This document shows, piece after piece, positions 1 through 64,000 of a stretch of 64,000 nucleotides of DNA. The translations under genes were made by a program, and so were the position numbers. Positions within the stretch are counted from its first letter, which is position 1. Each line of letters opens with the position of its first letter. Source of the DNA: Bosea beijingensis (lineage in GTDB: Bacteria; Pseudomonadota; Alphaproteobacteria; Rhizobiales; Beijerinckiaceae); NCBI RefSeq assembly GCF_030758975.1, contig NZ_CP132359.1, positions 3,181,282 through 3,245,281 of the forward strand, in the 5' to 3' direction. The notes beneath the pieces are model-generated. The model did no database searches and was not told the origin of the DNA. It worked only from the letters and a program-made list of their open reading frames with translations.

Positions 1-1126
1 CGATCGGGAAGGCGGTATGGCTGCGGGCCTTGACCCGCTGGCGCAGCAGCGCGACGGCATCGGCCATGGCGCCCAAGGGAATGCTGACGTCGAAATGAAC
101 GCCCGGCGGCAGGTCGCGATAGAACTCGTAATTCGCCTCGCGATAGGCCCAGAAGCGCTGCCGGTCGCGGCCGGACTGCGCGATCAGGGCATCGTCCAGC
201 AGGCCTTCCTCCGCCAGCTCGGCAAGAGCTTCGGCGAAGACCTCCTCGCCCGTGCTGCCCGGGCCCATCGCGGCCTCGATGACGAGAACGAGTTCGGGCT
301 CTCCGGCAAAGGGAACGGGCAGGCCGCCCTGTTCGGTCGCGGCCTTCATGTATTCCGACCACATCGCCTCGAAGGCGAGCAGGCCGCCGCCGAGCCGGGC
401 TTCGAGACGGTTGAGCGCCGCGAGTGCATTGGCGACGCTGCCGGCGGCGCAGAGCGCGGTCTGCGTGCCGGTCACCGCCGGCTGGAGCGCTAGCAGCACG
501 CGGGTGACGACGCCGAGCGTGCCCTCGCTGCCGATGAAGAGCTGTGTCCAGTCATAGCCGGCATTGTTCTTCACCACCTTCTTGAGGTGGCTGACGATGC
601 GTCCGTCGGCCATCACCGCCTCAAGCCCGAGCACGTTGCGGCGGGTCATGCCGTAGCGCAGCACCTGCACGCCGCCGGCGTTGGTGGCGACATTGCCGCC
701 GATGGTGCAGGTCCCGCGCGCGCCGAGATCGACGCCATAGAGGAAGCCGGCAGCCGCCGCCTTCTCCTGCACGACAGCGAGCGGCGTGCCGGCGAGCACG
801 GTCATCGTCCGCGTCACCGGATCGATCTCCTCGACGCCGGTCATCCTTTCGAGCGAGAGCGCGATCTCGCCGGCTTGCGGCGCGGCGCCGCCGGTGAGGC
901 CCGTCATACCACCCTGAACGACGACGGGGAGTGCATGCCGAGAGCAGATCGCCAGCACTGCGGCGACCTCCTCGGTCGTCCGCGGCATGACGAGGAGGGC
1001 GGGCAGGCCCTCTTCGGTCTTGGAGGCATCCTTGCGGTTGCGGGCGGGGATCGCCTCGCCATTGCGCAGGCCACTGGCCCCGACCACATCCGCCAGCGCC
1101 GCAAGCGCATCGTCGGGAATGGTCAT
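1..1126 (-). CDS. FAD-linked oxidase, GlcD/D-lactate dehydrogenase type (3' end cut by window)
   Basis: About 375 codons are visible, read leftwards from an ATG at 1124-1126, and the C-terminus lies outside the window. The N-terminal half is a PCMH-type FAD-binding domain: it has a proximal loop QGGMTGLTGG near residue 70, a GGNVATNAGG stretch, and the GSEGTLGVVT signature that precedes the C-terminal oxidase domain in glycolate oxidase GlcD and D-lactate or 2-hydroxyglutarate dehydrogenases. Proteins of this family oxidise 2-hydroxy acids to 2-oxo acids with FAD. The exact substrate cannot be read from sequence. The start is 19 bases after the lysK stop, so the two genes are probably co-transcribed. 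Confidence 0.85.
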   Translation of the reverse strand, partial: MTIPDDALAALADVVGASGLRNGEAIPARNRKDASKTEEGLPALLVMPRTTEEVAAVLAICSRHALPVVVQGGMTGLTGGAAPQAGEIALSLERMTGVEEIDPVTRTMTVLAGTPLAVVQEKAAAAGFLYGVDLGARGTCTIGGNVATNAGGVQVLRYGMTRRNVLGLEAVMADGRIVSHLKKVVKNNAGYDWTQLFIGSEGTLGVVTRVLLALQPAVTGTQTALCAAGSVANALAALNRLEARLGGGLLAFEAMWSEYMKAATEQGGLPVPFAGEPELVLVIEAAMGPGSTGEEVFAEALAELAEEGLLDDALIAQSGRDRQRFWAYREANYEFYRDLPPGVHFDVSIPLGAMADAVALLRQRVKARSHTAFPI

Positions 1127-1145
1127 GGCAGGCTCCGTCGGCTCG

Positions 1146-2855
1146 TCAGTCGGCTTTGCGCGCCGCGAGGAAGGCGGCATGTTCTTTGACCAGATCGCCG
1201 GCCAGCGCCTTGGCGATCAGGGCGCGGGTGTTGGGCAGGCCGTAGATCGCCGCGAAGGAGCCGAAGCGCGGGCCCTGATCCTCGCCGAACATCACCTGAT
1301 AGATCGCCTTCCACCAGTCGCCGGAGACACCCGGCCGTTCCGGCGTCGCGTTCTTGGCGGTGAGGTTCTGGTAGCGGGGAATCGCGCGGGCGACGTCGAG
1401 CGCCGTGTCCTGCACCATCTCGGGCGTCGGATCGGCCGGCAGGGCGGCCAAGGCGGCGTCGAGCTTGGAAAAGGCGTCGCGCTCGACCTCGTCGGCCGGG
1501 CGGTAGCTTTTCGCCGGCTTCACGAAGTCGCGGAAATAGGCGATGGCGTAGCCGACCAGCGCATCGAGGCGCGGATGCGTCTCGGGCGACATGCCTGGCG
1601 CATAGCGCTGGAGGAAGCCCCAGAGCACCGCCTTGTCCTCGGAATTCGCGACGGCGACGAGGTTCATCAGCAGGCCGAAGGTGACCTGCGTCCTGACCGC
1701 ATTGTCGCCTTCGCCCGAGGCGATGACCTCAGGCGCCGGCGGGTTGCCGGCGTGGATGTGCCATACCGGGTTGCCGAGGCGGTTCTTCCAGTCCTGCTTC
1801 TCGTAGCCGCCGAGGAACTGAAGGTACTCGTCGACCGCGCGCGGGATCACGTCGAAATGGAGCTTCTTGGCCTCGCGCGGGCGCTGGAACATGTAGAGTG
1901 CCAGGCTCTCCGGCGGGCCATAGGTCAGCCATTCCTCGATCGTCAGGCCGTTGCCCTTCGACTTCGAGATCTTCTGGCCCTGCTCGTCGAGGAAGAGTTC
2001 GTAGTTGAAGCCTTCCGGCGGGGTGCCGTCGAGCGCACGCGCGATCTGCGAGGAAACCTTGACCGAGTCGATCAGGTCCTTGCCGGCCATCTCGTAATCG
2101 ACGCCGAGCGCGACCCAGCGCATCGCCCAGTCCGGCTTCCACTGCAGCTTCACATGGCCGCCGGTGACCGGGGAGACGAAGCGCTCCTTCGTCTCGGGAT
2201 CGGTCCAGGCGATGGTGCCGGCCTCGACATCGACCTCGTCGATCGGCACCTGCATCACGATGCGGGTCTTCGGGTGGATCGGCAGGAAGGGCGAATAGGT
2301 CGCGGCCCGCTCCTCGCGCAAAGTCGGCAGCATGATCTTCATCATGGCGTCGTAGCGGGCGAGCATCTTGAGCAGCGTGGCGTCGAACTCGCCGGCGCGG
2401 TACGAGTCGGTCGAGGACTTGAACTCGTAATCGAAGCCGAAGCTGTCGAGGAAGGCGCAGAGCCGCGCATTGTTGTGGCGGCCGAACGAGTCATGCGTGC
2501 CGAACGGGTCCGGCACCTCGGTCAAGGGCTTGCCGAGATTGGCGGCGAGCAATTCCTTGTTCGGCACGTTGTCCGGCACCTTGCGCAGGCCGTCCAGGTC
2601 GTCGGAGAAGGCGACGAGCCGGGTCGGGATGGTGTTCCCGGTCAGCACCTGGAAGGCGTGGCGGACCATCGAGGTGCGCGCGACTTCGCCGAAAGTGCCG
2701 ATATGCGGCAGGCCCGAGGGGCCGTAGCCGGTCTCGAAGATCACCGATTTCTTGCCGGATTTCTCGATGCGGGCCACGAGCTTGCGCGCCTCCTCGAACG
2801 GCCAGGCGGCCGAACGCTGGGCGGCGTCAACGAGGGCTGCGTCGAAGGCGGGCAT
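1146..2855 (-). CDS. lysK: Lysyl-tRNA synthetase, class I
   Basis: This 569-residue protein charges tRNA-Lys. It is the class I enzyme found in archaea and many alphaproteobacteria and is unrelated to the class II LysS of E. coli. The Rossmann signature LPHIGT (HIGH motif) is near the N-terminus and the KISKSKG loop (KMSKS motif) is in the middle. The frame stays open further upstream, but ATG 2855 (MPAFDAAL) is chosen because an AGGAG-like ribosome site lies before it and the upstream extension looks non-coding. It heads a probable two-gene unit with the FAD oxidase. Confidence 0.95.
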
Positions 2856-3071
2856 GAGGGGCGGTGTCCTCTCCTGAGTGAGAAAGCGATATCGCTTATG
2901 CGAAGAAGGGCTTTCGCAGATTGCGAAGGCCGCCGTCAATGCGAGAAGGCGCCTGAAATGCGGCAAACGAGGGTGCGGCCCTCGCGCAAAGCGCCTTGCC
3001 GGCTTGCTGTGGCGGTATAGGTTCGCATTCGTCTTTTTTCAGTTCGACCATGCCTTTGAAAGGATGCCGCC

Positions 3072-4223
3072 TTGGACCGCGACCTGCTCGACAAGCTGAC
3101 CGCCTGGCGACGACATCTCCACGCCCATCCCGAACTCGGGCGCGAGGAGAAGATGACCAGCGCCTTCGTGCAGGAGAAGCTCACCGAGCTCGGCGTGCCC
3201 TTCGTCGCCAATGTCGGCGGCTACGGCGTGGTGGCGACGCTGACGAAGGGGGCGTCCGAGCGCACGGTCGGCCTGCGCGCCGACATGGACGCGCTGCCGA
3301 TCCAGGAGGTCAACGATCTCCCCTACAAGTCGAAGACGGCGAATGTAATGCATGCCTGCGGCCATGACGGCCACACCACCTCGCTGCTCGGTGCGGCGGC
3401 GCTGCTCAAGGCCGATGACGGCTGGAGCGGCACGGTCCAGTTCGTCTTCCAGCCTGCGGAAGAGGGCACGGGCGGCGCGCTCGCGATGCTCGCGGACGGC
3501 GTGCTGGAGCGCTTCCCGATGGAGCGCGTCTTCGCGTTGCATAATTGGCCGGGGCTGGAGGCCGGCACCGTCGCGGTGCATCGCGGGCCGGTGATGTCGG
3601 AGGCCGGGCGCTTCAAGATCACGCTCACCGGCAAGGCCGGCCACGCGGCCCTGCCCGAGCAGACCCACGATCCGATCGTGGCGATGGGGCATCTCATCGT
3701 CGCCCTGCAGACGATCGTCTCGCGCAATGTCGACCCGATGGAATCGGCGGTGGTCTCGATCGGCCAGGTGCATGGCGGGCTCGCCTCCAACCAGATTCCG
3801 ACCAATGTCTTTATCGAAGGCACCTTCCGGACCTTCGTGCCGGCCGTGCGCGACCGTCTGCTGGCGCGCCTCCAGGGCATCGCCGAGAACATCGCGGCGA
3901 CCTTCGAGATGACGGCGGCGGTCGAATTCAACTATGGCGTCGCCACGATCAATACGGCTCCGGAGGAGGACATGGCCGCCGCTGCCGGCGAGGCCGCGGG
4001 TTTGCCCGTCCGGCGCGACATGAAGGCGAGCACGACCGGCGAGGATTTCGCCTATTTCCTGGAGAAGCGCCCGGGCTGCTACATCTGGATGGGCAACGGC
4101 CCGGTGGTGGAAGGCGGCGTCCTGCACAACGATCGCTACAACTTCAATGACGCGATCCTGCCTGCCGCTTCCGGTTGGTTTGCTGCGGTGGCGAAGCAGG
4201 CCCTGGCCAGCAACGCGCCGTGA
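3072..4223 (+). CDS. M20 family amidohydrolase (hippurate / N-acyl amino acid hydrolase type)
   Basis: This 383-residue metallopeptidase-like enzyme of the M20D group hydrolyses N-acyl or indole-acetyl amino acids, or related amides. Metal-binding signatures are visible: HAHPELG near residue 17, D71-M-D73, HACGHDGH at 94-101 with the ligand cysteine C96, and PAEEG near 129. The central dimerisation domain includes GKAGHAALPE. The start is TTG at 3072, preceded by GAAAGG at a suitable distance; no better ATG lies nearby. It stands alone, divergent from lysK. The physiological substrate cannot be told from sequence. Confidence 0.88.
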   Translation: MDRDLLDKLTAWRRHLHAHPELGREEKMTSAFVQEKLTELGVPFVANVGGYGVVATLTKGASERTVGLRADMDALPIQEVNDLPYKSKTANVMHACGHDGHTTSLLGAAALLKADDGWSGTVQFVFQPAEEGTGGALAMLADGVLERFPMERVFALHNWPGLEAGTVAVHRGPVMSEAGRFKITLTGKAGHAALPEQTHDPIVAMGHLIVALQTIVSRNVDPMESAVVSIGQVHGGLASNQIPTNVFIEGTFRTFVPAVRDRLLARLQGIAENIAATFEMTAAVEFNYGVATINTAPEEDMAAAAGEAAGLPVRRDMKASTTGEDFAYFLEKRPGCYIWMGNGPVVEGGVLHNDRYNFNDAILPAASGWFAAVAKQALASNAP

Positions 4224-4236
4224 GATTGGGTTGCCT

Positions 4237-4367
4237 TGTCATTCCGGGGCTTCGCGCAGCGAAGAACCCGGAAACCACGACTGGGTGAGCGGCCGGCAAC
4301 CGGGTATCAGATGTTCCACCCCGTCGTGGGTTCCGGGTTCGCGCCTGCGGCGCACCCCGGAATGACA
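4237..4367. repeat. REP-like intergenic palindrome
   Basis: The ends are inverted copies: TGTCATTCCGGGG at the left and CCCCGGAATGACA at the right, with further internal arms (AACCCGGAA against TTCCGGGTT). The element fills the gap between two convergent genes. It belongs to the same general style as the other palindromes of this window but its core sequence differs from them. Confidence 0.6.
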
Positions 4368-4381
4368 AAGGTATGGCTCGG

Positions 4382-5209
4382 TCAGTAAGGGCTGACCGGG
4401 AAGAAGCGTAGATAGAGGCGGGCGTAAGTCCCGTCGTCCCAGAGGCCCTGCAGCGCGTAATCGATGGCGCGCTTCAGGGCGGGGTCGTCCTTGCGCAGCA
4501 GGAAGGCGACGCCCTCGCCGAAATAGCGGCTTTCCAGATAGGGACCGCCGGAGAAGGCGAACTCGCCGCCGCTGCCGCCGAGCGCCAGGGACAACGCCAC
4601 GCCGTCGCCGAAGACATATTCCGCCTCGCCGCTGCGGAGCGCTGCCACCGCGGCGTTGAGATTGGCACTCTCGCGGCGCTGAACGAAAGGCATGAGCTGT
4701 TCGAGGAAGGCCTGGTGGGCTGTGCCGGAAACGACCGCGACGCGTCGCCCCTGCAGGGCCGTTCCGTCGAGCGTCGCGCGGGCGTTGCCGCGCGTGGTCA
4801 TGAAGCGGGCGGGCGCACGGAAATAGAGATGGCTCGCGGCGAAGCGCTCGCGCAGGGCCGGAGTCAGGTTCATCGCCGCCGCAAGCACATCACCGCGGCC
4901 TTCGGCCAGCGAGTCGGCCAGCGTATCGAAGCGGCGCGGCTGGATCGTGCAGGTCCAGGCCAGCTTGTCGCAGACGGCACGGGCGAGCTCGACCGAGAAG
5001 CCGGTCAGCGCGCCGTCCGGCCCGGCGAAATGAAAGGGCGGATAGTCGTCATCGGCGAGAAAGCGCACGACGCGCGGCGGGCCGGGCTCCGGCCGGTCGA
5101 GCCGGATGCGCTGGTCCCAGAGATTGGGAATGGCGATGCGCGGCGGCTCCTGCGCCAGGGCCGTGGCGGCGGTGAGAAGCGAGACGGCGAGGACGAGCGC
5201 GCGAAGCAT
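4382..5209 (-). CDS. Periplasmic amino-acid-type substrate-binding protein (SBP_bac_3)
   Basis: This is a 275-residue exported solute-binding protein. The start ATG 5209 gives a classical signal peptide, MLRALVLAVSLL followed by an ALA cleavage region; the longer frame only adds an unconvincing extension. The mature part has the type 3 family features: a DDYPPFHF ligand-lobe motif, LTGFSVELARAVC, and a repeated small lobe ending in DDGTYARLYLRFF. These proteins normally feed polar amino acid ABC transporters, or act as periplasmic sensor partners. No permease or ATPase lies next to it, so it is an orphan component here. Confidence 0.82.
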   Translation of the reverse strand: MLRALVLAVSLLTAATALAQEPPRIAIPNLWDQRIRLDRPEPGPPRVVRFLADDDYPPFHFAGPDGALTGFSVELARAVCDKLAWTCTIQPRRFDTLADSLAEGRGDVLAAAMNLTPALRERFAASHLYFRAPARFMTTRGNARATLDGTALQGRRVAVVSGTAHQAFLEQLMPFVQRRESANLNAAVAALRSGEAEYVFGDGVALSLALGGSGGEFAFSGGPYLESRYFGEGVAFLLRKDDPALKRAIDYALQGLWDDGTYARLYLRFFPVSPY

Positions 5210-5292
5210 CGCACCTATGTGGCTTCGGATGCCGATGCGGATCAAGGCCTCGCCGCCATGCCCGGGCTTGACCCGAGCACGGCGGAGAAAAC

Positions 5293-6762
5293 TCAGCCGA
5301 GGCTCGCTGCCGTTGCCTTCGCGCCCTTGTCGAGGAGCGAGGCGAGATGGGCGACCACCGGTTTTGTAAACCGACTATCGCCCGGCAGGTCGGTTCCGAA
5401 GATGGCCTCGATGCCGGTGAGAGCCTCGGCCAGTGCCTTGGCGTCCCGCCCGGCGGTCTCCGTGCGGCGCTTCAATTCCGCCACCAGCGGATCGCGCACG
5501 TCGATGGCGCCGCCCTTCTCGTCGGTGCCGGTGACGTAGCGCATCCAGGCAGCGACGCCGAGCGCGAGATGGTCGATTCCGGCGCCTGCCTTCAACCGCT
5601 CGCGGATAGTCCCGAGCAGGCGCTGCGGCAGCTTCTGCGAGCCGTCCATGGCGATCTGCCAGGTGCGGTGGCGGATCGCCGGGTTCTGGAAGCGAGTGAG
5701 CAGCGCCTTGGCGTAATCCGCGAGCACGACGCCCTGCGGCGCCGGCACGGTCGGGATGATCTCGGCCCAGAGTCCCCCAAGGAAGCGGGCGAGGACGGGG
5801 TCGCCGCTGGCCTCGGCGACCGTCTCGTGGCCGGCGAGATAGCCGAGATAGGCGAGCGAGGAATGCGCGCCGTTGAGCATCCGGAGCTTCATGAACTCGA
5901 AGGGCGCGACCTCGGAGACCATCTGCGCGCCAACTTCGTGCCAATCCGGGCGGCCGGCAGCGAAGACATCCTCGATCGCCCATTGCCGGAAGGGCTCGCC
6001 GATGACGGGAGCCGCATCCTCGGCGCCGATCAGCCGGGCGACCTCGGCGATGTCGGCTTCGGTCGTGGCAGGCACGATGCGGTCGACCATGGTCGCCGGG
6101 AAGGCGCCGTTGGCCTCGATCCAGGCGGCGAGCTTGTCGTCGGTCAGCGCCGCGAGATCGCGGACGAGGCCGCGCAGGACATGGCCGTTGGAGGGGAGGT
6201 TGTCGCAGCAGAGCGCGGTGAAGGGGCCGAGGCCTGCATCACGGCGGGCCTTCAGGCCGGCGACGAGGATGCCGACGGCCGAGCGCGGTGCGTGGGGATT
6301 GGCGAGGTCATGGACGATATCGGGATGATCGGCCTTGAGCCTCCCGGTCGCCGGATCGTGGCAATAGCCCTTCTCGGTGACGGTCAGCGAGACGATGCGG
6401 GTCTCGGGCGCGGCGAGCCGGGCGATCAGCGCTGACGGGCTTTCGGGCGCGACGAGCACGTCGAGAACGGAGCCGATGACACGCAGTTCCGGCCCGGCCG
6501 GGGCGAGCTTGAGCAGCGTGTAGAGCCCATCCTGTGGCTTCAGCCGGTCGCGCTGGTCGGGGCGCTGGAGGCTGGCGCCGGTGATGCCCCAGGCGCCGAA
6601 GCGCTTCTCCAGCGCGTCCTCGGTGTACTCGGCGAGATGGCCGCGGGCGAAGGCGCCGAGGCCGAGATGGACGATGCCGGGCTTGAGCGCGGCGCGGTCA
6701 TAGGCCGGGCGGCGGACGGAAGCCGGCAGGCCGGCGAGAGCGGAAGCGGAGAGGCGGGTCAC
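5293..6762 (-). CDS. uxuB: Mannitol dehydrogenase family protein, probable fructuronate reductase
   Basis: The 489-residue protein has the NAD-binding signature LGLGAFARGH near residue 32, the CCDNLPSNG stretch, and the catalytic helix FEFMKLRMLNGAHS of the polyol-specific long-chain dehydrogenases. The family includes mannitol dehydrogenase, tagaturonate reductase and fructuronate reductase. Its ATG overlaps the uxaC stop by four bases, which favours D-fructuronate reductase (fructuronate to D-mannonate) over mannitol dehydrogenase. It is translationally coupled to uxaC. The exact substrate is inferred from context. Confidence 0.85.
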   Translation of the reverse strand: MTRLSASALAGLPASVRRPAYDRAALKPGIVHLGLGAFARGHLAEYTEDALEKRFGAWGITGASLQRPDQRDRLKPQDGLYTLLKLAPAGPELRVIGSVLDVLVAPESPSALIARLAAPETRIVSLTVTEKGYCHDPATGRLKADHPDIVHDLANPHAPRSAVGILVAGLKARRDAGLGPFTALCCDNLPSNGHVLRGLVRDLAALTDDKLAAWIEANGAFPATMVDRIVPATTEADIAEVARLIGAEDAAPVIGEPFRQWAIEDVFAAGRPDWHEVGAQMVSEVAPFEFMKLRMLNGAHSSLAYLGYLAGHETVAEASGDPVLARFLGGLWAEIIPTVPAPQGVVLADYAKALLTRFQNPAIRHRTWQIAMDGSQKLPQRLLGTIRERLKAGAGIDHLALGVAAWMRYVTGTDEKGGAIDVRDPLVAELKRRTETAGRDAKALAEALTGIEAIFGTDLPGDSRFTKPVVAHLASLLDKGAKATAASLG

Positions 6763-8174
6763 AGCTTGTAGGCCTCCTTGGCGAGGCGATAGGCGAGGTC
6801 ATAGGCGACCTCGGCCGCCTCGTCCTCTTCCAGCCGGTGCTCGGCGACGAGCTTGGCGAGATAGGCGCAATCGACGCGGCGCGCGACATCGTGGCGGGCG
6901 GGGATCGAGAGATAGGCGCGGGTATCGTCGTTGAAGCCGACGGTATTGTAGAAGCCGGCCGTCTCGGTCGTCAGCTCGCGGAAGCGCAGCATCGCCTCCG
7001 GCGCATCGAGGAACCACCAGCCTGGCCCGAGCCGCAGCGCCGGGTAATGGCCTGCGAGGGGGGCGAGTTCGCGCGAATAGGTGGTCTCGTCCAGCGTGAA
7101 GGCGATGACCGTGAGATTGCGCTCGTTGCCGACCGCATCGAGCAGCGGCTTCAGCGCCTCCACGTAATTCGTCTCGGTCGGGATATCGCAGCCCATGTCG
7201 CGGCCGAAATGCTCGAACAGCGCCGCGTTGTGGTTGCGATGGGAGCCCGGATGGATCTGCAGGACGAGCCCGTCGTCGAGGCTCATCTTGGCCATCTCGG
7301 TCAGCATCTGGCCGCGAAAGAGGTCGGCATCCTTGGCCGAGACCTTGCCTTTCAGGATCCTGGCGTAGAGCTTCTCGGCCTCCGCATCCGAAAGATTGGC
7401 GGTGCGGGCCGTGGCATGGCCATGGTCGGAGGAGGTGGCGCCGCGCTCCTTGAAATAGGCGCGCCGCTTGCGATGGGCGGCGAGATAGCCGGTCCAGGAA
7501 CCGATATCCTCCCCGGTCAATTCGCCGAATCTGTCGAGATTGTCGGCGAAGCCCTCGAACTCGGGATCGACGACGCTGTCGGGGCGGTAGGCTGTGACGA
7601 CCTTGCCGCTCCAGCCGGATTCGCGGACCATGTCGTGCCAGCGCAGATCGTCGAGCGCCCCCTCGGTCGTGCTGATCGCCTCGATGTTGAAGCGCTCGAA
7701 CAGGGCCCGCGGGCGCAGTTCCGGTTCTTCCAGCTTCGCGGCGATCCTGTCGTAGATCTTGTCGGCGTTTTCCGGCGTCAGGCGCTCGTTGATGCCGAAG
7801 ACGGTCGAGGTGGCATGCTCGAACCAGAGCCGCGTCGGCGTGCCCCGGAACAGGTGCCAGTGATCCGCGAAGAGCTTCCAGATTTTGCGCGGATCTGTCT
7901 CGACCTCGCCGCCATCCTTTCTGTTGATGCCGAGATCTTCCAGCCGGACGCCCTGCGAATAGAGCATGCGGAAGATATAGTGGTCCGGCTTGACGAAGAG
8001 GGTCGCCGGATCGGGAAAGGCATTGTCCTCGGCATACCAGCGCGGGTCGGTATGGCCATGGGGCGAAATGATCGGCAGGTCGCGGACCGTGGCGAAGAGC
8101 CGGCGCGCGATGCCGCGCGTTACCGGATCGGCGGGAAAGAGGCGATCGTCGTGCAGCAGCATGGGCATCTCCAT
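6759..8174 (-). CDS. uxaC: Uronate isomerase
   Basis: This 471-residue amidohydrolase-fold enzyme converts D-glucuronate to D-fructuronate and D-galacturonate to D-tagaturonate. Family signatures are the N-terminal metal ligands SPHGHTDP, the STTEGALDDLRWH segment, IHPGSHRNHN, and WWFLDAPEAM near the C-terminus. Three in-frame ATGs lie within 12 bases. The third (8162) has GGAG six bases upstream and may be the real start. It is first in an operon with uxuB. A palindromic GntR-type operator lies about 45 bases upstream. Confidence 0.93.
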   Translation of the reverse strand: MEMPMLLHDDRLFPADPVTRGIARRLFATVRDLPIISPHGHTDPRWYAEDNAFPDPATLFVKPDHYIFRMLYSQGVRLEDLGINRKDGGEVETDPRKIWKLFADHWHLFRGTPTRLWFEHATSTVFGINERLTPENADKIYDRIAAKLEEPELRPRALFERFNIEAISTTEGALDDLRWHDMVRESGWSGKVVTAYRPDSVVDPEFEGFADNLDRFGELTGEDIGSWTGYLAAHRKRRAYFKERGATSSDHGHATARTANLSDAEAEKLYARILKGKVSAKDADLFRGQMLTEMAKMSLDDGLVLQIHPGSHRNHNAALFEHFGRDMGCDIPTETNYVEALKPLLDAVGNERNLTVIAFTLDETTYSRELAPLAGHYPALRLGPGWWFLDAPEAMLRFRELTTETAGFYNTVGFNDDTRAYLSIPARHDVARRVDCAYLAKLVAEHRLEEDEAAEVAYDLAYRLAKEAYKL

Positions 8175-8218
8175 CGGTCGCCCCGATCTCTAGAGCCGGC
8201 TGCGACGGGGGTCAATCG

Positions 8219-8232
8219 CCTGGTATACTAGT
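8219..8232. promoter_or_regulatory. Candidate GntR (UxuR/ExuR-like) operator upstream of uxaC
   Basis: CTGGTATACTAG is centred on the perfect palindrome GTATAC. It resembles the TGGTATACCA core recognised by UxuR/ExuR-type GntR regulators of hexuronate genes. It sits between uxaC and the divergent ABC binding-protein gene, so it could control both. No GntR gene is in the window. Confidence 0.45.
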
Positions 8233-8333
8233 GCGCCAGATGCCGTTTCATACCCAGCGGGGATTGCGTTGGAAGCGGGCTTGCGTTCGCCGGGTTTCCC
8301 GCGCCATCCTCGCGCCGCAACGGCACCGGAGCG

Positions 8334-9830
8334 ATGGACATGATGACGCGGCGTGAACTCCTCGCAGGGGCGGGACTGGCAGCGCTGGCGGCGCAGCTTC
8401 CCGTCGTCGCGCTGGCCCAGGCGAAGGACAGCGTGACCATCGCCCAGACGCTGGAGCCGCCGACATTGGACCCGACCTCCGGCGCCGCGCAGGCGATCCG
8501 CGAAGTGACGCTGCAGAACATCTTCGAGGGGCTGGTCAAGATCGACCGGACCGGCAAGCTGCAACCCTGCCTCGCCGAGAGCTGGCAGATCGCCGACGAT
8601 AACGTCACCTACCGCTTCAAGCTGCGACAGGGCGCCAAGTTCCACGACGACACGCCCTTTACGTCCGAGCAGGTGAAGTTCTCGTTCGAGCGGGCGGTCG
8701 CGGCCGATTCCACCAACGCCCAGCGCCAGCTCTTCACGCCGATCGCCGAGATCACGACACCTGACCCGGCGACCGTGGTGATCAAGCTGAAGCAGCCGAC
8801 GGCGAATTTTCTGTTCGGCCTCGCCTGGGGCGATGCGGTGATCGTGGCGCCGGCCACGGCTGCCAACAACAAGACCAATCCGGTCGGCACCGGCCCGTTC
8901 AAGTTCGTGCGCTGGAACCGCGGCGACCGGCTCGAACTCGCCCGCAACGACAGCTACTGGGGCGAGAAGCCGGCGCTGGCCAAGGCGGTCTTCCGGTTCA
9001 TGTCCGATCCGCAGGCGCAGGTCGCGGCGCTCCGGGCGGGCGACGTGGATGCCCACACCAATCTCTCGGCGCCGGAGGCCGTGCCGCAGCTCAAGGCCGA
9101 TCCCAAGCTCAAGGTCACGATCGGCGGCACCGAGGGCGAGACCGTGCTCGGCATCAACAATGCCAAGCCGCCCTTCGACAACCTGAAGGTGCGTCAGGCG
9201 ATCGCCCATGCGCTCGACCGCAAGACGATCGCGCTCGGCGTCTACGGCTTCGACGTCAACCTGATCGGCAGCCATTTCTCGCCGCTGCACCCGGCCTATG
9301 TCGACCTGACCGGCACCTATCCCTACGATCCCGCCAAGGCCAAGGCGCTGCTGGCCGAGGCCGGCTTCCCGAATGGCTTCAACTGCACGCTGAAGCTGCC
9401 GCCGCCCTCCTATGCCCGCCGCTCCGGCGAGATCGTGGCGGCGCTGCTCGCGCAGGTCGGCATCAATGCGGCGATCGAGCCGCTGGAATTCCCGCAATGG
9501 CTGGAGCGCGTCTTCCGCAACAAGGATTACGATCTCAGCATCATCGCCCATACCGAGCCGCTCGACATCGATATCTATGCCCGTGACGGCTACTACTTCC
9601 AGTACAAGGACCCGTCGTTCAAGGAGCTGATCGCCAAGATCGCGGTGACCCTGCCGGAAGCCGAGCGCAACGAGCTCTACAAGCAGGCGCAGCGCAAGCT
9701 GGCTCAGGACGCGGTCAACGGCTTCCTGTTCATCCTGCCCAAGATCACGGTGGCGAACGCCGCGCTCGAGGGCATGTGGACCGATTGGCCGCTACCGGTG
9801 ACGCCGCTGGCGGAACTGCGCTGGCGGTGA
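8334..9830 (+). CDS. ABC transporter substrate-binding protein, peptide/nickel family (SBP_bac_5)
   Basis: This 498-residue periplasmic binding protein of family 5 (DppA/OppA-like) has a twin-arginine-type leader (TRREL followed by a hydrophobic Ala/Leu stretch ending in ALA-QA), so it may be exported folded by Tat. The mature protein has the family motifs EPPTLDPTSG, LAESWQI, YRFKLRQGAKFHDD and AIAHALDRK. ATGs at 8340 and 8343 are better spaced from the GGAG site than 8334. It is followed by two permease genes. Proximity to uxaC-uxuB suggests a sugar-acid or oligouronide ligand, but peptides are equally possible. Confidence 0.9.
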   Translation: MDMMTRRELLAGAGLAALAAQLPVVALAQAKDSVTIAQTLEPPTLDPTSGAAQAIREVTLQNIFEGLVKIDRTGKLQPCLAESWQIADDNVTYRFKLRQGAKFHDDTPFTSEQVKFSFERAVAADSTNAQRQLFTPIAEITTPDPATVVIKLKQPTANFLFGLAWGDAVIVAPATAANNKTNPVGTGPFKFVRWNRGDRLELARNDSYWGEKPALAKAVFRFMSDPQAQVAALRAGDVDAHTNLSAPEAVPQLKADPKLKVTIGGTEGETVLGINNAKPPFDNLKVRQAIAHALDRKTIALGVYGFDVNLIGSHFSPLHPAYVDLTGTYPYDPAKAKALLAEAGFPNGFNCTLKLPPPSYARRSGEIVAALLAQVGINAAIEPLEFPQWLERVFRNKDYDLSIIAHTEPLDIDIYARDGYYFQYKDPSFKELIAKIAVTLPEAERNELYKQAQRKLAQDAVNGFLFILPKITVANAALEGMWTDWPLPVTPLAELRWR

Positions 9831-9852
9831 GCTCACCGTCGTGGACCCAACC

Positions 9853-9965
9853 GGGTCATCCCGGGCGACCGAAGGGAGACCCGGGATCCATGCCTGAACC
9901 TGTCTCGGGAGCGTTCCGGCATGGATCCCGGATCGGCGCGGCTTCGCCGCTTGTCCGGGATGACC
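9853..9965. repeat. REP-like palindrome, copy 1
   Basis: The outer ends GTCATCCCGGGCG and TGTCCGGGATGAC are inverted, with an inner pair around GGGATCCATGCC and GGCATGGATCCC. Its reverse complement is nearly identical to the element at 13424-13523. It separates the binding-protein gene from the permease genes. Confidence 0.7.
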
Positions 9966-9984
9966 GCATGGATAGGGCCACGGC

Positions 9985-10929
9985 GTGATCGGCTATATCC
10001 TGCGCCGGCTCGTCGCGCTGGGCCTGACCCTGCTCGCGGCGGCGCTGGTGATCTTCGTCGTGCTCGAAATCCTGCCGGGCGACCCGGCGGCGGTGACGCT
10101 CGGCCTCAATGCCGCGCCCGAAGCGCTGGCGGCCTTGCGCACCGAGATGGGGCTCGACAAGCCGGCCGCGCTGCGCTTCTTCATCTGGCTCGGCGGGCTC
10201 GTCACGGGCGATCTCGGCCAGAGCTATACCTACCGCGTGCCGGTGCTGCAACTCATCACCGAGCGTATGGCGGTGACCTTGCCGCTGGCGCTGATGGCGA
10301 TCGCGCTGGCCATGGCGATCGGCATCCCGCTCGGCATGCTCGCAGCCTCGCGCCATGGCAGGCTGGCCGATGCCGGTGTCATGGCGTTCGCGCAGGCCGG
10401 GCTCGCCATCCCCAATTTCTGGTTTGGCCTCCTGCTCGTGCTGGTCTTCGCAGTCGGCCTCGGCTGGCTGCCGGCCGGTGGCTTTCCGGGCTGGCAAGCG
10501 GGGATCGGCGTCTCGCTCAAAGCCCTGCTGATGCCGGCCTTGGCGCTCGCCCTGCCGCAGGCGGCGATCATCGCGCGGGTGACGCGCTCCTCCATGCTCG
10601 ACACGCTGCAGGAGGATTTCGTCCGCACCGCCCGCGCCAAGGGCCTGAGCGAAGGCACGACGATGCGCCGGCATGCGCTGCGCAACGCGCTGATCCCGGT
10701 CGTCACCATCCTCGGCCTTCAGTTCTCGGTGCTGATCGCGGGCGCGATCATCATCGAGAACGTCTTCGCGCTGCCGGGGCTGGGGCGGTTGGTCTTTCAG
10801 GCCATCGCCCAGCATGACCTGATCGTGGTCAAGGACCTCGTCATGCTCTTCGCGGGACTGGCGATCCTGATCAATTTCGCGGTCGAACTGCTCTACGGGC
10901 TGCTCGACCCGCGCCTGAGGCAAGCATGA
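9985..10929 (+). CDS. ABC transporter permease, DppB/OppB type
   Basis: A 314-residue inner-membrane permease beginning at GTG 9985. It opens with the conserved IGYILRRL and a first transmembrane helix, and carries the family helix ILPGDPAAV, several hydrophobic segments, and the EAA-type cytoplasmic loop (DFVRTARAKGLSE) that docks the ATPase. It forms a heterodimer with the next gene product, whose start overlaps its stop by four bases. The partner ATPase genes (dppD/dppF type) are not found in the window. Confidence 0.92.
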   Translation: MIGYILRRLVALGLTLLAAALVIFVVLEILPGDPAAVTLGLNAAPEALAALRTEMGLDKPAALRFFIWLGGLVTGDLGQSYTYRVPVLQLITERMAVTLPLALMAIALAMAIGIPLGMLAASRHGRLADAGVMAFAQAGLAIPNFWFGLLLVLVFAVGLGWLPAGGFPGWQAGIGVSLKALLMPALALALPQAAIIARVTRSSMLDTLQEDFVRTARAKGLSEGTTMRRHALRNALIPVVTILGLQFSVLIAGAIIIENVFALPGLGRLVFQAIAQHDLIVVKDLVMLFAGLAILINFAVELLYGLLDPRLRQA

Positions 10930-11786
10930 GCGCGGTTGAGGACAAGGCGCCGGGCGGCAAGCGGCACTGGTGGCTCGCGCCCTCCTTCGTGATCGGCGTG
11001 GGGCTGGCCGTGCTCGTCGTCGCTGCGGCGCTCATCTCCTATGTCTGGACGCCCTACCAGCCGACGCAGATGATGATCCTGAACCGGCTCAAGGGCCCGT
11101 CCGCCTTGAACTGGTTCGGCACCGACCAGTTCGGCCGCGACGTTTTCTCGATGATCATGGTCGGCGCGCGCAATTCGCTGGCCGTGGGTTTGGGTGCTGT
11201 CGGCATCGGCATGGTCGTCGGGACGACGCTGGGGCTCGCGGCTTCTGTCCGGCGCGATGGCCTCCTCGACCATGCAATCATGCGCACGGCCGACTTCACC
11301 CATGCCTTCCCGGCCGTGCTCACCGCGATCATGATGACCGCGATCGTCGGCCCCGGCATGCTCAACGCGGTCGTCGCCATCGCCGTGCTGAACCTGCCCT
11401 ATTTCGCCCGGCTCGCGCGCGGCGCGGCTCTGCAGGTCTGGGCGCAGGATTTCATCCAGGCAGCGCGGGCGGCCGGTTTGAACAACCGGCAGATCACCTT
11501 GCGCCATGTCCTGCCCAACATTGCCGGTATCCTGGTGGTGCAGGCGACGATCCAGTTCGCGCTGGCGGTGCTGGCCGAGGCGGGCCTGTCCTATCTCGGA
11601 CTGGGCACCCAGCCGCCGAACCCGTCCTGGGGGCGGATGCTCAACGAAGCCCAGACCTTCATGGCGGCGCAGCCCTGGCTCGCGATCTTCCCGGGCGCGG
11701 CGATCGCCTTGACCGTGCTGGGCTTCAACCTGCTCGGCGACGGCCTGCGCGATGCGGTCGATCCGCGGCTGCGGCGGGCCCGGTAG
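10926..11786 (+). CDS. ABC transporter permease, DppC/OppC type
   Basis: A 286-residue permease with an N-terminal cytoplasmic tail, one transmembrane helix, the family signature GTDQFGRDVFSM, further membrane helices, and the EAA loop DFIQAARAAGLNN followed by HVLPNI. The end LGDGLRDAVDPRLR is typical of the family. It overlaps the DppB-type gene by four bases and closes the transport operon. Its stop is five bases from the stop of the convergent DUF4337 gene. Confidence 0.92.
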   Translation: MSAVEDKAPGGKRHWWLAPSFVIGVGLAVLVVAAALISYVWTPYQPTQMMILNRLKGPSALNWFGTDQFGRDVFSMIMVGARNSLAVGLGAVGIGMVVGTTLGLAASVRRDGLLDHAIMRTADFTHAFPAVLTAIMMTAIVGPGMLNAVVAIAVLNLPYFARLARGAALQVWAQDFIQAARAAGLNNRQITLRHVLPNIAGILVVQATIQFALAVLAEAGLSYLGLGTQPPNPSWGRMLNEAQTFMAAQPWLAIFPGAAIALTVLGFNLLGDGLRDAVDPRLRRAR

Positions 11787-11791
11787 TCTCT

Positions 11792-12352
11792 TCAGAACAA
11801 GGCGGTCGGGGCGAACTGGGCAAGCGCCATCAACGCGATGCCGGCGATGCCGAGCAGGCCGCCGGTGACCGCGAGCAGGCTGACGCCGGTGATGATCGCG
11901 GCGGACGAGATCACGATCGCGATCTGGATCAGGCCCGAGGCGATGTCAAACTTGTCGTCGCGGGCGGCGGCGATGTCGCGCTGAGCTTCGGCCGCCTTGG
12001 CGCGGGCGGCGAGCTCCTTGCGGCCCTCGTTGGTCTCCGGTTCGGAATCATAGCGCGCGGCGGTCTGCTTCCAGCTCTCGATGCGCTTAGTCAGGCGCTG
12101 CCGGGCGGCCTCGTCGGTGACGCCGGCAAGCTCGACCTCCAGCGCCTCGGTGGCGGTGCGAACCGTCGTGCCGCGGATCGTCTTGGCCTGGAAGAAGGCC
12201 CAGAGATTGGAGGCCTCGATATTCTTGGCGACGGCCTCCTGCTCGGCGTTCTTGCCGCCGATCTCGGAGAAGGCGAGGGTGAGCGCGAGCAGCGCGATCA
12301 GCAAGGCGATGCGCTTGTTGCCGCCCTCGGGCATTTCGACGGAACCGGACAC
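11792..12352 (-). CDS. DUF4337 membrane protein
   Basis: A 186-residue protein with one hydrophobic segment near residues 14-30, a long soluble helical middle rich in Ala, Glu, Lys and Arg (about 35-135), and a C-terminal pair of hydrophobic segments. The arrangement and the FSEIGGKNAEQ motif after the first helix fit the DUF4337 family, whose function is unknown. It is a single gene, convergent with the transport operon and transcribed in the same direction as xerC downstream. Confidence 0.75.
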   Translation of the reverse strand: MSGSVEMPEGGNKRIALLIALLALTLAFSEIGGKNAEQEAVAKNIEASNLWAFFQAKTIRGTTVRTATEALEVELAGVTDEAARQRLTKRIESWKQTAARYDSEPETNEGRKELAARAKAAEAQRDIAAARDDKFDIASGLIQIAIVISSAAIITGVSLLAVTGGLLGIAGIALMALAQFAPTALF

Positions 12353-12426
12353 GAATCACCTCGTAGCGCCATGGTGGCGGCGCTGTTTAAGGCTTTCCGC
12401 TCGGGCAGCAAGAGGGCAGGGTGGCC

Positions 12427-13353
12427 TCAGCGCCCGGCGCGCGGATGGGCGGCGTCATAGGCCGCCATCAGGCGGGCCGAATCGATGCGGGTGTAGATCT
12501 GCGTCGTCGAGAGCGAGGCGTGGCCGAGCAGTTCCTGGATGGCGCGCAGGTCGCCGCCGCGCCCCAACAGATGCGTCGCGAAGGAGTGGCGCAGGGCATG
12601 CGGCGTGGCCGATGAAGGCAGGCCGAGCGCGCCGCGCAAGCCCTCGACCGCGAGCTGGATGATGCGCGGCGAGAGCGGCCCGCCCTTGGCGCCGACGAAG
12701 AGCGGGCCTTCCGGCGGCAGGCGCCAGGGACAGAGCTTGAGATATTCGGCGATGGCGGTGATCACGACGGGCAGCACCGGCACCATCCGCGTCTTGCTGC
12801 CCTTGCCGATGACAGTCAGCGTATCGCCGGCCTGAAGCGGCGCCTGGGTGCGGGCAAGCGAGAGTGCCTCCGAGATGCGCAGGCCGCTACCATAGAGCAG
12901 GCCGAGCACGGCGGCGTCGCGAGCCAGTATCCATTGCTCGCGTTCTTCGCCCGCGCGGGTGTCGGCCTGGGTGACGGCGCGGGCGGCCGAGGGTTCGAGC
13001 GGGCGCGGCAGCGACTTGCCGAGGCGCGGACCCCGCGTCGCGGCGAAGGCTGCGGCAGTAAGCTTGCCCTGGCGCTCGCCGAAACGGGCGAAGGAGCGCA
13101 AAGCCGCGAGCTGGCGCATCAAAGTGCGGTTGCCGACATTGTCGCGGCGGCGCTGGCCGAGGAAGGCGCGCAGGTCGACCGGCTTCAGCGCCGCGATGTC
13201 GGAAAGCGAGGGCGCACCGCCGAGATGCTCGGTGAGAAAGACGTGGAACTGGCCGAGATCGCGGGAATAGGCCTCAAGCGTCTTCGGCGAGAGGCGCCGC
13301 TCGGCCGAGAGGTGCGAAAGCCAGTCGCGCCGGAAGGAGTCGAAGTCGGTCAT
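12427..13353 (-). CDS. xerC: Site-specific tyrosine recombinase XerC
   Basis: A 308-residue recombinase that, with XerD, resolves chromosome dimers at dif. It has an N-terminal SAM-like core-binding domain (about 5-95) and a catalytic domain with all expected residues: R159 in GSGLRISE, K184, H252 and R255 in HALRHSFATH, H278 in LLGHASLS and nucleophile Y287 in QIYTRID. ATG 13353 is chosen because family members begin just before this helix. The position beside priA favours XerC over XerD. Confidence 0.9.
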   Translation of the reverse strand: MTDFDSFRRDWLSHLSAERRLSPKTLEAYSRDLGQFHVFLTEHLGGAPSLSDIAALKPVDLRAFLGQRRRDNVGNRTLMRQLAALRSFARFGERQGKLTAAAFAATRGPRLGKSLPRPLEPSAARAVTQADTRAGEEREQWILARDAAVLGLLYGSGLRISEALSLARTQAPLQAGDTLTVIGKGSKTRMVPVLPVVITAIAEYLKLCPWRLPPEGPLFVGAKGGPLSPRIIQLAVEGLRGALGLPSSATPHALRHSFATHLLGRGGDLRAIQELLGHASLSTTQIYTRIDSARLMAAYDAAHPRAGR

Positions 13354-13423
13354 GCGGGTAGCATGGCGCTCCTGCCTTAACACCAGCCGAATCGATGCTA
13401 GACACTGGCTTGGGAAACACGCC

Positions 13424-13523
13424 GTCGTCCCGGACAAGCCGCGTCAGCGGTGCCGATCCGGGATCCATGCCTGAACCGTTCCGGCATGGATCCCGGGTCT
13501 CCCTCCGGTCGCCCGGGATGACA
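13424..13523. repeat. REP-like palindrome, copy 2
   Basis: This is nearly the exact reverse complement of the element at 9853-9965, including the GGGATCCATGCC / GGCATGGATCCC inner arms and the CCCGGGATGAC end. It lies between the divergent xerC and priA genes. Confidence 0.7.
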
Positions 13524-13540
13524 CGGCCTTATTTGTAAAG

Positions 13541-15745
13541 ATGGCGCAGTTCGACCTGATCAACGACAGTATGAGCGAAGAGGCGCCGGCCGGCACGGTC
13601 GACGTGCTGATCCCGCTCGGGCTCGACCAGGCCTATAGCTATGCCGTGCCGGCCGGGCTCGTGCTGAAACCCGGCGATGTCGTGCAGGTGCCCCTCGGGC
13701 CGCGCGAGACCGTCGGCGTCGTCTGGGATGTCGGTAGCGGGCGTGGCGGCAATCTCAAGAAGGTCACCGAAAAATACGACATGCCGCCGCTCGATCCGGC
13801 GCTGCGCAAGCTCGTCGACTGGGTGGCCTGGTATACGCTGGCGCCGAAGGGCTCCGTGCTGGCCTTGGCCCTGCGGCGGCAGCCCGACGATACGCCCGAG
13901 CGGCCTAAACTTGGCGTCAGGCTGGCGGGCCCACCGCCGGGGCGAATGACGCCAGCGCGGGCGCGGGCCATCGCTGCGGCCGAAGGCGGGCTGCTGATCG
14001 CGAAATCGGCGCTGGCGGAGGCGGCCTCGGTCAGCGCGGCCGTGATCGATTCCCTCGTCGATGCCGGCACCTTCATCATCGAGCCCCTGCCGCGCGAGGC
14101 GATCGCAGCCTTGCCCGATCCCGACCATGCCGTGCCGGAACTCTCGGACGGGCAGGGCGAAGTCGCGCAGGCGCTGGTCAGGTCGGTGCAGGCGAAGGCG
14201 TTCGGCGTTTCGTTGCTCGAAGGCGTCACGGGCTCCGGCAAGACCGAGGTCTATTTCGAGGCCGTCGCGGAGGCGATCCGGCTCGGCCGCCAGAGCCTGA
14301 TCCTGATGCCGGAGATCGCGCTGACCGCGCAGTTCATCGACCGCTTCGAGGCCCGCTTCGGTGTCAGGCCCGGCTTGTGGCACTCGGCCGTGACCGGCCG
14401 CAAGCGCGAGCGCCTGCAGGCGGCTATCGCATCAGGCGAGGCCAAGGTCGTGGCCGGCGCCCGTTCGGCGCTGTTCCTGCCCTATAGCGATCTCGGTCTC
14501 ATCATCGTCGATGAGGAACATGAGAGCGCCTATAAGCAGGAGGACGGCGTCTCCTATCATGCGCGCGACATGGCGGTGGTACGAGGCCGGATCGAGAACG
14601 CGCCGGTGGTTCTCGCTTCCGCGACACCCTCGCTGGAGACCCGCGTCAATGCCGAGCGTGGGCGCTATGTCCATCTCAAGCTGCCGGAGCGCTTCGGCGG
14701 GCGCGAGTTGCCGCAGCTCGGCCTCGTCGACCTGCGCCGCGACAAGCCGGAACGGGGGCGCTGGCTTTCGGGCGCGCTGATCAAGGCAGTCGAGGCCAAC
14801 CTGGAGGCCAGGGAGCAGTCGCTGCTCTTCCTCAACCGGCGTGGCTATGCGCCGCTGACGCTATGCCGGGACTGCGGTCATCGCTTCCAGTGCCCGAACT
14901 GTTCGGCCTGGCTGGTCGATCATCGTTTCCGGCGGGCGCTGGTCTGCCATCATTGCGGCCATGTCGAGCGCCGGCCGCATGAATGCCCGGCCTGCCACAA
15001 GCCCGAGAGCCTGATCGCCTGCGGGCCGGGGGTGGAGCGGCTGGCCGAGGAGGTCGCGACGCTTTTTCCACAGGCGCGCTCGATCGTGCTCTCCAGCGAC
15101 TTTCCGGGAGGGACGGAGAGGCTGAAGCAGGAATTGATGGCGGTGGCTGAAGGCGAGTTCGATATCGTCATCGGCACGCAGCTCGTGGCGAAGGGCCATA
15201 ATTTCCCGGGAATGACGCTGGTCGGGGTGATCGATGCCGATCTCGGGCTGACTTCCGGCGATCCGCGCGCGGCGGAGCGAACCTTCCAGGCGCTGCGACA
15301 GGTGACGGGCCGCGCGGGGCGGGGCGAAAAGCCGGGCCGCGCCCTGCTTCAGACGCATGACCCCGAGCATCCCGTGCTGAAAGCTCTGATCTCGGGCGAT
15401 CCGGAGCGGTTTTATGCCGCAGAGGAGGCCTCGCGGGAGGCGGCGGGCCTGCCGCCCTTCGGCCGACTGGCGGCGCTGATCGTCTCGGCCAACAGCCAGG
15501 CGGAGGCCGAGAGCCATGCGCGGGCTCTGGCGCGCTCGGCCGAGGCCGGCGACGGAATCATGGTGCTGGGGCCGGCGGAAGCGCCCCTGGCGGTGCTGCG
15601 GGGGCGCCATCGCATGCGCCTGATCGTCAAGACGGCGCGCGAGATCAACCTGCAGGATTACCTGCGCGGCTGGCTGAAACGGGCGCCCAGGCCCAAGGGC
15701 TCGGTCCGGGTCGCGGTCGATGTCGATCCGCAAAGCTTCCTTTGA
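13541..15745 (+). CDS. priA: Primosomal protein N' (replication restart helicase)
   Basis: A 734-residue superfamily 2 helicase that recognises stalled forks and reloads the replisome. An N-terminal 3'-end-binding and winged-helix region (about 15-190) is followed by Walker A GVTGSGKT (228-235) and DEEH (324-327). Two paired zinc-binding knuckles carry eight cysteines (C442, C445, C451, C454, C469, C472, C482, C485). The C-terminal helicase motifs include GTQLVAKGHNFPG and QVTGRAGRG. No clear ribosome site precedes ATG 13541; ATG 13571 is a possible alternative. It precedes the atp operon, an arrangement common in Hyphomicrobiales. Confidence 0.95.
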   Translation: MAQFDLINDSMSEEAPAGTVDVLIPLGLDQAYSYAVPAGLVLKPGDVVQVPLGPRETVGVVWDVGSGRGGNLKKVTEKYDMPPLDPALRKLVDWVAWYTLAPKGSVLALALRRQPDDTPERPKLGVRLAGPPPGRMTPARARAIAAAEGGLLIAKSALAEAASVSAAVIDSLVDAGTFIIEPLPREAIAALPDPDHAVPELSDGQGEVAQALVRSVQAKAFGVSLLEGVTGSGKTEVYFEAVAEAIRLGRQSLILMPEIALTAQFIDRFEARFGVRPGLWHSAVTGRKRERLQAAIASGEAKVVAGARSALFLPYSDLGLIIVDEEHESAYKQEDGVSYHARDMAVVRGRIENAPVVLASATPSLETRVNAERGRYVHLKLPERFGGRELPQLGLVDLRRDKPERGRWLSGALIKAVEANLEAREQSLLFLNRRGYAPLTLCRDCGHRFQCPNCSAWLVDHRFRRALVCHHCGHVERRPHECPACHKPESLIACGPGVERLAEEVATLFPQARSIVLSSDFPGGTERLKQELMAVAEGEFDIVIGTQLVAKGHNFPGMTLVGVIDADLGLTSGDPRAAERTFQALRQVTGRAGRGEKPGRALLQTHDPEHPVLKALISGDPERFYAAEEASREAAGLPPFGRLAALIVSANSQAEAESHARALARSAEAGDGIMVLGPAEAPLAVLRGRHRMRLIVKTAREINLQDYLRGWLKRAPRPKGSVRVAVDVDPQSFL

Positions 15746-15953
15746 AGAGCTGAAAGGCGCGGCAAAATCGCCGCTTATGATGGGCAATCAGCGATTGCGC
15801 GGCCCGGAACCACATGCTATCGCACCGCCACATTTCGGTCGCGAAGTCGTCTTGCCGGCTTCGCGCCTATGATACTCGCAGCGTCGGGACCATGCACTCC
15901 ACCTTCGTCTTGAAGGTCGCCGGTGCGGTTCCTTGAAACGAGAGACGGGAAGC

Positions 15954-16523
15954 GTGGCTGAAGGCGGATCGCAGGGGACATTGGTGTCGGGCGTAGCTCA
16001 GCGCTATGCCACCGCTTTGTTCGAGCTGGCTGAGGAGGCGGGTGCGATCGACACCGTCGCGGCGGCTCTGGATAGCTTCAACGGCCTGCTCGCCGAGAGC
16101 GAGGACCTCCGCCGCCTGATCGAGAGCCCGGCCTTCACCGCCGAGGAGCAGGTCGCGGCGATCAAGGCCGTGCTCGAGAAGGCCGGTATCACCGGCCTCG
16201 CCGCCAATTTCATCGGCTTCGTCGCCAGCAAGCGCCGTCTCTTCGCGCTGCCGGGCATGATCGCCGGCTACAAGCGTCTGGTCGCCGAGGCCAAGGGCAT
16301 CGTCTCCGCCGAGGTGACGGTCGCCGAGGAGCCCACGGCCAAGCGCGTCGACGAGATCCGCGCGGCGCTGAAGGGCGTCGCCGGCAAGGATGTCGACGTC
16401 TCGATCAAGATCGACCCGGCCCTGATCGGCGGGCTCATCGTCAAGATGGGCTCCCGCATGGTCGACGCCTCGCTGAAAACCAAACTCAACTCAATTCGTC
16501 TTGCCATGAAAGAGGTCGGCTGA
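15954..16523 (+). CDS. atpH: ATP synthase F1 delta subunit
   Basis: A 189-residue stator subunit linking F1 to the b subunits. The N-terminal helical domain begins [16 protein letters not shown], and the C-terminal end [16 protein letters not shown] is highly conserved. I choose GTG 15954, because family members begin a few residues before this helix. A TTG at 15933 would add seven residues. It is the first gene of atpHAGDC, and its stop overlaps the atpA start by one base. Confidence 0.92.
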
Positions 16524-18055
16524 TGGACATCCGCCCCGCTGAAATCTCCGCCATCCTGAAGGCCCAGATTTCGAACTTCGGCTCGGAAGCTTCGGTCACC
16601 GAAGTCGGCCAGGTTCTCTCCGTCGGCGACGGCATCGCCCGCGTCTACGGCCTCGACAAGGTCCAGGCCGGTGAGATGGTCGAGTTCGAATCCGGCGTGC
16701 GCGGCATGGCGCTCAACCTCGAGAGCGACAATGTCGGCGTCGTGATCTTCGGTTCCGACCGTGACATCAAGGAAGGCCAGACCGTCAAGCGCACCGGCGC
16801 CATCGTCGACGTTCCCGTCGGCAAGGAGCTGCTCGGCCGCGTCGTCGACGCTCTCGGCAACCCGATCGACGGCAAGGGCCCGATCAAGGCCAAGGCCCGC
16901 GCCCGCGTCGACGTCAAGGCGCCCGGCATCATCCCGCGCAAGTCGGTGCATGAGCCGATGGCGACCGGCCTCAAGGCGGTCGACGCCCTGATCCCGATCG
17001 GCCGTGGCCAGCGCGAGCTGATTATCGGCGACCGCCAGACCGGCAAGACCGCCGTGGCGCTCGACACGATCCTGAACCAGAAGCCGCTGAACGTCGAAGG
17101 CGCCCCGGAGAGCCAGAAGCTCTACTGCGTTTACGTCGCCGTCGGCCAGAAGCGTTCGACCGTCGCCCAGCTCGTGAAGGTGCTCGAGGAGCGCGGCGCG
17201 CTGGAGTACTCGATCGTCGTGGCGGCCACCGCCTCCGACCCGGCCCCGATGCAGTTCCTGGCGCCGTTCGCCGGATGCTCGATGGGCGAGTTCTTCCGCG
17301 ACAACGGCATGCACGCCGTCATCATCTATGACGACCTGTCGAAGCAGGCCGTCGCTTACCGCCAGATGTCGCTGCTGCTGCGCCGCCCGCCGGGCCGCGA
17401 GGCCTATCCGGGCGACGTGTTCTATCTTCACTCCCGCTTGCTCGAGCGCGCGGCGAAGATGGGCGAGGCCGCCGGCCTTGGCTCGCTGACGGCGCTGCCG
17501 GTCATCGAGACGCAGGCGAACGACGTGTCTGCCTACATCCCGACCAACGTGATCTCGATCACCGACGGCCAGATCTTCCTTGAGACGGACCTGTTCTATC
17601 AGGGCATCCGCCCGGCGGTGAACGTCGGCCTCTCGGTGTCGCGCGTCGGTTCGTCGGCGCAGACCAAGGCCACCAAGAAGGTCGCCGGCAAGATCAAGGG
17701 CGAACTCGCCCAGTATCGCGAGATGGCCGCCTTCGCCCAGTTCGGTTCGGACCTCGACGCGGTCACGCAGCGCCTGCTCAACCGCGGTGCCCGCCTGACC
17801 GAGCTCCTGAAGCAGCCGCAGTTCTCGCCGCTGAAGATGGAAGAGCAGGTCGTCGTGATCTATGCCGGCGTGAACGGCTATCTCGACGCGCTGCCGGTCA
17901 GCAAGGTCCGCGCCTTCGAGGACGGCCTGCTCGCGCTGGTTCGCGGCAAGCATGCCGACATGCTGAACGAGATCGGCTCGTCCAAGGACCTGTCGGACGC
18001 CAACGCCGCCAAGCTCAAGGACATCGTCGCGGGCTTCGCGAAGTCCTTCGCCTGA
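16523..18055 (+). CDS. atpA: ATP synthase F1 alpha subunit
   Basis: A 510-residue non-catalytic nucleotide-binding subunit of the F1 hexamer. Walker A GDRQTGKT is at 169-176. The ATPase alpha/beta signature region ([19 protein letters not shown]) and the DELSD-like segment ([16 protein letters not shown]) are present. Length and sequence match the family fully. It is directly coupled to atpH. F0 genes (a, c, b) are absent, as expected in alphaproteobacteria, where they form a separate operon. Confidence 0.98.
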
Positions 18056-18159
18056 TCATCATTGCCGGCGCGGCCGAGTTCTCAGCTCCGCCGCGCTGCT
18101 TCTCTGGATTGCTTCGTTGCCGCGCCTGCCGTGGCTGACGAGTAGGGGATCAAGATCGG

Positions 18160-19029
18160 ATGCCGTCCCTTAAGGACCTACGCAATCGCATCGCTTCGGT
18201 GAAGTCGACGCAGAAGATCACCAAGGCCATGCAGATGGTTGCGGCTGCGAAGCTGCGCCGGGCGCAGACGGCCGCCGAGGCCGCGCGGCCCTATGCCGAG
18301 CGCATGGAGACGGTGCTGTCGAACCTCGCTTCCGGCGTGTCCGGTTCGAGCGCGCCGCGCCTGATCGCCGGCACGGGCTCCGACAAGGTGCATCTGCTGC
18401 TGGTGCTGACCGCCGAGCGCGGCCTGTGCGGTGCCTTCAACTCCTCGATCGCGCGCCTCGCCCGCGACAAGGCGAATGCGCTGAAGGCCGAGGGTAAGAC
18501 GGTCAAGATCATCTGCGTCGGCAAGAAGGGCTACGATATCCTGCGGCGCCAGTTCGCGGCGGAGATCATCGAGTTCATCGACCTGCGCGAATTCAAGCAG
18601 GTCGGCTTCGCCAATGCGGAGGCGATCGCCCAGAACGTGCTGGCCCGCTTCGGCAACGGCGAGTTCGACGTCGCGACGCTGTTCTTCTCGCGCTTCCGCT
18701 CGGTGATCGCCCAGATCCCGACCGCGCAGCGCATCATCCCGGCTGAAATCCCCGAAGGGACGAAGCAGACCGACGCCGTCTACGATTACGAGCCGGACGA
18801 GGGCGAGATTCTGGAAGCGCTGCTGCCGCGCAACCTGACCGTCCAGGTCCTGCGCGGGCTGCTCGAGAACGCCGCCTCCGAACAGGGCGCGCGCATGTCG
18901 GCGATGGATTCCGCCACGCGCAACGCCGGCGAGATGATCAAGAAGCAGACGCAGATCTACAACCGCTCACGCCAGGCGATGATCACGAAGGAACTGATCG
19001 AGATCATCTCTGGCGCGGAAGCGCTCTAA
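18160..19029 (+). CDS. atpG: ATP synthase F1 gamma subunit
   Basis: A 289-residue central rotor subunit. The N-terminal helix [20 protein letters not shown] and the C-terminal helix with [18 protein letters not shown] are the two coiled-coil strands that turn inside the alpha/beta hexamer. Both are well conserved here. It lies 104 bases after atpA, a gap with no recognisable gene. Confidence 0.97.
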
Positions 19030-19088
19030 CCGCCTAATCTTCGCCGGTGGAGAGATCCACCGGCTGCCGTCACATCCGAATGCGCTAG

Positions 19089-20588
<1,500 letters not shown>

Positions 20589-20605
20589 GCTTCGCGCATT
20601 CTTCC

Positions 20606-20631
20606 TTTCGGGCGGCTTCGGCCGCCCGGAA
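20606..20631. other. Strong hairpin between atpD and atpC
   Basis: An 11-base-pair stem (TTTCGGGCGGC with GCCGCCCGGAA, including one G-T pair) closes on a TTCG tetraloop. There is no following T-run, so it is not a standard terminator. It may stabilise the upstream mRNA or lower atpC expression. Confidence 0.6.
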
Positions 20632-20718
20632 CCATGCCCGGCATGGATTGTTGAAAGATCTGGCATGGCCCCCGGCGCTGTCCGGCGATCGGGGTGACGT
20701 CGGAGGAAAAGACAGGCG

Positions 20719-21132
20719 ATGGCCACCTTCAAGTTCGAACTCGTCTCGCCGGAGCGCATCCTGTTCTCGGGCGATGTCGTCAGCGTCATCGTCCCCTCGG
20801 TCGAGGGCGAGATGACCGTGCTCGCGGGGCATGCGCCGCTGGTCGCGACGCTCAAGGCCGGGATCGTCTTCGTTCAGACGACCGAGAGCAACGGCAAGGA
20901 ATTCTTCGTCAACGGTGGTCTTGTCGAGATCAACCAGGCTTCGACGACGATCCTGGCGGAGCAGGGCCGCTTCCTCGAGGATGTCGACACCGCCGTGCTC
21001 GACGCCGAGATCCTGACTGCCGAGACCCGTCTCGCCGGCTCGCATAACGACGACGAGAAGAAGCGCCTGCACGACACGCTGGTGCAGTTGCGCGAGTTCA
21101 AGCACGTCTTCGAGCAGCGCAAGGCGGCGTGA
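20719..21132 (+). CDS. atpC: ATP synthase F1 epsilon subunit
   Basis: A 137-residue subunit of the central stalk. The N-terminal beta-sandwich (FELVSPERILFSGDV, GEMTVLAGHAPLV, FFVNGGLVEI) is intact and a short helical C-terminal part follows. A GGAGG site lies 15 bases before the ATG. It is separated from atpD by 130 bases that include a hairpin, and is followed by an intrinsic terminator closing the operon. Confidence 0.95.
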   Translation: MATFKFELVSPERILFSGDVVSVIVPSVEGEMTVLAGHAPLVATLKAGIVFVQTTESNGKEFFVNGGLVEINQASTTILAEQGRFLEDVDTAVLDAEILTAETRLAGSHNDDEKKRLHDTLVQLREFKHVFEQRKAA

Positions 21133-21160
21133 TCTGCCGTTGAGCTTCGAGAATTTGGAA

Positions 21161-21184
21161 AGGGCCGCGCGAGCGGCCCTTTTT
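21161..21184 (+). terminator. Intrinsic terminator of the atp operon
   Basis: AGGGCCGC, loop GCGA, GCGGCCCT, then a run of T. It is 28 bases after the atpC stop. Confidence 0.88.
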
Positions 21185-21263
21185 CGTGAGCGGCCGACAC
21201 TCGCGCCATGCTCGGGCTCGACCCCAGCATCTCTGGAATTGGAGGCGCTTCATGCCGCGTGAG

Positions 21264-21298
21264 ATTCTCGGGTCTGCGCTTCGCTTCGCCCCGAGAAT
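21264..21298. repeat. Short inverted repeat downstream of rppH
   Basis: Arms ATTCTCGGG (21264-21272) and CCCGAGAAT (21290-21298) flank a loop of 17 bases. It lies just after the rppH stop on the minus strand and could be half of a REP-like element or a weak transcript end. Confidence 0.4.
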
Positions 21299-21312
21299 GA
21301 CGTGCTCTGCAT

Positions 21313-21807
21313 TCAAGCCTCGGCGAAAGCCGCGAAGGCCTGCACCACCTTTTCGTAGACCGGCCGCTTGAACGGCACGACCAGCCCCGGCATCTCCGCC
21401 AGCGGATGCCAGCGCCATTCGCTGAACTCTGGCGGCTCGTCGCCATTGGGCTTGCCGATATCCATCGCCTCTTCGCTGCCGATGAAGCGGAAGGCGACCC
21501 AGCGCTGGCGCTGGCCGCGGAAAGCGGCGAGCTTGTGCCAGGGACCGTCATAGGGCGGGAAATCGTAGCTCCACCATTCATCGGTGACGGTCAGAAGATC
21601 GGCCTGCGTGACGCCGGTCTCCTCCGCCAGTTCGCGGCGGGCGGCGGCGACGATGTCCTCGTCGGGATCGATGCCGCCTTGCGGCATCTGCCAGTCGAAG
21701 CCGGGCAGGACGATCTCGGGGCCGGCGCTATGCGAGCGGCCGGCGAAGACGAGGCCCTGCGCATTGAACAGGGCGATGCCGACATTGGGACGGTAGGGGA
21801 GGCTCAT
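21313..21807 (-). CDS. rppH: RNA pyrophosphohydrolase (Nudix)
   Basis: A 164-residue Nudix hydrolase that removes pyrophosphate from the 5' end of mRNA and so starts decay. The Nudix box runs from G44 through E50 to RRELAEETG (57-65). The start MSLPYRPNVGIALFN and DWQMPQGGID are characteristic of RppH rather than other Nudix enzymes. It is convergent with the atp operon. Confidence 0.92.
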   Translation of the reverse strand: MSLPYRPNVGIALFNAQGLVFAGRSHSAGPEIVLPGFDWQMPQGGIDPDEDIVAAARRELAEETGVTQADLLTVTDEWWSYDFPPYDGPWHKLAAFRGQRQRWVAFRFIGSEEAMDIGKPNGDEPPEFSEWRWHPLAEMPGLVVPFKRPVYEKVVQAFAAFAEA

Positions 21808-21853
21808 GACGCAAGCATAGGGTGGCGTCGCGCGAAGCGGAACCGGTAGCGGA

Positions 21854-22159
21854 TCAATCGCTCGGCTTTGGAACGACGCAGGCGAGAAGGCCTGGGAAGC
21901 GCTGCTCGATATCGTCGCGGCGCAGCGCGTTCATCCGGGTCACGCCCTCGTTGCGGGTGCGGATCAGCCCGGCCTCGCGCAGCACACGGAAATGATGCGA
22001 GACGCTCGACTTCGGCCGGTCGCCCTCCAGCGCCTGGCAGCTCTGCTCGCCCTCGACCGCGAGCCGGCGCACGACCTCCAGCCGGAACGGGTCGCTCAGC
22101 GCATGGAAGACGTCTTCGAGCGCGATCTCTTCGGAGGTGGGCAGGCGGGCATGGCGCAT
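21854..22159 (-). CDS. ArsR-family winged-helix regulator
   Basis: A 101-residue DNA-binding protein. The recognition region PKSSVSHHFRVLREAGLI is the typical ArsR helix-turn-helix, preceded by the ALSDPFRLEVVRRL helix. I choose ATG 22159; a TTG further upstream gives only an unlikely extension into the operator region. Metal-ligand cysteines of classical ArsR/SmtB sensors are not obvious, so it may respond to a small molecule or redox state. It is divergent from the old-yellow-enzyme gene and probably controls it. Confidence 0.88.
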   Translation of the reverse strand: MRHARLPTSEEIALEDVFHALSDPFRLEVVRRLAVEGEQSCQALEGDRPKSSVSHHFRVLREAGLIRTRNEGVTRMNALRRDDIEQRFPGLLACVVPKPSD

Positions 22160-22184
22160 GGGTTGCAATCTATCACAGGGTTTT

Positions 22185-22221
22185 GAACTTGCCAAAGTTC
22201 GAGAAATATCGAACTATCGAA
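22185..22221. promoter_or_regulatory. Candidate operator in the arsR / ene-reductase divergent region
   Basis: GAACTT-GCCA-AAGTTC is a perfect inverted repeat (22185-22200). It overlaps a second pair, TTCGA at 22198 and TCGAA at 22209, and a further TCGAA at 22217. This AT-richer stretch lies between the two divergent starts, where an autoregulated ArsR repressor would bind. Confidence 0.5.
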
Positions 22222-22252
22222 ACATAGAAACCCACCCGTGTGGAGCCGCATC

Positions 22253-23353
22253 ATGCCTGGCCTGTTCGATCCCTTCAGCCTGAAAGACGTCACCCTTCGC
22301 AACCGTATCGTCGCCTCGCCGATGTGTCAGTACATGGCCCAGGATGGCGTCGCCAATGACTGGCACCGGGCGCATCTCGCCGGGCTGGCGCGCGGCGGCA
22401 CCGGCCTCGTCGTCATCGAGGCGACCGGCGTCTCGCCGGAAGGACGGATCACGCCCGGCTGCCTCGGCCTCTGGAACGATGGGCAGGCTGAGGCGCTGGC
22501 GCCGATCGTTGCCGAGATGCGCAAGGCCGGCGCGGTCACCGGCATCCAGATCGGCCATGCCGGGCGCAAGGCCAGCGCCAACCTGCCCTGGGAAGGCGAC
22601 GATCATATCCCGGCCAATGACGAGCGCGGCTGGGAGACGATTGCGCCTTCGGCCGTTGCACATGGCGGGGGACTGCCGCGCGTACCGCGCGCGATGACCA
22701 CTGCCGATATAGCGCGCGTGCGCGGTGATTTCGTCGCGGCTGCCGAACGCGCTCGCGACATCGGCATCGAGTGGTTGAAGCTGCATTTCGCGCACGGCTA
22801 TCTCGCGCAGAACTTTCTCTCGCCGCATGCCAACAAGCGCGACGATGCCTATGGCGGCAGCTTCGAGAACCGCAGCCGCTTCCTGATCGAGACGCTGGTG
22901 GCCGTCCGCAAGGTCTGGCCGGAGAACCGGCCGCTCTCGGCCCGGCTCGGCGTGATCGAATATGACGGGCGCGACGAGGAGACGCTCGCCGAGGCGATCG
23001 AGCTGGTGAAGCGCTTCAAGGCGGAAGGGCTCGACTTCATCGATGTCAGCGTCGGCTTCTCGACCAATGAGGCGAAGATTCCGTGGGGGCCTGCCTTCCT
23101 GGCGCCGGTCGCCGAGCGGGTGCGCCGCGAGGCCGGCCTGCCAGCCTCGACGAGCTGGTACATCAGCAAGCCCGAGCAGGCCGACGCGCTGGTGCGCGAG
23201 GGCAAGGTCGATCTGGTGACGCTGGGCCGGCCGCTATTGGCCGATCCGCACTGGCCCTATGCCGCGGCGCATGCCCTCGGCGTCGAGAACCCGGCCTGGG
23301 CGACCCTGCCGCCGCCCTATGCGCATTGGCTGGCGCGTTACCGGGCCGCCTGA
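22253..23353 (+). CDS. NADH:flavin oxidoreductase, old yellow enzyme family (YqjM / XenA-like)
   Basis: A 366-residue FMN-dependent ene-reductase with a TIM-barrel fold. It has ASPMCQY with the FMN-tuning cysteine of the YqjM subclass, QIGHAGRKA, and the substrate-binding histidine pair in LHFAHGYLAQNFLSP. These enzymes reduce activated C=C bonds of enals, enones and nitro compounds with NAD(P)H. ATG 22253 follows a GGAG site. It is divergent from an ArsR regulator, which suggests inducible expression in response to electrophiles. A terminator follows. Confidence 0.92.
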   Translation: MPGLFDPFSLKDVTLRNRIVASPMCQYMAQDGVANDWHRAHLAGLARGGTGLVVIEATGVSPEGRITPGCLGLWNDGQAEALAPIVAEMRKAGAVTGIQIGHAGRKASANLPWEGDDHIPANDERGWETIAPSAVAHGGGLPRVPRAMTTADIARVRGDFVAAAERARDIGIEWLKLHFAHGYLAQNFLSPHANKRDDAYGGSFENRSRFLIETLVAVRKVWPENRPLSARLGVIEYDGRDEETLAEAIELVKRFKAEGLDFIDVSVGFSTNEAKIPWGPAFLAPVAERVRREAGLPASTSWYISKPEQADALVREGKVDLVTLGRPLLADPHWPYAAAHALGVENPAWATLPPPYAHWLARYRAA

Positions 23354-23381
23354 GGGCTTCATCCGAAAACCGAACGATCCG

Positions 23382-23412
23382 ACGAGGGGCCTTTGCGGCC
23401 CCTCGTTCGTTT
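23382..23412 (+). terminator. Intrinsic terminator after the ene-reductase gene
   Basis: A ten-base-pair stem ACGAGGGGCC / GGCCCCTCGT with a TTTGC loop, followed by TCGTTTG. The tail is only moderately T-rich. Confidence 0.7.
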
Positions 23413-23608
23413 GCAGGAGGGGCTGAGGTTGATTCGCTGTAGGATGGGCCGGCCCCCCAGCGTGATGGGAGGACCAAGGGCCGGCTGCGGTCAGAAATCG
23501 TAACGGAACTTCCATCGTGTTGACGGCATTTCAACATCTTATGATGTCAGGAAGACTGAACGCACGGATGTGTCGTGCCGAAACCAGCCAGGCGCCCGGA
23601 GGCTAGAC

Positions 23609-24670
23609 ATGCCGATCGCTTCGCCCTCTCGTTCCTCGATGCCGAGCCGGCGCGGGTTCGGACAATTGGCGGCAGGAGCTGCATTGGCCTGCTTCGCCGG
23701 GGGCGGGACGGCTCATGCGGAGGGAAACACCGCCATCCGCTTTGCGCTGGATCGCCGTTTCGACGCGCTGACGGCGCCTTTCCTGGCGGCGCAGGACAAG
23801 GGCTATTTCGGCGCCGAGGGGCTCGATGTCGTGATCGAGCCGGGCAATGGCGCACGCGCCATGCTGCAGCGCATGGCGGCCGGTGTGCAGGATGCCGGCT
23901 TCGGCGACATCAATGCTCTCATCCGTTTCCGCGACGAGAATCCAGGCGCTGATCTCAAGGCGGTGATGATCGTCCATGACCGGCCGGGCTATGCCCTGAT
24001 CGGCCGCAAGAGCCGGGGGATAACCACCGCGCCGGCGAGCCTCGAAGGGCGCAAGCTCGGCACGGCCGCCATCGATGCCAGCTTCGCGCAATGGCCGCTT
24101 TTCAAGAGCCTCAACAAGATCGACGACAGCAAGATCAGGATCGAGACGATCGGCCTGCCGGTGCGCGAGCCGATGCTGGCCTCCGGCGAGATCGATGCAC
24201 TCTTCGCCTTCGGTCCTTCCACCGCCGTCTCGCTTCGGGCGCGTGGCGTGCCCGGCGACGATATCGTGCTGATGGAAATGGCAGAGCATGGCCTCCTGCT
24301 CTATGGCAGCGCGGTGATCGTGTCTGGCAAGCTGATCGCAAGCAAGCCGGATGCCGTGCGTGGGCTCGTGCGCGCCGTGATGCGCGGCATCCGCGATGTC
24401 GCGGTCAATCCGGGCGTCGGCGCGCAATTCGTCCTGCGCCGCAACGAGAGCGCACAGGCCGAAGTCGAGCGCGACAGGCTCGCCGCAGTGATCGAGCGCA
24501 ACGTGCTGACGTCTTATGTGCGCGCGCATGGTCTTGGCGGGATCGATCGGGAGCGCTGGGCGAAGGCACTGGACCAACTCGCTTTGGCCGGCGCGTTCCG
24601 CGACAAGGCAAGGGCAGGCGACGCCTTCACGGATGCCTATCTGCCGCCGGCAAGCGAACGCATGTTCTGA
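23609..24670 (+). CDS. ABC-type substrate-binding protein, NMT1/SsuA-like, Tat-exported
   Basis: A 353-residue periplasmic protein. ATG 23609 is preceded by GGAGG. The leader contains SRRGFGQL followed by a hydrophobic Ala/Gly stretch, a twin-arginine signal. The mature part resembles the SsuA/ThiY/NMT1 family that binds sulfonates, nitrate, taurine or pyrimidine precursors (LTAPFLAAQDKGYFGAEGLDV, DAGFGDINALI). No permease or ATPase is adjacent, so the ligand and transporter partner are unknown. Confidence 0.83.
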   Translation: MPIASPSRSSMPSRRGFGQLAAGAALACFAGGGTAHAEGNTAIRFALDRRFDALTAPFLAAQDKGYFGAEGLDVVIEPGNGARAMLQRMAAGVQDAGFGDINALIRFRDENPGADLKAVMIVHDRPGYALIGRKSRGITTAPASLEGRKLGTAAIDASFAQWPLFKSLNKIDDSKIRIETIGLPVREPMLASGEIDALFAFGPSTAVSLRARGVPGDDIVLMEMAEHGLLLYGSAVIVSGKLIASKPDAVRGLVRAVMRGIRDVAVNPGVGAQFVLRRNESAQAEVERDRLAAVIERNVLTSYVRAHGLGGIDRERWAKALDQLALAGAFRDKARAGDAFTDAYLPPASERMF

Positions 24671-24763
24671 GCGCATCGTTACGCTGGGAGATGATACGCA
24701 AGACGCGGGTGACAGGGGGGAACGGCCTGCCTATCGTGCCGCGCCTCCCACCGGACACCCATC

Positions 24764-26383
24764 TTGATCCTGCCAGACCTGACCGATTACGCCGCGTTGC
24801 GCGAGGGCTTTCGCTGGCGCATTCCTAATCGCTACAACATCGCCGTCGACGTCTGCGATCGCTGGGCCACGATCGAGCCTGGCCGTCCGGCGATCATCGA
24901 GGTCTCGCAGGACTGGCAGGTGACGCCCGTCAGCTTCGGCTGGTTGCGCGAGCATTCGAACCGGCTTGCCAATGCGCTGCGGGCGCGCGGCGTCGGCCGG
25001 GGCGACCGCATCGCCATCCTGCTGCCGCAGGGGCGGGCGGTGCTGACGGCGCATCTCGCCGCCTACAAGCTTGGCGCCATCGCGGTGCCGCTGGCTGCCC
25101 TGTTCGGCGTCGATGCCCTGGCTTATCGATTGACCGACTCCGCTGCGAAGGTCGTGGTGACCAATGCCGCCGGTCTCGCGAAGCTTGGTGAGATCACGCA
25201 GCCGCTGCCGGAGCTGGCCCTGCGCATTTCCACCGACGGCGCCGATGGCGCGGCAGAGTGTTGGGACACACTGCTGGCGGGTGGCAACCCGGATTTCACC
25301 CCGGTCGATACCACGCCGGACGATCCGGCATTGATGATCTACACCTCGGGCACCACGGGCAATCCGAAGGGCGCTCTGCACGGCCATCGCGTGCTGCCCG
25401 GTCATCTGCCGGGCGTGCAGATGCCGCATGAGTTCATGCCGCGGCCGGGCGATCTCGCCTGGACGCCTGCCGACTGGGCCTGGGCTGGCGGGCTGCTCAA
25501 CATGCTGTTGCCGGCGCTGCATTTCGGCGTCGCAGTGGTGGCGCGGCCGGTGACGCGGTTCGAGCCGGAGGAGGCCTACCGGCTGATCCAGGATCTTGGC
25601 ATCCGCAATGCCTTCGTGCCGCCGACCGCACTCCGGATGATGCGCGGCGCCGGCAGCCCGCAAGGGCGCTGGAAGCTGAATTTGCGTACGGTCGCTGCGG
25701 CTGGCGAGGCGCTCGGCGCCGAGACGCTGGAATGGGGGCGCGAGGCTCTCGGGCTGACCATTAACGAGGCCTACGGCCAGACGGAGTGCAATCTCGTGCT
25801 GGCGTCGAGCGCGGCGCTCGGCGTCAGCCGTCCCGGCGCGATCGGCAAGGCGGTGCCGGGCCATGAGGTCGCGATCATCCGACCGAACGGCACGACCTGC
25901 GCGCCCGGCGAGGAGGGACAGATCGCCGTGCGCCGGCCCGATCCGGTGATGTTCCTGGAATATTGGCGCAACCCGGAAGCGACGGCGGCGAAATTCGTCG
26001 GCGACTGGATGACGACCGGCGACGAGGGCGTCGAGGATGAGGACGGCTATGTCCGCTTCATCGGCCGCGACGACGACGTGATCACCTCATCGGGCTATCG
26101 CATCGGGCCCGGCGAGATCGAGGATTGCCTGCTGCGCCATCCGGCGGTGGCGCTGGCCGCTGCCGTCGGCAAGCCCGATCCGCTGCGCACCGAGATCGTT
26201 AAGGCCTTCGTCGTGCTGAAGCCCGGGTATGACGGTTCGCATAACCTGGTTGCGGAGCTTCAGGGCTTCGTGCGGGCGCGGCTGTCCGCCCATGAGTATC
26301 CGCGCGAGATCGCCTTCCGGGACGAGCTGCCTCTGACGACGACCGGCAAGATCATCCGTCGATTGCTGCGGGCCGAGGCCTGA
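24764..26383 (+). CDS. Acyl-CoA synthetase / AMP-dependent ligase
   Basis: A 539-residue ANL-superfamily ligase that activates a carboxylic acid as acyl-AMP and then acyl-CoA. The P-loop motif YTSGTTGNPKG, the NEAYGQTE motif A5, TGDEG, RDDDVITSSGYRIGPGEIE and the C-terminal lysine in LTTTGKIIRR are all present. It resembles acetyl- or medium-chain acyl-CoA synthetases. The best available start is TTG 24764, with only weak ribosome-site support. Its last 32 bases overlap the end of the convergent acetyltransferase gene. Confidence 0.9.
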   Translation: MILPDLTDYAALREGFRWRIPNRYNIAVDVCDRWATIEPGRPAIIEVSQDWQVTPVSFGWLREHSNRLANALRARGVGRGDRIAILLPQGRAVLTAHLAAYKLGAIAVPLAALFGVDALAYRLTDSAAKVVVTNAAGLAKLGEITQPLPELALRISTDGADGAAECWDTLLAGGNPDFTPVDTTPDDPALMIYTSGTTGNPKGALHGHRVLPGHLPGVQMPHEFMPRPGDLAWTPADWAWAGGLLNMLLPALHFGVAVVARPVTRFEPEEAYRLIQDLGIRNAFVPPTALRMMRGAGSPQGRWKLNLRTVAAAGEALGAETLEWGREALGLTINEAYGQTECNLVLASSAALGVSRPGAIGKAVPGHEVAIIRPNGTTCAPGEEGQIAVRRPDPVMFLEYWRNPEATAAKFVGDWMTTGDEGVEDEDGYVRFIGRDDDVITSSGYRIGPGEIEDCLLRHPAVALAAAVGKPDPLRTEIVKAFVVLKPGYDGSHNLVAELQGFVRARLSAHEYPREIAFRDELPLTTTGKIIRRLLRAEA

Positions 26384-27503
26384 ACAGCGCGCGCGCGAGA
26401 CGTTCGCGCATGCGTATCGCCAGGTCGGCCGGCCGGTGCATGCGCTGCTGCGGGCGCCGGGTCAGGCTGATCGTGCCGAAGGCTTGGTCGCGGGCGCCGA
26501 ACAGCGGCAGGCCGCCGGGCAACAGGATCTGCCGGGAGGGCTGTGCCTTGCGCATCATCGCAAGCAGCATCGGCAGAGGCTCCAGCGCCGCATAGGCCTC
26601 GTCGCCGACACCGTGATAGAGCCAGCAGGAGCTACCTTTTCCAAGGGTGAGCGCGGCTGCGATCGGCCGGTCGTCGAGCACCAGCACGGCGATGCGGCAG
26701 AGCTTCTGCCGGCCGAGATCGCGGCTCATGCTGCGCAGGAAGCCGACCTCGCGCGTGTTCTGCAAGGTCGCCTTGCCGGCCCGGCCGCGCGAGCCGGTAG
26801 CTTCGAGCGCGAGCAGGATCTCGACGGCATCGCGCCGGTCCGCCCGGTTCATGGCCTCGGCGAGGATCAGGCGGCCCTTGTCCCGCAAGGTCTCCTCCGA
26901 GGCGGCGATCCGCGCGGTCGGAGGCAGTTCGAGCCGGCGCCCGACGAGGGGCTGCCAGCCCAGGGCCACGCCATGGCCGTCGGCGACGCGGGCGAGCGTG
27001 GTGGCAAAAGCGCCGGTCAGGTCGATCCCTGACAGGGAGAACGCTTCGGCGCCATGGCTGCGCGCGCGCCAGCCACGCAGGAAGGCGGCGAGCGCGGGGA
27101 CGGCGAAGGTGCGGTCGAGCAGCGGCGTGCCGTTCAGCAGGCGCGGATCGGCAAAGCCCTCCAGCGTGTCGGGGGCGAGGAGATGGCGGCGCGTCCGGCA
27201 GGGAACGAGCCCTACGAGGCGGCGTCGCTCCGAGGCCGGGTCGCCCTGCCAGAGCAGCATGAGCTGGGTATCGCGGAAGGAGACGAGATGCTGCGCGGCG
27301 GCGAGCGCGAAGCCCGGCTCGAGGCAAGGATTGGCTTCCAGCGCGCGGTCGGCGAGATCGCTCCATTCCGGACGGATGGTGTCGCAGGCGCCGAGCGAGC
27401 GCAGCTCGCTATGGATGGTCGAGTTCGGAGGGGGAAGCGGGATCGGTGGCCGGTTCGCCGCCGCGATGCCGTCGGTCGCCGCAAGAGCCGTGATCGTGCT
27501 CAT
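26352..27503 (-). CDS. BioF2/CelD-type acetyltransferase (GNAT fold)
   Basis: A 383-residue protein with the layout of the BioF2-like acetyltransferases: an N-terminal EWSDLADRALEANPCLEPGF segment and a C-terminal GNAT domain containing RIAVLVLDDRPIAAALTLGKG and a YHGVGDEAY motif. In other bacteria such proteins occur in cellulose or polysaccharide modification loci, but none of those genes is nearby. It ends inside the convergent acyl-CoA synthetase gene. The role is not known. Confidence 0.75.
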   Translation of the reverse strand: MSTITALAATDGIAAANRPPIPLPPPNSTIHSELRSLGACDTIRPEWSDLADRALEANPCLEPGFALAAAQHLVSFRDTQLMLLWQGDPASERRRLVGLVPCRTRRHLLAPDTLEGFADPRLLNGTPLLDRTFAVPALAAFLRGWRARSHGAEAFSLSGIDLTGAFATTLARVADGHGVALGWQPLVGRRLELPPTARIAASEETLRDKGRLILAEAMNRADRRDAVEILLALEATGSRGRAGKATLQNTREVGFLRSMSRDLGRQKLCRIAVLVLDDRPIAAALTLGKGSSCWLYHGVGDEAYAALEPLPMLLAMMRKAQPSRQILLPGGLPLFGARDQAFGTISLTRRPQQRMHRPADLAIRMRERLARALFRPRPAAIDG

Positions 27504-27551
27504 CTGCCCGCACCCTTCCTGGATCGTTCCGACGCATGGCTGTGTCGGAAT

Positions 27552-27577
27552 GGCAAGGCGCGCCGGCGCGCCTTGCC
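27552..27577. repeat. Perfect 26-base palindrome
   Basis: GGCAAGGCGCGCC is followed directly by its reverse complement. It lies between the stop of the CobW-type gene and the start of the acetyltransferase gene. There is no T-run on either side, so it is not a clear terminator. Confidence 0.65.
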
Positions 27578-27613
27578 ACTCGCAGGGCTGGGTTCAAGAA
27601 ACGGGCCGACAGG

Positions 27614-28705
27614 TCAGGCGGGCTGCGGCTGCTCAGACATCTGACCAAGGAAGGCGGACCAGAGCTTGCGCACCGTGTCCTGCTCGATATCCCTCACGAT
27701 CAGGACGAGGCGGGAGCGGTGGTCCGCATCCGGCCAGGCGTCGAGCTGGATCGGCGGGTGCAGGATCTGCTGGACGGCATGGACCAGCAGCGGCCGGCCG
27801 GGCTCGCCGGCGATGTCCACCAGCCCCTTGAGCCGCAGCAGGCGTGGACCATGGATCGAGCGCAGCAGGGACCAGAACAGGTCGAAGGTGGTGCGGGCGA
27901 CCGGCTGCTCCGCGGTCAGGACGAAGGCGCGTATCGAGGCGTCGTGGCGGTTGACGTCATGCGGGTCCTGGCCATGGGTATGGTCGTGTCCGTGGTGGTG
28001 GTCGTGATCATGGTGGTGGTGCCCGGGCAGCGCGTCCTCGGCCAGCCAGTGGCGTAGCGCCTGTGGCTGCTTCGCGAGATCGTAGAGGCCGGCGCCGATC
28101 AGGTCGTTGGCGGGTGCGTTTGGCGCGAGGATGGCGATGCCGGGATTGAGATTGCCGAGCCGTTCGTGCAGGGCGGCGATGGCTTCCGGGGCGGCGAGGT
28201 CGGTTTTCGTCAGCACCAGCCGGTCGGCGGCGACAACCTGCCGGCGCGCTTCCTCATGGGCATCGAGCGTCGCCATGCCGTTGACGGCGTCGACCAGCGT
28301 GACGACGCCATCGAGCGGGAAGCGCATCGCGAGATAGGGGTGGTTGATCAGGACGTTCAGGATCGGCGCGGGGTCGGCAAGGCCGGTCGTCTCGATGACG
28401 AGGCGCGAGAAGGGAGCAATGCGGCCATTGTCGCGGCCGCGCAGCAGGTCCTCCAGCGTGACGATGAGGTCGTCGCGGATGGTGCAGCAGAGGCAGCCGG
28501 ATTCGAGGAGGATCATGTTCTCCTCGACCCCTTCGATCATCAGGTGGTCGAGGCCGATCTCGCCGAACTCGTTGACGAGGACGAGCGTGCCGGCCAGCGC
28601 GGGGTCCTTCAGCAGGCGGTTCAGCAAGGTGGTCTTGCCGGCGCCGAGGAAGCCGGTCAGCAGCGTGAGTGGCACGGGGAGGGGGCGGGCAGGGTCGCCA
28701 GACAT
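27614..28705 (-). CDS. CobW/COG0523-family GTPase metallochaperone
   Basis: A 363-residue G3E GTPase. It has Walker A GFLGAGKTT (18-26), the metal-binding CLCC motif (C71, C73, C74), a TKTD base-recognition motif, and a His/Asp-rich linker HHHHDHDHHHGHDHTHG before the C-terminal CobW domain. Family members deliver zinc, cobalt or other metals to enzymes. The sequence alone does not separate a cobalamin role from zinc homeostasis, and no cobalamin biosynthesis genes are adjacent. A palindrome lies just upstream. Confidence 0.9.
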   Translation of the reverse strand: MSGDPARPLPVPLTLLTGFLGAGKTTLLNRLLKDPALAGTLVLVNEFGEIGLDHLMIEGVEENMILLESGCLCCTIRDDLIVTLEDLLRGRDNGRIAPFSRLVIETTGLADPAPILNVLINHPYLAMRFPLDGVVTLVDAVNGMATLDAHEEARRQVVAADRLVLTKTDLAAPEAIAALHERLGNLNPGIAILAPNAPANDLIGAGLYDLAKQPQALRHWLAEDALPGHHHHDHDHHHGHDHTHGQDPHDVNRHDASIRAFVLTAEQPVARTTFDLFWSLLRSIHGPRLLRLKGLVDIAGEPGRPLLVHAVQQILHPPIQLDAWPDADHRSRLVLIVRDIEQDTVRKLWSAFLGQMSEQPQPA

Positions 28706-28723
28706 GGTCGCGGAGCCTCGAGA

Positions 28724-28743
28724 ACATCGGACTTATCCGATGT
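28724..28743. promoter_or_regulatory. Inverted repeat upstream of the CobW-type gene
   Basis: ACATCGGA-CTTA-TCCGATGT, eight-base perfect arms with a four-base spacer, 19 bases upstream of the start codon. It could be an operator. It does not match the Zur consensus I know. Confidence 0.45.
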
Positions 28744-28794
28744 CCTATCAATCGGATCGATCATCTTCTCCGCCAACGAAGGGCGCGGGATGAT

Positions 28795-29706
28795 CTAGGC
28801 AGGCACGGTGCCCCGCCTCGTTTGTTCTAATATTACATTAGTGGCGATGGCGGCGATGACAAGAGCGCAGCCGGCATATTGCAGAGGGCCGAGACGCTCG
28901 GCGAGAACGAAGGCGGCGATGATGACGGCGAAGACCGGCTCGGCGCAGAAGGCGAGGCCGGCGGGGCCGGGCGCGATGCGGGCCAGCGCCAGGATCTGGA
29001 AGAGGAAGCCGACGACATAGCCGCCATAGGTGATGGCGACCGCGATGGGGGCCAGCATGAAGGTCTGCGGCGGGAGGAAGCCGCCGGTGACGAGCAGCAC
29101 CAGCGCCGTCACAGGCAGGATGACGACATGCGACCAGAACAGCTTGGGCAAGGTCGGCGTCTCGGCGCAGCGGGCGGCTGCGAAGAACTGCGCGGCCGCA
29201 CTGACGCTCGCGAGCATGGCGAGGGCGAGGCCGCGCGGATCAAGCCCGTGCAGGTCAGGCCCGACGACGAGGGCGATGCCGAGGAAAGCAGCGAGCGCGA
29301 CCGCCAGCCGGTCGATCCGGAAGGGGGCCGGGGTCAGCAAGGGCTCGGCCAGCACGATCAGGACCGGGAAGGTATAGAACACCACCGCCGCGACAGAGAC
29401 CGGAACGAAGGCAACCGAGGAGAGATAGCCGATGCCGACCAGCGCTGTCGCCAGGCCGAAGAGCAGGACCGGCTGTCGCTCGCTGCGCTTCAGCGCAATC
29501 GAGGCGCGCCAGAAGAACGCGGCGCCGCCGACGAGGACGAGCATCAGAAGGACGCGGTAGAAGACGAGGAGTGGCCCGCTGAGGCCTGCCTGTCCGGCGA
29601 TCTGGGCGCTGACGATATTGGTGCCGAAAGCGGCGGCCGAAGCCAGCGCCAGGAACAGGCCCTGGCGTGCGTCGGTTCGGTCGCGGTCAGAGCGCCCCAG
29701 ATCCAA
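28795..29706 (-). CDS. EamA/DMT-family transporter
   Basis: A 303-residue inner-membrane protein with ten hydrophobic segments arranged as two EamA repeats. The second repeat contains GYVVGFLFQILALARI and ends ECALV-like. These transporters export amino acids or small metabolites. The start is TTG 29706, with GAGG a few bases upstream. It begins seven bases after the stop of the D,D-carboxypeptidase gene, so it is probably co-transcribed with that gene. Confidence 0.82.
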   Translation of the reverse strand: MDLGRSDRDRTDARQGLFLALASAAAFGTNIVSAQIAGQAGLSGPLLVFYRVLLMLVLVGGAAFFWRASIALKRSERQPVLLFGLATALVGIGYLSSVAFVPVSVAAVVFYTFPVLIVLAEPLLTPAPFRIDRLAVALAAFLGIALVVGPDLHGLDPRGLALAMLASVSAAAQFFAAARCAETPTLPKLFWSHVVILPVTALVLLVTGGFLPPQTFMLAPIAVAITYGGYVVGFLFQILALARIAPGPAGLAFCAEPVFAVIIAAFVLAERLGPLQYAGCALVIAAIATNVILEQTRRGTVPA

Positions 29707-29713
29707 TCAGGCC

Positions 29714-31300
29714 TCAGGCGTCGTTGGCGGGCTTGGCCTTGGCTCCGGCCGCGGGCTTTCCGGCCGGCGGCTTCACGGCGGCCTGGGAGGGCTTCGGCTT
29801 AGCCGGAACGGTCCGGGCCGGCGGGGTCTTGAGCGGCTGTGTCTTTGCCGGCTGGGTCTTGGCGGCCTGTGCCTTGTCGGGCTGGGCATTGCGCGCAGCC
29901 GGCTTGATGCCCGCGGCTGCGCCGGGGCGCAGGCTAGCTGCATTGGCGGCGCCGGGCTGCACGGAGCCTTGCAGACGCAGCGGGCCGCCCTCGAAGGCAT
30001 CGGTCGAAGGTTGCACTGGCGCGCTCGCAGGGGCGAAGGCAGTGGTGCCGCGCGGGATCGCGCCATTGCTCGAGGCGGTGCGGCGGGCCGGCGGCACGAC
30101 GAGGCCGGCAGCGACGGGGGCCTCCGGCTCGATGGTCGGCGTGCCGCGCGCGACGCGCGAGCTCGGCTGAGTCGTCGCGTTGGCCGCGAGCGGGGCGGAG
30201 GCCGAGCCGGGGCTGCGGCCAAAGGAGACCTGTACCGGGACGGTCTCGGCACGGGGGCCGAGCACGATGCGTCCACGCGGTGAGCGGGTCGCGACCGAGC
30301 CGGACGCCTGCGGGGCCGACTGGGCGTTGAAGATGGCGAAGCGCCCGCCATCGGGGGAATTGGCGTCGCCGGTGGACATGCCGGCCGCGATCGGGCCCGA
30401 GATGTCGGCATCATCGGCGAGAGCGACGCCGCCGCCGCGATTGCGGACTTCGTCGCAGATATTGGGCGCGCGGGTGCCGCTGGGCGGCATCGAGGCGACG
30501 TTGTAGCCGGTGCCGCCCCAGGCGGCGAAGCCTTCGTCGAGGAGCTGGGCCGCCTTCACGGTGCGGTCGGTGCCCGAGGTCGAGCCAAGCACGACGGCGA
30601 TCAGCGTGCGTCCGCCGCGGCTCGCCGTCGCGACGACATTGAAGCCGGAGGCGCAGGTGAAGCCGGTCTTCATGCCACCGATGCCGGAATAGCGCCCGAC
30701 CAGCCCGTTGGTGTTGGGCATGATCTGCTTGCCGAGCTGCACGGCCGAGGTGCCCCAGTAATCGGAATACTGCGAGAAATCACGCATCAGCGCCATGGCG
30801 AGCACGGCGAGGTCGCGGGCACTGGTCTGCTGGTCGGGATGGTCCCAGCCATTGGGATTGACGAAGCGGGTGTCGCGCATGCCGAGGCGCTGCGCCTCCG
30901 CGTTCATCATGGCGACGAAGCTCGGGACGTCGCCGCCGACGCCTTCGGCCACGACATAGGCGATGTCGTTGGCCGATTTCACCATCATGATGCGCAGCGC
31001 GTTGTCGAGCGTGATCTCCGACCCCGGCTTGGCATAAACCTTCACGCGCGGCTGGCTGGCGGCGAGCTTCGAGACCGGGATCGCCGTCTCCAGGCCGAGA
31101 CGCCCCTCCCGCACCGCCTTCAGCGCGAGATAGATCGTCATCATCTTGGTGGTCGAGGCCGGGCGCCAGGCCTGGTTCGCGTTCTCGCTCGACAGCACGG
31201 CGCCGCTGGAGGCATCGACGACGAGGCTGGTGCCGGCATAGGCCGGCCCCGACAGGACGGCACCGAGAACAAGGGCGGCTGCGAGGCGGGAAGCGATCAT
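29714..31300 (-). CDS. D-alanyl-D-alanine carboxypeptidase (PBP5/6-like, S11) with a long Pro/Ala/Lys tail
   Basis: A 528-residue exported low-molecular-weight penicillin-binding protein that trims D-Ala from peptidoglycan stem peptides. A signal peptide occupies the first 22 residues. The catalytic motifs are STTK (49-52), SAN (109-111) and KTG (211-213). After the catalytic domain, roughly 240 residues are low in complexity, rich in Pro, Ala, Lys and Thr, and contain no PBP5 C-terminal anchor that I recognise. It heads a unit with the EamA gene. Confidence 0.9.
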   Translation of the reverse strand: MIASRLAAALVLGAVLSGPAYAGTSLVVDASSGAVLSSENANQAWRPASTTKMMTIYLALKAVREGRLGLETAIPVSKLAASQPRVKVYAKPGSEITLDNALRIMMVKSANDIAYVVAEGVGGDVPSFVAMMNAEAQRLGMRDTRFVNPNGWDHPDQQTSARDLAVLAMALMRDFSQYSDYWGTSAVQLGKQIMPNTNGLVGRYSGIGGMKTGFTCASGFNVVATASRGGRTLIAVVLGSTSGTDRTVKAAQLLDEGFAAWGGTGYNVASMPPSGTRAPNICDEVRNRGGGVALADDADISGPIAAGMSTGDANSPDGGRFAIFNAQSAPQASGSVATRSPRGRIVLGPRAETVPVQVSFGRSPGSASAPLAANATTQPSSRVARGTPTIEPEAPVAAGLVVPPARRTASSNGAIPRGTTAFAPASAPVQPSTDAFEGGPLRLQGSVQPGAANAASLRPGAAAGIKPAARNAQPDKAQAAKTQPAKTQPLKTPPARTVPAKPKPSQAAVKPPAGKPAAGAKAKPANDA

Positions 31301-31514
31301 CGGGCGGGTCTGAACCTGTCTTGCTCGAAGCGGGCGGGTGGTATCTTGCGGATAGCGACGGCGCAGGGTTCAACGCGACGCATGCGGCAATTTCGAGACG
31401 GCCGCCACAATCGCCCGCCCGTGAATGCATACCTACCCCTTGCGGAGCGATTTGCCTAGCTGCGGCGGCCGGTCCACAAGCGACGGGTTCCTTCGCTTTT
31501 CTAGGGCTTGTCGC

Positions 31515-32420
31515 GTGGCTTTCGGCCTTCTCTGGATACCGGCGACCATCGCCGCCTCGCTCCTGCAGACCGCACGCAACCTGGCGCAGCGATCGCTCAC
31601 CGAGACTATCGGTGTGGTCGGCGCCACGCAGGTACGCTTTCTGTTCGGCCTGCCCTTCGCCATGCTGTTCCTGGCGCTGGCCTGCCTCGGGCTGCAACGC
31701 CTGCCGCCGGCGATCGGCATGGCTTCGCTCGGCTACACGCTCTGGGGCGCATTGACGCAGATCGCAGCCACCGCCCTGATGCTGGCGGCGATGCGCGAGC
31801 GTTCCTTCGCGGTGACCACCGCCTATACCAAGACCGAGCCGGTGCAGGTCGCGCTGTTCGGCGCCCTGCTGCTCGGCGATGCGCTGACGCCGATGAAGTT
31901 CCTGGCGATCGCCATCGCGACGGCGGGCGTGATCGTCGTCTCTTGGAAGCCCGGCGAGAAACTGACCCGCGCCGGCCTGCGCCCAGCCGTGCTCGGCATC
32001 GTTTCCGGCGCCTTCTTCGCGCTCTCGGCGATCGGCTTCCGTGGCGGCATCCAGGCGCTGCCGGAGGGCGAGTTCCTGATCCGCGCCTCGACCATCCTCG
32101 TGCTCGGTCTCGGGCTCCAGACCCTGCTGCTGGTGATCTATATGCTCATTGCCGACCGGCAGGCGCTGATCCTCAGCCTGAAGAGCTGGCGCCGCTCGCT
32201 CTCGGCGGGCTTCCTCGGCGCCGCCGCCTCGCAGTTCTGGTTCATCGGCTTTTCGCTCACCACCGCCGCCAATGTCCGCACGCTGGCGCTGATCGAGGTG
32301 CCATTGGCGCAGATCGCCTCGCGCAAGTTGTTCGCGGAGGGGACGAGCCGGCGCGAGATGCTGGGCATGGCGATGATCGTCGGCGGGGTCGGGCTGCTGC
32401 TCTCGCTGGCGTTGCGATGA
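31515..32420 (+). CDS. EamA/DMT-family transporter (second copy type)
   Basis: A multi-spanning membrane protein of about 301 residues. It has two EamA-like halves, with TKTEPVQVALFGALLLGD at the end of the first and IEVPLAQIASRKLFAEG near the end of the second. The frame stays open for 30 codons upstream. I choose GTG 31515 (VAFGLLWIPATIAASLLQ) because it precedes the first membrane helix and has AGGG upstream. It is divergent from the D,D-carboxypeptidase gene. Substrate unknown. Confidence 0.8.
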   Translation: MAFGLLWIPATIAASLLQTARNLAQRSLTETIGVVGATQVRFLFGLPFAMLFLALACLGLQRLPPAIGMASLGYTLWGALTQIAATALMLAAMRERSFAVTTAYTKTEPVQVALFGALLLGDALTPMKFLAIAIATAGVIVVSWKPGEKLTRAGLRPAVLGIVSGAFFALSAIGFRGGIQALPEGEFLIRASTILVLGLGLQTLLLVIYMLIADRQALILSLKSWRRSLSAGFLGAAASQFWFIGFSLTTAANVRTLALIEVPLAQIASRKLFAEGTSRREMLGMAMIVGGVGLLLSLALR

Positions 32421-32558
32421 GCGTGTGGGGCGGCTAGTGCTGGAGGCAGAAGCCCTGACAGCCGATCGGCGCACGGCCACCATGCGCGGATGCCGGCTTG
32501 CCGGGTGGCACAAGGCTGCCAAAATAACGTGTAGCTGCACAGTAAGGGAGATTTCGCC

Positions 32559-33728
32559 ATGAGCGCTGCGATCGTCGGCTGGGCCCATACACCGTTCGGC
32601 AAGCAGGATGCCGAGACCGTCGAAAGCCTGATCGTGCGGGTGGCGACCGAAGCCCTCGTCGATGCCGGCATTACTGCTGACGATGTCGACGAGATCGTGC
32701 TCGGCCATTACAACGCCGGCTTCTCGGCCCAGGACTTCACCGCGTCGCTGGTACTGCAGGCCGATCCGGCGCTGCGCTTCAAGCCGACGACCCGGGTCGA
32801 GAACGCCTGCGCCACCGGTACGGCCGCCGTACATCAGGGCGTCCGCGCGATCCGGGCGGGTGATGCCAAGGTCGTGCTCGTCGTCGGCGTCGAGCAGATG
32901 ACCAAGACACCCGGCCCCGAGATCGGCAAGAACCTGCTCAAGGCTTCCTATCTCCCGGAGGACAGCGAGGTGCAGGGCGGTTTCGCCGGCGTCTTCGGCA
33001 AGATCGCGGCTGCCTATTTTCAGCGCCATGGCGACCAGTCCGACGCGCTCGCGATGATCGCGGCGAAGAACCACAAGAACGGAGTCGCCAACCCCTACGC
33101 GCAGATGCGCAAGGATCTCGGCTACGCCTTCTGCCGCGAGGAGAGCGAGAAGAACCCCTATGTCGCCGGCCCGCTGAAGCGCACCGACTGCTCGCTGGTC
33201 TCGGATGGCGCCGCGGCGCTGGTGCTGGCCGACGAGGAAACCGCCCTCAGGATGCGCCGGGCCGTCGGCTTCCGCGGCATGGCCCATGTCCAGGATTTCC
33301 TGCCGATGTCGAAGCGCGACATCCTGAAATTCGAGGGCGGCGTGCTCGCCTGGAAGAAGGCGCTGGCCAAGGCGAACGTGACGCTCGACGACCTCTCCTT
33401 CGTCGAGACGCATGACTGCTTCACCGTCGCCGAGCTGATCGAATACGAGGCGATGGGCCTGACCAAGGAAGGCGACGGGGCGCGGGCCATCAAGGAAGGC
33501 TGGACGCAGAAGGACGGCAAGCTGCCGGTCAACGTCTCCGGCGGCCTCAAGGCAAAGGGCCACCCGATCGGTGCGACCGGCGTCTCGATGCATGTGCTCT
33601 CGGCCATGCAGCTCGCCGGCGAAGCGCCGGAAGGCATGCAGCTCGACAGCCCGCGCCTGGGCGGCATCTTCAACATGGGCGGAGCGGCGGTCGCCAACTA
33701 CGTCTCCGTGCTCGAACGGATCAAGTGA
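32559..33728 (+). CDS. Thiolase family protein (acetyl-CoA acetyltransferase / SCP2-type)
   Basis: A 389-residue thiolase-fold protein. The nucleophile C84 sits in NACATGTAA. THDCFTVAE and GGLKAKGHPIGATG supply the other catalytic region. The sequence resembles the SCP2-like thiolases more than PhaA/AtoB, so it may cleave longer or modified 3-oxoacyl-CoA. GGGAG precedes ATG 32559 at good spacing. It is followed 61 bases later by an MFS transporter. Confidence 0.88.
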   Translation: MSAAIVGWAHTPFGKQDAETVESLIVRVATEALVDAGITADDVDEIVLGHYNAGFSAQDFTASLVLQADPALRFKPTTRVENACATGTAAVHQGVRAIRAGDAKVVLVVGVEQMTKTPGPEIGKNLLKASYLPEDSEVQGGFAGVFGKIAAAYFQRHGDQSDALAMIAAKNHKNGVANPYAQMRKDLGYAFCREESEKNPYVAGPLKRTDCSLVSDGAAALVLADEETALRMRRAVGFRGMAHVQDFLPMSKRDILKFEGGVLAWKKALAKANVTLDDLSFVETHDCFTVAELIEYEAMGLTKEGDGARAIKEGWTQKDGKLPVNVSGGLKAKGHPIGATGVSMHVLSAMQLAGEAPEGMQLDSPRLGGIFNMGGAAVANYVSVLERIK

Positions 33729-33789
33729 GGCGGGCTGCCCGGGCGGATAACGCCCGGGCTCCGGTCTTGCGAACGGGGGCTTTGCCGAA

Positions 33790-35028
33790 GTGCAGGCCGC
33801 CAAGCGAAAGCGACGCTTCGTGACGAGCTTCGTCGTCCTGCTGCTGGCCTATATCCTGAGCCAGTTCTTCCGTGCGTTCCTGGCCGTCATTTCAGGCGAT
33901 CTGACACGGGATCTTGGCCTCGATCAGGGCCAGCTCGGCAGCCTGCAGGCCGCCTGGCTGATTGCCTTCGCGCTTACGCAATTCCCGGTCGGCTATGCGC
34001 TCGACCGGATCGGCCCGCGGCGGACGCTGGCCGGTTTCCTTCTGGTCGCCTTCGCCGGGACGGTGATCTTCGGCCTGTCGCGCAACTATCTCACTGCGCT
34101 GACGGCGCTGGCGCTGATCGGCATCGGCTGCGCGCCGATCCTGATGTCCGGCTTCTATCTGGCCGCGCGGCTCTATTCGCCCCGGCATTTCGCGACGATG
34201 TCGTCCTTCCTGATCGGTTTCGGCTCCATCGGCGATCCCCTGAGCGGCGCGCCGCTCGCCTATTTCCTGTCGGCCTATGGCTGGCGTGCGACCGTGTTCG
34301 GCCTGTCCGGGATCGTGGCGTTCATAGCCTTGCTCGTGATGCTGCTGCTGAAGGACCCGCCGCCGCTGCCCGACGCGCCGGAGCGGCATGTCTCGCTGCT
34401 GGGCGGGATCAGGCAGATCGTGGCGAAGCGGCCGCTCTGGCTGATCTTCCCCATCACCTTCGTGAGCTATGGCGTCACGATCTCGATCCGCGGCCTGTGG
34501 ATCGCGCCCTATCTTCAGACGGTATATGGTTTCGATCTCGCGGCGACGAGCTATGTGGCCATGGCCATGGGAGGCGTCATCGCGGCCGGAGCGCTGCTGG
34601 TGCTGCCGCTCTATCGGCGGATCGGCGCCAAGCCCACGGTGATCGCCTGTGCCGTGGCCGTGATCCTGGCCTGTTTCGCGCTGGCTTTGTGGGGCGAGGC
34701 ATCGTCCCGTCTTGCGGTCGGCCTTCTCCTCGCCATCGGCCTGTTCGGCGTCACCTATGCCGTGGTTATGGCGCATGCACGCGCTTTCATGTCGGCTCAG
34801 GAGATCGGCCGCGGCGTCACCTTCATGAATTTCGTCTTCATGGGCGGCGCGGGGGTGATGCAATGGCTGTCTGGCCGGCTGGTGAATGCTCTCGACGGGC
34901 ATGGCTATGGGGCACAGGCCACGTTCGGCTGGCTGTTCGTCTTCATGGGCGCCATGCTCGCTGTGGCGCTGGCGATCTATATCGCTGCGCCAGCGGAGCC
35001 GAAGGCTGCCGCTTCCGCGCCGGCCTAG
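33790..35028 (+). CDS. Major facilitator superfamily transporter
   Basis: A 412-residue protein with twelve predicted membrane segments. After helix 2 it has the MFS loop motif GYALDRIGPRRT. It begins with a basic cytoplasmic tail (QAAKRKRRF) at GTG 33790. No substrate-specific motif is recognised. It lies downstream of the thiolase gene and may share its transcript. The stop codon overlaps the start of a REP-like element. Confidence 0.85.
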   Translation: MQAAKRKRRFVTSFVVLLLAYILSQFFRAFLAVISGDLTRDLGLDQGQLGSLQAAWLIAFALTQFPVGYALDRIGPRRTLAGFLLVAFAGTVIFGLSRNYLTALTALALIGIGCAPILMSGFYLAARLYSPRHFATMSSFLIGFGSIGDPLSGAPLAYFLSAYGWRATVFGLSGIVAFIALLVMLLLKDPPPLPDAPERHVSLLGGIRQIVAKRPLWLIFPITFVSYGVTISIRGLWIAPYLQTVYGFDLAATSYVAMAMGGVIAAGALLVLPLYRRIGAKPTVIACAVAVILACFALALWGEASSRLAVGLLLAIGLFGVTYAVVMAHARAFMSAQEIGRGVTFMNFVFMGGAGVMQWLSGRLVNALDGHGYGAQATFGWLFVFMGAMLAVALAIYIAAPAEPKAAASAPA

Positions 35029-35129
35029 AGCATTTTCGGCGAACACGGGTTCGCCTCGAAAGCTCTGATCTTCTGTTTTCACGCAATCCTGGACGCGAAA
35101 CCGCTTCGCACCTTTGCTGGAATTGCTCT
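35027..35129. repeat. Intergenic repeat with AGAGCATTTT / AATTGCTCT ends
   Basis: The outer six bases AGAGCA and TGCTCT are inverted. The interior contains GAAACCGCTTCGCACCTTTGC. Elements of this pattern are widespread between genes in Hyphomicrobiales genomes, as far as I recall. It lies between the convergent MFS and bolA genes. Confidence 0.55.
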
Positions 35130-35132
35130 CGC

Positions 35133-35405
35133 TCAGCCTTCGCCCGGCGCCTTCGCGGCGATCGCCAGGGCGTGGACGCGATCGGCCAGTTCCTGCGCCA
35201 GAGCGGCATTGACGAGGCGATGGCGTTCGAGCCGGCTCTTGCCAGCGAAGGCCTCCGACACGATATCGACCCTGAAGTGAGTCTCGCCGCCTTCGCGCCA
35301 GCCGCCATGGCCCTGATGCTGGTGCGATTCATCGATGACCCTGAGCGCCTGTGGCGCAAAGGCCTCGGTCAGCTTTTGCGTGATTCTTTCACTGATTGAG
35401 GTCAT
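35133..35405 (-). CDS. bolA: BolA family protein
   Basis: A 90-residue protein with the BolA fold: SERITQKLTEAFAPQALRVIDESHQHQGH, then the conserved HFRVDIVSEAFAGKSRLERHRLVN. BolA proteins pair with monothiol glutaredoxins and take part in iron-sulfur handling and stress responses. ATG 35405 is preferred because the longer frame adds an unrelated extension. It is divergent from the DnaJ-domain gene, a pairing I recall from other Hyphomicrobiales. Confidence 0.92.
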   Translation of the reverse strand: MTSISERITQKLTEAFAPQALRVIDESHQHQGHGGWREGGETHFRVDIVSEAFAGKSRLERHRLVNAALAQELADRVHALAIAAKAPGEG

Positions 35406-35500
35406 GATCGCGCCACCGTTGCCATGATTGTTCTGTCGGTTCGGCGGTGCGTTGCATCGCACTTGCCGGCCCACTCCCTGCGTCTCATAACCCGTCGACG

Positions 35501-36118
35501 ATGAACATCAACTCACGCCTCTTCGACAGCATCAGGATCGGCGCTTCCGAGGCGGAGGCGCCGGTGGAGAGCGACGCGCCGCGTTGCGACCATCCCGGCT
35601 GCACGCGCGGGGGAGAATTCCGCGCGCCGAAGGGCCGTGGCCGCGAGGGCCAGTTCTTCCTGTTCTGCATGGATCATGTGAAGGCCTATAACGCGACCTA
35701 TAACTATTTCGCCGGGATGGATGACGAGGCGCTGGCCGCCTACGCCAAGCAGGAGGAGATAGGTCACCGGCCGACCTGGAAGCTCGGCGTCAACTCCAAG
35801 GCGGCGCGGATGTCGCAGCGCGGGCGGAAGGCGAATGGCGAGGCCAGCGCCGACATGCACGACGCCTTCAACCTGTTCGGCGCGCGCAACAAGCAGCAGG
35901 CAGCCCAGCCTGAATCGCGCGTCGGCATCGTCGCGCGCAAGGCGCTGGACACGCTCGGCCTCGACGACACGGCGGATTCCGCTGCGATCAAGGCGCGCTA
36001 CAAGGAGCTGGTGAAGCGCTTTCATCCCGACGCCAATGGCGGCGACCGCTCGCGCGAGGGCACGCTTCAGGAGATTCTGAAGGCGTATCAGCAGCTCAAA
36101 AGCGTGGGGATGGTCTGA
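35501..36118 (+). CDS. DnaJ-domain protein with an N-terminal Cys/His cluster
   Basis: A 205-residue co-chaperone-like protein. The C-terminal J domain (about 148-205) contains the HPD motif (175-177) in KRFHPDANGG. The N-terminal part has CDHPGC (29-34) and FCMDH (55-59), a likely zinc-binding pair. A variable linker lies between. The J domain is at the C-terminus, unlike classical DnaJ. ATG 35501 is taken as the start of the conserved part. It is divergent from bolA. Confidence 0.85.
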   Translation: MNINSRLFDSIRIGASEAEAPVESDAPRCDHPGCTRGGEFRAPKGRGREGQFFLFCMDHVKAYNATYNYFAGMDDEALAAYAKQEEIGHRPTWKLGVNSKAARMSQRGRKANGEASADMHDAFNLFGARNKQQAAQPESRVGIVARKALDTLGLDDTADSAAIKARYKELVKRFHPDANGGDRSREGTLQEILKAYQQLKSVGMV

Positions 36119-36123
36119 AGCGC

Positions 36124-36257
36124 GTCATCCCGTGCGCATTGGGGCACGCAGTGCTGCGACGCAGACACGGGACCGCGTGGCGAGAAGGCGCCTTTTCCGG
36201 GCGACGATCCCGTGTCTGCGCAGCGGCGTTTCACGCCGCAGCGCGCACGGGATGACC
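36124..36257. repeat. REP-like palindrome
   Basis: Outer ends GTCATCCCGTGCGC and GCGCACGGGATGAC are inverted; inner arms GCAGACACGGGA and TCCCGTGTCTGC pair as well. It fills the gap between the convergent DnaJ-domain and ethylmalonyl-CoA mutase genes. Confidence 0.65.
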
Positions 36258-36262
36258 GCGAT

Positions 36263-38251
36263 TCAGTTGTCTTTTGCCGCCAATCCCGCGACATCGGCGA
36301 TGATGCCGTCCAGCGCGAAATCCTTGGGCGTATAGACCCGGGCCACGCCCATGTTGCGCAGGGCGTTCTCGTCATCGGGCGGGATGATGCCGCCGACCAC
36401 CACGGGCACGTCCATGCCGGCGACGCGCAGGCGAGCCGTGACGTCGCGTACCAGCGGCAGATGCGAGCCCGACAGGATCGAGAGCCCGATGATGTCCGCC
36501 TGCTGATCGCGGGCCTCGCTGACGATCTCCTCCGGCGTCTGGCGGATGCCGCCATAGCTGACGCTCATCCCGGCATCGCGGGCGCGCACGGCGATCTGCT
36601 CGGCGCCGTTCGAGTGGCCGTCGAGTCCAGGCTTGCCGACGAGGAAGCGCGGCGCCCGGCCGAGGCGCTCGGTCGCCTTCTCGACGGCTGCCTTGGCCGT
36701 GGCGAGGCCGGTCGCGTCGCCGAGCTTCGTCGTGTCGACGCCGGTCGGAGCACGATACTCGCCGAAGATTTCGCGCAGGGTTTGTGCCCATTCGCCGGTG
36801 GTGACGCCGGCCTTGGCGCAGGCGATCGAGGCCGGCATGACGTTACGGTTTTCGCGGGCGCTGCTGGCGAGCTCGGCGAGCGCGGTCTCGGCCGCCTTCG
36901 CGTCGCGAGCCGAGCGCCAGGCCTTGAGCCGCGCGATCGCCTCGGTCTCGACCGAATCCGGCACGGTGACGACGGCGCCGTCGCCGGCCGAGAGCGGGGA
37001 GGGCTCGCTGTTGGTGAACTTGTTGACGCCGACGACGACCTGCTCGCCGCGCTCGATCGCCTCGATGCGACGGGCGCCATTCTCGACCAGCGCCTGCTTC
37101 ATGTAACCGCTCTCGACGGCGGCGAGCGCGCCGCCCATGTCGTCGATCTTGGCGAGTTCCTCCAGCGCGGCTGCTTTCAGCGCCGCGACCTTTGCATCGA
37201 CCACGGTCGATCCGTCGAAGATGTCGCCGAATTCGAGAAGGTCGGTCTCATAGGCCAGCACCTGCTGCATGCGCAGCGACCATTGTTGGTCGAAGGGGCG
37301 CGGCAGGCCGAGCGCCTCGTTCCAGGCCGGAAGTTGCACGGCCCGCGCGCGAGCCTTCTTCGAGAGCGTCACCGCCAGCATTTCGATCAGGATGCGGTAG
37401 ACGTTGTTCTCGGGCTGCGGCTCGGTCAGCCCCAGTGAATTGACCTGCACGCCATAGCGGAAGCGCCGCATCGCCTCGTCGGCAATGCCATAGCGGCCGA
37501 GCGTGATCTCGTCCCAGAGCTCGACGAAAGCCCGCATCTTGCAGAGCTCGGTGACGAAGCGCATCCCTGCATTCACGAAGAAGGAGATGCGGCCGACCGT
37601 GCCGGGGAATTCCTCCGCCGAGACCTCGGGCCGGGCGCGGATGGAATCGAGCAGGGCGATGGCTGTCGCCAGCGCGAAGGAGAGTTCCTGCACCGGCGAG
37701 GCGCCGGCCTCCTGCAGGTGATAGGAGCAGACATTGGTCGGGTTCCATTTCGGCAATTCGCTGGCCGTGAACACGACGATGTCGGTGGTGAGCTGCATCG
37801 AGGGGCGCGGCGGGAAGACATAGGTCCCACGCGACAGGTACTCTTTCACGAGGTCGTTCTGGGTCGTGCCCTGTAGCAGCCTGCGGTCGGCGCCCTGTTC
37901 GTCGGCGACGGCGATGTAAAGCGAGAGCAGCCAGGCCGCCGTCGCGTTGATCGTCATCGAGGTGTTCATCTGCGCTAGCGGAATCTGGTCGAACAGCGCC
38001 CGCATGTCGCCGAGATGGGAGATCGGCACGCCGACCTTGCCGACTTCGCCGCGCGCCAGAACATGGTCGGGGTCGTAGCCTGTCTGCGTCGGCAGATCGA
38101 AGGCGACGGAGAGGCCGGTCTGGCCCTTGGCGAGATTGGTCCGGTAGAGCTTGTTGGATTCCGCCGCGTCGGAATGGCCCGCATAGGTCCGGAAGATCCA
38201 CGGCTTGTCGCGCTGAGCCGTTTCCCGGCCGCCTCGTTCCGTCGCGGTCAT
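36263..38251 (-). CDS. ecm: Ethylmalonyl-CoA mutase (MeaA-type B12-dependent acyl-CoA mutase)
   Basis: A 662-residue adenosylcobalamin enzyme. The N-terminal catalytic barrel opens PWIFRTYAGHSDAAESN, which fits ethylmalonyl-CoA mutase and MeaA better than methylmalonyl-CoA mutase. The C-terminal cobalamin domain has the lower-ligand motif DGHSNG (about 544-549), then SGSHL and GGIIPPDD. The enzyme converts ethylmalonyl-CoA to methylsuccinyl-CoA in the ethylmalonyl-CoA pathway of acetate assimilation. ATG 38251 follows GGAG. Other pathway genes are not in the window. Confidence 0.9.
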   Translation of the reverse strand: MTATERGGRETAQRDKPWIFRTYAGHSDAAESNKLYRTNLAKGQTGLSVAFDLPTQTGYDPDHVLARGEVGKVGVPISHLGDMRALFDQIPLAQMNTSMTINATAAWLLSLYIAVADEQGADRRLLQGTTQNDLVKEYLSRGTYVFPPRPSMQLTTDIVVFTASELPKWNPTNVCSYHLQEAGASPVQELSFALATAIALLDSIRARPEVSAEEFPGTVGRISFFVNAGMRFVTELCKMRAFVELWDEITLGRYGIADEAMRRFRYGVQVNSLGLTEPQPENNVYRILIEMLAVTLSKKARARAVQLPAWNEALGLPRPFDQQWSLRMQQVLAYETDLLEFGDIFDGSTVVDAKVAALKAAALEELAKIDDMGGALAAVESGYMKQALVENGARRIEAIERGEQVVVGVNKFTNSEPSPLSAGDGAVVTVPDSVETEAIARLKAWRSARDAKAAETALAELASSARENRNVMPASIACAKAGVTTGEWAQTLREIFGEYRAPTGVDTTKLGDATGLATAKAAVEKATERLGRAPRFLVGKPGLDGHSNGAEQIAVRARDAGMSVSYGGIRQTPEEIVSEARDQQADIIGLSILSGSHLPLVRDVTARLRVAGMDVPVVVGGIIPPDDENALRNMGVARVYTPKDFALDGIIADVAGLAAKDN

Positions 38252-38360
38252 GGCGTCTCCCCGTATTGCAGAGCAATCTGAATGTTGCACTGCGGCGAAG
38301 ATAACGCCAGAGCTTCGGCGATGTCCCGTGCGACGATAGGCTGACGCGATTTTTCGTTCA

Positions 38361-38464
38361 GCCCTCATCTCGAGGTGCCGCAAGGCCTTCGTCTCGAAGG
38401 ATGCTTCATGAGCCATCTGGATCATCCCGAGACGCCGCTGACGCGGTACCTCAGGATGAGGGCC
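38361..38464. repeat. REP-like repeat with CCTCATC / GATGAGG ends
   Basis: CCCTCATCTCGAGGTGCCG at the left and GGTACCTCAGGATGAGGG at the right form an imperfect inverted pair. This type of sequence is common between genes in alphaproteobacteria. It lies between the sleB and mutase genes. Confidence 0.6.
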
Positions 38465-38491
38465 ATGGAATGTCTGGCGAGGTGCGCGCGC

Positions 38492-39415
38492 TCAGCGTGA
38501 GCGCGACGAGAGGCTGCCGCGGATATCCGCCGTCGACAGCAGCGCCACGCGGCGGTCGTCCCTGGGCGGCGCGACGAAGGCGCGCAGGGGCGCCTTGGGC
38601 AGGTCGAGATCGAGCGGCCGGCCGGGCGGCAGCGGCGCGTTCTTGATCAGCGTCACGATCGGGCTTTCGAGCGTGGGCAGCTTCGGCGCGGGCGCCTCGG
38701 GTGCGAAGGCGAGCGGGGCCGAGGCGAAGGAGCTCGCCGTGGTGGCCGACGAAGACGCTGTCGTGAGCGGAATGGCGGTGGTGGAGGCCGAGGCGAGCTG
38801 GATCGTCGGCTCCTCGATGCGGCGGCGCTCGGGACGTTCGCCCTTGACGTAGAAGGCATTGCCGCCGGCTACCGTTACGTAGCGCATGTTCTTGTAGCCG
38901 AAGCGCAGGCCGGCCATGTGGAAGTACTTGGCCGCGCCGACCGCGTCATTGCGACGGCCGTTGAGAATGTCTTCCGCGATGGCTTCGATCTTCGGCAGGA
39001 CTTTATCCGTCATCGGGCGGGTCAGCACGCCGGCGGCGAACTGGCGGGGAGCGCCGACCACGCCGCAGATCGTCTCCGGATATTTGGCGGATTCGACCCG
39101 GTTCATCACGACCGTGCCGACGCCGAGCAGGCCCGACTCGCTCGACCGGTTCGATTCGAAATACATCGCGCGGACGAGGCATTCCTTCTCGCGCGGATCG
39201 GACTTGGCCAGCGCGACCGCGAGCTTGCGGGCCTTGGCGGGTTCCTTCACGGCAGGAGCTGCCGCTGCGGAGGTCGAGGCCGTCTCGACGGTGGACATGC
39301 TGCAGGCGCCGAGAGCAGGGGCCGCCAGCGCAATCAGAAGCGGGATCGCCTTGCTGCCATGCCGGGATTTCTCACCGGAGAAAAGACCATGCGCAGCGAT
39401 CGCGATCCGCTTCAT
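38492..39415 (-). CDS. SleB-family cell wall hydrolase, predicted lipoprotein
   Basis: A 307-residue predicted lipoprotein. The N-terminal signal ends in the lipobox ALGAC, giving an acylated cysteine. The Hydrolase_2 (SleB) domain follows: CLVRAMYFESNRSSE, GVGTVVMNRVESAKYPETICGVV, and PKIEAIAEDILNG. Such enzymes cleave peptidoglycan glycan strands. The C-terminal third is low in complexity and rich in Ala, Ser, Thr and Pro. ATG 39415 is chosen so that the signal peptide starts at the basic MKRIAIAAHG. A perfect CtrA-type box lies upstream. Confidence 0.85.
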   Translation of the reverse strand: MKRIAIAAHGLFSGEKSRHGSKAIPLLIALAAPALGACSMSTVETASTSAAAAPAVKEPAKARKLAVALAKSDPREKECLVRAMYFESNRSSESGLLGVGTVVMNRVESAKYPETICGVVGAPRQFAAGVLTRPMTDKVLPKIEAIAEDILNGRRNDAVGAAKYFHMAGLRFGYKNMRYVTVAGGNAFYVKGERPERRRIEEPTIQLASASTTAIPLTTASSSATTASSFASAPLAFAPEAPAPKLPTLESPIVTLIKNAPLPPGRPLDLDLPKAPLRAFVAPPRDDRRVALLSTADIRGSLSSRSR

Positions 39416-39728
39416 GTGGCAATCTCCAGAGTTCCGGACCCATGGTCGCCGAGGGCGGCGAACCGGGATTGCCGGCAAGGAACCGCGAATTCCTTAACAG
39501 AAAGTTAATCCGAGACGGAAGGGGGAAGGGCGCATAGGCGACCCCTCCGCGTCTCCCCGAGGGAGATGCCTGGCTGACAGCGCCTTGTTCCAAAACGGAA
39601 AAGGCTGTGGTGCCGCACCGAAAATTTTCCTCCGGGCGGCCTCGCACAAGCTGTCAAAACCGTCATGTCGGCACCGGCGAAAGTCGCTGCGAGCGCGGTT
39701 TCGTGATCAGAACCGGCGAAGGCGGGTA
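39416..39728. other. Intergenic region upstream of sleB; holds no gene
   Basis: No convincing gene on either strand. The notable content is the CtrA-like box at 39493-39507; the rest shows no structure I can name. Confidence 0.55.
39493..39507. promoter_or_regulatory. CtrA-type binding site (TTAA-N7-TTAA)
   Basis: TTAA, seven bases, TTAA matches the CtrA full-site spacing exactly. It is 78 bases upstream of the sleB start. TTAA is rare in this GC-rich window, which makes a chance pair unlikely but not impossible. Confidence 0.55.
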
Positions 39729-40205
39729 TCAGTTCCCCGAACCCGGCAGGCGTGGCAGCGGCAGGAAGTCGATGCCTTCCTCATGGAGCATCTGGGCATC
39801 GTCCGGCGTTGCCTCGCCATAGATCGCGCGCTCTTCCGCCTCGCCGTGATGGATCTTCAGGGCCTCGTCCGCGAAGCGCCTGCCGACATGCTCGGCATTC
39901 TCGCTGACATGGCGGTGCAGCGCAGCCACCACCTCGCGGAAGGCCTTTTCCTTCTCGCTCATCAGAGCGACCGGCGCAGGCGCCGCTGCCGCGGGGGCGG
40001 AAGCTTCCGGCGCCGGCTGCGGCGCCTTCGGGCCGAGATCGCTGCGGGCGACATTGGGTGCCATGATCGCGCGCTCGACCTTCGCGCTGTTGCAGATCGG
40101 ACAGGTGACGAAGTCGCGCTTCACCTGATCCTCGAAGCCGGCCGAGGAGGCGAACCAGCTTTCGAATTCATGGGCGCTGTCGCAGATGAGGGCGTAACGG
40201 ATCAT
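39729..40205 (-). CDS. DUF1178 protein
   Basis: A 158-residue protein of the DUF1178 family. The N-terminal part IRYALICDSAHEFESWF with C8, C35 and C38 (in CPICNS) looks like a small metal-binding module. A Pro/Ala-rich linker follows, then a conserved C-terminal helical part (FREVVAALHRHVSENAEHVG, RAIYGEATPDD). The function is not established. It lies with grxC and comF on the same strand, which could form one unit. Confidence 0.88.
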   Translation of the reverse strand: MIRYALICDSAHEFESWFASSAGFEDQVKRDFVTCPICNSAKVERAIMAPNVARSDLGPKAPQPAPEASAPAAAAPAPVALMSEKEKAFREVVAALHRHVSENAEHVGRRFADEALKIHHGEAEERAIYGEATPDDAQMLHEEGIDFLPLPRLPGSGN

Positions 40206-40260
40206 GGCGTCATAGATGGTGGCGCGGGGCCATCAAGGCAAATGGATCCGCCAAGGGGTG

Positions 40261-40518
40261 TCAGGCCGCCAGGAGCTTGTCGAGCTCGCCACGGGCATCG
40301 AGGGCATGGATGTCGTCGGAGCCGCCGACATGCTGTTCGCCGATGAAGATCTGCGGAACCGAGGTGCGCCCGCCGGCTCGCGCCGTCATTGCCTGGCGCA
40401 GCTCCGGGTTGCCATCGACATCGATCTCGGTGAAGGCCACCCCCTTGCGCGTCAGCAGCGCCTTGGCCGCCTTGCAATAGGGGCACCAGGCAGTGGTGTA
40501 GATCGTGACCGGCGGCAT
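40261..40518 (-). CDS. grxC: Glutaredoxin 3
   Basis: An 85-residue dithiol glutaredoxin. The active site is CPYC (C12-C15), followed by the TSVPQIFIG cis-proline motif and GGSDD for glutathione binding. It reduces protein disulfides and glutathionylated proteins with glutathione. ATG 40518 starts the conserved fold; the open frame upstream is a spurious extension. It is 28 bases downstream of comF on the same strand. Confidence 0.95.
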   Translation of the reverse strand: MPPVTIYTTAWCPYCKAAKALLTRKGVAFTEIDVDGNPELRQAMTARAGGRTSVPQIFIGEQHVGGSDDIHALDARGELDKLLAA

Positions 40519-40546
40519 CAGGAAGCGTCTCTCGTTGCGATGCCCC

Positions 40547-41428
40547 TCATGTAGTGATTTCCCGGCCATCCGTCACGACCCGTGCGAAGGTCAGCACGTC
40601 GACGGCGCTCGCATGGGCTCTCAGCAGGGCGCGCGCCGCGGCATTGACCGTCGCACCCGTGGTCAGCACGTCGTCGACCAGCAGGATGCGCCGGCCTTCG
40701 ACGAGGCTGCGCATCGCTGCCGACACGTGGAAAGCGCCCTGCAGGTTCTCGGCGCGCTGGGCGCGCGTCAGCCCGACCTGCTGCCGTGTCCGCCTGATTC
40801 GCGTCAGGGCCGTGGTGGCAAGCGGCAGGCCGGTTTCGCGGGAGACGGCCCGGGCCAGGGCTGCGGCCTGATTGAAACGCCGGCGCCAGAGACGGGTGCG
40901 ATGGAGTGGCACGGGCAGGACGAGTCCGGCATCGGCGATGAGTTCGCGTCCCGCCTGCACCATCATTCGGCCGAGGGTCAGCGACAGCTCTACGCGGTCA
41001 CCATATTTCAGGCGATGGACCAGTTCGCGCGCCGTGCCGTCGAAGCGGCAGACGGCCCGGGCCCGTGCAAAGACCGGTGGGTCGGCGATCGCGGCCGGCG
41101 AGAGCAGGCCCGTGCCAAGGTCGACGGGAAACGGCGTGCCCAAGCGCTCGCAATAGGGGCGCTCGATGAACCCGATGCCGCGCCAGCAGGCCGGGCACAG
41201 CGCCTGCGCCTCGCCGGTGGCTGCCTGGCAGGCTATGCAGGTTGGCGGGTAGACGATGCCGACAAGTCCGCGCAGGCTGGTGCGCAGCGACAGGCGAAGG
41301 CGTGCCGCGGTTTCATGCAGAAGGGCCGTGGCCGATCGCGAGATCCCGGCTGCGCCGACCGCGGGCAGGGCGCGCCCGGAGCCGGGCCCGGCCTCATCAT
41401 CCGGCCCGTCGATCCGCCATTCGGGCAT
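40547..41428 (-). CDS. comF: ComF family phosphoribosyltransferase-like protein
   Basis: A protein of about 293 residues with an N-terminal zinc ribbon (PTCIAC and CPACW) and a C-terminal phosphoribosyltransferase fold. The PRPP-binding motif is ILLVDDVLTTGAT and the family stretch RRRFNQAAALAR is present. ComF proteins act in DNA uptake in competent bacteria, but the family is widespread and its role in non-competent species is unclear. ATG 41428 is preferred; an upstream start at 41476 is also open. Confidence 0.85.
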   Translation of the reverse strand: MPEWRIDGPDDEAGPGSGRALPAVGAAGISRSATALLHETAARLRLSLRTSLRGLVGIVYPPTCIACQAATGEAQALCPACWRGIGFIERPYCERLGTPFPVDLGTGLLSPAAIADPPVFARARAVCRFDGTARELVHRLKYGDRVELSLTLGRMMVQAGRELIADAGLVLPVPLHRTRLWRRRFNQAAALARAVSRETGLPLATTALTRIRRTRQQVGLTRAQRAENLQGAFHVSAAMRSLVEGRRILLVDDVLTTGATVNAAARALLRAHASAVDVLTFARVVTDGREITT

Positions 41429-41476
41429 GGTGGTCGTTATCCGATCGCCGCAAGCAGCCGAGCGCGTGTCGGCCAA

Positions 41477-41752
41477 GACCGCGCCAGCATCGGGCTTCCT
41501 GCAGCGAAGGGCAACCTGGGATCAGCCGCCAGATCCAGGCCATCCGAGGGCGTGGCTCGTCTTCGAGCAGCATCTGCCGCATCCGTTTGAGACAGTGCCT
41601 AGGCGCTTTTGGCCGCATCGCGCGGGTCAGCAGGGTCCTTGCCAGCATTGCTCACAACAGGTGTCTCCATGGATTTATCGAAGATCTGCACGGCTTTCCG
41701 CGAGGCTTGGCGCCGTCCGGACATCTTTATGCAGGCGCCGTGCAAAAAGCTG
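41477..41752. other. Gap between comF and tRNA-Glu without a convincing gene
   Basis: Short open frames exist on both strands (for example 83 codons on the minus strand at 41397-41648, 37 codons on the plus strand from 41669), but none shows a recognisable domain or a good ribosome site. Confidence 0.45.
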
Positions 41753-41781
41753 TTGCGGCGGCGCGGTTGTCCGACTACATA
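41753..41781 (+). promoter_or_regulatory. Candidate sigma-70 promoter of tRNA-Glu
   Basis: TTGCGG (-35) and TACATA (-10) are separated by exactly 17 bases, and the tRNA begins 20 bases after the -10 hexamer. Confidence 0.55.
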
Positions 41782-41800
41782 GGCGCCCTCGGCCAGCGCT

Positions 41801-41876
41801 GCTCCCTTCGTCTAGCGGTCTAGGACGTCGCCCTCTCACGGCGAAAACAGGGGTTCGAGTCCCCTAGGGAGCGCCA
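41801..41876 (+). tRNA. tRNA-Glu (anticodon CTC)
   Basis: The acceptor stem GCTCCCT pairs with AGGGAGC, followed by discriminator G and an encoded CCA. The anticodon stem TCGCC / GGCGA encloses the loop CTCTCAC, giving anticodon CTC. The T arm GGGGTTCGAGTCCCC is complete. Its 3' end is the probable integration site of the downstream element. Confidence 0.97.
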
Positions 41877-41938
41877 TTTTTGCCGGAAATCCTTGAATTT
41901 TCAGCGTTTTTATGCGAGATTTGGCCTCGCTGCGACGG

Positions 41939-41974
41939 CTGGTAGGAATTCTGGTAAGAATCCTGGTTAGAATC
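41939..41974 (+). repeat. Three tandem 12-base repeats between tRNA-Glu and the integrase gene
   Basis: CTGGTAGGAATT, CTGGTAAGAATC and CTGGTTAGAATC follow each other without spacers, ending 20 bases before the integrase ATG. The position suits integrase arm-type binding sites, or an operator for the integrase gene. Confidence 0.8.
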
Positions 41975-41994
41975 CGGCGCTCTGGAGGTGCCGG

Positions 41995-43908
41995 ATGGGC
42001 CGCATCAACGCCAACGGAAATCCGTTTCTCGTCGAACGCGCCGAAGGCGGTTTCACCTATTTCCGCAACATCCCGCCTGCGCTTCGGGCTGCTGCAGCGG
42101 GAGAGGTCGCGTTGCCATGGACGGGCGAGCGACGTGCGGTTGGCGGACGCGCCACGATCAAGATCGCGCTGGGCACGCGTGACATCGCCCTCGCGCGCAA
42201 GCGCTGGTTCGACATTCATCCGCAAGTCGAGGACATTATCGAGGTCGCGCGCCTTCGGCAGGTCCGATCGAAGCGTCCCGAAACGCCCCGCGCGGTGACT
42301 GGCCTGTCCCCGTCGGATATCGAGACGATGGCGAAGCGGTACTACCAGCAGATTCTGAGCCGCGATGATGACGAGGTGTTGAGGGACGACACGCTCGCCG
42401 ACCAGACGGAGATCGTCTTGGAGGAGGCTGGCTGGTCGAAGGACGATCCTGGTGCCGTCCGGGCGGCCCGGCGAGAAGCGCATGAGCGTGAACTCGGAGT
42501 GCTGGCGCGCGGTCTGGAGGACATGAAAACCGTGGACTACGACGGCTCGTCTCTCGTTCCGAGGCTCGCCTCGCTGACCGCCGACGGGCATTCGGAGGCC
42601 AGCGCACGCGCGATCAAGCAGATGCTCGACGATGCTGTCGGAGAGAACGAGATCGACGCCGTTCTCGCCGAAAACGGCGTCACCATCCCGCGCGTGCATC
42701 CGGATCGCCGACGGCTTGTCCTTGCCCTCTTAAGGTCAGGCATGGAAGCCCATCAGGACGTGCTCGCGCGACTGGATGGCAAGCCCGTCCAGACACCGGT
42801 TCCGATCGCGCCTCTGAAGCTTCCAGACCCAGACGAAGGTTCGAAGTTGCGGGATGCCTACAAGGCTTGGAAAGTTCAGCAGAAGCCCGCCGACAAGACG
42901 GCAGAGGAATATGGCGTCTATGTCGAGCGTTTCATCGCCATCAACGGAAATCTGTCGATCCGCTCGATCACGAAGAAGCACGTTCTTGCCTATCGCGACG
43001 GGTTGAGCCTCTTCCCGCGGAATGTGCCGGCCGATCTCCGGGAGGCCAATGTCGAAGCCATCCAGGAATGGGCGGCGAAGAAACGGGCGAAGCTCTTGTC
43101 GCGGAGCACGATCAACGACAAAGCAATTGGTGCGATTTCCGCGATCCTCGCTGTCGCGCTGAATCACGATGAAATCCCATCTAACCCCTGCGCTGGGACA
43201 AAATTCAAGCTCAAGGAAGGCGAGATCATTGAGCGTCAGCCCTATGCCGATCGAGATTTAGAGAAGCTCTTGCTTTCGGCCGTCTTTGCGAAAGGGAAGC
43301 GATATTCAGCGGGCGGAGGTGAGGCACAGAAGTGGCTGCCATTGATCTCGATGTACAGCGGAGCCCGATTGGAAGAGATCGGCCAGCTGAGGACAGCCGA
43401 TATCCGCAGCCAAGACGGAATCCACTACTTCGACATGGAGACGATCGACGACACGCCTGGCCAGGAGACGCATCGGAAGACCAAGTCATCCCGGCGCAAG
43501 GTCCCCGTCCACCAGCGTCTGATCGAGCTCGGGTTGTTGACTTACGTTGCTGCGCAACGGAAGGCCGGGGCGGTTCGGCTCTTTCCCTTGCTGACTCCCT
43601 ATCGCGGGAAGATCACGCACGGGTTCAGCAAGTGGTGGGGACGCTACGCGCGAAAGTTTGTACCTGTGGAAGAAAACAAGACCTTTCACAGCTTTCGTCA
43701 TCGCGTCACCGATCAGTTCCGCAACCAGGCCAAGCCGCTCTATGCAGTCATGCAAGAGGTGCTCGGCCACGATGTGTCTGATACAACAAGCGGCTATGGG
43801 GCGGGCTTCGATCTGCCGACGCTTGATTCCGCGGTTCAGGCGTTGAATTATGGACCAAAGATCGACGCATTGTTGAAAGCGATCAGCCCCATGCGAATTG
43901 TGACCTAG
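41995..43908 (+). CDS. int: Large tyrosine integrase
   Basis: A 637-residue site-specific recombinase, much longer than XerC. An N-terminal DUF6538-like domain (about 10-80) and a helical middle precede a core-binding region (about 285-400). The catalytic domain carries R458 in SGARLEEI, lysines near 497-502, H565 and R568 in HSFRHR, H592 in VLGHDVSD, and nucleophile Y601. GGAGG lies eight bases before the ATG. It sits 119 bases after tRNA-Glu, the typical place for the integrase of a tRNA-targeting element. Confidence 0.93.
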   Translation: MGRINANGNPFLVERAEGGFTYFRNIPPALRAAAAGEVALPWTGERRAVGGRATIKIALGTRDIALARKRWFDIHPQVEDIIEVARLRQVRSKRPETPRAVTGLSPSDIETMAKRYYQQILSRDDDEVLRDDTLADQTEIVLEEAGWSKDDPGAVRAARREAHERELGVLARGLEDMKTVDYDGSSLVPRLASLTADGHSEASARAIKQMLDDAVGENEIDAVLAENGVTIPRVHPDRRRLVLALLRSGMEAHQDVLARLDGKPVQTPVPIAPLKLPDPDEGSKLRDAYKAWKVQQKPADKTAEEYGVYVERFIAINGNLSIRSITKKHVLAYRDGLSLFPRNVPADLREANVEAIQEWAAKKRAKLLSRSTINDKAIGAISAILAVALNHDEIPSNPCAGTKFKLKEGEIIERQPYADRDLEKLLLSAVFAKGKRYSAGGGEAQKWLPLISMYSGARLEEIGQLRTADIRSQDGIHYFDMETIDDTPGQETHRKTKSSRRKVPVHQRLIELGLLTYVAAQRKAGAVRLFPLLTPYRGKITHGFSKWWGRYARKFVPVEENKTFHSFRHRVTDQFRNQAKPLYAVMQEVLGHDVSDTTSGYGAGFDLPTLDSAVQALNYGPKIDALLKAISPMRIVT

Positions 43909-44807
43909 CTGTTACCAACTTGGGTCGAGCGCGGCATCTTGTTTGAGGTGCCGGCTGAACCCTTGAACGCCTGCCCGAACCCCTGCGCCCTGGACTTCCA
44001 CCCCGCGGTCGCCTGCCGCCCCGGCGCGACGACATGGTCATGGATGATGCGCTCGGCGATGCGGATGAGGCGGTCGGCATCGAAGCCCTTCGGGCGAAAG
44101 ACGTAGAACTCCTGCGCCTGGCTCGCGCGCATGATCGCGCCGAAGCCGTAGGCCGTGGCGCGCATCGCCTCTTCCGGCGCGATGCCGATCAGCCGGCAGT
44201 GCGCCTGGCCGGCCTGGCTCCCAAGCCAGGGATTGAGCGCGGCGTTGCGCATGCGAGCGTGAAGGCGCTTGTCGAACTCGCGGATCGAGAGGTCGGCCGG
44301 AAGCCGGACCGCGAGGCAGCGCTCGGCGAGCACGACGGGCGATCCATCGAGAGGCTTGCTGTTCGGCAGGATGTGCTGCCCCATCCAGTTGTCGTACCCG
44401 AGATCGCTGCAGGGGTAGCCGTCGGCGCTGGTGGTGAGTGCGCCATAGCGATCGGCGTTGAGCTCGCGGAAGCGGTCTCGCAGATGGACCTGCGCGGTGA
44501 CCGAGACCTTGTGGAGCGGCATCCTGAGGCGGCGGGCGAGGCCAAGCAGGCCGGTCCCGACCGTCGGCATGCTGTGGTCCTCGCCGCAGCCGGCGACATA
44601 CATGAAGACGAGCTTGCCCGGCTGATAGGCCGCGAGGAAACGCGTTCCGTTGAAGGCATCGTTGGCGAGAGGCAGCAGCGTCTTCCCGCCGATCCGCGGC
44701 CATTGCGTCGGGAACCATTGGGTGATGGCGCCGGCCGAGCCATCCGGCAAGAGCCGGCTGCCGATCGGGCGCTTCGAACGGATGGCGGGCGTGGTCCTGG
44801 TCTTCAT
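43905..44807 (-). CDS. Hypothetical protein convergent with the integrase
   Basis: A 300-residue protein I do not recognise. It is soluble and rich in Arg and Ala, with no signal peptide or membrane segment. Recurrent features are a GCGEDHSMPTVG stretch, a DNWMGQH stretch, and a basic C-terminus (GRQATAGWKSRAQGFGQ). Its stop overlaps the end of the integrase gene by four bases. It is the last gene of the minus-strand cluster that includes the AAA+ ATPase 54 bases upstream, so it may belong to the same functional unit. Confidence 0.7.
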   Translation of the reverse strand: MKTRTTPAIRSKRPIGSRLLPDGSAGAITQWFPTQWPRIGGKTLLPLANDAFNGTRFLAAYQPGKLVFMYVAGCGEDHSMPTVGTGLLGLARRLRMPLHKVSVTAQVHLRDRFRELNADRYGALTTSADGYPCSDLGYDNWMGQHILPNSKPLDGSPVVLAERCLAVRLPADLSIREFDKRLHARMRNAALNPWLGSQAGQAHCRLIGIAPEEAMRATAYGFGAIMRASQAQEFYVFRPKGFDADRLIRIAERIIHDHVVAPGRQATAGWKSRAQGFGQAFKGSAGTSNKMPRSTQVGNS

Positions 44808-44861
44808 GATCCTGATCTTTCTGTCGTCTCGGGCTTCCCGGGGGCATTCCCGTTCTCACCC

Positions 44862-46085
44862 TCACCCCCGCTCCCCTTCGTCCTTGCGCTTTGGCGTGAT
44901 GAACCCGATCGGCCTCCTCGCGCCCTCTTTCCCGCCGATGAGAACCTGCTCGGCCTGACGGATGTCGGCGATGTCGAGATCGCGCCGCCCGGCCTCGCAG
45001 GCGAAGCCCATGGCGATGGGCCAGAGGCGCGAGAGCGTGCGCGGGTTGTGGCCGGCGATGGCCTTGAACAGCGCCGCCCCGGGTTCGGCGAAGCTTTGTC
45101 CGACGCGCAGGTTGGCCTCGTGGAAGAGGCTTTTCTGGATCGCCAGCATCTCATCGGGCTTCAGCGCGACCTGGAACACGATTAGACGGTCGACGATGCT
45201 GGGCGAGAGCGGCGAGAGGCTGTTGGCGGTGGCGAACCAGAAGATGTGGTCGGCGCGGATCGGCAGATCGAGAAACTCGTCGACGAAGCGGGCGGCGTTC
45301 TCGCGCTCGAGGAGCGAGTGCAGGACGTTCTCCGGTGTCTCGCTCGGGTTGATCGGCGAGGCTTTTTCGATCTCGTCGATGACGATCAGCGGGGAGGCAT
45401 GGCTGCCCTCGATGAGGAGTTTGGCGACCTTGCCCGGCCCCGACGACCGCCAGACCGGGGTCAGCCCGGAGAAGGCCGAGCCGCGGTCGGTCATCAGGTT
45501 CATCGCGATGACCTCGGAAGGGACGCCCAGCGCCTCGGCGAGCTTGCGGGCATAGAAGGTCTTGCCCGTTCCCGGCGGTCCGACCACGACGGCTGGATCG
45601 AGCCGCAGCGGCGTGCCGGTCGCAGCGCTCAACCCCGCCGCCCGGACGATCCAGGCCGTGACCTCGCTGAAGTGCGGACAGATCGCGTCCAGGCCCGCGA
45701 TGCGCGCGATCATGACCGCGTCCGGGATGACGAGCTTGCGCCAGGGACCCCGCTCATCTCCTTGCATCCGGGTCCAGAGCCTGATCTGGCGGGCGTCGCC
45801 GGCATCCTCGCCCTTGCCGCTCTCGGCGGGATCGCCGACGAAGCCATCGCCCTGGCCGAGACGGCGGGCGAGGCGCTCGGCATCGTAGATCTCGATCGTG
45901 GGGCCCAAGGTCGCCGCCGCGGCCTCGCCGACCGGGGCCGGCTCCTGCGCCTGCGGGAGGGCTGCCCTGCCGTCGGGGCGCTGCCGGCGCAGGTGGCCGA
46001 GCAGGGCGCGGTTCTCATGGTCGCGCCAGCTCTGCCCGAAGGCGGCCTCGACGTCCTCGGACGGGTCAGGCATTTTGCTGCTCAT
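44862..46085 (-). CDS. AAA+ ATPase, Lon-like core without protease domain
   Basis: A 407-residue ATPase. A divergent N-terminal region of about 110 residues precedes the AAA+ core: Walker A GPPGTGKT (169-176), Walker B LIVIDEIE (233-240), sensor 1 ATAN (285-288) and an SPSIVDR arginine-finger region. The core resembles Lon, but no serine-lysine protease domain follows; the protein ends soon after the lid. It begins eight bases after the stop of the paralog A gene and is certainly co-transcribed with it. The client is unknown. Confidence 0.85.
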   Translation of the reverse strand: MSSKMPDPSEDVEAAFGQSWRDHENRALLGHLRRQRPDGRAALPQAQEPAPVGEAAAATLGPTIEIYDAERLARRLGQGDGFVGDPAESGKGEDAGDARQIRLWTRMQGDERGPWRKLVIPDAVMIARIAGLDAICPHFSEVTAWIVRAAGLSAATGTPLRLDPAVVVGPPGTGKTFYARKLAEALGVPSEVIAMNLMTDRGSAFSGLTPVWRSSGPGKVAKLLIEGSHASPLIVIDEIEKASPINPSETPENVLHSLLERENAARFVDEFLDLPIRADHIFWFATANSLSPLSPSIVDRLIVFQVALKPDEMLAIQKSLFHEANLRVGQSFAEPGAALFKAIAGHNPRTLSRLWPIAMGFACEAGRRDLDIADIRQAEQVLIGGKEGARRPIGFITPKRKDEGERG

Positions 46086-46093
46086 GACCCGCC

Positions 46094-47035
46094 TCACAGC
46101 TCGACGCCGCCGAGGACGGTCACGAAGGGCGGTCCCTGCCGGGCGATCCTGCGGCCGACGCCGAGTGCGATCTCGACCAGCGCCCGCATCGCATCGGGAT
46201 CGGCGGCGCGCTCCGAGACGAGCCGCTCCACCTCCATCTTCACGATCAGGTCGTCGGAGCTGCGCGCCGGCCACAGCCCGATCCGGCAGAGGCGGGCATA
46301 GGCAAGGATCAGCGCCCCGCGGCGGGCACCGTACCAGAAGGGGGCGGGCGGTTCGGCCTGCGACCAGGTCTCGATGGTCGCGAACAGGGTCCTTGCCTCG
46401 TCGAGCAGGAGAGCGAGATCGGGGGGATCGTCGAACCAGGCTTCGAGCGCCGGTCCATGCTCGAGGTGATAGACCTCGGTTCCGCCGGCATCGCTGTCGC
46501 CGGGCCGCGGCAGCACGGCGCCGCTGAAGCGCAGAGCAGCCTCCTGCATGCCGGGCGGGATGCGCGCGCCGATGACGGGACGCGGATGGTGGTCGGCGAA
46601 GGGCCGCAGCAGTGCCCCCTTCATCAGTGCAGGATCGTGGACGCCGTCGCCGAAGCGATACTGCTCGCCCCGCTCCTTGGCGAGCATGGTCCTGGCGAAA
46701 TGGTCCTCGGGCGAAGCCGGAGGCACCAGCAGCATCGCGATCTCGCCGGCATGGGCAAGGAGCGCGAGCGCATTGCCGATATCGACCAGATGCTCCAAGA
46801 CCGAGGGATCGGCTTCGGCGAGCGCCAGGAACCTCTGATACTCCCGGGCATGCACAAGCGCCCTTCCGCGCAGGTCGAGGAGCGGCGGCAGCCGCTCGAG
46901 CAGCGCGGCATGGCGCTCCAACGCGTCCGGCATCTCCGGCAGGAGCCAATCGAGCGCGGCGAGTTCGTCGAGAACGGGCTTGCTGTCCGTCTCGAAGACG
47001 AGATCACGCAGAGACGGTGCGGTGTTATCGGTCAT
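46094..47035 (-). CDS. Uncharacterised paralog A of a four-member family in this element
   Basis: A 313-residue soluble protein of no known family. It shares with paralogs B (47164-48057), C (48214-49131) and D (63495-64000) an N-terminal PVLDELAALDWL motif, a helical ALALLAHAGEIAMLL segment, and a C-terminal YARLCRIGLWPAR helix followed by ADPDAMRA. It lies directly before the Lon-like AAA+ gene. ATG 47035 is chosen because the conserved part starts here; a longer frame exists upstream but runs through the terminator. Confidence 0.8.
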   Translation of the reverse strand: MTDNTAPSLRDLVFETDSKPVLDELAALDWLLPEMPDALERHAALLERLPPLLDLRGRALVHAREYQRFLALAEADPSVLEHLVDIGNALALLAHAGEIAMLLVPPASPEDHFARTMLAKERGEQYRFGDGVHDPALMKGALLRPFADHHPRPVIGARIPPGMQEAALRFSGAVLPRPGDSDAGGTEVYHLEHGPALEAWFDDPPDLALLLDEARTLFATIETWSQAEPPAPFWYGARRGALILAYARLCRIGLWPARSSDDLIVKMEVERLVSERAADPDAMRALVEIALGVGRRIARQGPPFVTVLGGVEL

Positions 47036-47098
47036 GGTCTGATTGAGTCCCGAGGGGTCGGCCTGTCCGCCCTTTCCCCTCCCTCCTCGCCATGACGA

Positions 47099-47124
47099 AA
47101 GGCGCGACGAGAACGTCGCGCCTT
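47099..47124 (-). terminator. Hairpin terminator after paralog B
   Basis: An eleven-base-pair perfect stem AAGGCGCGACG / CGTCGCGCCTT. On the minus strand it is followed by TTTCG. It lies 40 bases after the stop of paralog B and before the start of paralog A. Confidence 0.7.
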
Positions 47125-47163
47125 CTGCTGCCCCGAACATGTCGAGCCCCTGCCCGGCGCCGG

Positions 47164-48057
47164 TCAGTCGCGCGGCGGCACGATCTCTCCGAGCTCGCTC
47201 GCCCAGGAGACGGCCGCGCGCATGGGATCGGGATCGTGGTCGCGCGGCCCGATGAGATCGAGCGCGGCGGCCTTGATCGCAACCTCCTCCGCATCGCGGG
47301 CCGGCCAGAGTCCGATCCGGGCGAGGCGCGCATAGGCGAGCAGTTCGGCACCGCGGATCGGATCGACCAAGAGAGCGGGATTGGAGATCTTGGTCTGCAT
47401 CCGGCGCCAGACGTCGATCTGGCCGAGCCACTCGCGCGCACCGTCGAGCAGGTCGCGGGGATCGGCGCCGGTCGCTTGCCAGAGCGCCAGAGAGCTCGAC
47501 AGCGCGAGCGGATAGACCGCGGCTTCTCGCGGGCGGGCATCGAGACCGCTTGGCGCGGCCGGCGGCAGCTTGGCGGGGCTCATCCCCGCTTCGCTCAGGG
47601 CGACAAATTCGCCACCGCACATCCGCATCGCCCGGTTGTGGACGGCAGCGTTCCCCGATCGCTTGGCCTGCGCGCGGATCGCGCGGCGCAATCCAACGAG
47701 CGCCCGATAGTCCGCATCGGTCCGATGTGCGATCAGGACGGTGGCGACATTGGCCGTGTTGATCAGGAGTGCGAGCGCCCTGGCGCTGTCGCGGACCTCA
47801 TCGCTCGCGCCGAGTAGGCCCTCATGAACCTGGCTGAGAAGACGACCGAGTTCAGCCGTGTGGAACTGCGCCCGAGCCCGGATCGGCAACAGCGACGGAC
47901 GGTCTCGCCAGACGCTAGCGGCCCGCCGCACGACCGATCCGTCGACGTCGGCAAGAAGCTCGAGCGCCTCGAGCTCATCGACCACGGGGACCAGCGGCAT
48001 GGCGGGAGCGGCTGCGCTATCGCGCGCGCCGGCGTCGTTTTCAGGGATGGAGATCAT
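47164..48057 (-). CDS. Uncharacterised paralog B
   Basis: A 297-residue protein homologous to paralog A. Its PVVDELEALELL start, ALALLINTANVATVL segment and YARLARIGLWPAR helix match A closely; the C-terminus (DPDPMRAAVSWASELG) also corresponds. No domain of known function is seen. The N-terminus has about 20 residues of Ala-rich sequence before the conserved part. Hairpins lie on both sides, so it may be its own transcription unit or be read through. Confidence 0.8.
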   Translation of the reverse strand: MISIPENDAGARDSAAAPAMPLVPVVDELEALELLADVDGSVVRRAASVWRDRPSLLPIRARAQFHTAELGRLLSQVHEGLLGASDEVRDSARALALLINTANVATVLIAHRTDADYRALVGLRRAIRAQAKRSGNAAVHNRAMRMCGGEFVALSEAGMSPAKLPPAAPSGLDARPREAAVYPLALSSSLALWQATGADPRDLLDGAREWLGQIDVWRRMQTKISNPALLVDPIRGAELLAYARLARIGLWPARDAEEVAIKAAALDLIGPRDHDPDPMRAAVSWASELGEIVPPRD

Positions 48058-48144
48058 GGCCGAAGCCTCTTTTCCTTAGGGGTGAACTGCTTTCCGCAGC
48101 GCCTCCCTCCGCTTCACCTCCAACCGGCTCGCCGTTTAACGCAA

Positions 48145-48174
48145 AAGGGGCGGCGCCTTTCGGCGCCGCCCCTT
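48145..48174 (-). terminator. Strong hairpin terminator after paralog C
   Basis: A perfect 13-base-pair stem AAGGGGCGGCGCC / GGCGCCGCCCCTT with a four-base loop. On the minus strand it is followed by TTGC after the TT of the stem, giving a short T-run. It is 40 bases after paralog C's stop. Confidence 0.75.
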
Positions 48175-48213
48175 CCACCTCGAACTGGCTCCCAGTCGGG
48201 CAACTAAGAGTCG

Positions 48214-49131
48214 TCAGATCACGCGGATCCCACCTGCTGTTTCACGCTGCATCCGCCGAAGCTCTTTCAGCCGCTCGGCCATCAGTCCGGCGAGCATGAC
48301 GATGTCGCGCAGGCGCGGTTCACTCAGCCGCGCCATCTGCTCTGCGACGAGCGGCCGGACCGTCTGGTCATCGGGCGCGAGCGCCGCGATCAGGCAAGCG
48401 CGCGCCAGGTCGGCCGTCGCCAGCAGGGTCGCTCCCGCATCCGCGCGCCGGAGCCGGTCGAGCGCCTCCATGTCGAGATCTCCCTGCGCGATCGCGGCTG
48501 CGAACCGATCGGCATCGTCCAGTTGCAGCGCGGCGCGCGCGATGAGCGAGCGCGACGGGGCCAGCGACCGGACGAAGGCGGCAAGGCTCAAGCCCTGTTC
48601 GAGGCCGAGCATGGCCGGGCGCTGATCAAGCCCTTCACCCGTCGCGGGAACGGCGGGAGCCGCCAGTTCGGTCGCGATCGCATCGGGAAGGATCGTCCCG
48701 TCATGAGCGAAGGCCTGCCGTGCGGCCTCGGCAAGGCCCACATCGCCGCCGCCAGCGGTTATGATGTCGTTGAGAACCCGCTGGCGGATTGCGATGTCGG
48801 CTGGCGTGCGCGGCGGGAGCAGCGCGACGGCGAGCGTCGAGGCGGCATTCAGCAGCGACAGGCCGATCAGCATGTCGAGGAAGGCCGCGACCTGCATCCG
48901 GTCGGAGGTGCCGGCGAGTTCCAGGAAGCGGCCAATCTCATCGGCATAGCCGATGGCGCGCGCGGCGATTTCGCAGACCGAGACGGGTTCGGCAGCCAGG
49001 GCCGCGTAGCCCTTTTCCGGGCCGGCTGCGAGCGACAGCCGACCGGCAAGGCCGGCAAGGTCGTCGATCACGGGCCGGAGCGGCAGTTCGAGCTCGATGT
49101 CGGCGAGCGAGAGAGCGGAGGTGGTCTTCAT
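48214..49131 (-). CDS. Uncharacterised paralog C
   Basis: A 305-residue soluble protein, the most divergent of the A-D family. It keeps the PVIDDLAGLAG start, the LSLLNAASTLAVALL segment and a C-terminal helix (ADLARACLIAAL) at the place where A and B have LWPAR. ATG 49131 is chosen; upstream frame is not conserved. It is the first of three paralog genes leading to the AAA+ ATPase. A ribosome-site match is weak. Confidence 0.75.
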   Translation of the reverse strand: MKTTSALSLADIELELPLRPVIDDLAGLAGRLSLAAGPEKGYAALAAEPVSVCEIAARAIGYADEIGRFLELAGTSDRMQVAAFLDMLIGLSLLNAASTLAVALLPPRTPADIAIRQRVLNDIITAGGGDVGLAEAARQAFAHDGTILPDAIATELAAPAVPATGEGLDQRPAMLGLEQGLSLAAFVRSLAPSRSLIARAALQLDDADRFAAAIAQGDLDMEALDRLRRADAGATLLATADLARACLIAALAPDDQTVRPLVAEQMARLSEPRLRDIVMLAGLMAERLKELRRMQRETAGGIRVI

Positions 49132-49256
49132 AGTCCGACGTTCCAATTCATCAGGGGTGACAGCCACGTGGCTGCGCCTGTTCCTCCATCCCCCGAGACT
49201 TAAGGCGTCCGCCGGCGGGCGCCCCGTTCCTCGAATGCATTCGATCCGCTCTTCCG

Positions 49257-49277
49257 GGGCCAGCGCGAAGCTGGCCC
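49257..49277. other. Hairpin between paralog C and the P1 gene
   Basis: GGGCCAGC, loop of five bases, GCTGGCCC. No T-run. It could end the P1 transcript or be a structural signal. Confidence 0.4.
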
Positions 49278-49316
49278 GACCGCAAGCCGGCCTGAACCCG
49301 ATCAAAACCGTTTGGC

Positions 49317-50258
49317 TCAAGTTTCCCGCGGAGACACGGCCGCGACCGCCTGCCCGGCGAGGCTTCGCGCCACGTCAGGAAGGTCCAGCGCGTCGAGCAA
49401 CGCGATGGCATCGGCGCATCGTGCGAGATGCTGCTTGTCGGCCATTAACTGTCTCGCAGCCGTCGCGGCACGCACACTTGCGGACGGCGCCAAATCAATG
49501 GTGCCGTCCCACGCGCGACCTTCGCCGTGGCTGCCATGGCTGACCATGCAAAGCGTCAGGGACAAGACACTGACGACTGTTACAGGCGAAATGGAAACAG
49601 CCTTCCCAGCCGCCGTCACGTGAAGTGCCACGCGAACCGACCCATGGTCCTCGGGCGTATAGTCGGCCGACAGGCACCAGGAGATCTCCTCTCCGGCAGC
49701 ACGCTCGCGGCGGACACCTGGATCCGTTGCCAAGATCTGGGCGATCTCGGACGTGGACACCTTGTCAAGGAACGGCTGTCGTCCGGCCGCGACACGTTCG
49801 GCTCGTGCCTGCCGGGAGCTGGGGAAGAACCGCGGCCCCGCAACGATCAGCTCGGCTGCATCGATCATCCGCTCCTGATCGAGCGCGAACGGCCGGGGAT
49901 TCAGAAGCGGGAGAGGCCTGAACTGGGTTTCGACGCGACAATCTGCAAAGGGCCGGCCCAGGTCGTGTTCGAGCACCTTCGCTAGCGCGGTCTGCGCGCT
50001 TCGAACGAGGTCGTTCGCGAAACTGGGCACGAGCGCGGCATCGGGAGCGAACAGTCCTCCGGCAGCAATCGGCCGATCCCCGGGTTCCCGCATGACGAAC
50101 TCGAACGGGATCAGCGCTGCGACGCTTGAATGTGTGTCGCCCGCCGAACGGTTCGGGCCGGCATCCATGGCGGCCTGGGCCTGGCCGGAGACTGGGTCCG
50201 GCAGCATCGAGGCCGAGCCAACGCCTGGGCTGCCGCATTCTTGATTCTGTCGCTGCAT
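49317..50258 (-). CDS. Uncharacterised protein P1, paralog of the protein at 57876-58829
   Basis: A 313-residue soluble protein of unknown function. It shares several stretches with P2: RPIAAGGLFAP against RPVASGTLFAP, FRPLPL against DRPLPL, IDAAELIVAG against TYAAEFIVSG, TDPGVR against TDPNVR, and RVALHVTA in both, followed by a hydrophobic helix. No catalytic motif is recognised. ATG 50258 has a strong GGAGG site five bases upstream. It is divergent from a 12-codon stub of a LysR gene. Confidence 0.75.
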   Translation of the reverse strand: MQRQNQECGSPGVGSASMLPDPVSGQAQAAMDAGPNRSAGDTHSSVAALIPFEFVMREPGDRPIAAGGLFAPDAALVPSFANDLVRSAQTALAKVLEHDLGRPFADCRVETQFRPLPLLNPRPFALDQERMIDAAELIVAGPRFFPSSRQARAERVAAGRQPFLDKVSTSEIAQILATDPGVRRERAAGEEISWCLSADYTPEDHGSVRVALHVTAAGKAVSISPVTVVSVLSLTLCMVSHGSHGEGRAWDGTIDLAPSASVRAATAARQLMADKQHLARCADAIALLDALDLPDVARSLAGQAVAAVSPRET

Positions 50259-50390
50259 CGTTTCCTCCATCAATCGCTGGGTGCTCTCGGTGCGCAGCCG
50301 GACTGCGGGCCATCCCTGCAGGCTCGGCAGGGAGTTTCCTCAGGGGGTTGCGCACGATCTCCACATGCTGTCCTGACGGCGGATTCCTCC

Positions 50391-50449
50391 TTAAGCTTTT
50401 CGCTCCAAAAATGAGCGACTGCGATACGTTTATGAAACAGCAGCGCTGA
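50391..50449 (+). pseudogene. Stub of a LysR gene (promoter region plus first 12 codons)
   Basis: Bases 50391-50440 match 58977-59026, the region around the start of the intact LysR gene, at 43 of 50 positions with the same spacing from TTAA to ATG. The reading frame gives MSDCDTFMKQQR and then stops, where the intact gene begins MSDGDTPMKQPE. Nothing similar to the rest of LysR follows. A conserved leader peptide with its promoter is the alternative reading. Confidence 0.6.
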
Positions 50450-50548
50450 TTTGTTCGTTGGACTCCCGCGCCGAGACCATTCGGCTTTGGATAGGCAGGG
50501 GCGATCCGGCCGAATGGAGCCGGGGGCAATGCCGGCGCGGTTCGCCGG

Positions 50549-53500
50549 TCACCGATCGGGCTCGTTTTCCTGATCTGGTGGTCGACCGCCCGGAGGGCGG
50601 GACCGAGCGTTCGACTGTCGCTGGATGTCGCGCGGCGAGGATGTGGCTTGCGGAGGCCCGGCGTCGGCTTTGGGCGGCCCACCGAACACCTTCTCCGCAT
50701 CCGCCCGCAGGATGTCGGTGCTTGTCCGCTCTCTGACGGTCAAGCGATCAGCATCGATGCCCGGAATGCTGATCGACCTGCTCCGGCGCGGATCGGGTGG
50801 GGGCGACGAGAGACCCGGCTTGGTCGCGATCGGCGCGCGATCGAGCGAAGGCTTCTTGTGTTCGACGGCGTCGCCTATCTCACCGGCTCGGGACGGTATC
50901 GGTTTGGGCTTGAAGAGCGACAAAAGAGCAGCAATCCGCCCTGCGGCTGGCTTGCCTTTGTTCGCAATTTGTTTGCCAGCATCCGTTCGCGGTTGCTGAC
51001 CGGCTACGCCCGCAGCGATCTGACGCTCGGTGTTGCGAGACGCTGTCCCGAGAATCTCGACGTCGGAAACGTGTCTTGGAGTGATCAGCGATGGATCCAG
51101 GCGGTCGGCGATGCGTGCGCGCAGGGCGTCTACCACCGAGGGGTTTTCTCCGTCCGTATCCGTATCCACTGCCCGAGCCGGCTCTCGCATCAACGGGATA
51201 TCATTCAAGCCGGGGGGCCTTACCCCATTCGTCAGTTCCTGCACGGGCTCATGGCGATCATGCGTTTGTGGTTCTGACAGCAAGGATGGGTTTGCCACCT
51301 GCGCCGTTGCGCGCGAAATGGCCTCGATTGCCGCCGTGCGCCGGATCTCGATCTTGTGGCGACGGACGCCGGTCGATTCCGGCTCGTCGTCGTCGAGCGC
51401 AAAGGGGAGCGTTTCGAACGACGGGACGGATGCCGGCCGCGAGACAACCGCCCTTTTCAATTCACGCGGGTCGATTGTTTCGGAGTTTTCCGGGAGGATC
51501 GGTGTGGGGCCGCCGCGATTCAGCGTGTCGCTCCCCGCGATTCGTTGATCGCGGACGACGTCGGGGCCAGCGGCGCTTTCGCGGGTGAGAAATGCGTCGT
51601 TTGCCTTCCCAAACCCGGCGGCATTCCGCCGGGCCAGTTCTATCAGAAAGGCTTTCCGGCGCTTCACGCCGATGGAGACATCCGTCTCGGCCGCCTCGAA
51701 GGCGCCGACGCCGAGCCGCGCTGAATTCAGCAGGTCGGCTGCCTTGCGTTGGCGAATGTCACGCGCCTGGCTCCACGCCGCGCGCGAAATGGCCTCGATC
51801 GTCGCGCGCTGGATCGCGATCTTGCGGCGACGGACGCCGGTCGATTCCGGTTCGTCGTCGTCGAGCATGAAGGGGCGCGTTTCGAACGGCGCCATGGAGA
51901 CCTGTCGCGCGACAGCCGCCTTTGTCGGTTCACACAGGTCGCTCCTGGCGGAGTTGTCCGTGATGGCGAGTGCATGACTGCTGCGGTTCAGCGTGTCGCT
52001 TCCCGCGGTCCGTTGATCGCGAACGACGTCGTGGCTAGCGGCCCTTTCGCGGGTGAGAAATGCGTCGTTTGCCTTCTCAAGCCCGGCGGCATTCCGCCGG
52101 GCCAGTTCGATCAGGAAGGCCTTCCGGCGCTTCACGCCCATGGAGACATCCGTCTCGGCCGCCTCGGAGGCGCCGACACCGAGCCGCGCCGAATTCAGCA
52201 GGTCGGCAGCCTTGCGTTGGCGCATGTCACGCGCCCGGCTCCACGCCGCGCGCGCCATGGGATTATAGGCCCAAAGGCCCGCCTGATTGCGAACGAAGGC
52301 GCGGGCCTGGCGTACCGATTTCGTCAGGAATAGCACCGCTGCCTGAACGAGGCGGTGTTCGGATACCGCGCCCCGGCGCCTGAGGGCTAAGTCAGCCCAG
52401 CGCGACCATGGCAAACGGGTCGGCAGCAGCTCGAGTGCAAATCCGCTGCGGCGATGTCCGAAGATATGGCCTCGCACCACGCGCCCGCCGAACCACTGGC
52501 GGCAGGTCTCCAACAGCGGCAGCTGATCGAGGCGCGTCTGTTCAGCATTCGACAGGGACAACGGTGTTGGCAGTCCGCGTCGAGCCGGTTCGATCGGGGT
52601 GGCCAAACTCGGCCCGGTCTTGCCAAACCGACCGGTGATATCGTCATCCGACGCCTTCCGAAGCAGAATCCGGGAGTCGGCCCGCGCTTGTTGCATGCTT
52701 TCCTTAAATGCGGCCACCGGGTCATCGGCCCGCAGCCAGGCCATCGCATCTACGATGAAGTCGCTGGGGTTGACCTTCAGAATCTGGCTGTCGGCTTCCT
52801 GCCGGATCCTGGCGATCACGCGAGCCATGTCCTGATGTGAAAGCGGTCGCGCTGTCTGTTCGCCATGCTCATCCGCGCCGCGAAAGCCGCCGCGGCGCGA
52901 GATCCCTGCCGCGTTCGATCCTCCGCGCGGGAGAATGCGGCTTCCGTCGACATGAAGCGACAGGCTCGTGCGATGCCGCGTGCAGGCGACGTAAATGTCT
53001 GACGACCGCATCGGCGAAAGATTGACGACAACCGCGCGATCCACCGTCTGACCCTGCGCGGCGTAGTTCGTGCAGGCATAGGCATGCTGCATATGAATAG
53101 TGCTGCTGCCGCCTTCGGCGTCCTTGACGGCGAGAGCGCTCGCTCGGGTCGCCATCACGATGGGCCTGCCGTTGTCATCGAGCCGGTCGAGTTCGAAGGT
53201 CAGATGCGGATCGCTACCGTCATCCACCGAAAGGATCGTTGCCACGTCGGAATTGAAGATGTCGGCCGGCGCCAGACGTATGCGTCGCCCAAACGTGACG
53301 CGATCTCCGACACGAAGCTCGAGCTCCCGTGGATGCTTCTCCGACCCACGGCCTCTCGCCTCGATGGTGATCGCCTCCGGGCCGAGATGCCCTCTTCCGA
53401 TCAGGGCGAGGCGCACAAGCCGGTTGAGCTCATGCACGTCCTCGTTGCGAATTGTGATGAGCAGTTGCTGGGCCAATTCCTTCGTCGTCCACGAAGGGCC

Positions 53501-55513
53501 GACGGGGATCGCTGCATCGAGATAGGCGGCGATGGATGCCTCCAACGTCGCGCTCCGATCCCGATGAACAGCGATTTCACCAGCATCGTGATAGAACTGC
53601 AATCCAGCGGCGCCTTTGCCTGAGGCAAATGCTAATGAGGCGTCCCGCATCCATGATGTTGTTTGTCGCCGGATCTCGTCGAGACGATGCGACCCGAGCA
53701 GCTTGATCAGGGCCCGCATCGGTGCGCCTCGCTGAACCGGCTGGAGCTGGCGTGTGTCGCCGGTGAGAATCAGCTTGGCGCCGGCGACCGTCGCGGCGGC
53801 GACCAGGATTTGAAGGTCCTGAGATCCGGCCATGCCGGCCTCGTCGACCACGATGACCGTTCGGTGATCGATCACCTCTGTTCCAGCCTGGATCGCATGG
53901 ATGAGGGGGTCGAGCGCCTGAGCGTCCGCGACCGGAACATGAGACTCCTGGCCCGCCAACCGCGCGGCTTTCCAGGCCGGTGCCGCGATCAGGACGCGGC
54001 GTTGATCCGCTTCGAGGATCCGTCGAAGCAGCTTCAGGACAAAAGTCTTGCCGGTTCCCGCGGCGCCTTCGGCAATGCAGACGCCATCCCGGTTGAGCAT
54101 ATGGCGCACGGCGGAACGTTGCTCGACGCTGGCCGAACTGCTCGTCAGAACCGACGCGATGGCGGATTGGGGCGGAGGGGTCCACTGTCCCCGTGCCGAC
54201 ATGGCGGCTTTGAGCAGCGCGTACTCCTCTCGAATGGATTCCGGCGCCAGGAAGCGTTGGGTCTCGTAGGAGACGCGCGGCAGCGCGATGAGCTCGGCTT
54301 CCTTGGTTCGCGCCTGCTCGACGATTTCGGCGGCGCTGAACCGTGTCTGGCGCGTCTGCGCTTCGATGCGAAGGATGTCGGCGCGGGTCGCGATCAGTTG
54401 CTTCTCGCGAAATGCTTCGTGGCTGAGCCGCACATGGTCCACGACCGGATTGCCGCGACCGGGTTCGACCCGGCGCGTGCGCCGACCTGCCGATTCCCGT
54501 TCGACCTGCGACCAGATCATGTCGATGTCGAAACCAATGCCCGCGAGTTCGGCGAGCCAAGCTTGCTGCAGTTGAGTGAGCGGTGTCGTATCGTCCTTGT
54601 TCTTTCGGGTGTTACGGGCTGCGTAATCGGACGCCTCCCGGTGATCGGTACTTGTCAGGCCCTTGGCGGCAAGGTCCTCCACGACCGCGGCGCGCCGCTG
54701 GCTGAACAACTTCGTGGCGGTTTCAGGTACACCCGGAATGTCGATACCGGGACCGGACGAGGACAGCTCCGTCTCGATGCCGAGCCGCTCCCGCAGCCTG
54801 CCCGTGAGCTCGGCGCGATAGAGGGCCGAGCAGGCATTCTTGAAAATCAGCAGGTCTCTGTTCTCGATGGCGCCGACCCCGCCGTCGTCCCGCAGGCAGA
54901 GATTGAACAGGACGGCGTGACTATGCAGCTGCGGATGCGTGTCGCGATTAGTCAGATGGCGGTAGACGGCGACACAGCTCTCCGCGGCCGGCTTCCGAAT
55001 GCGTCCTTGAGCGCCACGTCGATTGAGGATGAAGCCCTCGCGGGCCATCAGCCGCAATGTCGCCTCGACCGCCTCGTCATGGATGGCCAGCATCTGGTCG
55101 CGGCGGTGCGAGCTCGAAAGCAACGCCAGCACAGAATACGCCTTTTCGGGAGAAAAGGTCAGGTCGTAGGCCACGACATGCGTCGGCGCGTCTGGGTCCG
55201 CTTGACGTTTGCCGCGGCGAACGCGCCCGGTTGCGACCGGCTCGATGAAGACTACTCCTGTCCGCAGATCGCGTCCTTGTCCCAGGCACTCGACGATGGC
55301 GAAGCTCGCCGGCGCGCCGTCGCGGAAGGTTCCGAACGGTCCAGCGTCACGATCTTGTTCGACCCCTGTCGGCCCGACGAGGCGCAGCAGGGTTCCCAGC
55401 GAGCCCCCGCGCTGTTCGTAATAGCCGAGACCAAGATCCTGGCGATCCTCACCGACCTTAGCCTCCTTCACGCGATAGTAGTCGATCGAGGTCACCGTCT
55501 TGATGGTGATCAT
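50549..55513 (-). CDS. traA: MobF-type conjugative relaxase-helicase (TrwC/TraI-like)
   Basis: A 1654-residue protein. The N-terminal TrwC relaxase domain (about 1-300) has the catalytic tyrosines DYY at 11-13 (a second YY at 31-32) and the metal-binding three-histidine motif with H193, H197 and H199. The RecD-like helicase follows with Walker A GAAGTGKT (483-490), Walker B VIVVDEAG (553-560), GDTRQLQPVQ and YVACTRHRTSL. The C-terminal 650 residues are basic and include a duplicated segment of about 157 residues (around 1085-1400). ATG 55513 overlaps the stop of the upstream small gene by four bases. It nicks the transfer origin and unwinds the strand for transfer. The symbol is by analogy. 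Confidence 0.9.
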   Translation of the reverse strand: MITIKTVTSIDYYRVKEAKVGEDRQDLGLGYYEQRGGSLGTLLRLVGPTGVEQDRDAGPFGTFRDGAPASFAIVECLGQGRDLRTGVVFIEPVATGRVRRGKRQADPDAPTHVVAYDLTFSPEKAYSVLALLSSSHRRDQMLAIHDEAVEATLRLMAREGFILNRRGAQGRIRKPAAESCVAVYRHLTNRDTHPQLHSHAVLFNLCLRDDGGVGAIENRDLLIFKNACSALYRAELTGRLRERLGIETELSSSGPGIDIPGVPETATKLFSQRRAAVVEDLAAKGLTSTDHREASDYAARNTRKNKDDTTPLTQLQQAWLAELAGIGFDIDMIWSQVERESAGRRTRRVEPGRGNPVVDHVRLSHEAFREKQLIATRADILRIEAQTRQTRFSAAEIVEQARTKEAELIALPRVSYETQRFLAPESIREEYALLKAAMSARGQWTPPPQSAIASVLTSSSASVEQRSAVRHMLNRDGVCIAEGAAGTGKTFVLKLLRRILEADQRRVLIAAPAWKAARLAGQESHVPVADAQALDPLIHAIQAGTEVIDHRTVIVVDEAGMAGSQDLQILVAAATVAGAKLILTGDTRQLQPVQRGAPMRALIKLLGSHRLDEIRRQTTSWMRDASLAFASGKGAAGLQFYHDAGEIAVHRDRSATLEASIAAYLDAAIPVGPSWTTKELAQQLLITIRNEDVHELNRLVRLALIGRGHLGPEAITIEARGRGSEKHPRELELRVGDRVTFGRRIRLAPADIFNSDVATILSVDDGSDPHLTFELDRLDDNGRPIVMATRASALAVKDAEGGSSTIHMQHAYACTNYAAQGQTVDRAVVVNLSPMRSSDIYVACTRHRTSLSLHVDGSRILPRGGSNAAGISRRGGFRGADEHGEQTARPLSHQDMARVIARIRQEADSQILKVNPSDFIVDAMAWLRADDPVAAFKESMQQARADSRILLRKASDDDITGRFGKTGPSLATPIEPARRGLPTPLSLSNAEQTRLDQLPLLETCRQWFGGRVVRGHIFGHRRSGFALELLPTRLPWSRWADLALRRRGAVSEHRLVQAAVLFLTKSVRQARAFVRNQAGLWAYNPMARAAWSRARDMRQRKAADLLNSARLGVGASEAAETDVSMGVKRRKAFLIELARRNAAGLEKANDAFLTRERAASHDVVRDQRTAGSDTLNRSSHALAITDNSARSDLCEPTKAAVARQVSMAPFETRPFMLDDDEPESTGVRRRKIAIQRATIEAISRAAWSQARDIRQRKAADLLNSARLGVGAFEAAETDVSIGVKRRKAFLIELARRNAAGFGKANDAFLTRESAAGPDVVRDQRIAGSDTLNRGGPTPILPENSETIDPRELKRAVVSRPASVPSFETLPFALDDDEPESTGVRRHKIEIRRTAAIEAISRATAQVANPSLLSEPQTHDRHEPVQELTNGVRPPGLNDIPLMREPARAVDTDTDGENPSVVDALRARIADRLDPSLITPRHVSDVEILGTASRNTERQIAAGVAGQQPRTDAGKQIANKGKPAAGRIAALLSLFKPKPIPSRAGEIGDAVEHKKPSLDRAPIATKPGLSSPPPDPRRSRSISIPGIDADRLTVRERTSTDILRADAEKVFGGPPKADAGPPQATSSPRDIQRQSNARSRPPGGRPPDQENEPDR
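51311..52258. repeat. Tandem duplication of about 470 bases within the relaxase gene
   Basis: Units at about 51311-51781 and 51782-52258. The stretch 51579-51781 matches 52047-52258 almost throughout, and 51311-51430 matches 51782-51900. The unit length is close to 157 codons and keeps the frame, so the protein has two near-identical segments. Confidence 0.85.
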
Positions 55514-55770
55514 CGCCGGCTCCGTCGGTGATCGAGAAGATGGCTCGCGATCGACTGGATTTGATCGTCGACTGTCGCGGCGCGTTCCAGCAGCGTCTCG
55601 ACCGCTTGCACCAGATGCTGCTCGCGCAAGGCCGTCTCGACGACTTCGGCAGGTGAGCACCTCCGCAACTTCGCCAGTCGCTGGACGAAATCATAGGCCT
55701 CGCAGCTCACGGCGATCCGCAGTTCCCGCCTCGATCGGGAGCCTGCCGAGTCGGGTTTGAGGTTTCCCAA
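55510..55770 (-). CDS. Small DNA-binding-like protein coupled to the relaxase (possible relaxosome accessory)
   Basis: An 86-residue protein. The segment SRRELRIAVSCEAYDFVQRLAKLRRCSPAEVVETALRE has the strand-helix-helix pattern of ribbon-helix-helix proteins. Its stop overlaps the relaxase start (ATGA), so the two are translationally coupled. Relaxosome proteins of this size, such as TrwA, bind the transfer origin and regulate the relaxase operon; that role is inferred here from fold pattern and position. Confidence 0.65.
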   Translation of the reverse strand: MGNLKPDSAGSRSRRELRIAVSCEAYDFVQRLAKLRRCSPAEVVETALREQHLVQAVETLLERAATVDDQIQSIASHLLDHRRSRR

Positions 55771-55801
55771 AGACTTACCCCTCGTCTTGCCGGCCAGCCT
55801 G

Positions 55802-55821
55802 CACCCTCGGTGCGTAGGGTG
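55802..55821. other. Inverted repeat, candidate part of oriT or an operator
   Basis: CACCCT and AGGGTG arms with an eight-base spacer, in the 153-base gap between the relaxase operon and the divergent gene at 55924. Transfer origins usually lie in such gaps next to relaxase genes. No known MobF nick sequence is recognised. Confidence 0.35.
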
Positions 55822-55923
55822 TGAGGCTCAAAGCGCAGTGCGGCGAATGCCGGCCACGCGGTCATGACTTCTTAATCGTCTGACGTCATTCTATATCAGG
55901 CATAGATTAACGAGGAGACAAAG

Positions 55924-56463
55924 ATGACGACGAAGACCGACGAGGCGGCGATTCCGATCATCCGCCGCAAGGTGCTGGAGCAGGCGATCGCAGAGCTGCT
56001 GACCGAGCCTTCGCCTGCGCTTCTGGAAGGCAAGATCCTGAAGGAGTACGGCGCGCAGCTGCATCAACTGAGGGAGCAGGGCTACTCCGCGCACGATGTC
56101 GCGCAACGTTACATCGAGAGGCTCGACGGTGCATCGGTCAGGCTGAAGAAGAAGATCGTGCAGATCTTCGAGCGCTTGTTCAACGACTTCGACAACGGTG
56201 TGTGGCGGCCGGTTTCGACCGCACCCAAAGACACCAAGAAACAGCCGGGACCGGCTGGCGAGGCCGACGCAGCACGCCGCGAAGCCGAAGCGGAGGCTCA
56301 AACCCGCGTCACGGAAGGCGACACCAAGTCTGGTGACACCAAGGAGCCGGATGATGGCTCTCTCGATCTCGAAACGATCGAGGCACAGTTGAGACACCGA
56401 TCGCAGCAGCGCGACGACAGTGCAGATGCTTTGCCATCCGCCGGTCAGGACGGCGCAAGGTGA
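55924..56463 (+). CDS. Hypothetical protein divergent from the relaxase operon
   Basis: A 179-residue protein. Residues 10-85 are helical and conserved-looking (RKVLEQAIAELLTEPSPALLEGK, QLREQGYSAHDVAQRYIER). The remainder is a charged, low-complexity tail rich in Asp, Glu, Lys and Ala. No known domain is recognised. Its place across the putative oriT gap suggests a conjugation or regulation role. AGGAG lies in the 10 bases before the ATG. The last 19 bases overlap the end of the next gene, which is convergent. Confidence 0.65.
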   Translation: MTTKTDEAAIPIIRRKVLEQAIAELLTEPSPALLEGKILKEYGAQLHQLREQGYSAHDVAQRYIERLDGASVRLKKKIVQIFERLFNDFDNGVWRPVSTAPKDTKKQPGPAGEADAARREAEAEAQTRVTEGDTKSGDTKEPDDGSLDLETIEAQLRHRSQQRDDSADALPSAGQDGAR

Positions 56464-57311
56464 CGAGGTACCTGCACCAGCTCGACGCCGATCGCTTGCG
56501 CATGGCCGGCCGCGCGCAATTCGTCGAGCATCTCCAGCGCCGTCGCGCGCTCGTCCGTGTTGGTCGTGCAATAGACGGCGCGATAACCGAGCGCGCAATA
56601 GCCCATCAGAGCGATCATGGTCTGGGTCGTCAGTGTCGTCCGCCGCGCGACATCGCCCCGCGCAGCCGAGATCGAAACCAGCACGATCTCGCCTTTGTCG
56701 TCGAAGGCGAGATGCAGAAGCGGCGTCCGCTGCAAGGCCGCCAATGGGCCTGGAATCCGCAGCCGCGTGCGCGGGCCTGCGCGCCATCCCTTGGCCGACC
56801 AGATCGCTACAGCGCCGGGATGCCGCTCGACGATCATGATTTCGACGGCTCCAGCGACGGCGATCTGCCATTCGCTGTCGCTCATAGGAGCACCGAGCAC
56901 AGGTTGGCCGCTGGCCCGGCCTTGTCGTTCGAGCTCGCGCAAGCCAGACAGTCCAATGTCGCCATCGGCGACACGACGTGCCGCCGCAAGGGCTCCGACG
57001 CGGTCGCGCCTGGCCCAGCTTGCGAGAACCAGCACCGAATCGATCGGGGCGCGCTGCAAGTCGCGGCCAAGATCCCGATCGCCTATCTCGACATCGCAGA
57101 CAAACCGAGCGGCTCGCACGAGGCGCTGCACGACCTGCATCTTGCCTCCGACCTTGACCGCGAAAGACCGATACGCCGCCTCGCTCGCCCCGCCGGACGC
57201 TTCGAGATGGCGCATCGCCGCCTGGGCATAGTCGAACCAGGTCTCGGCCGTCGCCACGATCCGGCTTCCCGGCGGCTTCAATGGCTCGCGTTTGTCGACA
57301 GGCCTGATCAT
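56445..57311 (-). CDS. Hypothetical protein
   Basis: A 288-residue soluble protein I do not recognise. The C-terminal half contains LHLAFDDKGEIVLVSISAARGDVARR and TMIALMGYCALGYRAVYCTTNTDERA. ATG 57311 is chosen; ATG 57329 is also open but lies on the start of the divergent gene at 57328. It is convergent with the gene at 55924 and overlaps it by 19 bases. Confidence 0.6.
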   Translation of the reverse strand: MIRPVDKREPLKPPGSRIVATAETWFDYAQAAMRHLEASGGASEAAYRSFAVKVGGKMQVVQRLVRAARFVCDVEIGDRDLGRDLQRAPIDSVLVLASWARRDRVGALAAARRVADGDIGLSGLRELERQGRASGQPVLGAPMSDSEWQIAVAGAVEIMIVERHPGAVAIWSAKGWRAGPRTRLRIPGPLAALQRTPLLHLAFDDKGEIVLVSISAARGDVARRTTLTTQTMIALMGYCALGYRAVYCTTNTDERATALEMLDELRAAGHAQAIGVELVQVPRHLAPS

Positions 57312-57327
57312 CTCGAGGAGACCTACC

Positions 57328-57792
57328 ATGGCTAGCGGTATGCACAACGGCGACAGCCAACCTGATCCACGCTTGACGTCGCTCGACGGCCTGGTTGGCT
57401 CCGACGAAACACGGGAAGCGGGCCGCAAAACGCGCCGAGAGCGCCTGCAGGCCAGCGAGGACGAGCCTGACGACCTCACCGATCACGAGTTGCGCCTCAA
57501 GCTTTCCGATATGGCGGGTCAGATCTACCTGCGAGGCTGGCATCGCAATGTCGCCATGCTGACACCCGCGGAATCGACCGTCATCGCGGCGGTCATCATG
57601 GGGCTTGCGACCTCGGAGCCAGCCTTGCGGATCTACGATGATGTACTCGAGGGCAATGCTGACACGATCGCTACGCTCGTCGATACGATCGACAAGACCG
57701 CAGAAGCCATGAAGCAAAAGATGGAGGCGGCGGATCGCACCTATCACCAGAATGAAGCGAACGCTTGGGCGAGTAACGGGCGCGAGGCCTGA
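57328..57792 (+). CDS. Hypothetical protein
   Basis: A 154-residue soluble protein. The first 50 residues are charged and probably disordered; residues 50-135 are helical (LRLKLSDMAGQIYLRGWHRN, PAESTVIAAVIMGLATSEP). No family is recognised. A GAGGAGACC ribosome site lies directly upstream of ATG 57328. It is divergent, only 16 bases away, from the gene at 56445-57311. Confidence 0.65.
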   Translation: MASGMHNGDSQPDPRLTSLDGLVGSDETREAGRKTRRERLQASEDEPDDLTDHELRLKLSDMAGQIYLRGWHRNVAMLTPAESTVIAAVIMGLATSEPALRIYDDVLEGNADTIATLVDTIDKTAEAMKQKMEAADRTYHQNEANAWASNGREA

Positions 57793-57875
57793 CGGACGCC
57801 GGGCCCATGGTGCCCGGCGCATACCCTGCGCGCGTTCCAGCCATCCTGTTGCCGAGATACTGGGTCGGAGTTCTT

Positions 57876-58829
57876 CTAGCGACCCGGAACGAGCAGGCCG
57901 ATAGCGGCCTGCTCTTCGATGGCACGCGACAGATCCTTAAGTCCCAGGCGATCAAGATATCGCATGACACGGGCGACCTCGCCCGAACGGCGCGGATCGG
58001 CCAAAAGCTGGCTTTGGGCCTCGGCAGCCCGTCCAGTTGCCGATGACGATGCGGCGAATGTGCCATCCCGGTGCGCCGACATTCCTGTCTCGCGATTGTA
58101 GTTGTTGCATCGCAGGAGCACGCAGAGCACCGCCATGATCGTGGTGGGCGACAGCGCAACCGCATCGTCATCCGCCGTGACATGGAGCGCCACCCGAGCG
58201 CCGGCCTTATGGCCGGGAAAATGCGCCGACAAAAACGTCCACCCGATCGCCTTCCTCGCCGCGCGGCTCAGGCGCACGTTCGGGTCCGTCTTGAGGATGT
58301 CGGCAACGTAGGCGTCGGCCACATCGCCACGGAGCGCACGCCGCGCAATAGCCCTCTCCCCTGTCACCGAGGGCGCCTCTCGCAAGATCGGCAAACCTGA
58401 CACGATGAACTCGGCCGCATAGGTCATCCAATCCTCCCGGCGAAAGGCGAAAACCGGAGGATCGGGCAATGGCAACGGCCTGTCCTCAATCCTAACCGAA
58501 CAGCCGAATGACGGCTGGTCCCGATGCCCGAAGGTGAAACTGATGACTTTGGCGGCATGGAGCGCCAGTTCCCGCGCATAAGCCTGGCCTTGGCGTCGGG
58601 ATGGGGCGAAAAGCGTCCCCGACGCCACCGGGCGGCCGCCGGGCCGATGCGCGATCGCGTAAGCATACGGTTTCAGCGCCTCGGCGGACCGACGGGCAGC
58701 ACGACGTTCGCTGGCAATGTCCGTCGCGGCAATCGCCGCCGCGCTGGAAACCTTACCGCGCCTTCGAAGTGCCGGCTCGATTGGTCTTACGGCATAGCCG
58801 CTTCCTAAATGCTGTTGCTGCTCGCGCAT
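57876..58829 (-). CDS. Uncharacterised protein P2, paralog of the protein at 49317-50258
   Basis: A 317-residue soluble protein, the same length as P1 within a few residues. Corresponding stretches include RPVASGTLFAP, RPLPLPDPPVFAF, WMTYAAEFIVSG, ILKTDPNVR and RVALHVTADDDAVALSPTTIM. The function is unknown. ATG 58829 follows GGAG at good spacing. It is divergent from an intact LysR gene across a 167-base gap, which mirrors the P1/stub arrangement. Confidence 0.8.
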   Translation of the reverse strand: MREQQQHLGSGYAVRPIEPALRRRGKVSSAAAIAATDIASERRAARRSAEALKPYAYAIAHRPGGRPVASGTLFAPSRRQGQAYARELALHAAKVISFTFGHRDQPSFGCSVRIEDRPLPLPDPPVFAFRREDWMTYAAEFIVSGLPILREAPSVTGERAIARRALRGDVADAYVADILKTDPNVRLSRAARKAIGWTFLSAHFPGHKAGARVALHVTADDDAVALSPTTIMAVLCVLLRCNNYNRETGMSAHRDGTFAASSSATGRAAEAQSQLLADPRRSGEVARVMRYLDRLGLKDLSRAIEEQAAIGLLVPGR

Positions 58830-58996
58830 GCTCTGGCTCCGTTGAACGGCGAGCTCGCAATGCCAAGCCCGCAATGAGATGTCCGAACGTCGTCGCGCAA
58901 GCGCTCCAACCCTTGGAGATGCTCTGTCACACCGGTCGGACAACGCCACCTTGAGATCGCCCGTGCAGATGCCGCGTTAAGGTTTCCGATCCAAAA

Positions 58997-60013
58997 ATGA
59001 GCGACGGCGATACGCCGATGAAACAGCCGGAGACGCCAGTGACCGCGGTCGATGACGCAAACACGCCTTTCGACAGCTTGGTTTGGGACGATCTGCGCTT
59101 GTTCGTCGCCTTGGCCGACGAAGGCAGTTTAAGACGCGCAGCGGCACGGGCCGGTGTCAGCAGCACCACCGTTCTGCGCCGGGTCGCGGCGCTCGAGGCC
59201 ATGTGCAAAGGGCGGCTTCTCGACCGCAATCCGGAAGGCGCCAGACCGACACTGCTGGGACAGCAGGTCCTCGACATCGCGCGGACCATGCAAGGTCCGG
59301 TTGCCGATCTGGAGCGCCTGATCGCAGGTCATCGCGGCGAACGACGCTGGGTCTCGATCACGGTCACGCAAGGCCTGGGCGTCAATTGGCTGATCCCCAA
59401 CGCCGCCTCTTTCCAAGCCGAACATCCGATGATCGGTGTCGACTTTCGGATCTCGAACACCGTCGCGGACATTTTGCGGTTCGACAGCGACCTGGCAATC
59501 CAGATGACGCCGCCCACGGCCGCCGACGTCGTTGCGATCAAACTCGGGCGCATGCATTTCGAGCTATTCGCAAGCCGCGATTATCTTGAGGCTCACGGCC
59601 GACCGACCACGGTCGAGGCGCTGCGCAACCACCGTTTCATCGAACAGTGGGATGGTCACGTCAGCAATGGACACCTCGTCAATCTGCTCGGCCCGGTTCG
59701 CGCGATCCAGGTCGTGATCAAGGTCCAGGGGTCCGCCGGCGCCATCGCAGCGATCGAGCGGGGCCTTGGGATCGGAGCGCTGCCGAACTACAGCGTCGCG
59801 TTCGGCAATCAGGTCGTCCCCCTGGGGCTGCCCGTCACGGCCCACCGCGATATCTGGCTGACGTATCGGCGCGAGGCACGTGAAAGCCCCGCTGTCTCCG
59901 CGACAATCTTGTGGCTGAAAGCCCTTTTCGACAGCCGGACATGGCCGTGGTTCAAGGACACATTCGCCTCGGCGGCGGTGCTACCTCCGCTATCAGGTCC
60001 GATGCCAGAGTAG
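58997..60013 (+). CDS. LysR-family transcriptional regulator
   Basis: A 338-residue regulator. The N-terminal helix-turn-helix is DLRLFVALADEGSLRRAAARAGVSSTTVLRRVAALE, and a full effector-binding domain follows (LIPNAASFQAEHP, GIGALPNYSVAFGN). The first 25 residues are an extension not usual in the family. It is divergent from P2, the standard arrangement for a LysR protein and its target. The effector cannot be predicted. Confidence 0.92.
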   Translation: MSDGDTPMKQPETPVTAVDDANTPFDSLVWDDLRLFVALADEGSLRRAAARAGVSSTTVLRRVAALEAMCKGRLLDRNPEGARPTLLGQQVLDIARTMQGPVADLERLIAGHRGERRWVSITVTQGLGVNWLIPNAASFQAEHPMIGVDFRISNTVADILRFDSDLAIQMTPPTAADVVAIKLGRMHFELFASRDYLEAHGRPTTVEALRNHRFIEQWDGHVSNGHLVNLLGPVRAIQVVIKVQGSAGAIAAIERGLGIGALPNYSVAFGNQVVPLGLPVTAHRDIWLTYRREARESPAVSATILWLKALFDSRTWPWFKDTFASAAVLPPLSGPMPE

Positions 60014-60069
60014 CTGCGTGTTTCGAGCAGAAGATGCTGAGGATTGCCAGCTTGTGGTCCAGACGTGAC

Positions 60070-60095
60070 AGCAGCGCCCACGAAGACGCTGCCCT
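60070..60095 (-). terminator. Hairpin downstream of the first XRE gene
   Basis: CAGCG and CGCTG arms; 23 of 26 bases match the hairpin at 63440-63467. On the minus strand it lies about 50 bases after the stop of the XRE gene at 60146. T-run is poor here. Confidence 0.45.
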
Positions 60096-60145
60096 AGGTT
60101 TCGTCGCATGACAGGGCAACCATCAGACGCTCCGGACAGTCTTGT

Positions 60146-60373
60146 CTATTCCGTCGCAAACAGGGCCGCGATACGCACCCCGAGCCCGAGCGCGATGATG
60201 CCCACCTCGTCGATAAGAGCCTGAGAGGTTGCCGCCTCGATCGTGGCAAGCCGCTTTGCTGCGACGCCGGTTCGGCCCGCGAGATCGTCGATCGACAGGC
60301 CGCGCTCGTCGCGCAGGCGCCGCAAGTTGTGCGCGAGGAGCAGCGCCGCCGGCAAGGGTTCAGATGGGTTCAT
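60146..60373 (-). CDS. Small XRE-family helix-turn-helix protein
   Basis: A 75-residue protein with a complete Cro/C1-type helix-turn-helix: NLRRLRDERGLSIDDLAGRTGVAAKRLATIE. It resembles the neighbouring protein at 60442 (NMRRLRVERGLS) and is probably a diverged tandem copy. ATG 60373 is the natural start. Such small regulators often control transfer or excision in integrative elements; the target here is unknown. Confidence 0.85.
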   Translation of the reverse strand: MNPSEPLPAALLLAHNLRRLRDERGLSIDDLAGRTGVAAKRLATIEAATSQALIDEVGIIALGLGVRIAALFATE

Positions 60374-60441
60374 GTGGGGTTCCCTTTCCAGATGGATCGG
60401 GAGAGCCCTTTTTCCATTATCGCCGGCTCGAAGCCGGTCGC

Positions 60442-60705
60442 TCAACTCTTCGGCTTGCGTCCTGCTTTCAAGGGCTGCGGTGCGGTGTCGTCCAGCCCTG
60501 GCTCTGCAAACATCTGCGCGATCGGGACGCCTAGCGTCAGTGCGAGCTTCTCGACGATGCCGATCGAGGGGTTCTCGATACGCCGCTCCAGCCGGCCGAC
60601 ATAGGTCCGGTCGATACCGCTATCGAACGCCAGCTTCTCCTGCGACAGACCGCGCTCGACCCGCAGCCGTCTCATGTTCCAGGCAAGGAGTTCGCGCGCG
60701 TCCAC
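60442..60705 (-). CDS. Small XRE-family helix-turn-helix protein
   Basis: An 87-residue Cro/C1-type protein: NMRRLRVERGLSQEKLAFDSGIDRTYVGRLERRIENPSI is a textbook XRE domain, close to the widespread small regulators of mobile elements and restriction systems. The start is GTG 60705. It lies 68 bases upstream of its paralog on the same strand, so the two probably share a transcript. No restriction gene is nearby. Confidence 0.9.
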   Translation of the reverse strand: MDARELLAWNMRRLRVERGLSQEKLAFDSGIDRTYVGRLERRIENPSIGIVEKLALTLGVPIAQMFAEPGLDDTAPQPLKAGRKPKS

Positions 60706-60887
60706 CCGCCGATGTCGACCGCAGCAAGGTTGATTTATCCACGGTAATTAGACCCATTATTAAACCTGACTCGTCTTTCGGTCGGTGCACGAGCATCGCG
60801 CGACGCCGGATTCAGCGGCGGTTAAATCTGATGTCTATAAGCCTATATTTATATCGGCCGAACGATGGCGCCTGAGGATAGATCCAC

Positions 60888-62348
60888 ATGACCCGGCAAC
60901 TCCTGTCCCGCTTCCTGATCGCCGCGAGCCTTTGCCTGGTCGCAACAGCGTCGCAAGCCTTCCCGGACGCCGGCCTGCGCTTTCGAGACGACGGCTCCGC
61001 GTCCCAGGCCAAGGCGTTGCAGCAGCGTCTCAAGGAGCTCGGCGGCGAGCGCGGTGCCGACACACCTGCCCAAGCCACCCGTCTATCTGGTGAGGTTGCG
61101 CGCGTGATCGGGCTTCTCGACCTGTCGCACCCGGCGATCCCCAAATCCGCGAATGTCTGTTCCGAGTTGCTCGGGCCCTGGTACTCGGCCGGACCGCCGT
61201 TGCTGGACACCAACGCAGCGCAGGTCGACGGCCGCGCGCGCGCGGCGCGCGGCCTGACCATCGACTGCTGGAAAGCGGTCAACACGCATCTTCTGGCCAA
61301 CAAGGATGCGATCGTGGCCGGTATGCTCGAGGCGATCGCGGGCTGGACGGCGAAGGAGCCGATCGGCACGGCAAGGGGCTGGTGCGCCGGCTACGGCGCG
61401 CAGGACAACTGGTGGCCGCTGCGCAGCTTCTATCCGGATGACCTGATCAACGCCGTCATCGCCGGCTGCACGGCCCGCGCCGAGAGGGTGCTGGCCAAGG
61501 CAGCCGAGACCCGGGTCCTGGCTGCCATTGCCGCAGCCGAGCGCACCGACCGGACGCTGGAGGCGATGGTCGCGGCCAAATGGCTGCCGATGCCCGATCT
61601 GCGGATCGGCGATCCCGGCTTGGCCCGCAGCATGAAGGAACGCTACGAGGCCGCCGTCCTGCCGATCCGCCGGCAGGTCACCGACGAGATCGTGGACAAG
61701 CTCGAGGAGGCCTATGGCAGCAAGGTCGTTGCTGACAAGCTGGTCCGCACGGCGCGCCAGGCTTGCAACGAGGTCTGGTCGAAGACCCTGTTCTCCGGCC
61801 AGGACGACGGCATGCGTGCCATCGACGCCTCCTGCAAGAGCATGGAAGCCGCTTTTGTGCAGCGCGCCTGCAAAAGCGCGCTCGAGAAGGCCGGCATCGA
61901 GACGTTCGGTGGGCCGAAGCTGATGGTAGTGCCGCGCGCCAATGGCAGTCTCGGCCCCGTCGACTACAACGCCGTGGTCTGCGCCGCCGCGATCGACGGC
62001 TTTACCGTCACGGCCAAGACCTCCTGGTTCGGCTCGCCCTCGATCACGATCGGGCCGGCACGGGGCGGCGCCTCAGCAACCATGAAGCTGCGCAAGGTGA
62101 CCCGCGAGGGGGGCGTCGAGATCTGGGCGATCGGTGACCTCGAAGGCAGGATCCCGCTGACCACCACCTTGGATCTGCTCGGCTGCCTGGCGACGACGCT
62201 CGACCGCAACGATCCGACGCCGGTCGTCCGGGGGCTCGGCTTCGCGACCGGCGCCGTCGTGACGCTCGCCGACCTGATGAGCGGCAGCAGCCTGACCACC
62301 TTTGCTTGCCGCGACGCCAAGCTGCGCTGGCTGGAGAACGCATCATGA
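60888..62348 (+). CDS. Exported hypothetical protein, cysteine-rich
   Basis: A 486-residue protein with a clear signal peptide (MTRQLLSRFLIAASLCLVATASQA). The mature part has about ten cysteines, an even number suited to disulfides in the periplasm. Sequence blocks include RGWCAGYGAQDNWWP and a C-terminal beta-rich region (TVTAKTSWFGSPSITIG). I recognise no family. Its stop overlaps the start of the next gene (ATGA), so the two are translated together. Confidence 0.75.
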   Translation: MTRQLLSRFLIAASLCLVATASQAFPDAGLRFRDDGSASQAKALQQRLKELGGERGADTPAQATRLSGEVARVIGLLDLSHPAIPKSANVCSELLGPWYSAGPPLLDTNAAQVDGRARAARGLTIDCWKAVNTHLLANKDAIVAGMLEAIAGWTAKEPIGTARGWCAGYGAQDNWWPLRSFYPDDLINAVIAGCTARAERVLAKAAETRVLAAIAAAERTDRTLEAMVAAKWLPMPDLRIGDPGLARSMKERYEAAVLPIRRQVTDEIVDKLEEAYGSKVVADKLVRTARQACNEVWSKTLFSGQDDGMRAIDASCKSMEAAFVQRACKSALEKAGIETFGGPKLMVVPRANGSLGPVDYNAVVCAAAIDGFTVTAKTSWFGSPSITIGPARGGASATMKLRKVTREGGVEIWAIGDLEGRIPLTTTLDLLGCLATTLDRNDPTPVVRGLGFATGAVVTLADLMSGSSLTTFACRDAKLRWLENAS

Positions 62349-63379
62349 TGCGCTCTCCCCTCTTCTTCATCAGTATTCTGGCGATGTCGGTTTGCATGCT
62401 GGCCGGCATCGGCCAAGCTGCGGCCGAGGCCACCGAGCACTTCGCTGATCCGCAGGGCGCGCTTGGCGTTGCACGGGGACCTGCGGCAGCGGAGGTTCGC
62501 GCGGCGCTGACCGCCAGGACGCAAGACTGCACCAGCACGGAGTTCAAGCCGACCCGCTGCGCGCTCGCCGACAACGCGCTCAATGCCGATATCCACTATG
62601 GCGCGACGCATAGGGATCGCAGATGGGCCTTCGTCTCCGTGCGCTGGCAATCCGATCCGACCGGCAATGCCGTCGAGGCCAAGGGGCTGGTGTTCGTCGC
62701 GAAGAATGGTTCGGGATTTCGCCTGTTCGGCCAGATCGATCTGGTGGGCGACAGCGTAAGCGATGTCGTCTTCGAATCCGGGCGAATCACCTACGCCACC
62801 AACTATCTGCGGGCGGTTGATTCTCGCAGCAATCCGACCGGCCGACGCCGCTACGAGATCCCGCTGCGAGCGAACGGGATCGGCCCTGTGGAGATCCAGC
62901 GGACGGGCTTTGGCGCTGCCACATCAGTTCAATCACCGCCGCAACCGGATGAGGCGCTTCAGCTCGTCAAACGGCTCTACGGGGCGGGAGAAGACTATGC
63001 GGCGATCTTCGGCGGGAACGCTGCGGCGAGCAACATGCTCTCCCCCGGTCTCGCGAAGGTCGTCCGTGAAGCGACGTCCCTGTCGCGGCGCTGCCCGATT
63101 TATGATGGCGATCCGCGCCTCGGTGGCGCGCAGGGCGCCGGCGGTCCGACCCGAATGCGCTACGACGTCGAAGCGGGCCGGAATGCTGTCGATCGGCGGG
63201 CGATCATGGTCACCGCCGCGCAAGCGGAGGCTCCGAAAGTGGTCTCGCGCACGCGCATTGTGCTGATCTCGACGCCAGGAGGCTGGCGCATCGACGATCT
63301 GGTGAGCGAGGGCATGCCCGGATACAGGGCCGCGCTCGCGGCAGCGAGCGCCCGATGCCGGTCAGCACGGGTGCGCTGA
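62345..63379 (+). CDS. Exported hypothetical protein, coupled to the upstream gene
   Basis: A 344-residue protein beginning at ATG 62345 with a signal peptide (MMRSPLFFISILAMSVCML followed by an AAA cleavage region). Four mature cysteines are present. The N-terminal half looks beta-rich (WAFVSVRWQSDPTG, FGQIDLVGDSV). No family recognised. Coupling to the upstream exported protein suggests a complex or joint function. Confidence 0.75.
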   Translation: MMRSPLFFISILAMSVCMLAGIGQAAAEATEHFADPQGALGVARGPAAAEVRAALTARTQDCTSTEFKPTRCALADNALNADIHYGATHRDRRWAFVSVRWQSDPTGNAVEAKGLVFVAKNGSGFRLFGQIDLVGDSVSDVVFESGRITYATNYLRAVDSRSNPTGRRRYEIPLRANGIGPVEIQRTGFGAATSVQSPPQPDEALQLVKRLYGAGEDYAAIFGGNAAASNMLSPGLAKVVREATSLSRRCPIYDGDPRLGGAQGAGGPTRMRYDVEAGRNAVDRRAIMVTAAQAEAPKVVSRTRIVLISTPGGWRIDDLVSEGMPGYRAALAAASARCRSARVR

Positions 63380-63437
63380 AGGCGATATGTCAGGCGGCTT
63401 CAATTGGTGCGACAACAGGCAAGCCGGCGGAACAGGC

Positions 63438-63467
63438 AAAAGGCAGCGCCAATGAAGACGCTGCCCT
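63438..63467 (-). terminator. Hairpin terminator after paralog D
   Basis: On the minus strand GGCAGCG pairs with CGCTGCC and is followed by TTTTG. It lies 30 bases after the stop of paralog D. Its sequence closely matches the hairpin at 60070-60095. Confidence 0.7.
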
Positions 63468-63494
63468 CTGGTGATCATGCCGGTTGACCGTCTC

Positions 63495-64000
63495 TCAGAC
63501 GAGCTCGCTCCAGTCGAAGACCAGGTCGTCGCGGGCATCGACCGGCAGCGACTTGATCCAGGCGGCATCCGCTGTGACGTGCCGGATCGCCGCCAGCATG
63601 TGGATGGGATCACCGATCTCGCCGCGCAGGTTGACCAGCGTGACGACCTCCTTCTTGATCGCGAGCGCCGACCGGTTGTGCACCGGCCAGATCATGACCT
63701 GCGCAGCGGCGAGGTAGCCGGCGATCCGCGCCCCTTCCGCCGCAACCATCAGCTCGCTGGCGTTCTCGGGGCCGCGTTGCGCCAGCGCGACCAGGCGGTC
63801 GCTGGTCTCGAACATCTTGCGTGCTCGCTGCAGCAGATGTTCGAGATCGGGCGCGGCCTTGGCAAAGCCGACCCAGTTGCCGATCTGCGTGTGGGCGAAG
63901 GCTGGCGGTCCCCCGCGCAACGGCAGGCCGGCGATGAGGTCCCAGCGCGCCACCGGCCAGGCTGCGAGCCCACGGCTGTCGCCCTGCGGCGCGGTGGGGC
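63495..64000 (-). CDS. Uncharacterised paralog D, C-terminal part (5' end outside window)
   Basis: The visible 168 residues belong to the same family as paralogs A-C. The helix GARIAGYLAAAQVMIWPV matches the YARLCRIGLWPAR helix of A, and GDPIHMLAAI matches ADPDAMRALVEI. The frame continues open to the window edge, so its start is missing; an internal GTG at 63953 is not a likely start. This places the family at both ends of the visible element. Function unknown. Confidence 0.75.
   Translation of the reverse strand, partial: PTAPQGDSRGLAAWPVARWDLIAGLPLRGGPPAFAHTQIGNWVGFAKAAPDLEHLLQRARKMFETSDRLVALAQRGPENASELMVAAEGARIAGYLAAAQVMIWPVHNRSALAIKKEVVTLVNLRGEIGDPIHMLAAIRHVTADAAWIKSLPVDARDDLVFDWSELV

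What the first reader, a model, noticed from the sequence alone, without database searches (positions are those of the whole stretch)
44862..49131. Three of four paralogous unknown proteins lie in series before a Lon-like AAA+ ATPase
Proteins A, B and C, plus D at 63495-64000, share an N-terminal PV-x-D-[ED]-L motif, a central hydrophobic helix (ALALL-type), and a C-terminal helix with LWPAR or IWPV. A is eight bases from the ATPase gene. Repeated members of one unknown family around a single ATPase suggest subunits or alternative adaptors of one machine, not independent cargo. I know of no described system with this layout.
Basis: partly seen in the sequence, partly recalled or inferred. Interest (0 to 1): 0.7.

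Follow-up and report, generated by a model that had tools for sequence, protein, structure and literature searches.

The report
Mobile ATPase–nuclease module with paralog array
On mobile DNA elements in a group of soil and water bacteria, an ATP-burning ring-type protein is encoded together with an ordered set of one to six related helper proteins and, usually, a DNA-degrading enzyme; I found no description of this set, and it may be a weapon against competing DNA or part of the element's own machinery.

Summary
The four proteins are true paralogs (hhalign P 2e-6 to 8e-50 between their classes; decoys P >= 0.06). In 67 genomes of the genus, ATPase and paralogs occur in the same 25; 42 have neither. 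Around 45 ATPase loci the usual order is S – ExoI-like exonuclease – 1 to 6 paralogs (PAR) – protease-less Lon-type AAA+ ATPase – X; 314 of 314 module genes share one strand. An integrase beside a tRNA gene follows in 21 of 45 loci; direct repeats delimit elements of 55.7 and 91.7 kb in two of five relatives tested. PAR classes keep near-fixed order (148 of 158 pairs); PAR is an internally duplicated helical protein without significant structural match. In some loci of related genera the exonuclease is ExoVII- or PolB-type instead. The window copy lacks S and exonuclease, but its genome holds two intact S–exonuclease pairs elsewhere. Function is not shown. I favour a mobile-element machine attacking competing DNA (0.4) over one processing the element's own DNA (0.33).

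The parts
41801..41876 (+). tRNA-Glu (ctc), presumed integration site
   Evidence: ARAGORN; the integrase starts 119 bases on; in 20 other loci a tRNA gene lies within 200 bases of an integrase
41995..43908 (+). tyrosine integrase (637 aa)
   Evidence: Pfam Phage_integrase E 5.9e-6 (26.6 bits) and DUF6538 E 5.3e-4, both just below their cut-offs; matches the integrase profile of the other loci
43905..44807 (-). X (300 aa), conserved partner of the ATPase; possible T5orf172/GIY-YIG-like N-terminal half, not proven
   Evidence: X present in 41 of 45 module loci; T5orf172 hints; model poor
44862..46085 (-). Lon-type AAA+ ATPase (407 aa) without protease domain
46094..47035 (-).
   Evidence: model pLDDT 85.9
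47164..48057 (-).
48145..48174 (-). hairpin behind PAR-C (13-bp perfect stem, GAAA loop)
   Evidence: such hairpins follow 54 of 142 PAR genes but 23 of 208 other genes
48214..49131 (-).
63495..64000 (-).
   Evidence: in the assembly a single N with a short exact repeat interrupts it just after the window end
49317..63379 (.). genes between PAR-D and PAR-C in this copy: TrwC-type relaxase 50549-55660, two look-alike unknown genes (49317-50273, 57876-58949), LysR- and XRE-type regulators by eye, cargo pair 60888-62348 and 62306-63379

Best explanation
The paralogs are ordered, class-specific subunits or adaptors of a machine borne by mobile elements: S – ExoI-type exonuclease – PAR(1-6) – protease-less Lon-type AAA+ ATPase – X, carried at the integrase end of tRNA-integrated, partly mobilizable elements. 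Proposed mechanism, inferred: the ATPase forms a ring; the internally duplicated helical PAR proteins, perhaps with S, build a platform on it that recognises or captures a nucleoprotein target; ATP-driven remodelling exposes single-stranded ends, which the exonuclease degrades. The likeliest use is exclusion of competing DNA (incoming conjugative DNA, plasmids, phages). Shown: gene set, order, co-occurrence, mobility of two relatives, PAR duplication and predicted fold, conserved ATPase and exonuclease active-site residues. Inferred: physical complex, target, single-strand specificity (from the known ExoI family), purpose.
For: Same 25 of 67 genomes for ATPase and PAR (an identical set by chance would be 6e-19, ignoring relatedness). 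Exonuclease in 24 of those 25, and in 2 of the 42 others, there only at 35-36% identity. 314 of 314 module genes on one strand. Class order 148 of 158. The exonuclease is exchanged between three families, ExoI, ExoVII large subunit and PolB-type exo2, near ATPase and X in five loci of other genera, so an exonuclease activity seems to be what is kept. DEDDh-type residues conserved in 37-38 of 38 ExoI-like members. Walker A lysine, Walker B DE and DR residues invariant in 24 of 24 ATPases. Known defence genes lie on the S side: models of DISARM, CBASS, Gabija and Qat match among 82 neighbour genes of 30 loci (some domains confirmed).
Against: No activity or interaction is known. The neighbour defence genes have no control set and are common on mobile elements anyway. 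The module is tied to its elements: 13 of 16 near-full-length matches to one long integrase type lie beside or within 10 kb of a module, which fits a core function of the element as well. The window copy and the second copy in its genome lack S and exonuclease at the locus. ATPase and PAR distances hardly agree. X could not be folded. 42 of 67 genomes of the genus do without the module.
Confidence: 0.4

Rival explanations
1. Core DNA-processing machine of the element itself: the ATPase-PAR-X complex, with the exonuclease, helps excision, replication, transfer or recombinational upkeep of the integrated element, or suppresses the host response to its single-stranded form.
For: The module sits between integrase and other genes in both delimited elements; in the 55.7-kb one these include, by eye, metal-resistance, relaxase-like and ParA-like genes. 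X and integrase distances correlate (r 0.52, 0 of 2000 permutations, 19 loci). One long integrase type is nearly always beside a module (13 of 16; of the other three, one lies near a lone PAR and two on contigs without a listed module). In another genus X and ATPase lie next to a relaxase-like gene (L127; sub-threshold Pfam match), and a lone X lies beside repABC, traD and MobA/MobL genes on a Bosea plasmid.
Against: Other, shorter integrases also carry the module (weak or partial profile matches in L057-L059, L064, L082, L084), and the window's own integrase is not matched by the long type at E 1e-40. Exonuclease and integrase distances do not correlate (r -0.03, 15 loci), ATPase and integrase only weakly (r 0.17). 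A degradative exonuclease exchanged between three families is unusual for an element's own processing (my judgement).
Confidence: 0.33
2. Protein-remodelling machine: the Lon-type ring with PAR adaptors unfolds or rearranges proteins, and the exonuclease is only a neighbour.
For: Lon-type AAA+ modules unfold proteins (general knowledge); several distinct adaptor-like paralogs per ATPase; distant relatives of the ATPase on five plasmids have no X, PAR, S or ExoI-profile match within 7-8 kb, although one has an annotated 3'-5' exonuclease about 1.1 kb away.
Against: Exonuclease present in 38 of 45 loci, on the module's strand; no protease domain.
Confidence: 0.13
3. No joint function: a family expanded by tandem duplication, hitch-hiking on mobile elements.
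For: Copy number varies from 1 to 6; broken copies exist (L069, L070).
Against: Classes are distinct and in near-fixed order; same genomes as ATPase.
Confidence: 0.04

Closest known systems
Lon protease (LonA), AAA+ module
   Same: AAA+ module aligns; profile matches solved Lon structures at 1.7e-35
   Different: No protease domain and no LON N-terminal domain matched; encoded in a PAR/exonuclease/X gene set
Exonuclease I (SbcB) and the SbcB-like exonuclease of defence reverse-transcriptase (DRT) loci
   Same: RNase_T + Exonuc_X-T_C architecture, PADLOC model RTasSbcB at 1.5e-80
   Different: Here part of an S-EXO-PAR-ATPase-X set; no reverse transcriptase recognised by eye among recurring neighbours, not searched by profile
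Multi-gene anti-phage defence systems (CBASS, Gabija, DISARM, Qat)
   Same: Models of them match genes on the S side of some module loci; ATPase/nuclease logic
   Different: No PADLOC 2023 model matches the S, PAR or X members scanned; none of these systems has such a paralog array (recall)
tRNA-integrated ICE/IME (integrative conjugative/mobilizable elements)
   Same: Tyrosine integrase at a tRNA gene, direct repeats in two relatives, relaxase in the window copy
   Different: The module is not among ICE/IME core functions known to me (recall)

Membership tests
Lon protease | Lon-type AAA+ module | tested here: met
   TIGR00763 E 9.5e-18 over residues 167-307 (64 bits, below the 608-bit full-protein cut-off); solved Lon structures
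Lon protease | C-terminal serine-lysine protease domain | tested here: not met
   407-aa protein; Lon matches stay within the AAA+ region; alignment ends at a conserved IGF motif
Lon protease | N-terminal LON substrate-binding domain | tested here: not met
   no Pfam or NCBIfam match to it at E 10
Exonuclease I (SbcB) | RNase_T plus Exonuc_X-T_C domains | tested here: met
   EXO of L076, L120 and L123; the window locus itself has no EXO
Exonuclease I (SbcB) | DEDDh catalytic residues | tested here: met
   D7, E9, D100, H174, D179 kept in 37-38 of 38; correspondence to E. coli ExoI is by recall
Defence reverse-transcriptase (DRT) system with SbcB | adjacent reverse transcriptase | tested here: inconclusive
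   none recognised by eye among neighbour groups recurring in 4 or more loci; no profile search was made
T5orf172/GIY-YIG nucleases (for X) | domain match | tested here: inconclusive
   1 of 21 members, E 0.0052; hhalign P 8.6e-5, probability 32, decoys P >= 0.02
T5orf172/GIY-YIG nucleases (for X) | conserved catalytic residues | tested here: inconclusive
   positions conserved in the 21-row alignment do not clearly map to the family's catalytic residues as I recall them
Integrative mobilizable/conjugative element | integrase at tRNA gene and direct repeats | tested here: met
   tRNA within 200 bases of an integrase in 21 of 45 loci, the window included (integrase match weak, E 0.002-0.004, in L082 and L084); repeats in 2 of 5 extended relatives; none found for the window copy
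Integrative mobilizable/conjugative element | relaxase | tested here: met
   TrwC relaxase in the window, E 5.4e-46; MobA_MobL in L089
Integrative conjugative element | type IV secretion genes | not tested
   two delimited elements were only read by eye; none recognised
Known anti-phage defence system | components match a curated system | tested here: not met
   the S, PAR and X members scanned match no PADLOC 2023 model; the ATPase only weak P-loop matches; the exonuclease matches RTasSbcB

The most novel reading that the evidence does not exclude
A new kind of modular nucleic-acid machine of mobile elements: a protease-less Lon-type ring that works with an ordered, exchangeable set of internally duplicated helical adaptors (each gene often closed by its own hairpin) and an exchangeable exonuclease, the adaptor set deciding which foreign DNA or protein is attacked.
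Probability: 0.3. Interest if true: 0.9.

Novelty: categorically new. Interest (0 to 1): 0.72.

Why it matters
Three protein families of the module (S, PAR, X) have no clear relative in Pfam, NCBIfam, PHROGs or PADLOC in the members scanned (X has a weak T5orf172 hint), and the PAR model has no significant structural match. If the module attacks competing DNA, it is a new system with built-in adaptor diversity and exchangeable nucleases. If it serves the element, it is an undescribed core function of a whole element family. Either reading can be tested by deleting one operon. Some genomes carry several diverged copies (up to five ATPase places in one), so specificity by adaptor set can be tested directly.

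Tried and rejected

Rows dropped before counts: L090 (overlaps L056) from counts; L069 and L070 (broken copies) from distance and hairpin counts but kept in the 45 loci; L061 from the order count; PAR rows whose match covers under 80% of the profile from the tree (140 kept); PAR classes present twice in a locus from the distance matrices; L056 from the neighbour-gene list, which takes at most the five nearest open frames of 180 aa or more per locus; one search shows 25 of 100 matched families.
Full report
The finding. Coordinates and the 8-base gap between A and the ATPase are right. None of A, B, C or X reaches a Pfam, NCBIfam, PADLOC or PHROGs family, and D has only a weak PHROGs match of unknown function. 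I call the family PAR.

Always beside the ATPase? In 67 genomes of the genus the ATPase occurs in 25 (48 places, E <= 1e-25) and PAR in 25 (160 matches, E <= 1e-8), and they are the same 25. Nine of the listed PAR matches lie away from any ATPase place: one in the own genome, five in G065, two in G023, one in G064 (the list is cut). The five in G065 lie behind exonuclease genes, and the one in G064 lies about 3 kb from an integrase. I fetched 44 neighbourhoods. With the window and the second copy in the same genome (L006), and without L090, there are 45 loci. PAR is in 45, X in 41, the exonuclease (EXO) in 38, S in 36, and 314 of 314 of these genes lie on the ATPase's strand. PAR number is 1 in one locus, 2 in 13, 3 in 12, 4 in 12, 5 in 6, 6 in one. 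The commonest order is S - EXO - PARs - ATPase - X; minor layouts put PARs behind the ATPase or behind X. Near relatives from genome contigs are Bosea and one Beijerinckiaceae genome, so the window most likely comes from Bosea.

The other parts. EXO is an exonuclease I type protein: RNase_T plus Exonuc_X-T_C, PADLOC RTasSbcB at 1.5e-80. Five acidic or histidine residues with ExoI-like spacing are kept in 37-38 of 38. S is about 150 aa without a family. X is about 300 aa. One of 21 diverse members matches T5orf172 at E 0.0052, and profile comparison gives P 8.6e-5 but probability 32. Its model failed (pLDDT 42), so nuclease function of X is only a hint. The ATPase keeps the Walker A lysine, Walker B DE and DR residues in 24 of 24, aligns with solved Lon proteases, and has no protease or LON domain match.

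Class structure. A tree of 140 PARs was cut into 12 clades; nine of the ten largest have support 0.96 or more, but the largest, clade A, only 0.43. Ignoring L061, 148 of 158 ordered pairs of classes follow one order. All ten exceptions are between clade A and clade C, where clade A fills two places. This fits distinct subunits rather than recent amplification. Distances agree strongly for EXO-S (r 0.69) and X-integrase (0.52), weakly for ATPase-S (0.25), ATPase-X (0.20), ATPase-EXO (0.17), ATPase-integrase (0.17), X-EXO (0.14) and ATPase-PAR classes (0.02-0.20), and not for EXO-integrase (-0.03). The module is a mosaic.

Mobility. A tRNA gene lies within 200 bases of an integrase in 21 of 45 loci, the window among them, with seven amino-acid specificities (the integrase match is weak, E 0.002-0.004, in L082 and L084). 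In two of five relatives for which I fetched 80 kb more, the 3' end of the tRNA recurs: a 50-base repeat 55.7 kb away (tRNA-Arg, G019) and a 30-base repeat 91.7 kb away (tRNA-Glu, G049). Three of five showed none, nor did the window. By eye the 55.7-kb element carries metal-resistance-like, relaxase-like and ParA-like genes. Of 16 places that match one long integrase over 540 residues or more in the genus, 13 are beside or within 10 kb of a module, one (G064) is near a lone PAR, and two are on contigs without a listed module. The window's own integrase is not matched at that cut-off. Among 82 genes on the S side of 30 loci, PADLOC models of DISARM, CBASS, Gabija and Qat match, the best of each with E below 1e-68 (no control set, 25 of 100 families shown). 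Pfam finds SAVED, patatin, UvrD-type and helicase domains in individual genes of this set.

Beyond the genus. X occurs in 17 of 199 genomes of the family, in 10 of 43 genera. In one other genus the full module is present (L118). Of the 19 X loci L118-L136, 10 have the ATPase at E below 1e-60; PAR is found at E below 0.01 only in L118. In five of these ten the nuclease was checked: ExoI type in L120 and L123, ExoVII large subunit in L131 and L134, PolB-type exo2 in L127. L120 has two short unknown genes where PARs would be. I found no relative of X in viral collections. On plasmids X occurs once, in Bosea, without ATPase, PAR, S or EXO profile match within 8 kb.

The window copy. S and EXO are missing at both ATPase loci of this genome, yet two intact S-EXO pairs, their EXO at 78 and 77% identity to that of a relative, lie elsewhere (EXO at 5320213-5321604 and 5474558-5475958), neither followed by a PAR. 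A PAR fragment at 5552251 lies about 250 bases from a single N, and PAR-D itself holds a single N with a short exact repeat around it. Either rearrangements or assembly joins may have separated the halves; I cannot tell which. The genome as a whole holds S, EXO, PAR, ATPase and X genes for two modules.

Hairpins. Perfect stems of 8 or more follow 54 of 142 PAR and 16 of 39 EXO genes within 75 bases, but 0 of 44 ATPase, 4 of 36 S, 7 of 43 X, 2 of 25 integrase and 23 of 208 other genes in the same loci. They may be terminators that make each PAR its own unit, or sites of cassette exchange. In L006 a regulator gene appears to lie between two such hairpins.

Mechanism. Shown: the set, its order, its co-occurrence, the mobility of two relatives and conserved active-site residues. 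Inferred: a ring ATPase with PAR adaptors that works with an exonuclease. That an exonuclease is kept while its family changes argues that DNA degradation is the output. I rate attack on competing DNA at 0.4 and processing of the element's own DNA at 0.33. The tie to integrases argues for the second; exchangeable nucleases, diverse adaptors and defence neighbours argue for the first.

Literature. Nine full-text searches gave no description of this module. I saw listings and abstract starts only and opened no paper. The shared protein database was off, so relatives outside the collections searched may exist.

Noticed in passing
L016:8762-10735, L022:428-2290, L023:8876-10738: In Phaeobacter and Martelella a Lon-like ATPase follows two small genes that look like the IS66 transposon genes tnpA and tnpB (by eye), as if it were the third gene of the transposon.
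   Followed up: no
window 60888-62348 and 62306-63379; also L056, L060, L071, L077: A pair of unknown genes on the opposite strand (CAR1, CAR2) recurs within or between module genes; in the four relatives it lies just before the same PAR class (clade D), as if this were a favoured insertion slot.
   Followed up: partly
window 49317-50273 and 57876-58949: Two unknown proteins that look alike by eye flank the relaxase region; no further members passed in the loci examined.
   Followed up: partly
L007:783; L137:2201, 7226, 12245; L190:18596: Single N bases in the one-contig assembly of the window's genome, one inside PAR-D with a short exact repeat around it: likely contig joins, so local gene order should be treated with care.
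   Followed up: partly
L007:1458-1802: A shortened flagellin-like reading frame directly beside PAR-D, next to a longer flagellin gene (by eye).
   Followed up: no
L083:1204-4365 and the stretch behind it: A large helicase gene that looks like a DISARM gene (by eye; helicase domains) lies directly upstream of S in the delimited 91.7-kb element.
   Followed up: partly
intergenic regions of module loci, e.g. window 48145-48174: Strong hairpins, often with a GGCGCC-like core, behind many PAR and EXO genes but not behind the ATPase.
   Followed up: partly
L179:7800-8663 (Bosea plasmid pNBC550): A lone X gene beside repABC and mobilization genes, without ATPase, PAR, S or EXO profile match within 8 kb.
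   Followed up: partly
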